The notes beneath the pieces are model-generated. The model did not search any database. It saw nothing but the letters and a program-made list of their open reading frames with translations, and was not told the origin of the DNA. The translations under genes and the position numbers were made by a program. Shown here piece after piece: positions 1 to 64,000 of a DNA stretch of 64,000 nt. Each line of letters starts with the position of its first letter. Positions within the stretch are counted from its first letter, which is position 1. Source of the stretch: Camellia lanceoleosa (lineage: Eukaryota > Streptophyta > Magnoliopsida > Ericales > Theaceae). The stretch lies in contig CM045758.1 in the NCBI GenBank assembly GCA_025200525.1, forward strand, positions 6,072,580 through 6,136,579, written 5' to 3'.

Positions 1-654
1 AACATGCAGAATAACTTATGAGCTATACGAAGAGGTAAATATTGTTTTATTTTGGAAACTTCTTGTTAGTTGTTCTTGTGCTATAATAACCATTTCTTGC
101 TTTTTATACTCGAGAATGAATAATATGGAGTATATAGTTTATGGTTGAATTGAATCATATGGTTTACATTCTTAATTTGAATCCCATTTCAAGTTTTTTT
201 TTTCCTTCTTGTCTATTGAGTTTGATCGTCAAAGTATTTTATCTATTTCAATCCTATAAATCAAGAATCAGTGTCAATGTCGAAGACAAATTCGCTATCC
301 CACTAATCGTTCATTTCTCTTATTCATCTTATTATATACCTATAAATATAATAGCCAATCCGTATGTGAGTACAAATGTGCCAAGAGGCTTTTTTTTTTT
401 CATTAAGAGATGGAGAGAGGGGAAGAAATTAGGGGTAGAGAACAAAATAGAAGATCAAGTGGAGAGAGAATGTAGAGGGAGGGAGGAGAGGGGTAGATGG
501 AGTGGGTAGCTGGTTGCATACATCATCTTATGTTGACATTGGTGCTGATGAACTTTGTATTAGATTGTCTAAAAGAATTTTCTTCACAGAGAAACTACAT
601 TTTTGAGCGGCTTAATGTATTATACTAGGCTCTCACACATGTTCTAGGATTTTT
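1..654. other. AT-rich intergenic sequence, no gene seen
   Basis: This stretch holds homopolymer T runs and a purine-rich patch (about 400-500). An open frame at 141-509 is low complexity, with a Phe/Ser-rich start and a Glu/Arg/Gly-rich end read from the purine tract. I see no splice context and no family resemblance, so I do not call it a gene. Confidence 0.6.
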
Positions 655-2800
655 TCAAAATATGAGAAAGAAAAATATAAGGTGATGTTTGTTACAAAAA
701 GTAGCTATGCTGACATCATTTAATGTCATCCTCCTTTATAAAATATATATCGAATCTTATTCCCTAAAAATGTGCCTGTTTCAGAATAGTAACCTGTAAG
801 AGTATTTTTTTTTATAGCAATTTTATGATTAAACGATCTTGATGGAAAACCTCTTGGGCTTGGTTCATAAAATCTGTGAACTTTAATTAAAGTGCTGTAT
901 CTCCAGCACTATGCTTGATGTCAATTTCATCCTCTTCTTCAGTTAACATCCATGTTATTATTATACAGTAACTTGGATTTCAATTCACAAGGCAAAACGG
1001 GAATCAGCCGTTTTATTCTTCATAATTTGCTTAAAATCATAGGTAAAATAATTAATATTTTTGCTAAAAGGAGGAACCAAAATCCATTTGCATTTGGTTA
1101 ATAACTTATTATGCATGGATTATATGAACTCTTTCCTACCAGTACGGGTGGGAGCTCACTCCCAATGGGTTTGGTGAGCAAGTGGCTCTTGGTTTGAGTC
1201 TCCATGGGGGCGACGTGGTTCCCATCCACCTGTGCTTCTGACTTTTCTTCACTAGGACACTGATGGGGTTGGGGTCAAGCTATGGGCCAAGCTTGTCTTG
1301 AGAAAGTGCCTGCATATTCCCCTTGTGTGTGCGATACCCCCTCTTTGTCGGGCCTGTTTAGGTCCCTCCTGTCTGGCCTCTCAGCGGGTTGGGGCTCCTT
1401 TGGCCATGCCCAACGAAGATTGCTACTATTGTTCACCCCCTCTTTTTTATCAAGCAAAATATAAACTATTTCCTATGTCATGTATGACCCCTTTTCATGT
1501 GTGATTTATGGATATTGATTAATAGGTGGGCATTATTTATTGTTCTCATCTGTTTTGTTTTCTTTACATTCTAGTTAGTTTGATTTAGTTTCCTAAGGCT
1601 GTGTTTGGATTTTGGATTTGTGGAGGGAAAAGCCAATGAAATAGAAAGCCATGTTCTTTTTTAGGGAGAAGTTAATGAAACAGCATTACCCCCCGCCACA
1701 AATCTCTTTTTTTTTCCTCTATTCAGAAATCTAAGATCCAAACATTGCCTAACAGGAATGATAGAAATATTCTCATTCTCTCATTGTATTTTAGACTTGC
1801 ATTACGTTTGTTGTTATAACCATCAAATGAAACTCATAAACTACAAACATTGAGCCACAAGAAATATGATTTGTAAAATAAAAGTAACATTTATGTTCTT
1901 GTAGTGAGAGTTAGATTGGTTCTCTAGCTGAGAAAAAAAAAATTGTTTTCTATCCCCTAACTTAGCATTTTAGGATAATTGTTATTGAGATATAAAATGT
2001 CCTTGTCAATATCCGAAGGCTTAGGTTTGTATCTTCAATCTTGTTGAATTGTATAAATAACTATTGCATTTGTAGTTAGTGTTACATATTCAAGAGGTTG
2101 TTCAGATTTTTTTTCTTTAATTGTGCAAAGGCCGCTTGTAATAAATCAAGAGAGTCAGAAACATTTTCGCAACAAGTGTCCCCAATTTAAGCAAGCTCCT
2201 AATTAATACCATGCCGTTGTTTGCTGCTACTACATGAATGTTTGGAGCTCACTGATGTCTATATATTATGACTTCTAATCAGAGACTATTAGCTTTGCTA
2301 GTTTATATAATTGGTGTGATATATCTATACTATCTACATTATTATTATTATTACTAGTATTAAGTGAAGGCTGAATTTGGTGTTTAAGCTTTTTCTTTGT
2401 TTCTTCTTATGTCTTGTCATTTCTCTATTTAAAACAAAACAGTTATACAAAGATAACACACAAGACTGGAAACTTTGACTTGAGTTTAGAAAATAAGGTT
2501 TTACCATTTGAGTAGTACATATATTTTGATATTAATTTATTTATTATTTATTATTTATTTTTACTTGGGTAAATTTCACATAATATATATCTAAAGGAAC
2601 TGGAATGAACCAAAAGTTTTTCCTTCTCTTTCCTTGGGTTCTAGCCCTAACTATTTTGTATTTTTATTTTTTATTTTTTTAGTAGTTTTTTTGTGTGTGT
2701 GTTGAAATTCTGTAATTAAATTTCTTAATTGCAACTATCAGATAATTTTTCCTTGAATATTTTTTTTTTTTGGTTGATTCAACTTTATATGGTGGAATAT
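655..2800 (+). repeat. Local tandem duplication, copy A
   Basis: This segment matches, in order, 25598-26300 plus 31490-33470 (copy B). Shared landmarks include a block at 680-740 that pairs with itself (gatgatg ... catcatc), the lines around 840-1010 and 1140-1330, and the end near 2710-2800. Copy B carries a MITE and a 5.2-kb LTR element that copy A lacks, so copy A serves as the empty-site reference. No coding content is recognisable in either copy. The identity is moderate, with many substitutions and small indels, so the duplication is older than the LTR elements around it. Confidence 0.8.
1147..1450 (+). mobile_element. Possible tRNA-derived SINE (copy A)
   Basis: A segment beginning near tgggagctcact carries, about 40 bp later, a sequence close to the pol III B box (ggtttgagtctcc here, tgttcgagtctcc in copy B) and ends in a pyrimidine/T-rich tail near 1435-1452. 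The spacing suits an A box followed by a B box. No target site duplication was found because the segment lies within the larger duplication. An ordinary unique sequence with a chance B box remains possible. Confidence 0.35.
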
Positions 2801-3072
2801 CGCCTAAAGGGAGGCTCTCCAACGCCCTTCTCTAGGCATTCCATCCAATTATTTATTTCATCTATTTTGTCTTCAAAGAAAAGTGTAGAAGGCCAAGTCA
2901 ACAGTTTCATTGATTGTAAACGTTAGAGTGATTCAAAATGGAAAATTGATATAACTAAAAAGATTGGGGTGATTGGTTTTTTAGAAATAACTAGGCTATA
3001 AATGAAATATTCTCAAAATAAAAAGACCAACAAAGATAAAAAAAAATAATACTAATATATGAAAAAAGTTCA

Positions 3073-3111
<39 letters not shown>

Positions 3112-3119
3112 TTATAGTA
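2801..3119. other. Flank of the giant LTR element, with GA microsatellite
   Basis: Short AT-rich flank with no gene. A (GA)n run lies at 3077-3108, just outside the target site duplication ATATA (3120-3124). Confidence 0.7.
3077..3108 (+). repeat. (GA)n microsatellite
   Basis: Uninterrupted GA dinucleotide run of about 16 units. Confidence 0.95.
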
Positions 3120-4764
3120 ATATATGTAACAAGCCCGCGAGGGACCTCGCTACAGTTCGGACTCGATTTTGTTGCGGTTCTCAAATCTTGAACCAAAGAG
3201 TCCAAATCCGGCAAATCGTTTTGAAGAAAAACAGATTTTTTGAAAGAAGTGCCAAACATGGACTGCTTTGCCAGATAACAGAGTCGCCACCTAAATATTT
3301 AAAATGGGAAATTTAGGAAACCCTGACTCGGTGCCGAAAGGCCACGTGTCCGTCATCACCAAAGTTGCCTCGGCTCGGGAACTTGGGTACGATTGGGGAA
3401 GGTCACATCGTGAGCACCCCCTCTCGCCCGGTCAAAGACCGGCCTCTACTAACCATGATATCTATTTTTGAAAATATTGCATGCTCTTATTCCGGTTATT
3501 AGCCTAGGATTACTATGTGATGCTCGCAGCAAACAAGTATAGACTGAGTCGTCTGAATTGGAACTAAACATTTCATGTTTGTTTGTTTGAAAATTGTGTG
3601 ATGGTGCTACCCGCAGGTAGGCTAAAATGCGGATTTGCCACCCTCAGGTGGGCTTAGAAAATATGATTTTGCCACTATCTAGTGGGCTTAAAACAAACAT
3701 TTGACGTATTGTCCCAATTCAGATAACTCAACCTCCACCCACAGGCATTCAAGGCAATTATATCACATAAGCATTTAGCCTCATGGTAAGCATGCTATCA
3801 TGGCAACACTCACACGCATGCAAGGATGCTAAAGCATAACCACTTACCGAGTACTCCAAGCCAAAACAGGGAAATGATTAGAAATCATGCATGAATCCTA
3901 AATATGCTGAAATGCCTAATGCAACACATGCAAAATGCAACTATAGCAGGCTCGGCTATTCTAAACATGGCATGTGAGATGCTACAGATAGCATGTATTC
4001 AATTTTGGATTGTAATACAGATGCAGTTTGTATGATGCGCCGAGCCTGATGCATGCAATAACAGATGAATGATGCAAACATGCTGTCATATTGTATGCTA
4101 ATTGAAATATGCCCTATACCTAACCATCAAAGCAGGTAAATAAAAGGGAGAAAGACGTGGGATTGGAAGACATACATCACACTCACACACCCTTATTACA
4201 ATTATGCCCTCGCGCAGAGGGTCCGAATAAATATACAGTCCGAATAAAAGAATATACAGTCCGGAAATAAATATACAAATTTCTAATTAATTGACAAATT
4301 AATTAATAAAAGCGGTAAAACTGGCGTGGACCGCTTTGCTTCGATAGATGCCGCTTATCGCTTGGCGCGGAAATCCACTGGGATGCCCCGATTAGCCTCT
4401 GTTGGCAATATTTCTTGAAATGCGCGTCCGACTCCGAAAGTTGCTAAACTCTGAATTTTGCTGCAACAGAGAGCAGGAAAAGGGCACAGCAGTGTATTTC
4501 ACAAATATATGCATGCCTCGATCCTCGTGCCACCAATCACGCATATCGATGCATGATGGCCGAGGAGCCGAATTGCACAACTCAATATCAGATGAATGCA
4601 GATGAATGCTACAACAAAAACCTAACTCCATCATGGGTAATCCGGAGTGTCGGTAACTGGGGAATTGAGACACACTCCGTCACTCGGAGTACGGAATGTA
4701 CCTCGTTTCCCGTGCGATATGCATGAAATGCAATCCTGACATACACACTATTATGAAAATGAGA

Positions 4765-5395
4765 TGAAAATGAGATGCCTCAAAAAGCGTGCACGCGGGC
4801 ACGCAAAATGAGGCGATGGCATAAAATGCAAATCGGATAAAATAGAGTGCCTCGAAATGCGTGCACACGGGCACGCAAACTGAGGCGATGATATGAAGTG
4901 CAAATCGGATAAAACCGAAGTGCCTCGAAATGTGTGCACACGGGCACGCAAACCGAGGCGATGATATGAAGTGCAAATCGGATAAAACTGAAGTGCCTCA
5001 AAGTGCGTGCCAAATCGAGGCGATAATGAAGTGCAAATCGGATAAAACCGAAGTGTCTCGAAATACGTGCACACGGGCACGCAAATTGAGGCGATGATAT
5101 GAAGTGCAAATCGGATAAAACCGAAGTGCCTCAAAATGCGTGCACACAGGCACGCAAACCGAGGCGATGATATGAAGTGTAAATCGAATAAAATCGAAGT
5201 GCCTCGAAATGTGTGCACACGGGCACGCAAACCGAGGCGATGATATGAAGTGCAAATCGGATAAAACCAAAGTGCCTCGAAATGCGTGCACACGGGCACG
5301 CAAACCGAGGCGATGATATGAAGTGCAAATCGGATAAAACCGAAGTGCCTCGAAATACGTGCACACGGGCACGCAAACCGAGGCGATGATGAAAT
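4765..5395. repeat. 73-bp satellite array with hairpin core (left LTR)
   Basis: About nine head-to-tail units of 73 bp (for example gaag starting at 4917 and again at 4990). Each unit contains the nested inverted repeat CCTCG-aaat-GCGTGC-acacgg-GCACGC-aaac-CGAGG, so each can fold into a stem with two paired blocks. Because 73 is not a multiple of three, the array is open in all three minus-strand frames, and these frames should not be read as protein genes. Confidence 0.9.
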
Positions 5396-5965
5396 GGAAT
5401 GAAATGGCATACGGAATGCCACGATGGGCTTACACCAACATGGGAGAGCCTCAGCTCACTCACATAGGAGGCCGTCGGATAAAAAAAAGAGATGCCTTGA
5501 AGTGCGTGCACACGGACACGCAAACCGAGGAATGCATGAAATGGCATACGGAATGCAATGATGGGCTTATACCAACATGAGAGGGCCTCAGCCACACTCA
5601 CACGGGATGCCGTCGGATAAAAAATGAGGTGCCTCGAATTGCGTGCACACGGGCACGCAAACCGAGGTATGGCCCGAAGGCATGAAATGGCATACGGAAT
5701 GCGAATTGGGCTTACGCTAACATGAGAGGGCCTCAGCCACACTCACATAAGCCGCCGGCGGATAAAAAATGAAGTGCCTCGAAATGCGTGCACACGGGCA
5801 CGCAAACCGAGGCATGGCCCGAAGGCATGAAATGGCATACGGAATGCGAATTGGGCTTACGCTAACATGAGAGGGCCTCAGCCACACGCACATAAGCCGC
5901 CGATGGATGAAAATGAAGTGCCTTGAAATGCGTGCACACGGGCACGCAAACTGAGGCATGGCCCG
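5396..5965. repeat. Longer composite satellite units sharing the hairpin core (left LTR)
   Basis: About four units of roughly 135-150 bp follow the 73-bp array. They keep the same GCGTGC/GCACGC hairpin core but add a segment with gggcttac, acatgagagggcctcag and a gccgtcgg/gccgccgg block. This looks like expansion of the core with a different spacer. Confidence 0.8.
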
Positions 5966-7150
5966 AAGGCATGAAATGATGCACAAAATGAGACGTGGCA
6001 TATGGCACATGGTAAATGCAAATTTCAGCAGCCAAAACGATGCAAAACAGCCCCCCGAATTATAGCAAAATTACATCCAATGCCCGAAATGTCATGCTAT
6101 GCACTCGAAATGGCTTGCAGCTATGCCAAATATGCAGAATATGGACATGAAGTGTAAAGACAGATGCTAGGAAGTCCCTAAACTAGAATTTTTCCAGTAC
6201 AAAGAATGGCCAAACAACAACCACAAGTATGGAAAAAACAGCATGCAAAAATGGGGAAAAAAGGTGGAATTATTAAGCAAGTAGTATATACAATGCCCAA
6301 ACTGAAAAACACAGTTCTACAACACTAAAGAGGGTCCAAAAATAGGAACATTTACAGCTTATGGAAGCCCTCAAAACAGCATACAAATATGGCAAACTTA
6401 GCATGCAAAATATGGACCAAAAGTGGGCTATAAAGGGAGATATATCAAGCATTCTCCAAACAGCCTAAAACCCTTAACAAAACATGAAGAGTGGGTCATT
6501 TTAAGACTATTTCCAGTTCTGATCATGGCCAAAAACAGAAGCAAGATCGGCCTAAAAAATCATGCAAGATATGGACCAAACATGAGATTTCAAGATAGGT
6601 ATATCAAGCATTCACCAAACAAAGTTGAGCCCTTCTACAATGTTGTATAGGGGCTCAAAATAAGCTCAATCACAGTTTATGGCATGCTCCAAAAATAAAT
6701 GCATATAAGCTAAAAATAGCATGCAAGTTTACGGTAAATATGATGATTTGTGAAGCAAGTGCAAGATAGAGTTACCAAACATGGTTGAGCCCTTCTACAA
6801 TGTTGTAGAGGGGCTCAAAATGAGCCTAAAATCAGTTAGGGTCGGAGCCCAAAAACTCAAGAAAAGGGGGTAGAAAAATGATACAAAATAGAGCTAGAAA
6901 AGGGAAAATAGCAACTTACCCTTGTAGACCAAAACCTTGGCTGCTTCTAGGACTGAAAATGGTGCCTCTTAGCTGCTGGAAGGCCCTCCTTGCTGCTGGA
7001 AATGGTGTAGTGGTGGTGGTGCTAGGTGGTGATGAAGAGGGGGTGTAGAAACTTGAATGATTTTGGTATTTGAAATATAGAGAGAGAGATTGTATGGAGG
7101 AGCTCCCAAATCAGATTTTCTAACCCTAAAAACCACAGCTGTGGCTGCTG

Positions 7151-7159
7151 TTATAAAGG
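7151..7159 (-). promoter_or_regulatory. LTR TATA box (left LTR)
   Basis: The minus strand reads CTTTATAAC, followed within about 35 bp by TAGGGTTAG. The same arrangement occurs at 24054-24062 in the other LTR, and a TATA plus TAGGGTT pair occurs near 13836 in the related solo LTR. This supports minus-strand transcription; it is predicted, not measured. Confidence 0.5.
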
Positions 7160-7851
7160 CAAAATGAGGGGGAAAATGGAGGGAAAAAAGGGAGGGAAAA
7201 CATATCAAGTTTCCTGCCAAAAATGGCCAAAAAGGAAAGTGGTAGCTACGGGTTTCAAATGGCCGAGAGCCCTTCAACAAAGTTTAAGAGGGGCTCAAAA
7301 TAAGACACTTTGTAGTTTACGACCAAGTCCAACACCGCCCACAAGTACGCCTAAAATACCGTGCAAAAAGGCCCAAAAAGAGGTAAAAAGGCAAGTGACA
7401 GATGGAGATGTCAAACAGTAAAAGGTCCTTAATCAAACATGAAAAGGACCTCAAAATATGACTATCTCAAGTTTGGGTCGGAGCCCAAAAATGTAGAATG
7501 AAGGTTCGGAGCGAAACACGTAGTTCGAGGCCCCGAAAGTGGGCTGTTAGGCACCGGGAGTGGTGCACGACCACGAAGTTGGTCTCTCGGACCCCAGTGT
7601 CCCTCGAAATGATAAAACAGAGGTACCTGCCAAAATTGAACAAAAATTGATGCAAAATGAATGCTCGGGACCCAAATCACGCAGTTCGGGGTCCCGAAAA
7701 TAGGCCGTGAGCACCGAAAGTGGTGTTCGGCCACGAAGTGGGTATTAGAGGCCCCAGTGTCCCTCGGAATGATAAAACAGAGGCACTTGCCAAAAATCGG
7801 AGAAATCGGAGATGGTTGGACGGTCCCGAACCGAGGCACACGGCCTGACGG

Positions 7852-8660
7852 CAATATTTTAAAAACCGGACCGGTGAGCGAACCGGAAAAGGGACCGGGT
7901 GGACGGGTCACCGGTTCAACCGGAATCAAACCGGAATCGAACCGTGACGTAATAAATATATTAAAATTATATTTAAATAAAAATATAAGTAATAAAATTA
8001 TAAATTATAAATATTAAAAATATTAAATTATCTTAAATATTTGTCCTAATATTTTTTTTACTGAAAAATATAATAATATATTTTGAAATATTATTAATTT
8101 CAATTTTGGAAGATGAAATCAAATATTTAATATTCCCTCCATATGATTTTATTTCAAATAATTTAATTGAAAAGAGAACAAAAATTTTGGAGGGATATCA
8201 AAATTTCAAGTTTCCCTCCAATGAATTTGATTGAATCCCACATAGATTTCTTGAGTGTTTTTGGAAGAATTTTTTTCTTATAAATAGATAGAAGCTCTTT
8301 CACAATAATTTCAAGCTCTCAATGGGATTCCTCACTAGAGGAGACCCTTAAAAGAGAGTTTCCAATTAAATTTTTATTATATATATAATATATATATATA
8401 TAAAATAAGAAAGAAAGAAAAGAAAGAAAGAAAAAAAAAAAAGAAACTGAAAAAAAAAAAAAAAAAATCCCGGACCGGTTCAATCGACCCGTGACCGGGT
8501 CGACCGGTTCACCGGTTTAACCGCCGGTTCCTCCGGTTTTCACAAAATACACCGGTTTTCACTTTGGTCCGGTTCTGAGGGTCAATCCGGACCGGAGCCC
8601 CAACCGGTCGACGGTCCAACCGGTCGAACCGGCCGGGCCGGTCCGGTTTTTAAAACCTTG
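7852..8660. mobile_element. hAT-type MITE inside the left LTR
   Basis: An 809-bp insertion with an exact 8-bp target site duplication CCTGACGG (7844-7851 and 8661-8668). The ends are inverted: the left begins CAATATTTTAAAAACCGG, and the right, reverse-complemented, begins CAAGGTTTTAAAAACCGG. Both subterminal ends are rich in accggt motifs and the middle is AT-rich with no ORF. An 8-bp duplication with a CA start is typical of hAT elements. The partner LTR (around 24720) lacks it, so it arrived after the retrotransposon. Confidence 0.9.
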
Positions 8661-8964
8661 CCTGACGGTCCCGAAAACCGGGAACCGGGCTCCGAAATGG
8701 GCAAAATGGCCTACGGCCACGAAAAGTAGCCCACGGCTACTGAGAGATAGTCTACGGGACCACTCCCTCCCCTCAGGAAATAAAACAGAGAAACCGAAGT
8801 GCGTTCGCAAACCGAGGCAGGGCACGAAAGAGAGTTCGGAAGTCCGGAGGCAGGGCGCACGACCGCGACTCTGAGGCTTCTGAACGAGCACAATATGCAA
8901 TATCACCGAGCGCTCAATCGGTGACGTCTGAGTCTTAAGGTCGGTCAAAAATGGGGTGTCTACA

Positions 8965-8979
8965 GTTGCCCATCTTTGA
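8965..8979 (-). promoter_or_regulatory. Polypurine tract next to the 3' LTR
   Basis: The minus strand reads AAAGATGGGCAAC directly before the LTR start TGTAGACACC. A purine-rich tract here is where plus-strand DNA synthesis is primed in LTR retrotransposons, and its place fixes the element orientation as minus. Confidence 0.6.
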
Positions 8980-9217
8980 CAGAACTCGGAAGTCATGAGA
9001 ATGACGGGAGTGAATGTCAAAGCCCAGAGACGACCCATTTTTGACAAGGCCGAAGACTTAGACAATCATACAAGATGAACAGAGATATGTGTGCCCGCAG
9101 GCAGGGGCAAAATGCAAAATGATATCTTGAGGAGATTTTGATAATTGGACTTATCACGCTCACTGGCTTGATTTGAAGATTGGACTTATACGCTACGCGA
9201 AGCCGGTTTGAAGATTG

Positions 9218-10355
9218 AAGTGAGCAAAGTGTGATGGATACACTATATGAACAAAGTGTGATAGATGCACTTAGTGAACAGAGTGTGAGTGTGTGATTGA
9301 TACACCAAAAGAACGTGTGTGATTGATACACAAAGCGAGTGTGTGTGATTGATACACAAGGTAGGCATAGTGTGATAGATACAAAGCGAGTGTGTGTGAT
9401 TGATACACTAAATGAATGAAGTGAGCAAAGTGTGATGGATACACTAAAGGCGAACACGTAGTGTGATAGATGCACTTAGTGAACAAAGTATGATGGATAT
9501 ACTAAAAGCGAACACAAAGTGTGATAGATGCACTTAGTGAACAGAGTGTGATTGATACACTAAAAGTGAACACAAAGTGTGATAGATGCACTTAGTGAAC
9601 AAGTATGATAGATATACTGAATGCGAACACAAAGTGTGATAGATGCACTTAGTGAGCAGAGTGTGATTGATACACTAAAAGTGAACACAAAGTGTGATAG
9701 ATGCACTTAGTGAGCGAGTATGATAGATATCTTGAATCACGAACACAAAGTGTGATAGATGCACTATGTGAACAGAGTGTGATTGATACACTAAAAGTGA
9801 ACACAAAGTGTGATAGATGCACTTAGTGAGCAGAGTATGATAGATATATCGAATCTGAACACAAAGTGTGATAGATGCACTATGTGAACAGTGTGATTGA
9901 TACACTAAAAGGGTGATATAGAAAGCGAGAATGTGTGTGATAGATACACAAAAGTGAATATGTGTGTGATAGATACACAAAATGAGAATGAAGTGTGTTA
10001 GATACACCAAAATAAGAGAAGTGTGATCGATACACTAAGTGAAGAGTGTGATTGATACACTAAATAAATGAAGTGTGATTGATACACTAAGTGAATGAAG
10101 TGTGATTGATACACTAAATATAAACATGTGATAGATACATGAAGCAAATAGAGTGTGATTGATACACAAAGCAAACATATGATATGAAGAGAAGAATAGT
10201 GTGATAGATACACAAAGAAAAATATGTGTGATAGATACACAAAGTGAACGAAGTGTGATTGATACACTAAGTGAAGAGAGTGTGATTGATACACTAAATA
10301 AATGAAGTGTGATTGATACACTAAGTGAATGAAGTGTGATTGATATACTGAGTGA
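9218..10355. repeat. Tandem array of GTGTGAT..ATACAC units (3' untranslated region of the element)
   Basis: Dozens of short units of the form aagtgtgattgatacactaa, separated by variable spacers such as gtgaatga or gcgaacaca, giving 25-50 bp higher periods. Each core is close to an inverted repeat (GTGT...ACAC). The array produces long artificial minus-strand frames rich in SITL and YHT. Its place just inside the 3' LTR matches the hypervariable tandem-repeat region described for Tat/Ogre elements, which is known to seed plant satellites. Confidence 0.85.
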
Positions 10356-10513
10356 AATGAGAAAGAAACTTGATAGGTACAATGCAATACAATGCATGAT
10401 GCTTACGGAAAGCAATAAATGGACAAAGCGGCGCTTTTAGAAAGCACTTCATGAGGTGAGTGGCGGTGAACCGCTCTACTCTGACGGGGATCTCCCCTCG
10501 TGCTCTTCGAACA
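10356..10513. other. Internal sequence of the giant element before the nested solo LTR
   Basis: Unique-looking sequence joining the tandem array to the target duplication CTTAC (10514-10518). It would continue at 14309 if the nested solo LTR were removed. Confidence 0.6.
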
Positions 10514-10518
10514 CTTAC

Positions 10519-13500
10519 TGTAGACGCGCCCGTTGGGGGCTTCACTCTACAGTTCGGACTCGATTTGTGTCGCGGTTCTAAATCTGAACCAAAGAGTCCA
10601 AATCCGGCAAATCGTTTGAGAAAACAGATTTTTGTTGAAAAGTAGTGCCAAACATGGACTGCTTTGCCAGATTACAGAGTCGCCACCTAAATATTTTTTT
10701 AAAATGGGAAATTTAGGAAACCCTGACTCGATCAAGGCCACGTGTCCGCTATCACCAAAGTGGTCTTGGCTCGAGCTTGGGTACGATCGGGAAGGTCACT
10801 ATGAGCATTCTTTCGCCCGGTCCGAAGACCGGCCTCTACTAACCGTGATATCCGTTTTTGAAAACATTACATGTTCTTATTCCGGTTATTAGCCTAGATT
10901 TACTATGTTATGCGCACAGCAAACAAGTATAGACCAAATCGCCTAAGTTGGAACAAAACATTACGTGTTTGTTTTTTAAAAAAAATGATTTGCTACTCAT
11001 AAGTAGGCTAAAATGCAGGTTTTGCCACTTTCAAGCGGGCTTTTAGAAAAGACGATTTTGCCACTATCTAGTGGGCTTTAAAACTCACAGTTTTAATGTG
11101 TTGTCCCAATTTAGGTAATTCAACCTCCATCCACAGGCATTCATGCAGTTATATCACATAAGCACTTATCCTCATGGTAAGCATGCTATCATGGCAACAT
11201 TCACACGCATGCGATATGCTAAAGCATAAATACTTACATTGTACTCCGTGCCAAAACATTAAACTGGTTAGCAAAACATGCATGACCTAGTTCATATTAA
11301 ATGGCTAATGCATCACATACAGGGGTGCAATCTAAGCAGCTCTCCTAAGCATGGCACATGAAATGCAGCAACTACCACGTATTCAATTTGGAATTGAAAG
11401 TACGATGCAGTTTGCATGATGTGCCGAACCCGATGTATGTAAACAAATGCATGAATGCACGCATGCATTGCATAAGGTATGCTAATTTAGAGATGCCCTA
11501 ATCTACCATCGAAAGCGGGTAAATAAAAGGGTTAGAAAGAAATGGGGGTTGGAAAACATGCACCCACTCACACACACTTATTACAATCATGCCCTCACTC
11601 GGAGGGACCAAATAGATATACAGTCCCAAATAATAAATCAACTATCCTAGCTAATTAATTATTACAGGCCCTTAATTAATTAACAAATTAATTAAACCAT
11701 CAAAGCGAAAAGGCCTCGAAGAGGGATGCACGCATGCTCGGATCCGACTTGCGGAAAACCTACACCGTACATCGCCGCTTCGCTTTCACCGCCTCGCCTC
11801 CGAAAATTCCCAAAGTTTCAGAATGCCTCCCAGATGATCTGAAATACCCCACCGGCTGGAAGAATTGATCACCGGCTCCTCCCATTGACCACCGGCTGCT
11901 AATGGTGTTTATCGGCACAAACAAAGTGCCGACCGGCACATTATACTGCCGGTCGGCAGAAAGTTCCTGCAGAGGACAGTTGACAGCAGCAGCAAACAGC
12001 AGTGCATGGTATTGGTTTTTTTGGACATATTTATGCATGGCCAATGCTCCCCATCATGAAGGAGACTCAAGGAAGCATGGCTCTTGGTTCTAAGGCTATC
12101 AATTGTGCACTTTGGTGCATGATAGCCTAAGAACCAAGGTTGCATTTTCAATGTAAAAAAATGCATGCAAACAAACAAATGGAACCAAAGCCTTATCATC
12201 CTTAAGTCAAAGGCCTTGGTGACTTGGGAATGGAGGTATGTTTTGCCACTTGAAGTGCAAACACCCCTCACTTCCCACACTTGGTTTGACACCCCAAACC
12301 AAGTAATGAAATGCATGTATGCAACATGGCTCAATGATGCAATCCAACAATGCAACTATCATGTTAAGTATGCAATGCCAATCATACAAGATGCAACATG
12401 CAATGTTAACATGAACAAGTCAACAATAGGGCCAACTTTTCACAACACTTAGTTAATTAATCATGCAACAATCATAAAGCAAGCATGCCATGGATTTAAC
12501 TACAATGAGGCAGCCCTCAAAACCCCAAAAACAGTAGCAAAACAAGCCTAAAGTAGTGACCAATGATCATGCCAATATGCGAACCAAATAAGGCCAAGTT
12601 TAAGGCACCAAAAGGAGCACACCTTGCTACCATTAATAAGACCAAACATGGTACATACCAAGCAAGCAAGAACAGATTTCTAGCATGCAAAATGAGCCCA
12701 AATCCCCCTTCATGGCATCCCCGAAAATGCACTAAACATGTAAGCATGCAAAGGCCTACTTTAAAGCATACAAGAGCACACCCTTAAAGCATGAACTAAG
12801 CCACATATGCCAACATACAAACATGACTAATGGACTGAGATAGGGTCTAATATGATGCCAAATCATGGGATAAAGACAAGTTAAGCATGCTATAACTCCA
12901 TACAAGCAAGGCCTACAAGCCAACAAGCAAGGCAACCGTGCTAAGCATGCCAAACATAGCCAAAACAGTGGCTCACAGCCCTTATGCATGACAAGATGAT
13001 ACTCATATTTTCATAAAATCGAGCTAAAACATGCGAGAAATATGGCTTAGACATATGGCATGCTTTTAGGCATAAAAGAGCATTTCAAAGGAAGTATGAG
13101 AAACATGTTAGAGGCTATAATTCCAACCAAAAACAGAGATCAAACATGACATAAAACAGCCCAAAAAGTCCTGAAATGAAGCCAAATGCAAACATGCACA
13201 CATGCTATGCTATGAGCCCAAAACAAAGGCAAATAAAGGACCAAGGGGAGAGGGGTGTCTCTCCCCTAAATGAAGCTCGAAAATATCATCCTCACCACTG
13301 AAAACCCACTGGTTTTCAGTGGTGAGAAGGTCAAAAACACCAAGCTAGACAATGCTCCAAGAAAAGGGCACAAAAAGACCAAAACAAGGCCTAAAAGAGT
13401 AAGGCCTCAATCAAATGAAAAAGAGACCTTAATGAAAGTTCTAGAGCAAGCAAAAACAAGGTTTTTTTATGTTAAACACAAAGCCAAAAAACCAAGACAA

Positions 13501-14303
13501 GAGGGGTAGAAAGTAGTTGCAAGAATGGGGAAACTAAAGTGAAAAGCTCACCCTTGAAGATCCAATGAAGAACAGGTGGTCCAGCCCTCCTCAAGTGATC
13601 AAAACCAGTCCAAAATCACTCAAAACAAACCTCCAAGTCTCCCAATCTCGGAGCTAGGTGTAATAGTGTGTGTAATGGTGCAAAAGTGAGGTAAAACACA
13701 CTATTTGAGCCTAAAAACACACACACAAGGGGAGAGAGAGGGAGATATAGATATATGGCAGAGATATATGTATATGAGCTCTGGTTTTTTGTCTCCAAAA
13801 GCTTCAACCCTAAGCCAAGAGGAAGAGTCCTCCTCTTATAGGCAAAGAATGCTTACAAGCTAAGCAAACCAAAGCCTCATCCCTTCATACACGTGTATGG
13901 AGGAGAGCCACCAGCTTTACAGCTGTGAGAAAATATCTCATAAAGCAAATCAGATGTCTTTCGGCAAGCAAAGAGTACCAAATGTCAAAATTTAGTGCGG
14001 TCGGCAAAATATATCTTGATCGGCACAATAAAGTGCCGATGTACAAAGAAGCCAGCCGATGGCCTCCAGTCCCAGCCGGTGGTGTGTAGGGATGCCTCAA
14101 AAGGCATTCCCCACCCTCCCAAGGCGAAACACAAGTGTTTGGTGCAAAACCAAGCACAAACGGTCGAGTTCGGAGGTCCTGAGGCAGGGCGCGCGCAGCC
14201 GAGATCTCCGGGAACTCCAAACGAACACAAACATGGATAATCACCGAGTGTTCCAACGGTGACGTCCAAGTCTTGAGAACAGTCAAAAATGGGGTGTCTA
14301 CAC
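10519..14303 (-). mobile_element. Nested solo LTR of a related subfamily
   Basis: A 3785-bp sequence beginning TGTAGACGCG and ending TGTCTACA, flanked by exact 5-bp duplications CTTAC (10514-10518, 14304-14308). The first 1.1 kb (to about 11700) and the last 0.2 kb resemble the giant element's LTR, but the middle (about 11700-14050) is different and has no hairpin satellite. A TATA-like CCTATAAGAGG on the minus strand near 13830-13842 is followed by TAGGGTT. No internal region remains, so the element was reduced by LTR-LTR recombination. Confidence 0.9.
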
Positions 14304-17300
14304 TTACCTTCAACTCACAGTACAAAGGTTCTAAAATGCTGACAAGTAACAATATCTGTATGTAGGAGCTACGGCTGCTGCTTATCTTCCTGATCATATT
14401 CACAACTTTCCCTATTCTCCAACGGGGTGACAGACTAGGTTGGTTCAGTATCCAGGATTGAGGTGCATACACGCTGTCTCAACCTATGGGGCTTCCATAC
14501 AGATTTCAAGCCGAGGACACGCCTCTGGGTATTTAAACCAGACTCTAGTCTCGGAAATCCCGAACCTTTGCGTTCTAGGCCACGGCTATTCGAACTCTAG
14601 TTTCCACCGTCGCAGTTGGTCTCCTAGGAACTCATCGCAAACACGGCCAAGATGCCTCTGGCAGGGAATGGTACTCAGGGAGAGCACTTCTGATCGCCAT
14701 TCTGGCTTGAAGTAGACTTGATCTTAAGCTTGAGGTAGAAGCACACTCATACTTCAGAGCATTGGCAAGACCTGAAGAGGTACACACGGGATGCAATCTC
14801 GGAACTTACTGATGTTGGAACAAACTCAGATGACCGACATTTTCCTCTTTTGCTTTTGCTTTGCAGTCTGGAACCATTATAGCTTCAGATAGGTCCTGGT
14901 TTCACTGTTCGCATATGACCTAGGTTGAACCCTGCGATTTTATGAAAGAACAAATTCTGTTTTGCACAAATGTGGAGAACGACACGGCACTCAGAGCGCA
15001 AAACGATTTTATTTTTGAAACTGAGAGATGATTATTCGACCAGGTATTGAGCCTACAACTGGACACAGCAAAACGACTCAACACGGAAATAAAAGGCACA
15101 CAACCTAGACACATCGAGTAAGACTCGAAACGACCCAAAACAAGAATCGAGACAATCAAAACAAAAGACACGACACTCAGACGTGCACAGGGAGCCTGTT
15201 TCACCGGGTAGTGTTTCCCACCATTTCTCATTTGTGATTCTCACATCACTCTGGCACTCAATCTCTTGTTTTCTGAAAAAGCCCTTTTCTCACTTTTTCT
15301 TTCATCACCCATCTCTCTATTCTTCGATCTCTCATTTTTCAATCCCTCCCCTGGGTGGTTGATGGATAAACAGCAGGTTGAAGGCTCTCGCCCCTAGCAC
15401 TCAGCTAGATTCTTCTTTCTTCCACTCACAGCTAGTGAATTCCTCCCACAGAGGGGTTGCGCTACAACTGGGTGTGTAGTAAATCTGCAGCTAGCATCGG
15501 TTGATGATGCTTTGCTGGGGAGTTTGGACGTGATAAGATCTATCTAGATGATAGAGTGGAATATCTTGCCTCATTCCAGTTCGTGCTTCGCACTTGGCTC
15601 GACACCTCGTTGCTTGGAGGATACGAGAGCTTTCAGTCTTTTGTCGTTATCTTCAATTGCGCCCTTCTTGGCAGGTAGAGTGCCCTTCTTGGCAAGTATT
15701 TTGACAAAGGGGAAAAGACAGAACTCCTGACTCAACTGTGCCCCCTAGTTCATCATTTTGACCATTTTTTGTTTTTGCTTTGTACCAAAACAGTTTTGAC
15801 CAACATGAGAGTTAGATTAACACGCTTGTTCAATTTTTGATTTGAAATCATGCAAGTCAGGCCATGAGCACTGAAAATTTTCCTTTTTTGGGTCCAAGAA
15901 ATGGTCCAGTTTTGGAAAAGATGGAACAATTTTCGAGAAAATAGTCAACCTCAGTAAAAATTCTCAAAAACTATTTTTGCAGATGGCCACTGCTCAACAA
16001 GCATAGAACCCACTCTCGAGATGCACAACCTCGGACCCATAGCAATGGAAAATTGCCCCTTGTCTGAAGGACACTGCATGGCAACGGAAAGTTGCCCCTT
16101 GTTTGAAATGACACTGCGGCGTATTGAATGGCAACGGAAAGTTGCCCCTTGTTTGGATGGCGCCGCAGCACACTGAATGGCAACGGAAAGTTGCCCCTTG
16201 TTTGAATGGCACCGCAGTGCATTGTAGTCAATCCTCAGAGCGATGAACACAACCGAATTCTCGAATACAGAGAAGACAAAGATGGTCAGAACCATTGCAT
16301 GGACACAATCGAATTGGAAGTATTTATGGCTGGACTTCAGGATGAAGTTGCCTACGTATCCCAAAGATGGGAATCAAGCCTTACGTAGTTCGGGGTTAAG
16401 GTACACTTGGGTATTCACCTCTCCTTTTTAGGCTCTAACTTTTGCCAAGGCGCCTGTTGCAGGTTTTCGACCTTGCGAGCTATGTTTTTCTTTTCTTTTC
16501 TTCTTTTTTCTTTTTTTGTTCTTTGCATTTTTTCTCTTTTTTTCTTTTTTTATTCTTTTCTTCGCTCTAACTTTTGCCTGGGTCGCCCTTCCGGGTTTTC
16601 AGCCCAACGAGCCTCTCAAAGGGTAAAAGTGTAACAAGTCCATGCCAAATGGTTTTGAGATTGAAGCCCTCTGTATCCAGGAGAGTGGCTGTTGTATTGA
16701 TTTGCAGGAGGACCCATCTTCGGCTCCTTGAGCACATCGGACATTTGTGCCCCTAGTTTGAGGGGTGCTTCTATTCTAGCTTTGCACGCTTCTTCTGATC
16801 TTTTTGATCCGACTTTCCTAGCCTCTTGTTCGAGGGCTGCTTCAAATCTGGCCACACAGGCCTCACATCGTAGTTGACCGTTGAACCTTCTGAATTCAAG
16901 TTCAAGGTTTGGAAGCAAAGGGGTTGAGTCTCGAGGCTGAGAGCGATCCTAGGCTGTGCAATCTCAAGAGCGATTCCACACAAGTCTTTGCAGGACCGCG
17001 CAAAACATTTTTTGAAAGTTTTTAAGAAAGCGACAAATAGCTCGTGCTGAAGACAGTGTGGAACCAATCTGGATCAAGCTAGGGTCCTTCTCAGTACTCA
17101 CACTAACAAGCATGATTTCAATCATTAAGGGCTTAGCACGCCTCTCTTTTTCTCAATTTGATCAAAGTTTTGCAAATCCCGAGGAATTCCTCCCTCTTCG
17201 TTTTCACCGCAGCGTTCAAAAGGTTTTGAAAAACTTAGGTCAATATAATGACTTCAAGGCACAGAAAAGACAGAGTTATTAGTCAAATACTGCCATCTCA

Positions 17301-17706
17301 TTCAGAACTTCGGATAAGCGCACAAGGCAGAAGCAAATGCGAGAGCGTGAAAATCACTGCTGTTTCATTCAAAATCTGTTGGCACAACTGGCCCCCTGGT
17401 AGAAACAGACTCAAGACAAAACGAAAAGACAAACACAAAACAAAATGGTGACGCCCGAGGTAACAACCCCGGAATCACCCGACTCCTATACAACAGGACT
17501 GACTCGATACAACAAGACAGACCCAAAACAAAAGAGACTGACTCAAACAAAAAGACAGACTCAAAACAAAACAACAAGACTGACCCAATACCCAAGTCAA
17601 AAAGTACCCAATACCCAAGTCAGAAAGTACAAAAACCAGCATTCACAAATGCTCAAAACAGTGCGTGCCATACGCCACACCTGGAGTAAACTGAGTGCCG
17701 CCCGCA
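14304..17706 (-). other. Non-coding or unrecognised internal region of the giant element
   Basis: This 3.4-kb stretch lies where pol would be expected after gag on the minus strand. I looked for reverse transcriptase, RNase H, integrase and protease signatures in the visible frames and saw none. Short frames are interrupted and low in complexity. It contains a hairpin minisatellite (16040-16225) and pyrimidine-rich tracts (16470-16560). A pol too decayed to read by eye cannot be ruled out. Confidence 0.55.
16040..16225. repeat. Minisatellite of hairpin units GGCAAC-ggaaa-GTTGCC
   Basis: Four copies (near 16042, 16080, 16128 and 16180) of a unit containing the inverted repeat ggcaac/gttgcc with a 5-base loop, followed by ccttgtttgaatggc and a cgccgcag-like segment. 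Unit length is about 40-52 bp. Confidence 0.8.
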
Positions 17707-19110
17707 GGTGATTCATCCCCCGATCACATAGTCACATTATCCCCCACAAGTTCACTGATCAAGTACCGATAGACTTTGCAGGACCTGGTGCAGCAATGAC
17801 CCCTTTGTCAAACAGATCTTGTACATCATGGCGCAGAAAAAAGCTGTCGGTGTCATGACCGGTTTCTTGATGGTAGGCCTGATTTAGTCTGGTCATGCTT
17901 TGCGAGGATAGGATCGGGTAGGGCCGTTGTTCCAACGGTTTCAAATGTCCTTCCGGAGTAAGACCTCTAGAGCTTTTGACAAAGGCATATAAAGTGGGGT
18001 GAAAACCCTCTTGACTCGGGGTGGATACTTGGGCGCCTGTGAGCGACTTCCGGACGCACCGGTGAATGAGGTAGCCCTTTTTGATGTGGTGGTGGTAACC
18101 ATGCCCACTTCAGAAGATCTTGCAGCTGCATCACTGCTTGTGCCTGTATTGTTGTTGCGGTTGAAGGTTCTCCGGTCGCTCCCTATCTGGTCGAAAAAGG
18201 CCCTGTTTCATTAAGTCCTCGATTTGCATCCCCATCTCGTGTAGATCTGCAAAAGGTGGGAAAGGGGACTACAATCATTTTCGGATCGACTTTGGTTGGA
18301 GATTGCGACGATCATTACGATCGATCTTTGTCGGTGGGCCTCAAAGTCATCATTCTTGCCTTTTCCTCCATCGAGTCACAAAATTAGAGAAAGTCTCTTT
18401 GGGCTCTTGCCTCGTCGTTCGAGATCACGAGTTGTGATCTCAATCGTTATTGCACAGAGTATTGTGCGACAAAGGCCTCCCATTTCATCCCAATTCCTTT
18501 TGACCACATCTTCTAGTTTCGCATACCAATTGGAAGCTATCACGACAAGGTTCGCCGAATAGTGAAAGTTTTTGTGATCCGTTAGGCCCATTGGCCGCAA
18601 TACATCTGAAAATAACCGAAGGTGGACCATGGGATCATCGGACCCATCGAAGCGATCAATCATGCATTTTGAATCAATTCGGTAATGTCACGGCCACATC
18701 AAGATAACCATCCTCGATGCGGAATGGCTTTCACCCTTGGGATTTCTTAAAAGCTTCTCCAGCTTCCTCAATTTCAGAGCGGTATGATCTACCTCAAACT
18801 TCGAAGGAGAGCCGGGTGATTGAGCAGTGTGTGGGTCTTGGACAGTTGTGGCGGAAGCGAGGCGAGCTGGCCCGCTGGAAGATCCGTGTCCTCCCGAATA
18901 TTTTGGACATTTGGCGTCTCCCAGTCGGAGCTCCCGCCGGGGAGGAACTTGTTGTGAAGCAGACGCCCGCTTCTTTGTAGCCAGGTGATGAGCTCACTTC
19001 CGAGCCATGATTGACTTCTTTGCTTGGAAAATTCCGCTTGGCGGACAGCGTCTTCTTTGCATGAGCTTCATACTTTCTTGCATCTCGACATCATCGCCTC
19101 CATCCTCGAT
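17707..19110 (-). pseudogene. Degenerate retrotransposon gag
   Basis: On the minus strand, pieces of a Ty3-gypsy gag are readable across frames. At 18376-18680 are IDRFDGSDDPMVHLRLFSDV and, further on, ASNWYAKLEDVVKRNWDEM, the typical core of the plant retrotransposon gag domain. Upstream, near 18700-18800, lies a LxKLEKLL-type segment, and near 17760-17940 a C-terminal portion with HQETGHDTD and IAAPGPAKS. In-frame stops (one just before the core) and several frame changes separate the pieces. Gag would form the particle that packages element RNA in the cytoplasm. No zinc knuckle or downstream protease is seen. The element could move only with proteins supplied by others. Confidence 0.85.
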
Positions 19111-19996
19111 GGGTTCTCTGATCCATCTAACGACCGTATTTATCCTCTGAGAAACCGAGACCTCGACTGTTGTTCACCGTGGGGTGGATAAAGACCACTG
19201 ATCTGGTAACTGCTGAACTGGTGATTTGTGCCTGACTGGCCCTTTTCACCCTGCCTCTGGTAAAGAAACACTGATTACCCTTGAATTGAATCTCTGACCT
19301 CACAAAGTCTATCAGCACTAGTCCAATGTACCCGGGGGATAGTGGAGCCTTCTGAAGCTATGGTTCCAGGACTACCTAGCAAAAGAGAAAACGGACAGCA
19401 TCTCAGCCCAATTTCACCTGAACAGATACGAGCATAACAAGATGACTGTGCCCTCTACTGAGTTCTGCCCCCAAAATTCTGCCTCAAATCTGATACCCTC
19501 GGGTAAACTGAATCACAAAATACTGCACTAGTGCCCGCAGGCCTGATGCCCAAACTCATAAACTGATACATGCATTCCTCAGAGGCGACTCTAACAAGCA
19601 TATAACAGATAAGTGAGAGCCAAAACACCCCTATGTTGGGGTAGGGTTTCCTGTCCTATTTTGTCGAGCTAGGGTTTCACCACGCTGCAATGACTTCAAA
19701 CTACCTATAAACGGGTAAGCAACCTGTCCTAGTTTGGAATGGTCACTATAGATCCCGAATATGCACTAGGAAGAATGGACAAAAGGGTGCCCCGGTAAAA
19801 CCGGGGTTTGTGTTCCCATCTTTGCCGAGCCTAGAGCCGATCAAATTTACGGACATGACTTGACAAGACAAGCCTCGCAAATCGTTCGGAATGGCATATG
19901 GCAAACACTGTCCTAGGCGCACCAATGCAAATGCAATGCAAAGAAACACACAGTGTAGTCAAAAGCAGATATCACGAGTTCGAGTCAAGTTCTCTA
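19111..19996 (-). other. Leader region of the giant element
   Basis: This lies between the primer-site candidate and the first gag piece on the minus strand. It shows scattered short frames (for example 19127-19318 and 19746-19949) with no recognised family. Ogre elements carry an extra ORF1 in this position, but I cannot support one here. Confidence 0.5.
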
Positions 19997-20020
19997 AATC
20001 CCATGAGAGTCGCTAGAAAT
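19997..20020 (-). promoter_or_regulatory. Primer binding site candidate
   Basis: Next to the inner edge of the right LTR, the minus strand reads ATTTCTAGCGACTCTCATGG. The GCGACTC core resembles the GGCGACTC-type primer site used by Tat/Ogre elements with tRNA-Arg. The LTR edge itself has decayed here (cagaat in place of tgtaac), so the fit is only partial. Confidence 0.45.
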
Positions 20021-21674
20021 CAGAATAAGCCCGCGAGGACCTCGCTTCTGATTCGGACTCGATTTTGTTCGGTTCTCAAATCTTGAACCAAAGAGTCCAA
20101 ATCCGCAAATCGCTTTGAAGAAAAAGATTTTTGAAAGAAGTGCCAAACATGGACCGCTTTGCGGATAATGAGTCGCCACCTAAATATTTAAAATGGGAAA
20201 TTTAGGAAACCCTGACTCGGTGCCGAAAGGCCACGTGTCCGTCATCACCAAAGTTGCCTCGGCTCGGGAACTTGGGTACGATTGGGGAAGGTCACATCGT
20301 GAGCACCCCCTCTCGCCCGGTCAAAGACCGGCCTCTACTAACCATGATATCTGTTTTTTAAAATATTGCATGCTCTTATTCCGGTTATTAGCCTAGGATT
20401 ACTATGTGATGCTCGCAGCAAACAAGTATAGACTGAGTCGTCTGAATTGGAACTAAACATTTCATGCTTGTTTGTTTGAAAATTGTGTGATGGTGCTACC
20501 CGCAGGTAGGCTAAAATGCGGATTTGCCACCCTCAGGTGGGCTTAGAAAATATGATTTTGCCACTATCTAGTGGGCTTAAAACAAACATTTGACGCATTG
20601 TCCCAATTCAGATAACTCAACCTCCACCCACAGGCATTCAAGGCAATTATATCACATAAGCATTTAGCCTCATGGTAAGCATGCTATCATGGCAACACTC
20701 ACACGCATGCAAGGATGCTAAAGCATAACCACTTACCGAGTACTCCAAGCCAAAACAGGGAAATGATTAGAAATCATGCATGAATCCTAAATATGCTGAA
20801 ATGCCTAATGCAACACATGCAAAATGCAACTATAGCAGGCTCGGCTATTCTAAACATGGCATGTGAGATGCTACAGATAGCATGTATTCAATTTTGGATT
20901 GTAATACAGATGCAGTTTGTATGATGCGCCGAGCCTAATGCATGCAATAACAGATGAATGATGCAAACATGCTGTCATACTGTATGCTAATTGAAATATG
21001 CCCTATATCTAACCATCAAAGCAGGTAAATAAAAGGGAGAAAGACGTGGGATTGGAAGACATACATCACACTCACACACCCTTATTACAATTATGCCCTC
21101 GCGCAGAGGGTCCGAATAAATATACAGTCCGAATAAAAGAATATACAGTCCGGAAATAAATATACAAATTTCTAATTAATTGACAAATTAATTAATAAAA
21201 GCGAAGCGGCGTGCAAGCCGTGGACGCTTGCTTCGATAGATGCCGCTGTTGGTCGCTTTGGCGGAAATCCACTGGGATGCCCGATTAGCCTCTGTTGGCA
21301 ATATTTCTTGAAATGCGCGTCCGACTCCGAAAGGTGCTAAACTCTGAATTTTGCTGCAACAGAGAGCAGGAAAAGGGCACAGCAGTGTATTTCACAAATA
21401 TATGCATGCCTCGATCCTCGTGCCACCAATCACGCATATCGATGCATGATGGCCGAGGAGCCAATTGCACAACTCAATATCGGATGAATGCGGATGAATG
21501 CTACAACAAAAACCTAACTCCATCATGGGTAATCCGAGTGTCGATGAATCGGGAATTGAGACACACTCGCCACTGAGTACGGAATGAATGTACCTGCTTT
21601 CCGGCGATATGCATGATATGCATGAAATGCAATCCTGACATACACACTATTATGAAAATGAGATGAAAATGAGA

Positions 21675-22300
21675 TGCCTCAAAAAGCGTGCACGCGGGCA
21701 CGCAAACCGAGGCGATGGCATAAAATGCAAATCGGATAAAATAGAGTGCCTCGAAATGCGTGCACACGGGCACGCAAACTGAGGCGATGATATGAAGTGC
21801 AAATCGGATAAAACTGAAGTGCCTCGAAATGCGTACACACGGGTACGCAAACCGAGACGATGATATAAAGTGCAAATCGGATAAAACCGAAGTGCCTCGA
21901 AGTGCGTGCCCACGGGCACGCAAACCGAGGCGATGATGAAGTGCAAATCGGATAAAACTGAAGTGCCTCGAAATACGTGCACACGGGCACGCAAACCGAG
22001 GTGATGATATGAAGTGCAAATCGGATAAAACCGAAGTGCCTCGAAATGCGTGCACACGGGCATGCAAACCGAGGCGATGATATGAAGTGCAAATCGGATA
22101 AAACCGAAGTGCCTCGAAATGTGTGCACACGGGCACGCAAACCGAGGCGATGATATGAAGTACAAATCGGATAAAATCGAAGTGCCTCGAAATGCGTGCA
22201 CACGGGCACGCAAACCGAGGCGATGATATGAAGTGCAAATCGGATAAAACTGAAGGGCCTCGAAATACGTACACACGAGCACGCAAACCGAGGCGATGAT
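21675..22300. repeat. 73-bp satellite array with hairpin core (right LTR)
   Basis: About nine units corresponding to 4765-5395 in the left LTR. The copies differ between the two LTRs by point changes (for example tacacacgggtacgc near 21835), and a 381-residue open frame on the minus strand (21501-22646) is only the repeat read through. Confidence 0.9.
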
Positions 22301-22870
22301 GAAATGGAATGAAATGGCATACGGAATGCCACGATGGGCTTACACCAACATGGGAGAGCCTCAGCTCACTCACATAGGAGGCCGTCGGATAAAAAAAAGA
22401 GATGCCTTGAAGTGCGTGCACACGGGCACGCAAACCGAGGAATGCATGAAATGGCATACGGAATGCAATGATGGGCTTATACCAACATGAGAGGGCCTCA
22501 GCCACACTCACACGGGATGCCGTCGGATAAAAAATGAGGTGCCTCGAATTGCGTGCACACGGGCACGCAAACCGAGGTATGGCCCGAAGGAATGGAATGG
22601 CATAATGAATTGGGCTTACGCTAACATGAGAGGGCCTCAGCCACACTCACATAAGCCGCCGGCGGATAAAAAATGAAGGGCCTCGAAATGCGTGCACACG
22701 GGCACGCAAACCGAGGCATGGCCCGAAGGCATGAAATGGCATACGGAATGCGAATTGGGCTTACGCTAACATGAGAGGGCCTCAGCCACACGCACATAAG
22801 CCGCCGATGGATGAAAATGAAGTGCCTTGAAATGCGTGCACACGGGCACGCAAACCGAGGCATGGCCCGA
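22301..22870. repeat. Composite hairpin satellite units (right LTR)
   Basis: Counterpart of 5396-5965, about four units with the shared GCGTGC/GCACGC core and the gggcttac...gagggcctcag spacer. Confidence 0.8.
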
Positions 22871-24053
22871 AGACATGAAATGATGGACAAAATGAGACGT
22901 GGCATATGGCACATGGTAAATGAAAATTTCAGCAGCCAAAACGATGCAAAACAGCCCCCGAATTATAGCAAAATTACATCCAATGCCCGAAATGTCATGC
23001 TATGCACTCGAAATGGCTTGCAGCTATGCCAAATATGCAGAATATGGACATGAAGTGTAAAGACAGATGCTAGGAAGTCCCTAAACTAGCATTTTTCCAG
23101 TACAAAGAATGGCCAAACAACAACCACAAGTATGGAAAAAACAGCATGCAAAAATGGGGAAAAAAGGTGGAATTATTAAGCAAGTAGTATATACAATGCC
23201 CAAAATGAAAAACACAGTTCTACAACACTAAAGAGGGTCCAAAAATAGGAACATTTACAGCTTATGGAAGCCCTCAAAACAGCATACAAATATGGCAAAC
23301 TTAGCATGCAAAATATGGACCAAAAGTGGGCTATAAAGGGAGATATATCAAGCATTCTCCAAACAGCCTAAAACCCTTAACAAAACATGAAGAGTGGGTC
23401 ATTTTAAGACTATTTCCAGTTCTGATCATGGCCAAAAACAGAAGCAAGATCGGCCTAAAAAATCATGCAAGATATGGACCAAACATGAGATTTCAAGATA
23501 GGTATATCAAGCATTCACCAAACAAAGTTGAGCCCTTCTACAATGTTGTAGAGGGGATCAAAATAAGCTCAATCACAGTTTATGGCATGCTCCAAAAATA
23601 AATGCATATAAGCTAAAAATAGCATGCAAGTTTACGGTAAATATGATGATTTGTGAAGCAAGTGCAAGATAGAGTTACCAAACATGGTTGAGCCCTTCTA
23701 CAATGTTGTAGAGGGGCTCAAAATGAGCCTAAAATCAGTTAGGGTCGGAGCCCAAAAACTCAAGAAAAGGGGGTAGAAAAATGATACAAAATAGAGCTAG
23801 AAAAGGGAAAATAGCAACTTACCCTTGTAGACCAAAACCTTGGCTGCTTCTAGGACTGAAAATGGTGCCTCTTAGCTGCTGGAAGGCCCTCCTTGCTGCT
23901 GGAAATGGTGTAGTGGTGGTGGTGCTAGGTGGTGATGAAGAGGGGGTGTAGAAACTTGAATGATTTTGGTATTTGAAATATAGAGAGAGAGATTGTATGG
24001 AGGAGCTCCCAAATCAGATTTTCTAACCCTAAAAACCACAGCTGGGGCTGCTG

Positions 24054-24062
24054 TTATAAAGG
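24054..24062 (-). promoter_or_regulatory. LTR TATA box (right, 5' LTR)
   Basis: The minus strand reads CTTTATAAC as in the left LTR. This copy would drive the element's own transcript leftward, starting near 24020-24030. Predicted from sequence only. Confidence 0.5.
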
Positions 24063-25026
24063 CAAAATGAGGGGGAAAATGGAGGGAAAAAAGGGAGGGA
24101 AAACATATCAAGTTTCCCGCCAAAAATGGCCAAAAAGGAAAGTGGTAGCTACGGGTTTCAAATGGCCGAGAGCCCTTCAACAAAGTTGAAGAGGGGCTCA
24201 AAATAAGACACTTTGTAGTTTACAACCAAGTCCAACACCGCCCACAAGTACGCCTAAAATACCGTGCAAAAAGGCCCAAAAAGAGGTAAAAAGGCAAGTG
24301 ACAGATGGAGATGTCAAACAGTAAAAGGTCCTTAATCAAACATGAAAAGGACCTCAAAATATGACTATCTCAAGTTTGGGTCGGAGCCCAAAAATGTAGA
24401 ATGAAGGTTCGGGAGCCGAAACACGTAGTTCGAGGCCCCGAAAGTGGGCTGTTAGGCACCGGGAGTGGTGCACGACCACGAAGTTGGTCTCTCGGACCCC
24501 AGTGTCCCTCGAAATGATAAAACAGAGGTACCTGCCAAAATTGAACAAAAATTGATGCAAAATGAATGCTCGGGGCACAAATCACGCAGCCGGTCCGAAA
24601 ATAGGCCGTGAGCACCGAAAGTGGTGTTCGGCCACGAAGTGGGTATTAGAGGCCCCAGTGTCCCTCGGAATGATAAAACGGAGGCACTTGCCAAAAATCG
24701 GGGAAATCGGAGATGGTTGGACGGTCCCGAAAACCGGGAACCGGGCTCCGAAATGGGCAAAATGGCCTACGGCCACGAAAAGTAGCCCACGGCTACTGAG
24801 AGATAGTCTACGGGACCACTCCCTCCCCTCAGGAAATAAAACAGAGAAAACCGAGTCTGGTTCGCAAACCGAGGCAGGGCACGAAAGAGAGTTCGGAAGT
24901 CCGGAGGCAGGGCGCACGACCGCAATTCTGAGGCTTCTGAACGAGCACAATATGCAACATCACCGAGCGCTCAATCGGTGACGTCGGAGTCTTAAGGTCG
25001 GTCAAAAATGGGATGTCTACAATATA

Positions 25027-25597
25027 GTATTCAAATGAAAACTAAACGAGACTTTTTAATAAACTTCACATGGATAATTTGTTAATTTACACATTATTTG
25101 TTGTGTTTTTTTATTTATTATTTTTTTATATTAAGAGGGTGTATTTAGAACTCACATAACCATATAAAATTTACAATAGATTTCATTCTCATTACTGAGG
25201 ATATGGTTTAATATTGCAACAACATCAATCGAAATTTTTTATTTTATTAAATACTATTAAGGGTGTAATCGTTATTATCAATTTTATTAAACACGAAGGT
25301 TTCAAAGAATTTTATGCAGTGCATTTGGAAGGTCCCCAATAGATTAATATATATTGCAGCAGGAAGCATCTAAACTATAAATTGAAAAAAGATGGCGTTT
25401 GATAAAGCTAAAAACTGGAAATTAAATATTGAAAACTGAATGTTGAATTTTTTAAGCTGAAAAGTTGTTTGATAAAAATTTAATTACTGAATTTAAAATA
25501 AGTTATTTGATATGTATAAGATAAAATTTAAAATTTATTATTAAATTGTATATTTTAATTTTTTTTTATTGTGATGACGGCAGTCCTAGCGGTGGAG
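25027..25597. other. AT-rich flank after the giant element
   Basis: No ORF or recognised repeat. It separates the target duplication from copy B of the local duplication. Confidence 0.6.
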
Positions 25598-25695
25598 TCC
25601 TATATGAGAGAAAAAATTAGATGATGTTTGTTACAAAAAGCAACTTTGCTTACATCATCTAATGTCATTCTTTATAAATATATGTATATATATAC

Positions 25696-26060
25696 GGCTT
25701 TTCTTAGGTGTGCCTTGCATATGGTATGCAAGACAATTACACCCTTTCTATTTTGCATTTACACCTTTTATGTATTGGGTTATACAACATTTTTTTGAAA
25801 GTTTACACATTAGTGACCTGCTAAGTGGGTCACTTTTCAGATAAATTAATAAAATAATATAATATATTAATAATTTCATAAAAAGGTGTGACGTTTCAGA
25901 ATATGGTGTGCAAATACGAGCATTGACCGGTTGCCCCAGTTTCAACTTTTTTACGATTAAACAATTCAATAGTCTTGATAAATTATTATAATATAATGGC
26001 TAAAAATTGGGTTGCATATAGTGTGCAACCTTAAGGGGGTTGCACACTTAAAAGAGCGCC
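25696..26060. mobile_element. 365-bp MITE in copy B
   Basis: Copy A runs straight from ttataaaatatatat to cgaatcttattccc, while copy B has 365 bp more at this point. The insert has imperfect inverted ends: left GGCTTTTCTTAGGTGTGC and right, reverse-complemented, GGCGCTCTTTTAAGTGTGC. It is flanked by tatatata on both sides, so the exact duplication length cannot be fixed. No ORF of note. Confidence 0.7.
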
Positions 26061-26306
26061 TATATATATATGAATCTTATTCCCTAAAATTGTGTTTCTG
26101 TTTCAGAATAGTAGCCAAAAAAGTATTTTTTAGCGATTTTATGATTAATAGATCTTGATGGAAAACCTCTTAAACTTGGCTCATAAAATCTGTGAACTTT
26201 AATTAAAGTGTTGCATCCCTAGCACAATACTTGATGCCAATTTCATCTTCTTCTTCAATTAGTCACGAGAAAGGATGACATATGATACATATGAGAGCTA
26301 ATATGG

Positions 26307-26786
26307 TGTTGGGATCGGGGATCCCGCCCAAGACCTTATAGAAATTATAACAACCAGAAAAACACACCCACACAGAGAGAGACACAATATTTAACGTGGT
26401 TCGGCAATAATGCCTACGTTCACGGGAGAGTAATCGTTTATCATTTATGGAGAGATTACAGAAATATTACAGAGGAGAAGCTCACACTATTCTCACTCAC
26501 CCATTCCCCCGTCTCCCTCGCTCACACCGAGGGAGACGGTTTCTCACATCTCTCACTCTCTTTGTTCTTGGTTTTCTTTCTCTCATTTTCTTCCTCCTCT
26601 CTTCACCTATTTATACACCTCATGAAGACATTTGATTGGCCATCACCAACCTCCTTCCACTCTCTAGTGGGTTGGAGTTGGTGAGCCACCCCACTCTCTC
26701 TAGTGGATGCTCTATTGTTGGCCACTCTCTTTAAGTAGGAGCTCCATTGTTGGTTCATCTCATATGGGGTGATGAATATACCAACA
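26307..26786 (-). repeat. 480-bp LTR (3' LTR of the 5.2-kb element)
   Basis: Direct repeat of 31008-31487 with six substitutions counted by eye and no indel. It contains the palindrome cgtctccctcgctcac/cgagggagacgg. Confidence 0.92.
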
Positions 26787-26812
26787 AATCACCCCCTCAA
26801 CCTATGTGAGAT
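26787..26812 (-). promoter_or_regulatory. Polypurine tract of the 5.2-kb element
   Basis: The minus strand reads GGTTGAGGGGGTGATT just before the 3' LTR, a usual position and composition for plus-strand priming. Confidence 0.55.
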
Positions 26813-29800
26813 GATCCACTACATACACAGCTGCTAATCTTGTCACGCCCAAGAAAACAATAGAATCTTCATCTCCTCACTGAGACGCTGCATCTCCTGA
26901 AGCTAGAGATAATACACCAGAGATACAAGAGGAGGAGGGAATCCTACATCCTCAACTCAACTCACACCACTCTCTGATTTGGAGAGAGCCTCTGCTCCTA
27001 TCTCCCACAGATCTCTTCCACGCTTTCTGTTTCGGATGTCTTCACTTGATATGCTTGAACTGGCGTAACCAAGATATCCGACACCCCCTGATTGGATGTC
27101 ATGCACCCCCTGCTGAGATGCCCTTGACTGTCATGCCTTATCTCTTTGCATGACCAAAACTGGAGCAACAGAAAACTCTTCTTTTGTCTGGTCAAAGTTC
27201 CTGGTTTTTTTTGCTCGGAGTTTTCCTTGAACTATCCTGAACTATCAGCATTTGCCCTTTGCACTCTTGAACAACTTCCCAGCGTTTCCACACACTTATT
27301 GTTCATGCCTTTTGCAATCCCTGATCTCCAGTTCAGCGATACACGTTACCTGCGTATCTATCACTTGTACTACCGGATGATGGTTGACAGTAGCTCTTTC
27401 TTCCAAAGCAACTTCAACAAATCTGTACGAGTCACCAACTATGCAACACCTAGCATAGTACCCACACCCATATTCTTGAGTGCTCATCGTGGCTCCATCT
27501 CTCCTCTTGCGCTCGAGTTCGCCTGAAAGATCCGCAACAACTCTGTTTCATTAAGAGATGCGTTCGCTGCCACAGAATCAAAAAACCGATACCATAACCC
27601 AGGTATCCAACCATTCAGTCAAAACTGAATACCATCTGCTGTACAAAACACAAGCGCTTTTTCCAAAAAAAACACAGCAGATTCTATTGCTCAAAATCAC
27701 ATTGAGCCAATGCAAAGAACATGCAGAACCAATCGAGCTAGCTCTTCGATTTTCTGCAACTCAAGCTCTACCATAGTGTTAAGTTCTGATTTCCATAGGC
27801 GCCAAACAAGTTGTCCTTGACAACTCCAAACAAAACATGGTGAGCAACCCGCTTGAACCAGTGCTGAGGAGAGTAACCAAAAAAGGGGCTTCAAATTCTC
27901 CGTCAAAGCAACTTTGAAAACGGTACCAAAAACATCATGTCCGATCAACTATCGAACACAATACTGCTCTCTTCAAGCTCGAATTAATCAAGAGAGCCAA
28001 ACAAATTCTCCGAGAACTGAGGCAAGTTCTCTACCAAACAAAACTGGACTGTGGACGCAGTTAGGCTCTAACCAGTTCAGAAGTATCGGAACAAACTTCA
28101 AATGAACTTACAAAATACCAAGAGCCAAAAAATTCTGAAGTGTCGAGCAAACTCCAGATTCCTCCAACTGCCATTCCAACCGGCAAACACAAGATGATGC
28201 ACCATCTTCACAGTTGCCAAAAACCGCCCAAAGGCGCGTGCACCGTAAATGCACAACTCCAACAGTCCCCGCTGACTCCACCGAGTCTGCAAACGATCTA
28301 TCCCCTCCAAATCCAACGGCAGATTAAGGGATGGATCCCAACACATGAGATTCAAAATCACCATCTTCACGTTTCTCCGCAACAATCTCTTCCAAACTTC
28401 AATGAACACCAACGGTCAAACCGCTTCCAGAGAAGCAAACACCCGGAGTCTGAATCGTCACCCAGACTACCAATAGCTGATGTCTTCGAATATGGAACAG
28501 ACTGCGAAAATGAAAATCCACAAGAAGAAGAAACAATCAAGTCTCACAAACCGGAGACACCCCTGGATCTAATCAGACACGATCATAGATCCCAGCTGTG
28601 ATAATGAATCTCAATAAACCACGACTCTGAAAGTCGCCAATAATCCGTGAAAGACCGCCAACAACAATGCCTCCAATAGACATTGAACAAAAAAACTGCC
28701 AAAGCTCCACCAAGATCTGAAGTAGATTTTCACACCTTCTTCAAATCGACAAATGCGAAAACCAAGGCTTCACCAGATGCGAGTCTTCCAACAACGATCC
28801 ATGACGGATCTCCAACGCCTCCACAGAGGCCAATGCCAATAAAGTACTACCATTTGGACTTATTACATATGCCAAATCTCCATAGTACACTCTGGCAATG
28901 CTGGTTCTCTCTATCCCCTAGAGAAAAACCCAATGAACTCTGAAGTTCTGTAACTAACCCAAGAGTCTCCAAATGAACTGATAACTTTTACACCTGACTC
29001 TGAAAGGTCTTCAATTGGCTTCCAATTGGCTTCAACCGGGTGAATAAATCACCCTCATCACCCACATGGGCGATAAAACACCGTTGTAAATATGCCTCCA
29101 TTCCACTGAGCATCCAGAGTGAATCTGCACCTCCTACTTGGAATGTCTTCAACCGCCACACATCATCTTGCATGGCTCGCACCTCTATCACCAGGTACTT
29201 GCATCCTCCAATAGAATGCTCACCGTTTCCCTGTTGAGGTGACTCCACCCAAACTCTCTGGGTGCCCGTCGCGACTTCACTGCCATGAACCAAATTCAGG
29301 ACAAAGAAAAAAAATCTGCCTCTCACTGGGTGCGCACTCTGACGTCTTATCCTTTCATTTTCTTTTGTCCGGAGCTTTCTTCGTGAACTAGTTGTTCTTT
29401 GCCCGAGCCAAAATCCGGCACACTGCACCTTTGTATCACATTCAGCTGCGTACTTTTACACTGTTGTATGCCAGCACCTTGTATGACATTCCTGTATACT
29501 CATCTGTGCTATTGTGGCTACGTGATCCTACACCTTATGTGTGTACTGCTGCAGTTGTTGCCTTTCTACATTCACATACTACCAGTACTTCTTGTATTAT
29601 GTTTGGCAGTAGCTCCAACTGCCACAACATTCCCCTAAGCCTGCACTGGTTGCCAAATCATCTATTTATTAATGAAGTGGACTTTTGATTGAACCAGATC
29701 TTCTGATTACATCAACAACCAGGAAAGTTCCCAGGAAAGACTGGTGGGGTCACAAACGGTCCCACTTAAGAACCAGTCTCCTTAGACAGTGTCTTTTTGA

Positions 29801-30990
29801 CAAAACTTTCCTAGACATTGTTGATCTTGAGATAATCATGTGCAATTCTCCTGATCGCCCTTGACCAATCCTGATCTGCATTGATTTGCCATTTGATTAA
29901 GCCTGATCTCCTTTGGTCTTCAATGATCTATCTCGATCTGTATCTGGTTGTCCAATTTGGTTAGAATCTGCCCATTCTAACCTCTTGATGAATCCTAGCT
30001 GCTCCACAATATCCAAAGAACCTCCTTCGAGTATTGAAGATGACAAACTCCCATGTTTTGACAATCTTTCCAAACCGTTCAGAATTTCACCATTCTGACC
30101 TCGCGGTTGCGTCCGGAACGGTCCGATTAGCTAGGACCAACCTTCGCTGCATTTCTGGGGACCTCACTGAAAAATATCCCCGAAAGCTGGGCCACACCAC
30201 AATTTTCTGAAAATTCTGGGCCAAATTACAATTTTCAGAAGTTCAGGGAATATTCCGTGTACTAACAGAATATTCCGTCCACTGCACCGGACACCGTCCG
30301 TCCCTTTAATCTGCCTTCTTTTTACAGAAACTCCGTCTCTCAAATCTGACCGTACGGATGTGTCCGGAATACTCCAAATAGTTGGAAACCACTATTGGAT
30401 CACCAAAAACGGACTCCAAATGGCTTAGATCTAGCCAAAACATTTTGTACGCCTCAGATCATACGCACCATACCGCGGCACGGATCCGTTCTCCCTGCGG
30501 TTGCACCATTAGCGTCTGCATGGATCCCTTTCTCAGGCCGACATGGCGACCACGTGGCGACCGATCGCCCACGGTGCCGCGTGTCACGGCGTGTACGCCA
30601 TGTGTCGATGACGTGGCTGGCCACGTGGCGTTGACTGGCTGGCCACGTGGCGTTGACTTGATGACGTGTCTGTGCGCGTGGTATATGCGCGTGCCTTGTC
30701 ACGCGCTCTCACCCAGTCGTCTTCTTCTTTGGGGACGCGTGCGGCGTGTACAGTGGGACCACGCAGGTAGGTCAACGGCGCGCGTGGGCGCGTCGCGCAG
30801 CGTGGGACTCACGCGCTAACTTCCAGAGGCGCGTGAGAGTGTATCCTAGCTCCTTTTGGGGTTTTCTTTGCATTTCTTGAATCCTCTCGTCGAGCCCTTG
30901 CTCTTGGTATACTCAAAACCTGATTTCGAGCAATCCGATTTCTGGGCAGTTTCGAGGAACACACTGTTTTTGTTCCGAAACGTCACCGAC
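26813..30990 (-). other. Interior of the 5.2-kb LTR element
   Basis: Moderately GC-balanced sequence unlike the AT-rich surroundings. Open frames on both strands are short to medium (for example 28988-29428 minus, 146 codons, and 28140-28601 plus, 153 codons), but none resembles a transposon or host family I know. It holds a GC-rich G-box cluster at 30530-30700. Captured host sequence is possible but not supported. Confidence 0.5.
30535..30700. promoter_or_regulatory. GC-rich island with repeated G-box and W-box motifs
   Basis: CACGTG cores occur at 30551, 30622 and 30644, each within ccACGTGGCg. TTGAC (W-box core) follows two of them in the direct repeat ggctggccacgtggcgttgac. Further ACGT cores are nearby. 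In plants these motifs are bound by bZIP/bHLH and WRKY factors. The island lies about 0.3-0.5 kb inside the primer site, in the leader of the element. Function is inferred. Confidence 0.45.
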
Positions 30991-30992
30991 GA

Positions 30993-31005
30993 GGCTCTGA
31001 TACCA
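30993..31005 (-). promoter_or_regulatory. Primer binding site for initiator tRNA-Met
   Basis: The minus strand reads TGGTATCAGAGCC, the standard plant LTR-element primer site, two bases from the 5' LTR edge. Confidence 0.92.
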
Positions 31006-31007
31006 CT

Positions 31008-31487
31008 TGTTGGGATCGGGGATCCCGCCCATGACCTTATAGAAATTATAACAACCAGAAAAACACACCTACACAGAGAGAGACACAATATTTAACGTGG
31101 TTCGGCAATAATGCCTACGTCCACGGGAGAGTAATCGTTTATCATTTATGGAGAGATTACAGAAATATTACAGAGGAGAAACTCACACTATTCTCACTCA
31201 CCCATTCCCCCGTCTCCCTCGCTCACACCGAGGGAGACGGTTTCTCACATCTCTCACTCTCTTTGTTCTTGGTTTTCTTTCTCTCATTTTCTTCCTCCTC
31301 TCTTCACCTATTTATACACCTCATGAAGACATTTGATTGGCCATCACCAACCTCCTTCCACTCTCTAGTGGGTTGGAGTTGGTGAGCCACCCCACTCTCT
31401 CTAGTGGATGCTCCATTGTTGGCCACTCTCTTTAAGTGGGAGCTCCATTGTTGGTTCATCTCATATGGGGTGATGAATATACCAACA
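31008..31487 (-). repeat. 480-bp LTR (5' LTR of the 5.2-kb element)
   Basis: Identical in length to 26307-26786, with six substitutions. Together with the primer site, this fixes the orientation as minus. Confidence 0.92.
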
Positions 31488-31689
31488 AATATATGGCATT
31501 TGTATTATTATTATACTGAAACTTGGATTTCAATTCATAACGTAAAATGAGAATCAACCCTTTTATTCTTCAAAGTTTGCTTAAAATCATAGGTAAAATA
31601 ATTAATTTTTTTGCCAAAAAGAGAAACCAAAATCCATTTGCATTTGGTTAATAACTTATGGATGGATTATATGAACTCTTTCCTTCCAC

Positions 31690-31915
31690 AAAAGGTTGGA
31701 GCTCACTACCAATGGGTTTGATGAGCAAGTGGCTCTATGTTCGAGTCTCCATGGGGACGATATTGTTTCCATGCACCTGTGCTTTTGACCTTTGTTCGCT
31801 AGGACACTGATGGGGCTTTGGGGTCAAGCCATGGGTTAACCTTGTCTCGAGGGAGTGCCTACATATTTCATGTGCGCATGTGATACCCCCTCTTACTTTT
31901 TCTTTTTTTTTTTTA
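31690..31915 (+). mobile_element. Possible tRNA-derived SINE (copy B)
   Basis: Counterpart of 1147-1450. The B-box-like GTTCGAGTC is closer to consensus here. About 100 bp present in copy A are missing here between two ccccctctt repeats, the signature of a deletion between direct repeats. It ends in a long T tract. Confidence 0.35.
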
Positions 31916-33470
31916 TCAAGCAAAATATGAACTCTTTTGTATGTTATGTATGACCCCTTTTCATGTGATATATTTATGGAATTGATTAATAGATGGAAGT
32001 TATTTATTTTTCTCATATGTTTTCTTTATATTCTAGTTAGTTTGATTTATTTTTCTAAGGATGCATTTGGATCTTGGATTTGTGTAGGAAAATGCTAATG
32101 AAATAGAAAGTTACGTTTTTTTAATGAAACAGCATTTCCCCTACCACAAATCTGTCTCCCCCCCCCCCCAACCTTCTCTTTACAAATATAAGATTCAAAC
32201 ATAGCCTAAAATGAATGATAGAAATATTCTCATTGTCTCGTTATGTTTCAGACTTGCGTTACGTTTTTAATTATAGGAAAATTATTAACACCATCAAATA
32301 AAACTCAAACTATGAACATTGAGCTACAAGAAATTATGGTTTTTAAAATAAAAGTAACATTTATGTTCTTCTAGTAAGAGTTAGATTGGTTACACAGTCA
32401 AGAAAAAGTTTTTATTTTCTATTCCCTAACTTATCATTTCAGGGTAATTTGAGATATAAAATGTCAAGAGGTTGTTCAGATTTCTAATATTTGTTTTTCT
32501 TTCTTTAATCATGCAGTGCCGCCAGCTAGACCTGAAGAGAATTGTAAATACTTTTGCGACAAGTGTCCCCGAATTTGAGCATGCTCATTAATATCTTGTT
32601 TTTGTTCACTGCTACTTTATCATGAATGTCTGGAGCACACTAAAATCTATAAATTATGCCTGATCAGACTCTGTTATATTATATCTATGGATGGAGTAAT
32701 TATCTAGTTATTAGAGCAATGCTTCATGTTAAGTAGCTTTGCTAGGTAAGAGTTTGCTATGATATATTTATATAATTGTTGTCATTTATATCTAAATGAA
32801 CTTGAATGAGCCAAAAAATTTCCTTTTTCATTTTTAGAAGTGTGTTCTTGGACTTAGAAATGGGCTCCTTTTTGTTGATCTAGCTGAAATACCACTCGAT
32901 GGGCCTGTTATTATCCCTTCGGTCTGTTCCTATTTGCACCTCCACCTCTTAATAATTTTTTAATTAAAATTTTACCCTAATGTAATCACCCTTGTTATTA
33001 ATTCCAGACCTAGCACATCTCCTATGGAACCCTATCCACATGTTCTCCCTAGGCCCTACCTTTTACCTGTGACTCTAGAGTGAGTGACAAATAGAGTCAT
33101 GCGAGAGAGAGAAAAAAGGAAATAAACAGATAAGGGGGTTGCAATGTTGGGGAGGGTGGAGAGGAGTTGAGAGGTAGCAACGGTGGATAGGGCGGGTAGA
33201 GAGGGGTTGTTGGAGGTGGTGGTAGTAGAGACCAAAAGTGGCTAGAATTAAGATTTCAAAAGCTTAAGAATGATGATAGAATTGGAATTAAGGTGGAAGG
33301 CCACTCTTAACAATTTCTATTTTTTACCTTTTAGCTCCAAACCTTAATCTTTCAAAACCATGCAAACACTCTGATAATGTAATTAAATTTCTCAATTGCC
33401 ACTGTCAAGTAATTTTCGCTTGAATATTTTCAATTTTAGGTGGATTTAGGTTTATATAGTGGAATATTTC

Positions 33471-34159
33471 TAAATTCAATATCTGAATTACAACTCAATT
33501 TTTTTATTCTTTCACACTGGCAGCATATAGGGCATGTTTGATTGAGATATTAAAAAGTAGTTTGAGTGTGGAGAGAACATGTAAGTCCACCGCGGTGTTT
33601 AATTGTGGGATAAGGAGGACAGGATTAGAGATGGGTGTATTTGTTTTGCATAGCACTAAACTCTAGATAATTCTAGTATTAATACCATAAGTAATGTAGT
33701 ATTAGAAGAATGAAGTCACTCAAGTGTTTGTGATATACCTGATGAGTTCTCAAGATAATTATAAGGTTAGCCTATTAGGCATGCAAGAGAATTTCATTAA
33801 AAAAATATATATATATATATTTACAATCTCATCTAATCCAAAGCTTTATTGCCAGCAAACAACAATTTATCTGCCTCAAGCAAAACACTAATATTTTAAT
33901 ATTTTAAAAATTGCAAAGCATTTCACAAGATTTGAAATAGCATGATTGTAAACATCTCAAGCGATAGCCAATGACAAAGGAAGGGGAGTGGCAACGAAAG
34001 AGGAAAAGGGGTGTTTGGCATCAGAAGGCGGTGACACAAGCAACCCAACAGCAGCAGAGGTTGGTTGGGGTGGGTGAGGATGAGATTGAGATTATTTGGG
34101 GTGTTCAAAGTGAATAAAAAAAATTCAAATTGTCACTTAGGAATGGGGTGCCCAACCAA
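33471..34159. other. Intergenic sequence before the ATG4 pseudogene
   Basis: AT-rich, with an (AT)n run near 33810-33825 and a G-rich patch near 33980-34090. No coding signal. Confidence 0.55.
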
Positions 34160-34332
34160 CAATTTGAAGTGCATTTAGAGCCTCTTCAAGCAGGAAATGG
34201 TTATGACCTTATTGTTGAATCATGGGTTGGCCCTTATGCTATTTGTCACATTTGGGAATTTCTATTCCGCTTTAAGAGAGAGGAGAGTGAACTTGAAGAC
34301 CAGTCTTTTCCAATGGCTATTTATGTTGTTTC

Positions 34333-34810
34333 TGTTGGATATCACATCATGTGAGGGTGATCTCTTCTTTGCATGTAGAGTAGAGAGTCAATGAAGATGA
34401 CCACCAATCGACAAGTCGTAAAGATGGATGGCCACCGAAAGTGAAGGTGCAACTGGCCATGTGCAAGGCCAGCCAAGCTCCCTAGATTCCTCCATCAATG
34501 TATATAAATGGAGAGGGTGATGGGAGAGCTCTGTGATGTGTGGAAAATCGTGAGTGAGAAAATGTAGAGAGTGAGACAGAAAGTCCCTCTGTGTGAGAGG
34601 GGAGCTCAGTGGGAGTTGAGTGAGACTGGTCTTCTCCTCTATTGTAATTTCTTTGTAATCTCCATTTATAGTGAATCCCCGGTTACTCTCTCGTGGATGT
34701 AGGCATTTAGGCCGAACCACGTTAAATATGGTGTCTCCTTGGGTGTGTGTCTGTTTTTATGCTTGGAATAATTTCTGGAAGGTCCTGGCCAGGATCTCGA
34801 ATCCCCAATA
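34333..34810 (+). mobile_element. Solo LTR inserted in an ATG4 coding exon
   Basis: 478 bp, beginning TGTTGGATATC and ending CCCCAATA, with an exact 5-bp duplication GTTTC (34328-34332 and 34811-34815). Removing the LTR and one duplication rejoins the exon across the VVSGDED region. Length and blocks such as gccgaaccacgttaaatat relate it to the 480-bp LTR of the 5.2-kb element, here on the plus strand and more diverged. The terminal CA has become TA. Confidence 0.88.
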
Positions 34811-35532
34811 GTTTCTGGTGATGAAGATAGGGAGAGAGGTACAACTCCAGTTGTCTGCATCGAAGATGTTTCTAGACATTGTTTTGAGTTTTCAAAAGGC
34901 CAGGCTAATTGAACACCTATTCTTTTGTTGGTTCCCTTGGTTCTTGGTATTGACAAAATCAACCCCAGATACTTGGGTACTTTTGATGCTTGTCTCCTTG
35001 TTCATCATCATTTATTTTGTTGGCCTCATCATTTTTCACACAATTCTTACGATGTATTTTCAAACAATTTTGATCGTACGTTTTTCTTGTTCTATGGATA
35101 TCAGGGGTTTATTTGCCATGCATTGAGAATTGGTGGCTCCCCTAATGTGTTTACTGGGGTATGTTGATCTATATGATTCAGTGTCATAATTTTGTTTCGA
35201 GCAAATTGTTCTATGTGGGCAGTGCGCACTGATATAATTGTTGAAAAACTAAAAATGCTGAAATAACTGCCTTATGTGTCTTATTCCTTTCTTACCTTAT
35301 TTGGTTTAATGTTGTCTATGTTAATCATAATTATTTTGTTTTTAAAATTCTGTTAGGTATATTCCTTTACTGAGCTCAACATTCACGTTTCCCTATTGCC
35401 TTGGTATCCTTGGTGGTAGACCTGGTGCTTCAACTCATTGTCGGTGTGCAGGATGAAGAGGCTTTTTACCTTGATCCACATGAAGTTCAACGTCTGATTG
35501 CAATATTGCTTTTCCACATTGATTCGTTTATG

Positions 35533-37010
35533 TAGTAATAAATTTATGCATACCTAGGTTGGCAATCTGCTTGTCATCAACTTGAATACGGTCTACACGC
35601 TTCACCTTTTCTTTTATTTTTTTTTTATTTTTTGCGAACATCCTACAAGCTTTATTTGTAATTATAAAAAAAAAAAGGGTCATAATTTCATGGATGAAAT
35701 GAGACAAAACCATGGTTTAAATCAATGTTCACAGTATGAGTTGTTTTAAGAATATTGATTTGACAAAGTCCTTTTTCACTATAAATGGTAGGCAACCTTT
35801 AAAGTGCCACTGTTAGAAAATATGTTCATTCCTCTGTATGGAAGGTTGTGCTGGGTTTGTTTTGAAACTATATGTTTTATATCAAGCCTGTATACTTAGC
35901 CATGAAAATGTATACTACAATGAAAAGTATAAATGCCAAATGCCTAGGTGGTTTTTAATGGCAATCCCAACAAAATGTATTTCATTGTTTTCCTTTGTTT
36001 TGATTTGCTTTCCTTGGTTTTATTTTATGATTAAAGGCAATTGACTCATTAAGGTAGTAATAAATATGTGCATGCCTAGGCTTGCAATCTGCTTGTTGTC
36101 AACTTGAATACAATCTACACGCTTCATATTTTCTTTTATTTTTTGTGAACGTCCTACAAGCTTTATTTGTAATAAATAAATAAATAAATAAAGTCATAAT
36201 TTCATAGGTGAAAGGGGGTGTAACAATAGCCTGTAGCCCGTGGGTGGCCCGAAGCTTGCCCGCAGCTCGAGGTGGGCCCAACCAGGTTGGGACCCTAGGC
36301 TTGGGCCTAAGTTATCATTTTGAAGACTAGCCCAACCCGACCCACTCAAGGCCTACTCAAAGCCCGACCTGAGGCCCGGTCCGCCCAATGCCCAGTTTTA
36401 TTTTTAGTAGAAAACAATAAAATTTAGTTGGAAAAAAATAGAAGAAAAAAAAATCCGCCCAAGCCCAAGCCCAAGACTAGACCTGACCAGCCAGTTTGCC
36501 CAAGGCCCAAATGCCCCATGGGCCTAGGCCTAATTTTCTAGCCCGGCCCAACCCGAATTTTGGTAGAAGTCCGCGCGGCTTGATATGGGTTGGCCTGACC
36601 CCGGACCCGGGTGAGCCGGGCCATGCCAGGCCAAATTTACACCCCTAGGTGAAATGATACAAAACCATAGTTTAAATCAAAGTTCACAGTATGAGTTGTT
36701 TTAAGAATATTGATTTGAAAAAGTCCTTTTTCACTATAAATGGTAGGCAACCTTTAAAGTGCCATAGTTAGAAAATATGTTCATGCCCCTGTATAGAAGG
36801 TTGTATTGGGTTTGTTTTGAAACTATATGTCTTATATCAAGCCTATATACTTAGCCATGAAAATGCACACTAAAATGAAGTATAAATGCTAAATGCCTAG
36901 GTGGTTTTTATTGCCAGTCCCAGCAAAAGGAACGTCATTGTTTTCCTCTGTTTTGATTTGCTTTCCTTAGTTTTATTTTCTGATTATTGTCCAGTAATGA
37001 TCTTTAATTA
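35533..37010 (+). repeat. Tandem duplication of about 525 bp in an ATG4 intron
   Basis: 35533-36055 is repeated at 36060-37010: both contain a gcaatctgcttg...cttgaata block, tcctacaagctttatttgtaat and tcactataaatggtaggcaacc. The second copy is longer because a 433-bp hAT-type element sits in it. Confidence 0.88.
36214..36646. mobile_element. hAT-type MITE, GGGGTGTAA ends
   Basis: A 433-bp insert whose ends are inverted (GGGGGTGTAA left; AGGGGTGTAA from the right end). It is flanked by AGGTGAAA (36206-36213 and 36647-36654), an 8-bp duplication typical of hAT. The first copy of the tandem duplication lacks it. The interior is rich in gcccg/gggcc motifs with no ORF. Confidence 0.88.
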
Positions 37011-37062
37011 CCTAGAACGATGAAATATGTTGCTATTAATAAAAAAAAAAAATGGCATTAAC

Positions 37063-39340
37063 TGTCACGTCCTCAAACCTGCCCCTAAAAGTTTGGGCAT
37101 GACCTAAGCATAAAAGGACATGTAACCGGATACACAACCTGTGGGGCCGTATCGGAAGCATAAAAATGCAAACATATCATAGATACAACATACACCATTG
37201 AGCTATTTCTATTATGCCAGGATCTCATGCGTCATATACTTCAACAAAAACGGACAAAGTTAAAAAACTAAATCTCTGGATATCGGTTACTACATATACA
37301 TTGTATTTACAGTCCCAGCCCCATGATTGGGCGTATACAAAACAACATGAGAGTTATGCATGACAACTTTAAATGGCACTCAAAACTGCCCCTATCATCA
37401 ATACAGTTTCACCAAAAATGAATGGCTTGGTATAGTGCCTGGACACGTAAAGGTTGTCCGAAGGAAGCGGTATCCTGAGCTAGGATTGCTCACCTGGAGG
37501 TAGACCTCTGAAGCATTGGCGAGAGTGAGGGCTCAGTGAATAGTAATACATAAATGAAACATTATTTAACTTGAACAGATGATATAGCAATACATTAGTC
37601 CGATTCTGCGATACATACATAATGGCCTTAGGCCTAAGCTTGTAAATGAACTTGGTGGCTATAAGCCCTTGAAAATGGTGGCGCAAAGCCCTTGTACATG
37701 TTGGCACTATGGCCCTTGAAACTTGGTGGCACTATGGCCCTTGGAAAGTGGCATGAAGCCTTTGTAAACATATTGGCTCTATGGCCCTTGACATTTATAG
37801 CATCATGCCCTTGATACTTGTGGCATTAAGCCCTTGAAACATATGGCATTATGCCCTTGAAACTTGTTTTTCTTTACATGCTTTAAACATTAACATACTT
37901 GCATAACATCTACATAACGTCACGTAGTTGCCTTGCATGCCTTGAAACATTAACTTATTTACATAACATTTATATAATATCACATAGTTGCCTCACATGT
38001 CTTGAAACATTAACATAGTTGCATAATATTTACATAGGTACTACTACTCACAGTGTTGGGATGACGTGCCTGATCCACCCATGGTGTGCCCTGCACACAT
38101 TGAAACTCACACTTTGATTCATCTCAAATTACATTTCGTTTTGCTTCATTTCGCTTCATTTCGGATGAATTAATACATATTAAAACTACATCAAATACAC
38201 ATTTCGACAATATTAGAGGGCCCTACACGCAAAACGGAGCGATCCGAATTTTTGACATGGGCACGCGTGCGGTCATGAGCCCGCATGCGGCAACCTCCTC
38301 CGCGTGCGCGGCAAAATGCCCCCGCACGTGCTTTTTAGACAGAATGGAAGCCCCTTTTTTTTCTTCTTCTCCCGCACGTACGGCCACAACCCCTTACGTC
38401 GCGGCGATTATTTCCGTGCGGCCATGACTCCCGCACGTGCGGCGATTCTGCATTTTGAGTCCGAAATTTGCATCAAAATTCTATTCTTTTGGAAGTGTTT
38501 GCAAAGCTCAAAATTGGATCTTTTCAATGCTAAACATGGTTCAAAAACACATAATTAAGGTACATCATATCATCACCTAACTTGAATTAAACCCATGAAC
38601 TTAACTCAATGAATTTGAACAAAATTGAACTCACACATGATTTCATTCTTGGGACTCTTAATTTACCTACATATATCTTACCTTACACAAAACATGGCTT
38701 AAGCATGACTATCAATTTGGTGAGTAGAAACAAAAACAAGATGTAAGCTTCTATTAGATAATTTTGAGTTGAGTTCAAACTACACAATAATAGGATCACC
38801 ATCAACTTCAACATACCACTCTAGATCATTCATTCAAGTGCAAGAACTTTGTGCCAAATTAATTAAGAGGATTGGGTTAGGGAATTTCTTCTTACCTTAG
38901 CTTCAATTCTTTCAATTCTCTCTTGTTCTTGACCTCTCTCCCTCTTCCTCCCAAGGAATGTATATAATTTCTAAGTTGAAAGCTTCTCATTGACATATAA
39001 ATATATATTCATTCATCACTTCTACCATATAAGACGAAATTGAATCGTTTAATCAGTCCAAAATTAAAATTTCACGAACATGCTTAAAATTATCTAAAAA
39101 TTATGCTGATCACGAATATCTTATCAATTTTAGGTAATTAAGCTGTTAAAACTTTCAAATTTCTAATTTAATGTTTTAGTGGAAATAGATAGTTCTTTTA
39201 AGGAACAGATAGGCATCTATAAACATGAATTTCACTTGCTTCATCAAACTTTTTCATGGACTTTTTCAATAAACATTTAAGAGTACCAATCGAGGGCTAG
39301 AAATAGAACAAAAATCATGTGCGAGGGTCGGGTTATTACA
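37063..39340 (-). mobile_element. 2.28-kb solo LTR, Ty3-gypsy type
   Basis: Begins TGTCACGTCC and ends GGTTATTACA, with the exact 5-bp duplication TTAAC (37058-37062, 39341-39345). Read on minus, it starts TGTAATAACCCGACCC and ends GGACGTGACA, the style of Tekay-like Ty3-gypsy LTRs, so minus is the likelier orientation. No internal region remains. It lies in an ATG4 intron. Confidence 0.85.
37630..37870. repeat. Short tandem repeat inside the solo LTR
   Basis: About nine units of roughly 25 bp, tggcactatggcccttgaaac and variants, imperfect. Confidence 0.8.
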
Positions 39341-39975
39341 TTAACTATCTTGTTGCCTTTTTGCTTTATGATGTGTGAGTATTCATAATGTATATCCCAT
39401 TTTCTCCTTAGCTAGTCACATAATTAGGTAGTTGATATCAGGAGGGACAATCTAAAGGCCGATACTTCATCTTATCATTGCAAGTAAGTTTTGAGACATA
39501 GTGATTGCTTTAGTATCATCCTCCATTTACTTTGTTCTTTTGCCATTTATTTGTGTTGCATTTTGTTTTTCCCTTATTTGTTTTGATAATGATTCCAGCG
39601 TTGTACAACACGTACCCCTTGATTCCGTCGATTCATCCTTGGCAACTGGTTTTTATTGCGGGACAAATGTATGCATCTTTGGTGGTTGTTCTTGATTAAA
39701 TTCCATACATCATTTTTTTATTGCTCAAGGATTGAAGCTTTTTTTTACCATGACATTCTTTTTCTTCTTCTTCTTCATTTTTTTTTTTTTTGGCAGATGA
39801 TTTTGATGATTTTTGTAACCGTGCTTCCAAGCTAGTCTTTGAATCAAAGGGTGCTTCATTCGCCAAGGCGTGAATCACTATGACATGTTGAGTGATACTA
39901 GTCGGAATCAACAAGACGAGTCTTTTGACATTGTGCACGTAATAATCTTTGAGGTGGAACACAAGAAGACACCGT

Positions 39976-40261
39976 GATTGGCAACTCCTTTGATTGAGAT
40001 GGTTTATATTCTCAGATCTCAAACGAAAGTTGCGGTTTTGGGTTGGAAACTAGCAGTCGATACACTCTCAACCTGGATACAACCCCACAGTGCTTCTCTC
40101 ATTAGCAGAACCACAATCTCAATTGGGTTCACGTTTGTTTGTTATTTTACCGAGATTACTGGATTATTAAATATGTAGAATAAATTATTCAACTTATTCA
40201 TATGATTTACCATATACAGATGTTGTAATGTAAAAATGCAGCTATTTAACTTATTGTTTAC
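39976..40261. other. Sequence after the ATG4 remnant
   Basis: No recognised feature. A 66-codon frame (39978-40178) has no family resemblance. Confidence 0.4.
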
Positions 40262-40740
40262 CACAACAAAACTAACTATTTACGGTATTATGTTTACGGT
40301 ATGTGTTAAATGCATGCCGTAGTTGGTACATTTTATGACATTTTTTTTTTTTTGCAAGCTGTTAATATTTTGTCAATAACAGCATACATACTATGTAAGT
40401 CATTAATTCATATATTTATGGCATGCAAAAGTATGCCGTAAAAAACTTTATGTTTTTACGACTTACAAAAATTTGTCGTAAAATATTTGCACTTAAGACG
40501 ATATACATTTCATATTGTAAAATATTATAACTTTGCACGACATGCTAATGAATGTTGTGAAAACTTCTATAAAAAAATATAAAAAACTTAAAATTTCAAT
40601 CCAATTTTTTTTATGATATACAATAGTGTGCTGTAAAAAATATATATTTTCATAGTATACAAAAATATGTTATAAAATATTTACACTTAAGACAACATAC
40701 ATTTCATGTCGTAAAATATTAAATTTTATATTTTTTTGAA
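40262..40740 (+). mobile_element. Degenerate CACTA-like end with subterminal repeats
   Basis: A sequence close to a CACTA terminus (cacaacaaaactaac) is followed by many short motifs in both directions: tttacgg, catgccgta, ttacgac, gtcgtaaa. Such clusters of a 10-15 bp motif in both orientations mark CACTA subterminal regions. No opposite end was found, so this is a partial relic. Confidence 0.4.
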
Positions 40741-41555
40741 TTTAGTAAATTTTTTAGAAAATTAAAAAATATTTTCCTTCTAAGTATATGTAAATTATTA
40801 GAATTTAAAAAGTAAAAAAAAAAATTATTTAAAAACTTACGCCACACTTCATTTCATTCTAAATCCATACATTTGGTCTCAAATCCTCTCATTTTCTAGA
40901 AAATAATATTTTAATTATAAATAATAAAAAAAAATTCTAGATGTTTTTAAATATTTATAAATTTCTAGTAGATATGAGAAATTTTTTTTGTTTTTCCAAT
41001 AAACTGGATATTCAATTTATAATCTAGATTTTTTTAATACAAAAATAATTTATAAACTTATGCTTAAATCTTTTTGTCTAAAATTTTCTACTCCTAATTT
41101 GTTATTTATTAATATTATTAAAATTATACATTCTTTGCATCCCAAATTTTTTATTTATTAATATTCTCATTTGTTTTTTTTTTTTTTTTTTATCCGAGTT
41201 TTAATAATTTATCAGCTCACACAACTTCCTTCTTGTATATACGTCTCTCTCTCTCTCTCTCTCTCTCCCTCCTTTCTCTCCATCGACATCTCACACAAAC
41301 ACACGAGCACCACCACCGACCACCACTAGCCACTAACCCTCCGATGATGTTAGTTACACGAGCACCAATCGATTGATTCCGAGCTTGGCGTTTGATTCTA
41401 ATTCCGAGCTTGGAGTTCGATTCTAATTCTGAGCCCCTTCCACGGATTTGATTTCTTTGTGAGTTTCTAACTTATTCAGTTTCCTCTCATTCTAGAAGCG
41501 TTCGTATTTGATGCAATTGGTGTGTTAGGTTAAATGACGGTGACATGATTGTCAA
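40741..41555. other. AT-rich intergenic region with CT microsatellite
   Basis: Very AT-rich to about 41200, then a (CT)n run near 41246-41270 and a CCACCA-rich patch that resembles a plant 5' leader, but no ORF follows. Confidence 0.5.
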
Positions 41556-41860
41556 TGTGCCTGTTTGGCAGAGCTTAATTACAGCTTATTTTAGCTTTCA
41601 GCTTAATTTAAGTTATTTTGATGTGTTTGGTTTAGCTTATAGCTTATAGCTTATAACTTTTTGGAAGTCAGAAATCAGCTTATTCTTTGAGTGGGGCAGG
41701 AGATGCTTTAAGAATAAGCTGGAAATCAGCTTATTCTTTGAGTGGGGCAGGAGATGCTTTAAGAATAAGCTGGAAATCAGCTTAAGCTGAAAGTTATAAG
41801 CTATAAGTTGTTTAGGCATAAGCTATAAGCACTTTCCCACAGCTCTACCAAACAGGGCCA
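41556..41860. mobile_element. Foldback MITE with internal tandem duplication
   Basis: The ends are inverted: left GCCTGTTTGGCAGAGCT; right, reverse-complemented, GGCCCTGTTTGGTAGAGCT. AGCTTAT / ATAAGCT motifs alternate throughout, so the whole can fold back. A segment of about 61 bp (caggagatgctttaagaata and flank) is present twice in tandem. A clear target duplication was not found. Confidence 0.7.
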
Positions 41861-43137
41861 TGGATTGGAATTAATTATGTGATTTTTTTGTGATGTTTCT
41901 CTGTATTTGATTGGATTAATTTTGAAAGCAAGTGTCTTCATTCATTGTTTGTTAACCATTTCTGATCTGAGTTTTGTCTTCATTTTGGTTCTCCGGAGAA
42001 ATTTAGAGTATGAATTATGACTTATTGAGTTCCTCATGAAAATCAAACTTTCATTCATCTTTGTAATTTCATATGGTATCTCTTGCTTCAATTGACTAGA
42101 ATGAATGAGTGTTGTATAGTGCGAAGGAGATGTTTGTGTGAGCACGCGTGGGGATGATTGTGTGAGCCTGTGCATAGCTTGTCATTGTTTACTTTTAAGT
42201 TTTATCCACAGAGTGCTTCATTTGTTCCACCATTATTTATTGGCATTCTTCAGCTTTCTAGCTATTTTTGTACATTTTTTTTTTCTTCCTAATTTGCTTA
42301 GACATTGTAACACATTAATGGATAAGAATATAAATGTGTAGAAGCTAAAACTTACAAGCCTTCTATGAGGTTTTGACAGCGTCATTTGGCCACTTTGAGT
42401 TCCACAATTTCATTTCTATTGATAGGTAACAATATTCTAGCTAGTGTGATTGAGTAACATAAAATAAAATAAATATAAGTAAAATAAATGAAAAAGGAAG
42501 ACGAAAGTCACGAAACAAAAGATTAAGTTTTCTGGTCACATTCCATGGGACAAGAATGTAAAGCAATGGCCGCGCAATTTTTTTATTTTTTTTGGGATAG
42601 GTAATACTTATTCCTAAACCTGTAAGCTTGGAGTGTTCTGTGCACTATATTTTCCCTGCAGTTTGAATCCAAACCTATGGTTGCCTTTGGTTTTACATTA
42701 TAGGCCTTTGGCAGTGACTTGGGGCCTCTTATTTTTGATAAATTTCACGCTAGATGTGATTTTAATGAGGTATTTGTTTTGATAAGTGAGTTAATGGTAT
42801 TTATTACTCTAAGAAATGTACATATGAATTTTAAGAAATGTACATATGAATTAATGGTATTTATTACTCAATTGTACTCGTGTGTTTTAGAATAAAACTT
42901 TTAATAATTGATTGAGGCAAACTCATTTAAGGACTATCTGTTTTCAAAAATTTCTTTTGATGTACACCTTACGATAAAATCATTTTTAGTTAATCTAATG
43001 GTCTAAATGAATATTGAATTCTTTATTCATCGTGGAATCGCAGATAAAAAAACCTACTTGTCATAGAAGTAGGTGTATGATAAAATGATTTTGAATGAAT
43101 CTAATGGTATATTTGTTTCTTCCATTGGAAAATGCAG
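41861..43137. other. Intergenic sequence upstream of the kinase remnant
   Basis: No exon for the missing N-terminal part of the kinase could be found here. There is a small direct repeat (aagaaatgtacatatgaatt at about 42811 and 42834). Confidence 0.5.
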
Positions 43138-43545
43138 TCGGAAGTGAATTTCTTGGGAAGACTTTCGCATCCTAACTTGGTTAAGCTGTTGGGGTACTGT
43201 TGGGAGGATCAAGAGCTTTTACTTGTGTATGAATTTATGCAGAAAGGAAGCTTAGAAAACCATCTTTTCAGACGTAAGAACTTGAGCAGAAAAAAAATAA
43301 ATAAATAAAACAAAAAAACAAAAACTTTGCTGGTCCACGGTTATATTGCATTGATTGCTGGATTTTTGGTTGTCCAGGGGGTTCTTCCGTTGAACCACTT
43401 TCTTGGGATCTGTGGCTCAAAATAGCGATTGGGGCTGCACGGGACCTTTCTTTGTTGCACACTTCTGAAAAGCAAATCATTTACAGGGACTTCAAAGCCT
43501 CTAATATACTGCTTGACGGGGTGAGCATCGGTTGAATGATTCCAT

Positions 43546-43547
<2 letters not shown>

Positions 43548-43595
<48 letters not shown>
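43548..43595 (+). repeat. (CT)n microsatellite in kinase intron 2
   Basis: About 24 uninterrupted CT units. Confidence 0.95.
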
Positions 43596-43597
<2 letters not shown>

Positions 43598-44080
43598 ATC
43601 TCTTAGGAATCAATCTCAGCATTAGTTGAACTAGAATTGAGAAATGGTTTGTGAACAGTTGGATTACTGTTAATTGTGTTTTCTCAATGACAACTTCAGT
43701 TAGTTTTTGAAATGACTCGAAACACTTTTTAGGACATGGGGATTGTCATTTCTTCTCCTCACATAATTCAACAACATAAATAGAATACCGGCATCATAGT
43801 TATGTAGATACATATTTCCTCCAATTGCTACTGATATAACGAGATTTTTCATTTTCATTTTCCATTGAAACAAACATTTTTTTTTTAAAAAATGTACTTT
43901 CAAAACCAATTATTCTGAAAGCTTATGTCGTTTGTTTTTTGATTTTTACAGAACTTCAATGCAAAAATCTCAGATTTTGGCTTAGCAAAATTGGGGCCCT
44001 CAGGTGGAAACTCACATGTAACAACTCGAATTATGGGCATATATGGTCATGCTGCTCCAGAATACATTGCAACAGGTGAA

Positions 44081-44102
44081 TATATATATATATATATATA
44101 TA
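44081..44102 (+). repeat. (TA)n microsatellite in kinase intron 3
   Basis: About 11 TA units directly after the splice donor. Confidence 0.95.
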
Positions 44103-44568
44103 TTTTTCATTAGTCTATATTTGATGTGATTGGAAATAACCTCAACAAATCAACATTAATTCTTGCTATTTCAAAGTTTAGAGAATTGAATTGTGGTAAA
44201 ATGAATTAGTTGATACGTCGGTGCACCATTTTGAACAGGTCATTTATATGTGGAGCAATGTGTATGGTTTTGGTGTTGTGCTGCTGGAGATATTGACAGG
44301 TTTACGAGCACTTGATACCAAACGGCCCAGTGGGCAACATAACCTGGTTGATTGGGCAAAGCCCCTTCTTTCCAACAAAAAGAAGTTGCAAACAATTATG
44401 GATGCACGGATGGAAGGACAATATTCTTCAAAGGTAGCATTACAGACCGCTCAACTTACTCTAAAATGCCTTGAACCAGAACCTAGAAGCTGGCCGTCAA
44501 TGAAAGAATTCACGGAGGTCTTGGAATGGCTAGAAGCTATGAGGATCAAACCTAAAGAATCCAAATAG

Positions 44569-46433
44569 GAGATGACAAATAGAAACAATCACATTGAGCG
44601 AGGTAAGCTGATAAATTGGATCGACAAGTGTATGTGCACACAAATTGTGTACCCTTTTTTTTTTTTTTTATATATATGATTTGGTAACTTATTTGTTGAA
44701 TGATTGCTGTAACATTTTCTTGAAGTTCTTTCTTTGCAAATTTTGTATTGGTAGTTGTCATTTGTATTTACATCGGGTGATTGTTGTAAAGTAGGAACTA
44801 TGATATGATTTTTATAGTATCATTGTGAATGGAGTTGGAAATAGTTTTGCAATACCTATTGAAAATTTAGTTACTGTCTTGCATATTGTTTTAATTTTCT
44901 GGGCAGCTTTGATGGCTATGCAACTAGTAGAAGGAAAATGATGAGAACAATCCTTCCACTTCATATGCAAGTATGCTAGAGTGCCGATTATTTGATTGAA
45001 AGTTTTATACCATTATATGAGTTGTGGCAAAAAAAATTTCATAAATGGGTACTAGGATGTTGTGGTATGCCAGTTCTGGGGCTTGGTTCGAGTTATAGAA
45101 GTTGTTGAAGTGAGTGTTTTCATTGGATTTTCAACTACCCAATACTGAATAAATCTATTGAAGTTTTTATTGTTTAAAATTGGCATTGCAAAGGTAGATT
45201 TTCATTGCTGAAACATTCGATAAATGTTTGGATTTTTCTACTTTTCAGACTCTTTTATTTTATTTTAATAATGTCAAGTGAGGAAAAAAGAGAAATGGAG
45301 AGGAGGTTACATTTTGATCAATAAAAGGTTAAAAAAAAGGTTTTGGGGTTTCAACTTTTCAGACAAAAACAGATTGAAAAAAATTATTTCCTGAAAATCA
45401 TGGCCTAATTATAGACCACTACATAAGCGCCCACATAGTGAAATCATACAAGACAATATAGAAAAAGTATTATGATATGAATACATTACTGAAATACAAA
45501 AGTACTGCCACCTAATTTATTTGATGCACTTGTTATAAATTAAAAGTTAAAATAAAAAAATAAAAAATAAAAAAAGTTAAAATTACCACTCATCTAACTT
45601 TTAGATAATTAGTTTTTCTAATTTATTTAAATTATTTTTACTTAATAAATTGTAAATTGAACATGCACTAAACAATTTGACACAAAATTTTAAAGTAAAC
45701 GAATTATAAATTACTCAAATAAAATAAACCAAACAAGGCCATGTATTTTTAAGAGAAGTGTTTGTCCATTGTTTTTTCTCTCTCTCTCTCTTATATGGTG
45801 TGCTTACAAGAAGCTCTATAATCTTATATTTTTAAAATACTCCAAGGATATCAAAATTAACATTATATTTATTTGTTTATTATCAAACTAGCATTGATCT
45901 AATGTAATACACCAAATAAACAAAATTGTCAAGCTATATTTTACAAATTTTAATTAAATTACTTATACGTAAGTCTATATATATAAATAAAATATCATTT
46001 AAGAAGTCAAATATATCTACTCCAGCATTGAGGGGAGAAGCATGTCCCATTCCTCTTCCTTCACAGGTGTTTTGTTTCTTTTTCGCCAATTTGATTTTAC
46101 ATACTTACACTACATTTTTCTCATTATATTTTATTTTATGGTTTTTTATTTATTTATTATAATTTTACTTTAATTTAAAATTATAAAAAAAAAAAAAAAA
46201 ACTTCAAATTTAAAGATAGACCTGAGTTTAAACCCAAAGATAGACCAGAGTTTAACTAATATAAATAGGTTTCATTAATATAAACAAAATTATAAACACT
46301 GAAATAAACTTAAAACCTGAAGATAGACAAGAGTTTAAACTAAATTTAAATTAAACTGACAATTCTTTAAAGAGAATTTTTGATTGAAAACTTAAAATAA
46401 ACTAACACCTACTGCTTCAAATCAAAGATAAAC
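44569..46433. other. AT-rich intergenic region
   Basis: Poly-A and poly-T tracts and short frames only. No repeat ends or genes recognised. Confidence 0.55.
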
Positions 46434-47208
46434 TCACTCACCCAAATATCCACCGCCATTTCCAAAACCACCATTTTCAGAGTCTGCTAAACCACCATTT
46501 TCAGTGTCCGTCGGCGGTGGCGGAGTGACGGCTGATGATGGAGAGTGTCTTGGTGTTGCTGGTGGTACTGCATCAAGCTTTCCACTGACATGGTCGAGCT
46601 TTCTATCTATGGCATCCATTTTTTTAAGCAAGGTTGCCGTCGAGCTTTCCATCTATTTTCTCAGTGATGTTGTGAAGTTTTCCAGCAATGGCATCCATTT
46701 TTTCGGTGATCTTGTGAACTTTCCCATCAATGACATCTATTTTTGTAATCAAACTGTCAAGCTTCCCCGTCAAGTTCTCGTTCATAACTTGAATAAATGA
46801 GTTAATTCTGGTAACCTCCCTCATCTGTTCCTTGGCATCTATGCCAGTCATGGATTTTATGATTTCTAATGATGCCTCTTTAGGGGACTTGTCTGTGACA
46901 GAGAGGAGAGTGGCCAAACTTTTCAAACTCATATCTCCAATACCCTGAAGAATCATAAGCTTGGAGAGATATTCCATTGAAGATGAATAGAATTTATCTT
47001 TCTTCTTCTTTTCATTCTCCTCCTCAACTTTCTTCTGTTCATCAGGCTTCTCTTCTTCGTTCTTCTCCTCCTCATCTTTCTCCTTAACAACAAGCTCCTC
47101 CTCCTCTTTTATCGTCCCGTCAGTCTCCTTCTCAACCTTCTCCTCATCAAGTTTGAGCTCATCATTTTTCAAAGTTTTTTGAAGAAAGTCATACTGCTCT
47201 CCAAACAT
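46434..47208 (-). CDS. Possible Glu/Lys-rich coiled-coil protein, probably frameshifted near its C-terminus
   Basis: From an ATG at 47208, 194 codons run to 46624. Residues 15-75 are almost wholly Glu, Lys and Asp (for example KDEEEKNEEEKPDEQKK), followed by a mixed helical part (YLSKLMILQGIGDMSLKSLA) and then heptad-like repeats KMDAIAGKL and ITEKIDGKL. The same heptad pattern continues in another frame from 46652 (KKMDAIDRKLDHVSGKLD) into a Pro/Ser and Gly/Asn-rich tail ending at 46434. Removing one T at the gcttaaaaaaa tract would join the two, so a one-base frameshift is likely. I do not recognise the family. Intracellular scaffold-like coiled coil is all that composition allows. The CACTA element begins about 180 bp upstream of the farther ATG at 47402. 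Confidence 0.5.
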
Positions 47209-47332
47209 AAATTTGTTTAACTTTCACTTCATCTTCATCTTGCATTCTTCATATGAAAAATAAAAAAATAAAAAAAAATGTCAGAAAAAATTCACGTAAA
47301 TCGAAAAAAAATGAAAAATAATCATATCATAC

Positions 47333-47402
47333 CTTTAAACTTTGCAGCATTGGAAGCTCTTCCAAAATGGTGCTTAATAACGAGAGAACCTCTCTTAGCC
47401 AT
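47333..47402 (-). CDS. Possible first exon upstream of the coiled-coil frame
   Basis: A coding-like start (MAKRGSLVIKHHFGRASN) is followed by a donor-like GTATGA at 47332. The phase does not join the 47208 frame at any AG I can see. The acceptor after gcaag would give an acidic stretch that stops after about 16 codons. Either the exon is from a different transcript or the gene has decayed. Confidence 0.3.
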
Positions 47403-47579
47403 TACAAGAACACACTGTGAGAGTAAGAAAAAAGTAGCGAGAGAAAAGCTTATATGTATAGTATATATATACTGATTGTGAGGTTGGGGTTTGCAGTGGA
47501 AAAGAGAGAGTGGGTGGGACGTATTGGAGGGGAAAGGCGGGGAGTGGGAGGAGATTTGCAGGTGAGGTACAGCTTTAGG

Positions 47580-49000
47580 CACTACAAGAAATCTAGGCTA
47601 TTGTGACAAAATTTGGTGACAAAATTTTTTTTTGTCTTAAAATTTAACCCAAAGATGACGAAATATTAATTTTGTCGTTTGTTTTAATTTTTCTCAAAAG
47701 TATAGGAAACGAAAACAAAATTTCGTCTGCAAAAATGAGGCGCCAATTTCATTTGCATTGGCGTGAATTATATTAGCTCATTGGAGACGAACATTTTTGT
47801 CACAAAAAAAAAAAAAAAAAAAATTTGTGACGAACGTAATTCGTCGCCAATAAATTCCATACCTATTAAACGATGTTGTTACATATTTCCATTTATTAGG
47901 CGACAAATATATTTTTGTCTGGAAAGGATAAGTAATGGAAGACGAAAATATTTCGTCACCTATAAACACTCCATCATGCAGACAATGTCATTTCATCTTC
48001 CTATTAAATAGGCGACAAATATATTTTTGTCTCGGAAGAATAAGTTGTGGGAGACGAAAATATTTCGTCAGTAATAAATTCTAATTGATTGCGTGACGAA
48101 TATATTTTTCGTCTCATAAGGTTAAGTTGTGGAAGACAAAAATATTTCATCACCAATAATAAATTCTTTGTTCTGGTATTTAAGGATACAAAAATATTTT
48201 ATCACTAATCATTTGTGAGAAAAAATACAGAGAAACAAATAATAAAAAATTTGAAATTTTCAAAATTAATAGAAAACATTACCTTATTTAGTATAGAGTT
48301 TTCAATAATTAATTTTTAAAAATTGGTGATAAAATTTATTTTCGTTTTAGAACGTATCCCAAACATGACCAAATATTACTTTTGTCGTTTCTTTTAATTC
48401 TTCTCAAAACTATAGGAGACGAAAAAATAAATTAAATCGGGGAAAAAGAGGAGCCAATTATTTTAGCTCAATGGAGACGAACATTTTTGTCACAAAATTT
48501 AAAGATTTTTGCGACAAAAGGAATTCGTCACCAATAAATTCCAAACTTATAAGACGATGTCGTTTCATTTTCTTATTTATTTGGTGACAAATATATTTTT
48601 TGTCTGGGAATGATAAGTTATGGAAGACGAAAATATTTCGTCACCAATAAACTCTTCATGCTCATTTTATCTTTCTGTTCATTAGGCGACAAATATATTT
48701 TTGTCTTGGATGGATATGTTTTGGGAGATGAAAATATTTCGTCACTAATAAATTCTCCATGTGTCGTGTTGCATTTTTATTGATTGCGCGACGAATATAT
48801 TTTCGTCTCATAAGGTTAAGTTGAAGGACACGAAAATATTTCATCACCAATAAATTCTCCATCCCCACACAACGTTGTTTTTGTATTTTTGTTGATTAGG
48901 CAACGAACATATGAGTTTGAGACGAAAATATTTTATCACTAATTATTTCTCTTTATTAAAATGTCGTCAGAAACTAAGAGGCACTCTCACCTTAATCACT
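47580..49000. repeat. Left subterminal repeat region of the CACTA element
   Basis: Repeated blocks of gacgaaaatatttcgtcacc and ggcgacaaatatatttttgtc alternate in both orientations, with unit spacing of about 60-120 bp. The region has no coding content. The open frames here come from these repeats. Confidence 0.85.
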
Positions 49001-49312
49001 TACTTTCACACACACACAAATACTAAAATCGTGACCCGAAAAGACACCCTCTACAAACCCTCATTTTTCTCTCGCACTTGAGTCTCCCCTCTCACAAGTA
49101 TTGAAGCTGTGACTTGAGAAAACAATCTGTATAAACCATCTCTTCTATTTCGCACTGAAGCTCCTCTATTCTCTCTCACATTTAAGCCGTTTGTGCATGC
49201 AAACATTATTATCCAAGAAGACATTTTGTGCAAAGCTACTATTCTTTCTCACAGTAAACCCCTCTCCACAAAAAGAAAAAAATAATAATAATAATTAAAC
49301 ACGGAAACAAAA

Positions 49313-50000
49313 TATAAGAAATCTAGGCTATTATGACAAAATTTGGTGACGAAATTTTTTTTTTGTATTAAAATTTAACCCAAAGATGACAAAATATTAA
49401 TTTTGTCATTTGTTTTAATTTTTCTCAAACGTATAGGAGACGAAAAAAAATTTTGTCTCCAAAATTCAAGCGCCAATTTCATTTGCATTGGCGCGAATTA
49501 TTTTAGCTCATTGAAGACGAACATTTTTTGTCACAAAATATATATATATTTTGCGAAAAACATAATTCGTCACCAATAAATTCCCTACCTATTAAACGAT
49601 GTCGTTGCATATTTCCATTTATTAGGCGACAAATATGTTTTTGTCTAGGAATGATAAGTTATGGAAGACGAAAATATTTCGTCACCAATAAACACTCCAT
49701 CATGCAAACGATGCCGTTTCATCTTTATATTAAATGGGCAACAAATATATTTTTGTCACTAATTATTTGTCTTTATTAATATGCTATGGTTTTGTGTTTC
49801 GGAGCACTGAAACCGTGACCCCAAGAGACACACTCTGACCCTTATCACTCATTTCATGTGCACGGACACTCAAGTCGTGACCCAAGAAGACACTTCTTGC
49901 AAACCCTCATTTATCTCTCGTACTTGAGCCTACTCCTCTCTCACAAGTATTGAAGTCGTGAAGCAAGAAGACCCAAGAAGACACTTCCTGCAATCTATAT
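49313..50000. repeat. Second, internal copy of the left CACTA end
   Basis: From ataagaaatctaggctatta onward, this matches 47586-48000 in order, including the tttaacccaaagatgac and cattggcgcgaatta blocks. The terminal CACTAC is decayed (caaaat). Between and after the copies lies a cgtgacccaagaagacac minisatellite (about 49028-49260 and 49805-49995). This indicates internal duplication of the end or insertion of one CACTA end into another. Confidence 0.8.
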
Positions 50001-50136
50001 TTTTTTAGTGAACATTTTTTAATATTATATATATATATATATTTACTTTTTAAATCCCTTTAATTTAGATGAGAGCAAATTGCAGCAGTTGTCCCGGTAC
50101 TTTGGTCCTTGTGTCATGTAAATGGTATGTGCCATA

Positions 50137-50140
50137 TCTA

Positions 50141-50171
<31 letters not shown>

Positions 50172-50205
50172 ATCTATATCTATATCTATATCTATCTATA
50201 CTATA
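50137..50205 (+). repeat. (TATC)n/(TATATC)n microsatellite
   Basis: Mixed run of tatc and tatatc units. Confidence 0.9.
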
Positions 50206-50480
50206 TATTAAGCAATAGGGGATTTTTAACTCATAGGCCTTGTGAGAGCTCCAATATCCTAATCCTCATTTTCTATTTTTTTTGATTTTTTTCCTTTAAA
50301 AAAAAACTCAGCATTTATTAAATTCTCTAAAATCTTTTTGACTTCATTTTCAATGCTTGATTGGAAGAAAACCTATAGGCTAATGTGAACTCTACTATTG
50401 AATGTTTTAATTAAAGCCTATGCACACCAAATTTATTAATTGAGTCCCCCATCGTCAAATGAAAAATTCTGACATATTAT

Positions 50481-50522
50481 ATGTTTTGTCCACCTATATC
50501 TATATATAGGTGGACAAAACAT
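50481..50522. repeat. Perfect inverted repeat, 19-bp stem
   Basis: Arms 50481-50499 and 50504-50522 (atgttttgtccacctatat and its exact complement) enclose the 4-base loop ctat. Confidence 0.95.
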
Positions 50523-51263
50523 ATATATATCAAAAACAAAACAAAAAATTCAATAATAATAGCGTGACAATGTGATTTCAATGTTATTTAGGAAGTGTTA
50601 GTGGGCACAAGTGTATTATTCAAACATATTTGGATTCATGCGAAAATAATATCCCAATACTTACAACCAAACACCCCAAATTGAAGCTGAAAAATAGGAA
50701 AACAAAAAGCTACAAAAACACATTAAGAGGACAAAGAACATGAATATGATGGAATAACAACAAAAAAAAAACAACGTGAAAAGTTTAAGCCAAAGAAGTG
50801 ATTACACTAAAAAAACCAAAAAAAAAAAAATAAAAAATCATGAAAGGAGTAATAAAATGCATTCTACAGTCACCTACAAACCCACTCAGGTACTTATTAA
50901 TGCATCAACAAAATGTCTTTGACTACCACACGATTAGTCAAATAAATGTATATAACACATAAATATACAATATATATACATATATGTATACAACTTTCCC
51001 GCTCCTCTCTCTTCCGTCGAAAACTGCGTCTGACACGCGGTTTGCTTTTGCGCCGATTGGCCGACAAAAGTAGGTTTCATCGATTACCGCTCACCTCGAC
51101 TCTCTCTCCATCTTGTCTTCTTCTCTTCAGTATTATTCTGAATCAGCATCTTCAATTTTCTACTTATTCGTTCATTTCTCTTCCTTCCTCATCACTCTCT
51201 TCCATCTCCCTCTTCATCACTCTCTTTTGTTTCCTTTCTTGCTCTCTACATCTCTCACCACAC

Positions 51264-51857
51264 ATGGCCTCATCTCGTCCCCTCACTCTCTTTCCGGACC
51301 TCCATGATCCGAGCTCCTCTGGACCAAGTGTCCCTGCTCCTATCCCTCCTAACCTTCCTGGATCGAGTGCCCCTGTTCCCATTCTTCCTAACCTTCCTGG
51401 ACCGAGTGCCCCTGTTCCCATTCCCCCTAGCTTTCCTATGATATCAGTTGAGCAAATCATGGCTGCTCAATCTGACATTGAGGCCAACCACTTCACACTA
51501 AGTTCTTGCATGGAAACCGTGACTGCGGTTACCAAATTATCTCACCGGTTACAGAATAGAACCATTGAAGTACAAAAGCTAAACTCCCAACTTTCTCTGC
51601 TCCAGAGCATGTACAGAGATGCGCGAGCAGAAATTTGCGCCCTAAAGGCAGAGAACAAAGAGTTGAAGCGAAAGACCACCGTCATGACCCGACTCGGAGC
51701 ACCTCCGTACTTCACCTTTGACAACCAGCAGGGAGTCATATCCCTCGTCGGTCCTGCACATACTGAGGCAGAGCCTTCAAAGGTCAACCAAATAGGAGTC
51801 AAATCCCGGCGGTCCTCAAGACGTCTTGGCAGAGCCTTCAAAAGTCTCCCGAAGTGA
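51264..51857 (+). CDS. Small coiled-coil protein, family unnamed, copy 1 (C-terminus altered)
   Basis: 197 codons from the ATG in cacatggcctcatct, chosen because copy 3 starts with the same MASSR..LFPDL sequence. Layout: residues 1-65 are rich in Pro/Ser with three repeats of the PNLPG(S/P)SAPVPI type. Residues 68-140 are a predicted coiled coil ([52 protein letters not shown]). The tail contains [10 protein letters not shown] partial tandem duplication (51732-51785 repeated at 51796-51847) shifts the frame, so this copy ends FKSLPK. The nuclear-localisation-like DKKRK tail found in copy 3 survives out of frame at about 51850-51893. Function unknown. The coiled coil suggests dimerisation. Confidence 0.6.
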
Positions 51858-51971
51858 CAAAAAAAGGAAGGGCTCGGCGGGAGAGTCGAGTAAGTGAAGT
51901 CGACATGTGGCTGTTATCCAAAACAAGATCTTTTTTTTTTTTTTTTTGCTGCTGTTGTTGCCTCTGTAATC

Positions 51972-51999
51972 GGGGATGTCATCCCCTGACTTCAATAAA
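51972..51999 (+). promoter_or_regulatory. 3' hairpin and polyadenylation signal of copy 1
   Basis: ggggatgtcatcccc (51972-51986) forms a 6-bp stem, and AATAAA follows at 51994. The same arrangement lies after copy 3 (54237-54262). Predicted 3' untranslated element. Confidence 0.5.
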
Positions 52000-52952
52000 A
52001 TTAGTTTTGCTTTGCCCTTTTTGTTTTACACAACTATGGCTTAATTCCATTATAATGTTAATTATGAATCATTGCGATATTGATTGATATTATTTTAATT
52101 ATGATTTAAAAGATTTTTAATTATACATTATATGATTTTTTTTATGACTCAAATTTTTTTTTTTTAATTATGACTGAAAATAATTCAATCATTACATTTG
52201 TGATAATTAACCCCACAAATGTAATAATTTACTTACTATAGCATGACTCATATTTGGAAATTCTATATTTTTTTAGTTAATTTGAAAGTGTCAACCAACT
52301 GGGATCAAATAATGAAAGCCAAATTGGAGATGACTTAGAGGTCAATGGCAGCACAAATGAGTACAAAGAAGAAAAAATGAGCAATTTCTAAAAAGATGAC
52401 AACACCACTAAATTAGATTCAAGATACAGTGCTAAGACAAACAAAAGGGTTTTGAAATTTAAAGATAAATTATAAGATAAATTAAAAGATAAATTATAAA
52501 TATATATTTTAAAATTTACTTAAAATACAAATTATCCTTTATAGTTTGAAAATTATAAATATTTTTTTTTAAAATTCTTAATTTAACAAAATTAATAGAA
52601 AAAATAAAAATTTTAATTGCTCTTTTAGATAACAATAAAATTATTTGAATTGTAATTAAAATATATTTTTAATATCATTAAAAAATATTTATTAACTTGA
52701 TAATTTATTAATAAAAAATAATTATTTATTATGTAATTAAAAACTTAAAACAGTGTAGTGGAAAAATTATATGACACAATTTATATTTTAAATTAAAGAG
52801 GAAAGTTGCCGACTCAACATAAAGCAACATGAGCAATGTCGGTAGAGAAGAAATGAAAAAAAGAAAAAAAATGGAAGGAAGGGGAATAGCATAAGGGTTG
52901 TTTGGATAGAATGTTAGAAAAATGTAGTACCAATTTCCACGAAAAAAATAAA
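52000..52952. other. AT-rich spacer inside the CACTA element
   Basis: Mostly AT-rich. A coding-like stretch on plus at about 52283-52391 (SNNESQIGDDLEVNGSTNEY, then a stop) may be a further captured exon from an unrecognised gene. Confidence 0.4.
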
Positions 52953-53245
52953 TTAACCTGTCTCACCGTCTGCAAAACAAGGCGTGTGAGGTATACCAGG
53001 TCAACGCCCAACTGTCTCTACTCTAGTGTATGTACAGAGATGCACGGGTAGAGATTTGTGCCTTGAAGGCTGAAAACAAGGAGCTGAAAAGACACTCCAC
53101 CTCTATGGCCCGATTTGGGGCATCTTCGTACCTCGCCTTTGATAGTCGGCGGGGAGTCGACTCTGTTGGCGGAAACACTGTGGTCGTTCTTGATGGAAGT
53201 ACGGGAGCAGGGTCTTCGAAGATTGACGACAAAAAGAGTATTATG
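52953..53245 (+). pseudogene. Small coiled-coil protein family, copy 2, broken
   Basis: Aligns with copies 1 and 3 from LSHRLQNKA through [20 protein letters not shown] to SSKIDDKK. The N-terminal third, including the start, is absent. A TAG at about 53018 replaces the Gln/Ser codon before the MYRDAR block. The basic tail is interrupted after DDKK. It lies between the two longer copies on the same strand, so the three form a tandem family. Confidence 0.82.
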
Positions 53246-53532
53246 ATGTCTACGTATACTCTAAGACTATTTAACTATATTTGTAAGAATATATTTTATT
53301 TTTTTTATTGATTGGATAAACAAAAAAAGGATAAACAAAAAAAAAAGTAAATAAACAAAAAATTGATAAATATTTGATATAAAAACAAAAAATAATAATA
53401 AAAAAACAAAAAAAACAAAAAAATAAAAAAGAATACAAAAAAATAATATAGTATGGCCGGGGGGATTTTTGGAGGGAAGAGATAAAAAAAAAGAATACAA
53501 AAAAATTTCTTCTTTCCTCTTTCTTCCCATAC
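53246..53532. other. A-rich spacer before copy 3
   Basis: Dominated by aaaaaac and aaaataa runs. Minus-strand frames here are Phe/Tyr-rich artefacts of that composition. Confidence 0.7.
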
Positions 53533-54057
53533 ATGGCTTCGTCTCGCCATCTCTCTCTGTTTCCGGATCTTAATGATCCATCGAGCTCCTCTGGGCCAAG
53601 TGCCCCTGCTCTTACTCATCCCAGTCTTCCTACACTATCAGTTGAGCAAGTGATGGCTGCTCAAACTGATATTGATGCTAACCACCTCACACTGAAGTCG
53701 TGTATGGAAACAGTGGCCGCGGTCACTAATTTGTCTCACCGTCTGCAAAACAGGACGAGTGAGCTACATCGGGTTAATGCCCAACTTAATCTGCTTCAGC
53801 AGATGTATAGGGATGCACGAGCGGAGGTTTGTGCGCTGAAGGCAGAGAACAAAGAACTGAAACGGAAGACTACCTCCATGGAGAGTAGAGAGGTAAAACG
53901 ACAGACCATTTGTCTGGACCAGTTCGGAGCGCCGGCGTACTTTTCCTTTGATGGTCGGCGAAAAGTGAACTCTTTTGCCGGAAACATTGAGGCAGGGCCT
54001 TCGAAGGCCGATGACAAAAAGAGGAAGAGCTCGGCGACGGAAGAGCCGAGTAACTGA
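53533..54057 (+). CDS. Small coiled-coil protein, family unnamed, copy 3 (most complete)
   Basis: 174 codons in one open frame. Layout: residues 1-35 Pro/Ser-rich ([20 protein letters not shown]); 36-118 predicted coiled coil with regular Leu/Met spacing ([58 protein letters not shown]); a short segment [15 protein letters not shown]; then a basic tail [11 protein letters not shown] that looks like a nuclear localisation signal. Copies 1 and 2 diverge mostly in the N-terminal repeats and the tail, and the coiled coil is the best kept. The arrangement could suit a DNA-associated dimer, but I cannot name a family. It may be a captured host gene or an accessory protein of the transposon. Expression is not shown. 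Confidence 0.65.
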
Positions 54058-54236
54058 AGCTGGCATGTGGCCGGCACCGGCGAAGAAGAAGAAGAAGAAC
54101 AATGATCTGTTTTTTTTTTATTTCTTTTTCTGGACTTTGTATTTTATTTTATTTTTTTATTTTTCTGGGTTTGTTTTTTTGTATTTCTTTTTTTTTTGTA
54201 TTTCTTTTTTTTTTTTTTTTTTGAGTCTTTGTAATC

Positions 54237-54262
54237 GGGGATGTCCTCCCCTAACTTCAATG
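54237..54262 (+). promoter_or_regulatory. 3' hairpin of copy 3
   Basis: ggggatgtcctcccc forms a 5-bp stem, preceded by gtaatc and followed by taacttcaatgaaatcag, closely matching the region after copy 1. The AATAAA hexamer is AATGAA here. Confidence 0.45.
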
Positions 54263-54299
54263 AAATCAGTTTCTTTTTTTGTTTTTTGCTCATCACTGG

Positions 54300-54865
54300 C
54301 ATGACTGGCATTGAACTTAAATAATAAATAAATTGTGATAAAATTGTGAGACTTAAATTTTAAATTTCAATCTTTTTTATTTTCATAATTTGCATAAAAA
54401 ATTTAACTATGATAAAATTGCATCCTTTATTAAAAAATTATACCACACTCCTTTATTAATTTGAAATCTAAAACTAAATAGAGCCTAAAATAATTGGAGG
54501 GAGATTTCAAATTTTGGAGTGATTAAAAATAAAATTAGCGCCTAAAATATTTAGTGGCCAATTGTTATTAATTATTCTACTACTCTCCCAGTCCCCTCCC
54601 ATTTCACTCTCTCATCATAATTAAATTATTTTTATAAAAAATCTTAAAAACATAATTAACTAATTAACTTCTCCCATACACTAATTAATTTATAAAATTC
54701 GAATTAACTAATTAACTAATTACACTAATTAATTAATTTATTTTCCTAATTAGATCTCTAAGGCACCGTTTCCTAATTAGAAATAAATAAGAAACACCAA
54801 AAATTTAGGGGGAAATTTGAAACAAGGAGGGGGGAAACACCAAGTAGAAATAAATAAGAAACACC
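54300..54865. other. AT-rich spacer between coiled-coil genes and captured fragments
   Basis: Contains repeated aattaactaattaa motifs (54650-54745) and a short direct repeat gaaacaccaag (54792, 54833, 54859). No coding signal. Confidence 0.5.
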
Positions 54866-55115
54866 AAGTTCGCCTTTTTTCCTCCGAACCCACCTTCATA
54901 CAAGCTGATCACAACTCTTCTCTACTCTCATGGAAACACCAAGTGGAAGTACTGAAATTACCGACTCGTAAAGGGACAGAGGTAGTGGCGGTGTACATAC
55001 GACACCCTATGGCGACCTCAACTCTTCTCTACTCTCATGGTAACGTCGCCGATCTGGGTCAGATGTATGATCTCTTCATCGAATTGAGCATCCACTTGAA
55101 AGTTAATCTCATGGG
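54866..55115 (+). pseudogene. Captured first-exon fragment of an ABHD17-like alpha/beta hydrolase
   Basis: ABHD17-type serine hydrolases remove fatty acyl groups from membrane proteins. 54866-54915 encodes [14 protein letters not shown], the conserved N-terminus of plant members. After a frame change, 54940-55115 encodes [49 protein letters not shown] and LMG, then a donor-like GT at 55116. The HGN motif is present. The nucleophile and other catalytic residues lie in exons not captured. A copy of actcttctctactctcatgg (about 54911) duplicates 55022-55041 and has replaced the original sequence between the two parts, which causes the break. Confidence 0.85.

Positions 55116-55118
<3 letters not shown>

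Positions 55119-55154
<36 letters not shown>
55119..55154 (+). repeat. (CT)n microsatellite
   Basis: Lies immediately after the ABHD17-like donor. Confidence 0.95.
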
Positions 55155-55157
<3 letters not shown>

Positions 55158-55261
55158 AATCTCTGTGAATCTTCTGGCATTAGGGTTTAGTTGGAATGTC
55201 ATCAATTTTTTGCAAATTTATTTACTTTAGAGGTTATCTCTACTGATATCTGAGGCTGTGG

Positions 55262-55554
55262 GTGATTTTGGTTGTTAATTGTGGGTCTGATCTCGAGACT
55301 AATGTTGTTTCGGATTCTCTGAGGTTGTCCTCGGCGGCGGACTCAGATTACTCTGCTGATATCGAAAATGGGGTTCGTGAAATCAAGGTTCATTTGGGGA
55401 GAGTAGAGAGAGATTGTCGAATTTGTCAACTCAGTTTGGAGACTACTAATCCAGAGTCTGGAATTGCAATCGAATTGGGTTGTTCTTGCAAGGATGACTT
55501 GGCTGCTGCACATAAGAGTTGTGCTGAAGCTTGGTTCAAGATTAAGGGAAATAA
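55262..55554 (+). pseudogene. Captured exon of a RING-CH (RINGv) E3 ligase-like protein
   Basis: RING-CH proteins are membrane-linked ubiquitin ligases. The open segment ends with RDCRICQLSLETT, IAIELGCSCKDDLAAAHKSC and AEAWFKIKGN, then a donor gtgagt at 55555. The first four cysteines, the histidine and the next cysteine of the C4HC3 zinc site are present. The last cysteine pair (TCEIC-type) should be in the next exon, which is absent. The acidic stretch before the RING (residues 25-40) suits the family. The fragment would not fold a complete RING. It lies 146 bp after the ABHD17-like fragment on the same strand. Confidence 0.85.
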
Positions 55555-55576
55555 GTGAGTCAAAAATCATAGCTCG

Positions 55577-55614
<38 letters not shown>
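55577..55614 (+). repeat. (CT)n(AT)n microsatellite
   Basis: CT run followed by an AT run, near the RING-CH donor. Confidence 0.95.
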
Positions 55615-55615
<1 letters not shown>

Positions 55616-56033
55616 AATTTTTAATTTAATTGCATTATTTGATTAGTGTCTTTTTTTATTTTTATGTTTTTATGATGAATTTGATATACCCAGGTTTAGC
55701 TTAGTTATGCAAGTTTTGATTTTTATGAAATGTGTGAGTCAGTGAATACCTCTGTTTAAGTTTATGCTTATCTTCTTGAGTCAGTGAATACCTCTATTTA
55801 TGCTTCCAAGTTTTGAACTTATTTTGATGTTTTTCGACTTTCAAAGAGTTTTACAGTAACTTAATTGAGTCATGTTTTCAAAATAATGGTTACTGACAGT
55901 GATTAAGGAAGAACCTTGTTACTTCTGAACTTAGAATTTACTGATTTCAAGCCTATTGCTCTCCTCTGCAAAAAGGTTCTTCCTTATCTACCATTTGTTT
56001 TGAATAACAATATATGTTGTCACCTCTTTCCAG
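55615..56033. other. Intron-like AT/T-rich spacer
   Basis: No coding signal. It contains a direct repeat (gagtcagtgaatacctct near 55734 and 55779) and ends in a pyrimidine tract plus cag before the fumarase exon. Confidence 0.55.
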
Positions 56034-56099
56034 AAAATTGGTTATGACAATGCTGCAGCAGTTGCCAAGAAAGCCCACAGGGAGGGAAGCACTCTGAAG
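56034..56099 (+). pseudogene. FUM1: Captured fumarase exon fragment
   Basis: Fumarase interconverts fumarate and malate in mitochondria. The 22 codons read KIGYDNAAAVAKKAHREGST and LK, matching the C-terminal domain of plant class II fumarases. They are bordered by an acceptor (ctctttccag) and a donor (gtgatg), so it looks like a genuine exon copied with its intron flanks. No other fumarase exon is visible nearby, so it is an isolated fragment. Confidence 0.85.
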
Positions 56100-57653
56100 G
56101 TGATGGCCTTTTCTAATTTCTTTGCAATGCCAGGGTGTCTTTTTGCTGTTCGATTATATATCCATGACTAAAATTTATCAGAACTTGACTTTAACCTAAT
56201 TAATAAAAACTTAAAAATTCTGACACACTCAAATTATAAGTAGGTTCTAAATATAATACGCTGAAGCTGTCAATATTTTGGATTGAACTTGTAACTTTGT
56301 AAGACTTGGCAACAACTTCACAGATTGTTGTTCTACTCTTTTTTATGATTTGTTGTTCAACATTTTATTTATAAGTAGTCTATTTAGGCAAGCATATCAC
56401 TTATCCTAAAAAACATTTTATGTGTAAAATTGACTTCTCCTTCTCTGTGTTGAACAATTTATTTATATGCCATTTAGAATTTGGTGTTGAACAATTTATT
56501 TATATGCCACTGAAGGGTGTCCTCAATCAACTAAGGGTCACAGCAGGTCACTCCTTTACTACCTACTAGCCTCATAAGAATCTGACATCTGTTGAGGAGG
56601 GTTGACCTGAGGTCGAAAGTGAGGGCAAACCACTCTTATATCTGATTGCCCAAGTTATGATCTACAAAACATATCTCAAATAATTGGATTTAGGGATCCC
56701 AGTTTTGCATATAATTCTAACCAGTACCTAACTATAAACCAACCCATTGAAATGTCTAGGTCAGATATTGACCAATTCAACTAGCTGATCCAGTTGAGGT
56801 TTCTATCAGTGGGTGAAACCAACTTTCTTACGCTGGTGAGCCAAGAGAAAAAAGGTGGAAGATTACTGGATGGACAGTGTTCATCGTATGGACAAAGAAA
56901 TAGTTCAGATAACACGTAAAATAGTTAATTAAGAACCAGAGAACTAACCAAGGTAAGGTATTTACAGTCTTGTTGCTTAAGAATTTTGAATATTTGGGTG
57001 GCCATATCCATTGTCATCATGATGCTATCAACCCACTATTTGATGAATGCATGCCTACAAAATTTTAATTAAAAAAATTACTCAAAGATATCGCTATTAA
57101 CAATTGTTTGGTACGAGGATTCACGTAACAAAGATCGATAAGGAATTCATGGATCAGAGCAATGGTTAAGCAATCAAAAAATATCCTTCATTTTCATAAC
57201 AGCAGCTACATGTCCAATGCTATGTTGTCTGGAATGTAGATCATTCCACTACATGAAATGAGAAAGACAATATTGGTGTTCAAAACATAGTTGTTCTTTG
57301 CCTACATGGTGAGTAATTAGGTTGTTAAACATCCAGGAGTAGTATTGGTGTCTAGGGGCTTGATTGGTCAGCTAGTTGTCTCTAAGGAATTTGGCTGGAT
57401 AACTTTTTTGATTAAGTTGCAGTTTTATTATGCCAGGTAGTTGTCTCAATATGATGTACATGTTTATAGGATTTAATTGATTTTTGCAAAGATACAAGTT
57501 TGCAATCCAGTGTTGCTGTCACTAGAAATGCCACTATTAAACTAATTGGTGCTTTACATATATGTTGGTCCAAGTAACTTGTAATTTGGTTTGTGAAAAC
57601 TAGGGATATGTTGAGTTAAGGATAAGAATTCTAAGATGCACCTGTTGTTGCAG
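56100..57653. other. Long spacer between fumarase and MOR1 fragments
   Basis: Intron-like sequence with short frames only. It may include introns copied with the fragments. A direct repeat gttgaacaatttatttatatgcca occurs near 56447 and 56486. No further exon was recognised. Confidence 0.5.
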
Positions 57654-57878
57654 ACATCAAGGGATTTCTTTCAGATGTCAAACCTGCTCTTCTAAGTGCA
57701 CTTGAAGCTGAGTGTGAAATAAATCCAGTGTGAAATAAATGGGACTTGCAGTTGAGAAGTCTAGGTGCCTTACATCACTACTGCTTTGATGGATGCGAAG
57801 CTTGGCACGGAAGGGCGCAAGGATCTTTTTGATTGGCTATCAAGGCAACTTAGTGGATTAAGCAATTTTCCTGATGCT
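57654..57878 (+). pseudogene. MOR1: Captured MOR1 microtubule-associated protein fragments
   Basis: MOR1 (XMAP215/TOG family) promotes microtubule growth in plants. 57654-57728 encodes FLSDVKPALLSALEAE and CEINP; 57765-57878 encodes PYITTALMDAKLGTEGRKDL and FDWLSRQLSGLSNFPDA, both from the TOG-repeat region, then a donor-like gtaaat. An acceptor (ttgcag) precedes the first part. In the parent protein the two pieces are separated by well over a hundred residues, so the stretch between has been deleted or the exons were joined. A stop after INPV breaks the frame. Confidence 0.88.
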
Positions 57879-58017
57879 GTAAATCTGAATTATGTATTGT
57901 TTCAAATTGTTATGCTAGATGGATGTGACTTGTGAATGAAAACTTAGAATAGTTGTATTGTGTCGAATGTTAATGAATTATGTATTGTGTCAAATGTCAA
58001 ATGTTAATCATAATTTT
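57879..58017. other. Spacer after the MOR1 fragment
   Basis: Short AT-rich sequence with a repeated gaattatgtattgt motif leading into the right subterminal region. Confidence 0.6.
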
Positions 58018-58905
58018 TTTTGACATTGTTTCATCATTTTTAATGATGAATTTGTTTTTATCGCTATTGGTAGCTTTTTTGACAAAAAAATTTCGTCTTT
58101 GTTTATATTAAACGTGACAAAATTATTTCGTCTCTATTTCTTATATTTATAAGAAAATTTTTTTGTCTCTAATTTATTCCTTTAATGACAAAATATTTTG
58201 TCGCTAATTACTTACAAGTATGTTCCCAACAGAGTGTATTAGAGACAAAAAAATTCGTCACAAATTTATCATTTTTAATGATGAATTTGATTTTGTCTCT
58301 ATTGATAGCTTCTTTGACAAAAAAAATTTCGTCTTCGTTTATATTAAACGTGACAAAATTATTTCGTTTTTATTTCTTATATTTATGACAAAATACTTTT
58401 GTATCTAATTTCTTCTTTTAATGACAAAATATTTTGTCGCTAATTACTTACAAGTATGTTCCCAACAGAGTGTTTTGGAGATAAAAAAATTCGTCACAAA
58501 TTTATCATTTTTAATGATAAATTTGTTTTGTCTCTATTGGTAGCTTCTTTGACAAAAAAATTTCGTCTTCGTTTATATTAAACGTGACAAAATTATTTCG
58601 TCTCTATTTCTTACATTTATGACAAAAACTATTGTCTCTAATTTCTTCTTTTAATGACAAAATATTTTGTCGCTAATTACTTACAAGTATGTTCCCAACA
58701 GAGCATATTGGAGACAAAAAAATTCGTCACAAATTTTTCATGTTCAATGACGAAATTGTTTTTTCGTCTCTGAGACCCTTTAGCAACGAGGCTTTGGCAA
58801 CAAAACGGGTGACGAAAAATTTTCATCGTAATTAGTTTGGGTGACGAAATATATACATTTTGGGACAAATTTGTTTCGTCTTTAAATCCCAAATTTGTTG
58901 TAGTG
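58018..58905. repeat. Right subterminal region of the CACTA element with three tandem units
   Basis: Three tandem units of about 236 bp (attcgtcacaaattt at 58254, 58492 and 58726) contain aaaaaatttcgtc, gacaaaattatttcgtc and gacaaaatattttgtcgc. The last 170 bp before the terminus hold further gacgaaa motifs. The region is non-coding. Confidence 0.85.
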
Positions 58906-58908
58906 AGG

Positions 58909-59083
58909 CAGCTCAAAAAAATGATACATCTGCTATATATATACATACAGAGTATATATATATGCACACATATTTTGAAATATCCTCCAATAGCGTATCT
59001 TCTCACTTTTAGGTTTACAAACATTTGCCTAACAACAGTTGTATAATTTATTTATTTTTTTGTCGTTTTTGTTTCTTTTTTTT
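58909..59083. other. AT-rich flank right of the CACTA element
   Basis: Contains TATATATA tracts. If the CACTA element were removed, this would adjoin the region upstream of the minus-strand coiled-coil gene. Confidence 0.5.
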
Positions 59084-59091
59084 TTTATAAG

Positions 59092-59729
59092 TAGGGGTGT
59101 AACTTAGGCGGGCTCAACTCGAGCAATCCAAGTTCAGTCTAAATTTTTTTAGAGTTTAGATAAAATATTTTTAAATTTGGTACAGGCTTGGGTAAAAATT
59201 TAGAAGTCCGAATTAAATTGGGACTGGTTTGGACAAAGACGTCAAACAACCCGAGCAACTCGAAACCCGAATTATACATATATAGATATATAAAAATATT
59301 AAATATACATATAAATTATTAGTCATTACATGATATTAAAGTAATTTATATTATTAAATCATATTGAATATATATTATATATACAAATAATATAAAATCT
59401 TATTTTTTTTTCTTTTTATTTCACTCATAAATTGTAAAGATTATTATAGTGACATCTCTTTTACACATTATAAATTATTTGTTTTGATGGTATTAATGAT
59501 TTTCTATTAAAAAAAATTATAAATAGAGTAAAATTTTAATAATTTAATAATGTAGTTGAAAAAAAAAAACTGAAATTCATTTACAATTCGGACAATTCGG
59601 GTTTAACTCGAGTCGGGCTTGGATAGACAATCTCGGATTACAATTCGGGCTTGGGCAGGTCTCAGCACAATTTGGACTGGACTTAGACAACCTCCCAACC
59701 CGACCGAACCCGCCCGAGTTGTACCCCTA
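59092..59729. mobile_element. hAT-type MITE, AGGGGTGTAAC ends
   Basis: A 638-bp element with inverted ends: left TAGGGGTGTAACTTAGGCGG; right, reverse-complemented, TAGGGGTACAACTCGGGCGG. Flanking tttataag (59084-59091) and tctataag (59730-59737) are a 7/8 match to an 8-bp duplication. The ends resemble those of 36214-36646. The interior is AT-rich and holds aactcgagc/cgaattcggg-type motifs, with no ORF. Confidence 0.78.
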
Positions 59730-59737
59730 TCTATAAG

Positions 59738-60829
59738 TTAATAATGGAAAAGGTTAACGGGAGAAACCCACAACGCAGGGTGTTTGGCAAAGACTATATT
59801 TTGATTTTTTGAATTAAAATTTATAAAATGATAAAATAGATTAAAATAATTAATGAGACAAAATATCATATTAAATTCATAATTATTTTACTTTTTTTCT
59901 CACAAATATCATATTTAATTACAAAAAAATCTAACTATCTTCTCAAATATAAAAATTTTAATTTACTAAAATAACCAAAAACTAAAAATAATAACTTTCC
60001 AAACACCCACGTAGCAATTGGATGGTATTGGCACCTTGGTGTTTCCATAGTATTGTGATTGGTGAGAGGAATTTGATTTACAAATTTATATTGGGTGATT
60101 AGAAAATATGAAAATTTATGATTGGTGAGAAATACCATCACGTAATTAGGTGATTAGAAAATATAAAAAGTTATAAAGATTTATGATTGATAAGAAATAC
60201 TGTCACATAATATTCTAATGTTGTGTTTGGTTAAGGGTTTTGAAAAGAAATTTAGAAAAAGAAATAAATAAAATAAATAAAATCTGAATAAAATATACTT
60301 ATATTTCACGTTTCATACATATTTTTTTTTTTCAAATCCCTTTCTAAATTTTTCAATCAAATACTGCATAAGAGTATCAAATAATTTTTCCTGAATTCGG
60401 AGTCCGGAGTCCCCTCGGTCTCCCATGACCTCTGTTGTAACGTGGCCTATTTGGTATGCGCCTGTAACCTTTGCAAATTGTCAGAGCTAGTACTACAACT
60501 CATTACACTTGCTGCTAAGGAAACAATTCTAATTTGAAAATTAATATATTTTAAAATTTTTAAACTTCTTTATCAAATATGTAAAGAGCTTGTTGTTTTT
60601 TCAACAAAAAAAATTTTAAAAAAATTAAAAGAGTAAAAATTATCATGAAACTAATAAAATATCTTGAAATTTATACTTATTTTGTCTTTCTTTTACATAA
60701 AAAGTAGGAATACATCATATTTAGGGATATTAAGGATACATTCTTCTTAGAGATATAAAATTGATCCGCAGACTCGAGGCTTGGCCGTTTGTCCTGGCCT
60801 ATCCTTGTGAGAAATTCTAGGACGTTACA
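59738..60829. other. AT-rich intergenic sequence
   Basis: No gene. A weakly self-complementary stretch near 60223-60365 (ttggttaagggttttga and tttttcaatcaaat) could be a worn MITE. Confidence 0.4.
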
Positions 60830-61520
60830 GATTATTGGCTAGACCCATTGGACTCAAAACAAACACGCGCGCCATCGTATGGTCGGGCGGCTGGGCTGGG
60901 CTTGAGCGTGTGGTATGAGGTTGGATTGGGCTTGTCTGACCCAATGCTTATCTTTTTGGAGTCAAAAACATTTGAATTTTATTTTTTCTAAAATTAAATT
61001 CTTACCATTTGGAATTTGAATTTTGGTTTGAAATTCAAAATTAATTCCGAAATGACCCCAACGTATTGAAACGCTAGCAGTTTGGTCTAACACACCTGTC
61101 CAAATTTTTCTTCCAACCGAACATGTTCATTATATGTTCAAATTTAACCCGAACAGGTACTTTACCTGTTCAAATCTGTCCAAACAGGTATATTACCTGT
61201 TGAAGTCCATTCTGAATAGCCACCAGTTCATCTATAAATAGACAGTCCATCATCTGGATTTAGCATTTAGATTTTCGTTCTTAATTCTCAAAGTTCCTGC
61301 ATATTTCTACATTTATTTTCCTTGAGAGAGCATATCTACACAGTGTGTGTTCGTTGTCTTGAAAGCAGTTTGTAATCTTTACTCTTGTTTGTTGTAGATC
61401 ATTTTATCCTGAGAGATAAACGTGCATAATTGTTAGCACCCGAGAGAGGACGAATCTGTCTTAAGGAGACAGTGTAAAACACTGGATTTGATCATTCTAA
61501 GAAAATATTTTCTGTAAGTA
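60830..61520 (+). mobile_element. LTR-like sequence with TATA box, ends not defined
   Basis: The order of parts resembles a Copia-type LTR: GC-rich start, palindromic AACAGGTA/TACCTGTT boxes (61151-61201), TATAAATAG at 61233, then a leader with agagagcatatctaca and cgagagaggacg. I found neither a second copy nor a target duplication. A host promoter is an alternative. Confidence 0.35.
61151..61201. promoter_or_regulatory. Two palindromic boxes upstream of a TATA box
   Basis: GAACAGGTA / ctt / TACCTGTTC (61151-61171) and AACAGGTA / tat / TACCTGTT (61183-61201) lie 32-82 bp before TATAAATAG (61233). Equal 3-base spacers and the same half-site suggest binding of a dimeric factor. Inferred. Confidence 0.45.
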
Positions 61521-61667
61521 TTCTCCTGTTCTTATTTCATTTTCTTTCTTCTACTTTATTTCTAATTTCTGTTTTGTTTCTATAATTAAACAGATTCTGG
61601 AATATCTTTCTTAAAAAAAAAAATTTGTGTTTTGTTTTGTTATTGAGTACACAAACAAATTTTTTTA

Positions 61668-62100
61668 TTAATACAGTGAAGATTGCCTAACAAAAATCAA
61701 TGGCAATTGCACGCCAAATGAGAACCCAATGATCACTGACACCACGTAGACTGAACTGGCGCTTGGGAACGTAATGAAGAAGAGGCCAATGCATGACGAA
61801 AAAAGAACTAGTGTTATCATAAGCAACCTTGGAAAATTGTACTTTGCGAGCAAGGTTTCAAAAACGAAGCCAGAGAAGATTTTGCGGAAGTAATTCCATA
61901 TGCTTAAAAGCGAAACAAATGTTTGATTGTTTTCTATAGGTATCCGAGTGACTTTCCAATCTATCCTAAAATGTCCACAGTGGTAAGACTCAAACCCAAA
62001 CTGCAGAATGTTACAAAAAATAGAATTGGCATATTAGTGCTTAAAAGTACTTGTAAGATTGCGTAATCCTCTCCTATTTTGAGCTTATTAAAAAAGCTCT
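61668..62100 (-). pseudogene. NFD4-like (nodulin-like MFS) transporter pseudogene fragment
   Basis: These are multi-pass membrane proteins of the major facilitator type. An acceptor (ttgctttgcag) precedes the segment on minus. Readable pieces are KIGEDYAILQVLLSTNMP, ILFFVTFCSLGLSLTTVD, QTFVSLLSIWNY, FPRLLMITLVLFSSCIGL and YVVSVIIGFSFG, covering several C-terminal membrane helices. A TAG replaces the expected Gln after the VDILG segment, a one-base loss follows at the GY(P) position, and the end runs off family sequence into a stop at 61668. The N-terminal exons are absent. Confidence 0.82.
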
Positions 62101-62722
62101 CTGCAAAGCAAGAAGAAATTTATCATTTTAAGTTTTTTTCAATAATTCACTTGAAATTGTTTTCAATTTCGAAAATTTTAACCTTTTATAAGGAATAATG
62201 TTCTCAATTTTTGTGATTGGACAGTGGCTTTAAAAAAATTGCCCTGTCATCTATCTTAACACAGAGAAATTTATCTAGTTTGATTAAAAAAAATAAAATA
62301 AATCTTCATATAGAGAAATTTGTCTCTCTTGACTCAAAGAAATTTCTTTTAAAGAATAAATAACTTCAAATTGTTCTCGATTTTGAAATTTTTAAGTTGA
62401 ATTGTGTTCAAACAACAAAAACAATGAAAATTTAATGAAAATATAGTGAAATTTTACTGGCACTAAAATGATAGTGAAATTTCACTGTTAGATGATAGCA
62501 AACTCAGTAAATCTTTCAATCTAATTATTTGAAGCACTTATTTGAATGGATTATTGGTACATTTGATAAGAGGTATCTATTTTTTTTTTTATCATTGATC
62601 TTCATTTTTTTAATTTCTATGCATAAATTGAAAATAGTAAAATTTCAGCTAATTACAAAAATTTCATTAGCTTTACTCAGTGAAAATTTCATTAATTTTT
62701 GTCCCGAAGTTCATATTGATTA
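62101..62722. other. AT-rich intergenic sequence
   Basis: Repeated gaaatttt and agaaatttat motifs. No gene or element ends recognised. Confidence 0.5.
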
Positions 62723-62731
62723 TAGATTTTA

Positions 62732-62994
62732 GGGTAAATTACAAACACCCCCTCGAGGTTTGGTGAAAATACAGATTCCCCCCTGAGGTTTGAGAAATTA
62801 CATCCCACCCCCTGAGGTTTATATTTCCATAACAAATTGCCCCCTGAGGTTTTTATTTTCATACAGATTCCCCCATAATTTTCCCTAATTTGTTATGAAA
62901 ATTTGACTCCCAGGGGGCAATTTGTAATTTCTCAAACCTCAGGGGGGAATCTGTATTTTTATCAAACCTCGAGGGGGGTGTTTGTAATTTGCCC
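62732..62994. mobile_element. Mutator-type foldback MITE
   Basis: A 263-bp inverted-repeat element. The left begins GGGTAAATTACAAACACC and the right, reverse-complemented, begins GGGCAAATTACAAACACC, with pairing continuing through ccctcgaggttt. The 9-bp duplication TAGATTTTA (62723-62731, 62995-63003) is the length made by Mutator-like transposases. No ORF. Confidence 0.9.
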
Positions 62995-63003
62995 TAGATT
63001 TTA

Positions 63004-63682
63004 TTTGATAGATCTCATCAAGAGGATTTCAAAAATATACATTTTACAGAAAATGAAAATCTAAATCAAAAGTAATTAAATTTTTAAGTTTTGAAAAACT
63101 CAACCAAATAGACCTAGTGTTTATTGGTAATGGTATCCTCCTTCCCCTCCCCCCCTCTCCCCCCAAAAAAAAGAGAGAGCGTATTATCACCTTATTTGGT
63201 TTCAATTTTTTGAATTAGATTTTTTGAAAATTAAATTTTTTATTTTTCATATTTTTTTTTTGTTTTTAGTGAATTTTTTTAATATTTTAAGTAATTTTTT
63301 TTATTTTTTAAATGCACCTAACTTAGATATGTCTAAAAAATAAAATATTTGTAAATAAATATTTTGAAAAATTAATAAATACACAAGAATACGATAATGT
63401 ACTTAATTTTTTTTTTGTATTTTCGGTATTTAATAGATTTTTTTCACAAATATTATAATTTTTAATTATATTTATATTAAATGTATCTAAAATGTAAAAA
63501 AAATTCTTAAATATTAAAAAAGTTCGATAAAAATAAAAAAATACGAAAACAAAATTTTAAGAAAATTTAATTCAAAAAATTAGAGTCAAATACCTTTGGG
63601 TGAGATCTTTTGGACAACTAACATGTTTCATATGAAATTACCATTTGGGAATAGGCTATTTTAGTTGACTATTTAATTTTTG
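63004..63682. other. AT-rich intergenic sequence with a C-rich tract
   Basis: Includes cccctccccccctctcccccc at about 63145-63166 and long A/T runs. A pair of complementary arms (about 63190-63260 and 63510-63590, attttttgaaaatt-like) could be a worn foldback element. No gene. Confidence 0.45.
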
Positions 63683-64000
63683 GGTAAATTACAAATACAC
63701 CTCCTGAGATTTGCTTAAAGTACAGATTGTCCCTTGTAGTTTGAAAATTTACAAATATCCCTTGTTAAAAAAATATATTTAACAGAATTAACTAAAAAAA
63801 AGAAATTTATAATTGCTCTTTTATACAATAATAAAATTACCTAAATTATTAATTGAAACATATTTGTAATATCATTAAAAACTGTTAATTGACTTGATGA
63901 TTTATTAATAAAATAGGCGATTTGTTATGAAATTAAAAATCTCAGGGGGTGGAATGTAATTTCTAGAACCATAGGGGGCAATTTGTATTTTAATTAAATC
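63683..64000. mobile_element. Second Mutator-type MITE copy, cut by the window end
   Basis: Starts gggtaaattacaaatacac, like 62732, and its far arm (ctcagggggtggaatgtaattt and tagggggcaatttgta) is beginning at the window edge. It is longer and more diverged than the first copy. The right end lies outside the window. Confidence 0.6.

Follow-up and report, generated by a model that had tools for sequence, protein, structure and literature searches.

The 11,326-bp element at positions 47580-58905 of the window (the 64,000-nucleotide stretch of Camellia lanceoleosa DNA that was analysed) is best read as a layered, non-autonomous CACTA composite belonging to a high-copy Camellia family, with a cargo that was probably assembled stepwise; we put the probability of this reading at about 0.78. 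The element is a Pack-CACTA of the CACTA (En/Spm) superfamily, with pieces of host genes aboard and transposase absent, and its cargo combines a small coiled-coil gene with pieces drawn from five or more unrelated sequences. Multi-gene capture is already known, and the unusual and notable part is the coiled-coil gene, which is readable in many copies.

Element ends and the sibling family

The ends and coordinates of the element are exact and define a single unit. AGG flanks it on both sides (47577-47579 and 58906-58908) as an exact 3-bp target-site duplication. The terminal inverted repeats begin with CACTA; the left one, CACTACAAGAAAT, lies on the plus strand at 47580-47592, as seen in the sequence and in left-end matches across the genome, and when compared with CACTACAACAAAT it agrees at 11 of the 12 or 13 end bases, with one mismatch. 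CACTACAA occurs once on the plus strand of the window, at 47580, and TTGTAGTG occurs at 58898 and 1899. Subterminal repeats of the CACTA (En/Spm) kind are present at both ends: the left array (47580-49312, plus strand), delimited by self-alignment and motif density, holds 24.5 motifs/kb and the right array 41.1/kb, as compared to 2.1/kb in the middle of the element and 1.2 and 2.2/kb in its flanks. The right array, with units of about 236 bp, occupies 58030-58905 (plus strand) together with the terminal repeat and has matches of 90-98% in complete siblings, i.e., those in which both ends were found, and a partial match in L026. The first-pass annotation had described CACTA ends, an AGG duplication and subterminal arrays on both sides, and all of these are confirmed in the sequence.

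That annotation also proposed a search for further copies through the termini, and these proved abundant. A genome search with a left-end 37-mer, allowing up to 3 mismatches, returned 242 matches, 40 of them exact, as compared to none for the reversed control. Eight siblings carry both ends, each with an exact 3-bp duplication (8/8); for 12 of 20 sampled left ends, no right end was found within the stretch read. About 2.1 kb of the element's left end is common to L009, L011, L019, L025 and L026 at 94-96% identity. A second left end with a degenerate terminus lies inside the element at 49313-49757 (plus strand; 88.5% identity to 47583-48031), and one could therefore envision a structure put together from the ends of separate elements, or an assembly artifact. 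Internal left-end copies are, however, also found in siblings, about 1.8 or 2.3 kb inside their left ends, and all eight complete siblings pair the same two ends with exact duplications, which makes such an origin highly improbable; mixed ends, which the annotation had named as a finding that would overturn its reading, are excluded by these siblings. Under the layered reading, the double left end and the right array would form a chassis common to the whole family.

One sibling, X010, is 15.4 kb long and carries TNP2 transposase domains (Pfam Transposase_21, E 3.5e-86; DUF4218; Transpos_assoc; DUF4216), although its transposase frame is interrupted by a stop after the first domain. When the transposase-side proteins of X010 and X013 were compared with the window by tblastn, no match was obtained at E 1e-3. 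Because the element contains no similarity to the transposase of its family, it is non-autonomous, and siblings such as X010 may supply the TNP2 transposase that moves it in trans. Its identification as a Pack-CACTA is thus upheld by siblings with both ends, exact duplications, the lack of a transposase of its own, and the existence of a transposase-bearing sibling.

Captured fragments and their recurrence

Fragments of four genes (ABHD17-like, RING-CH, fumarase and MOR1-like) are all read on the plus strand. The ABHD17-like fragment (54866-55114), which ends at a GT donor, matches four Camellia alpha/beta-hydrolases (79% for one of them, 97-98% for the others) and has genome matches at C4:18532075 and C2:200023069. 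The RING-CH piece (55287-55896), which comprises an exon, the donor and part of the next intron, is recognized by PF12906 (E 2.1e-8), matches six Camellia proteins at 88-97%, and aligns to C4:17420926-17421521 at 95% across exon and intron. The fumarase exon and its intron edges (55992-56175) are recognized by PF10415 (E 3e-8); fumarases in the PDB also match, and the corresponding genome match is C13:48497635-48497818, at 97%. These three exons show GT or AG borders, so the description of the four fragments as lying on one strand with splice borders retained holds for all four as regards strand and for these three as regards borders. The genome matches of the cargo run from exon into intron, as in the case of RING-CH noted above, in keeping with the suggestion that introns had been copied.

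The four donors originally counted are present, but the count was incomplete: 56507-57290 (plus strand) is a further captured segment, which matches two regions of chromosome 11 (C11:64287559-64288642 and C11:26554741-26555805) at 96-98%. It is followed at 57290-57890 (plus strand) by a segment with exon and intron parts, presumably derived from MOR1, for which Pfam and PDB searches gave no match. This segment is found at the same place in four of the eight complete siblings (L009, L011, L019 and L025), relative to which about 300 bases are missing from its interior, and it was therefore not captured by the 11,326-bp copy itself. It would instead be common to a subfamily of short elements.

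The remaining pieces have a narrower distribution. None of the 20 sampled sibling stretches (255.5 kb) contains the ABHD17, RING-CH, fumarase or chromosome 11 pieces, which would have been acquired as genomic DNA, introns included, in the element's own sublineage. Together they form a 2.4-kb cassette that is found whole at two other places in the genome, around C1:823988 and C12:93023697, at 97-98% identity. Both places include the neighboring coiled-coil gene and are known from cargo matches alone rather than from CACTA ends, and neither lies at a left-end match among the 100 of 242 listed. The cassette and the adjacent coiled-coil gene may thus have multiplied after assembly, now occupying three or more places.

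The coiled-coil gene and its carriers

Three coiled-coil copies, classified by frame and tree, lie side by side on the plus strand: copy 1 (type 1; 51264-51857), a 197-aa intact frame preceded by conserved sequence that begins at about 50938; copy 2 (type 2; 52961-53260), a broken, 5'-truncated piece with an inner stop; and copy 3 (type 3; 53533-54057), an intact frame of 174 aa. The three copies reported earlier are therefore present, but only two are intact. Their arrangement had suggested a captured small gene amplified in tandem inside the element, as would be natural for neighbors on one strand. In the tree, however, each of the three window copies clusters with copies carried by other elements, and the AU test rejects grouping copies 1 and 3 together (p 8.5e-7) or all three together (p 5e-38), which leaves tandem amplification with virtually no chance of being correct. 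We thus conclude that the three copies are three old lineages; as modules, they were probably brought together by fusion of neighboring elements.

The gene has no curated Pfam family above cut-off, and its structure model, a single helix at residues 37-130, found no match in a PDB fold search with E up to 10. An EAR-like reading of its N-terminal LFPDLNDP, as we take that motif to be, was dropped because the spacing does not fit. Its reading as the TNPA-type second gene was rejected as well, since the corresponding position in X010 is taken by a distinct frame, presumably TNPA-like, to which Pfam gave no name.

The coiled-coil gene does not appear to have been made in the element and would instead be a Camellia gene of very high abundance that most complete siblings carry. 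It is present in seven of these eight, including X010, where it sits beside the transposase. In a search with copy 3, all 150 scored loci, of 4,962 candidates, match the gene, and 87 of the 150 have no inner stop. Ten of the 150 lie inside a left end among the 100 of 242 listed, all ten on the element's strand. Pairwise dN/dS is 0.12-0.32 in all 51 pairs with dS ≥ 0.8, whereas it is 0.30-2.27 in the 7 pairs with dS < 0.1. These observations would fit a functional CACTA accessory, such as a helper or a factor against silencing, that selection on the transposon maintains as it does the transposase. X013 nevertheless lacks the gene, L015 and L022 carry it in reverse orientation, most scored copies are not near listed ends, the two such copies that were sampled lie in another repeat, and selection could act on a different carrier or on a host gene; we therefore regard a CACTA accessory as rather unlikely. 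An earlier idea that the gene is purely CACTA-borne was withdrawn, with most scored loci off the listed ends and copies in a retrotransposon-like repeat.

Those two sampled copies, L036 and L037, belong to one retrotransposon-like repeat family and match each other far beyond the gene, and their flanks resemble two other sequences: in X020, the stretch lying downstream of a Retrotrans_gag frame, and in the window, part of an LTR element. The CACTA copies match L036 only over a slice at about 3818-5958, and the gene far outnumbers CACTA ends. Plant LTR retrotransposons can carry extra genes; in maize Grande, for instance, such a gene lies antisense to and downstream of gag, as the coiled-coil gene would in the L036/L037 context. 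Alternatively, then, the coiled-coil gene could belong, as an additional gene, to a gag-linked LTR retrotransposon family from which CACTA elements took slices repeatedly and without benefit, a reading to which we give slightly less than even odds. Against it, the gene-bearing retroelements that were read are incomplete, neither L036 nor L037 showed gag, and the left edge of the slice is nearly identical in X010, X020 and L019, as a single uptake would predict. The gene is also missing from the related repeats of the window and X020, and a simple insertion of the L036 gene into those repeat copies was rejected since the alignment has no clean edges.

The gene resides inside a retrotransposon-like repeat as well as in a transposase-bearing sibling. 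More tentatively, and with the odds against it, it could be a selfish accessory riding both CACTA elements and the gag-linked retrotransposon-like repeat, under purifying selection on mobile lineages and presumably helping its carriers, e.g., through anti-silencing.

Relation to known systems

Four donors in one copy had been considered unusually rich, but this is not exceptional, judging from the portions available of two reports: soybean Tgm-Express1, a non-autonomous CACTA, has taken up exon and intron sequence from five host genes unrelated to one another, with splice sites kept (PMC1947982), and the Pack-CACTA elements of maize reportedly hold the most distinct loci (PMC8903248). The Camellia element resembles Tgm-Express1 as a non-autonomous CACTA with multi-donor exon and intron pieces and kept splice sites; it differs in length (11.3 kb versus 5.7 kb) and in its multi-copy coiled-coil gene, the like of which the available part of that report does not mention, and chimeric transcripts have been shown for Tgm-Express1, whereas the Camellia element is known from DNA sequence alone (PMC1947982). 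With the Pack-CACTA elements of Arabidopsis, maize and rice it shares, as far as the accessible text of those accounts goes, CACTA ends, captured coding pieces from several donors each, and a likeness to their proposed growth by tandem insertion with loss of inner ends (PMC8903248, PMC13317346). In contrast to them, its inner left end is a long-standing feature of the family, and it carries a cargo gene with selection signals that is common to transposase-bearing siblings. Chenopodium CACTA elements, in the part of the source available, similarly combine captured gene fragments with added coding domains, but there the transposase is accompanied by added conserved domains or satellite arrays (PMC8978399), while the Camellia coiled-coil gene matches no curated Pfam family above cut-off. 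The literature listings contained no paper on this Camellia CACTA family or coiled-coil gene, although this does not prove absence.

The Camellia family displays layered capture within one genome, in that a common chassis carries fused modules and a central slot whose content changes, and its siblings serve as before-and-after states of gene capture. The coiled-coil gene, in turn, offers a testable case of a gene common to two mobile-element classes and kept readable. Because many of its relatives in tea and camellia annotations are entered as hypothetical or unnamed proteins, they bear on gene counts in these plants. So far, the gene has been seen only in Camellia, where it would exist in hundreds to thousands of copies, many of them readable.

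Ends of the element and its family in the host genome

The element at window 47580-58905 (11,326 bp) has the termini CACTACAAGAAAT and CACTACAACAAAT, AGG flanks on each side and subterminal motifs about 11 to 34 times as dense in the end arrays as in the middle or flanks, which bears out the CACTA ends, exact AGG duplication and subterminal arrays proposed in the first-pass annotation. Its left side also contains an internal second left end with a degenerate terminus; located at 49313-49757, it shares 88.5% identity with 47583-48031. The window itself corresponds to G000:C1:6072580-6136579 of the 3.0-Gb host assembly. There, the left terminal 37-mer matched 242 places (not elements) at ≤3 mismatches, 40 of them exact and the window's among these; the reversed 37-mer, used as a control in the same genome search, gave 0 matches. 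Among the 100 of these 242 matches listed, 18 start with AAATACAAG, and several of them are internal second ends because they sit ∼2.2 kb within a full left end. Since the inner left end is common to siblings, it is old. At G000:C2:83361756-83380168, CACTA left ends form a tandem array of six same-strand matches, five of them at ∼1.8 kb spacing.

We sampled ∼10 kb from each of 20 exact left ends besides the window's and extended seven of these stretches (prefix L for first stretches, X for extended ones). The right end was absent from the stretch read in 12 of the 20; it was recovered in the remaining eight, each of which is flanked by an exact 3-bp duplication: L009 (9,098 bp, CAT), L011 (8,255 bp, TAT), L019 (8,928 bp, TTT), L025 (9,008 bp, TGA), L026 (8,546 bp, GCA), X010 (15,429 bp, TAT), X017 (16,714 bp, ATC) and X013 (10,517 bp, GCG). 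X010 encodes Transpos_assoc, Transposase_21, DUF4218 and DUF4216 domains, with a stop codon after the first, and parts of the same machinery are present in X013 and X017; the family's transposase-side proteins had no match in the window. These are one family with exact duplications and a transposase-bearing sibling, and a TNP2 protein acting in trans would move the element. Growth could have come about through fusion of neighbouring elements whose inner ends were then lost, as is proposed for Pack-CACTA elements (PMC13317346, PMC8903248); the degenerate inner left end, although old, agrees with that proposal.

A predicted coiled-coil gene at 46627-47402 (-) is oriented away from the element, whose left edge falls 177 bases upstream of the gene's likely start codon; the element may thus occupy the promoter or 5' leader of that gene.

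Captured pieces and the variable slot

The cargo is layered, its captured pieces retain intron sequence, and the three coiled-coil gene copies have separate origins. Candidate parents were found for the RING-CH piece (C4:17420926-17421521, 95%, running from exon into intron), the fumarase piece (C13:48497635-48497818, 97%, with four further C13 places at 94-96%), the ABHD17 piece, for which there are three alternatives (C4:18532075, 99% of 129 bases; C2:200023069, 88%; C1:221008260, 87%), and a further segment (C11 at 64.29 or 26.55 Mb, 96-98%); with the MOR1-like piece there are therefore at least five sources besides the coiled-coil gene. These four pieces (RING-CH, fumarase, ABHD17 and C11), together the cassette, had no match in the 255.5 kb of sequence from the 20 sampled siblings. 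The full query 54860-57290 was found again at C1:823988-826424 (98%) and C12:93023697-93026106 (97%), each time with a coiled-coil copy starting ∼1.3 kb before it, as in the window; both recurrences are known from the cassette query and this neighbouring copy, not from CACTA ends. A 110-base sequence at 55171-55280, located between the ABHD17 piece and the RING-CH piece, was also found in seven further locations (96-100%).

The piece at 57290-57890, putatively from MOR1, had no match in Pfam or PDB. It adjoins the right array in L009, L011, L019 and L025 and is absent from the other four complete siblings (L026, X010, X013 and X017); between its exons L009, L011 and L019 hold intron-like sequence, of which the window copy lacks ∼300 bases. 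Between the coiled-coil gene and the MOR1-like piece lies a slot that varies among the window, L009, L011, L019, L025 and L026, the longest stretch in common being 652 columns (L011 and L019) and all remaining matches ≤102. In L025 a chaperonin-60-like exon was found (PDB, E = 6.1e-5; no Pfam match). An 89-base stretch at 56421-56509 is shared with L026 (95.5%) and recurs at several other genome places (95-97%), including a site on C3 that lies 8.4 kb past a left-end match.

The weight that the first-pass annotation gave to four donors was set too high, because CACTA elements are already known to capture gene pieces, to combine several donors in one element and to retain splice sites. Like the window element, Tgm-Express1 is a CACTA element with several gene donors, described with five in 5.7 kb (PMC1947982), and captured fragments, with added domains, are likewise described in Chenopodium CACTA elements (PMC8978399). 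The unexpected component is the coiled-coil gene; the element is of an ordinary kind, carrying one unusual passenger.

The coiled-coil gene

Thirteen copies (three window, ten sibling) were compared, falling into type 1 (window copy 1 at 51264-51857, L010, L017, L020, L022), type 2 (window copy 2 at 52961-53260, L015) and type 3 (window copy 3 at 53533-54057, L009, L011, L019, L025, L026). Grouping of window copies 1 and 3, or of all three, was rejected, and the tandemly amplified small-gene family first suggested gives way to separate origins. In 77 usable pairs, dN/dS was 0.12-0.32 in the 51 with dS ≥0.8 (pairwise estimates, saturated at dS >1) and 0.30-2.27 in the seven with dS <0.1. These pairwise values would fit a master lineage that keeps the gene under selection while single copies decay.

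The 174-aa product of copy 3 is predicted to form one helix (residues 37-130) with low-confidence tails, and a Foldseek search of PDB with this model gave no match. A single-sequence search found 38 proteins and a profile search 185 at E ≤0.01 among the best 7,993 candidates scored; all named relatives among the 120 of the 185 listed are from Camellia, and single protein clusters hold up to 104 members. Six tea gene models (P0018, P0031, P0180, P0211, P0226, P0233) join the protein to other domains or names (e.g., receptor-like protein 37), possibly through misannotation or fusion. The host genome gave 4,962 first-look candidates from a type-3 query, which biases the locus list to that type; all 150 loci scored matched, 87 without an inner stop.

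Carriers of the coiled-coil gene

The gene is present in 10 of the 20 first stretches (reversed in two) and in seven of the eight complete siblings, X013 being the exception. Measured from the 100 left-end matches listed (242 in total), ten of the 150 scored copies are situated 2.9-6.0 kb inward of a match, all on the element's strand, five being the window and siblings already sampled; outward of those 100, no scored copy occurs within 15 kb.

Two copies away from listed ends were sampled, L036 (9 kb) and L037 (4 kb). L036 contains no family end modules, and L037 matches it over nearly its whole length, well past the gene. Two other sequences are similar to the flanks of these copies: one in X020, downstream of a Retrotrans_gag frame (PF03732, E = 4.5e-11), and one within a large LTR element of the window. 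That LTR element, 3128-24731, has direct repeats at 3128-7830 and 20024-24731 (4,738 columns, 96.9%) with the appearance of LTRs bounding a very large retroelement, and its inner part 14300-17875 matches a stretch that follows a gag frame in X020. Going by alignment of the flanks, the coiled-coil gene would be oriented opposite to gag; no gag was seen in the L036 and L037 reads, and the gene is absent from the related stretches of X020 and the window. Around the gene, L009, L011, L019, L022, L025, L026, X010, X015 and X017 match L036 only within its positions ∼3818-5958. Transfer between CACTA and retrotransposon-like carriers could have run in either direction. Within the two LTR-like repeats are long open frames of a repeated peptide unit, 4751-5742 and 21501-22962 (-).
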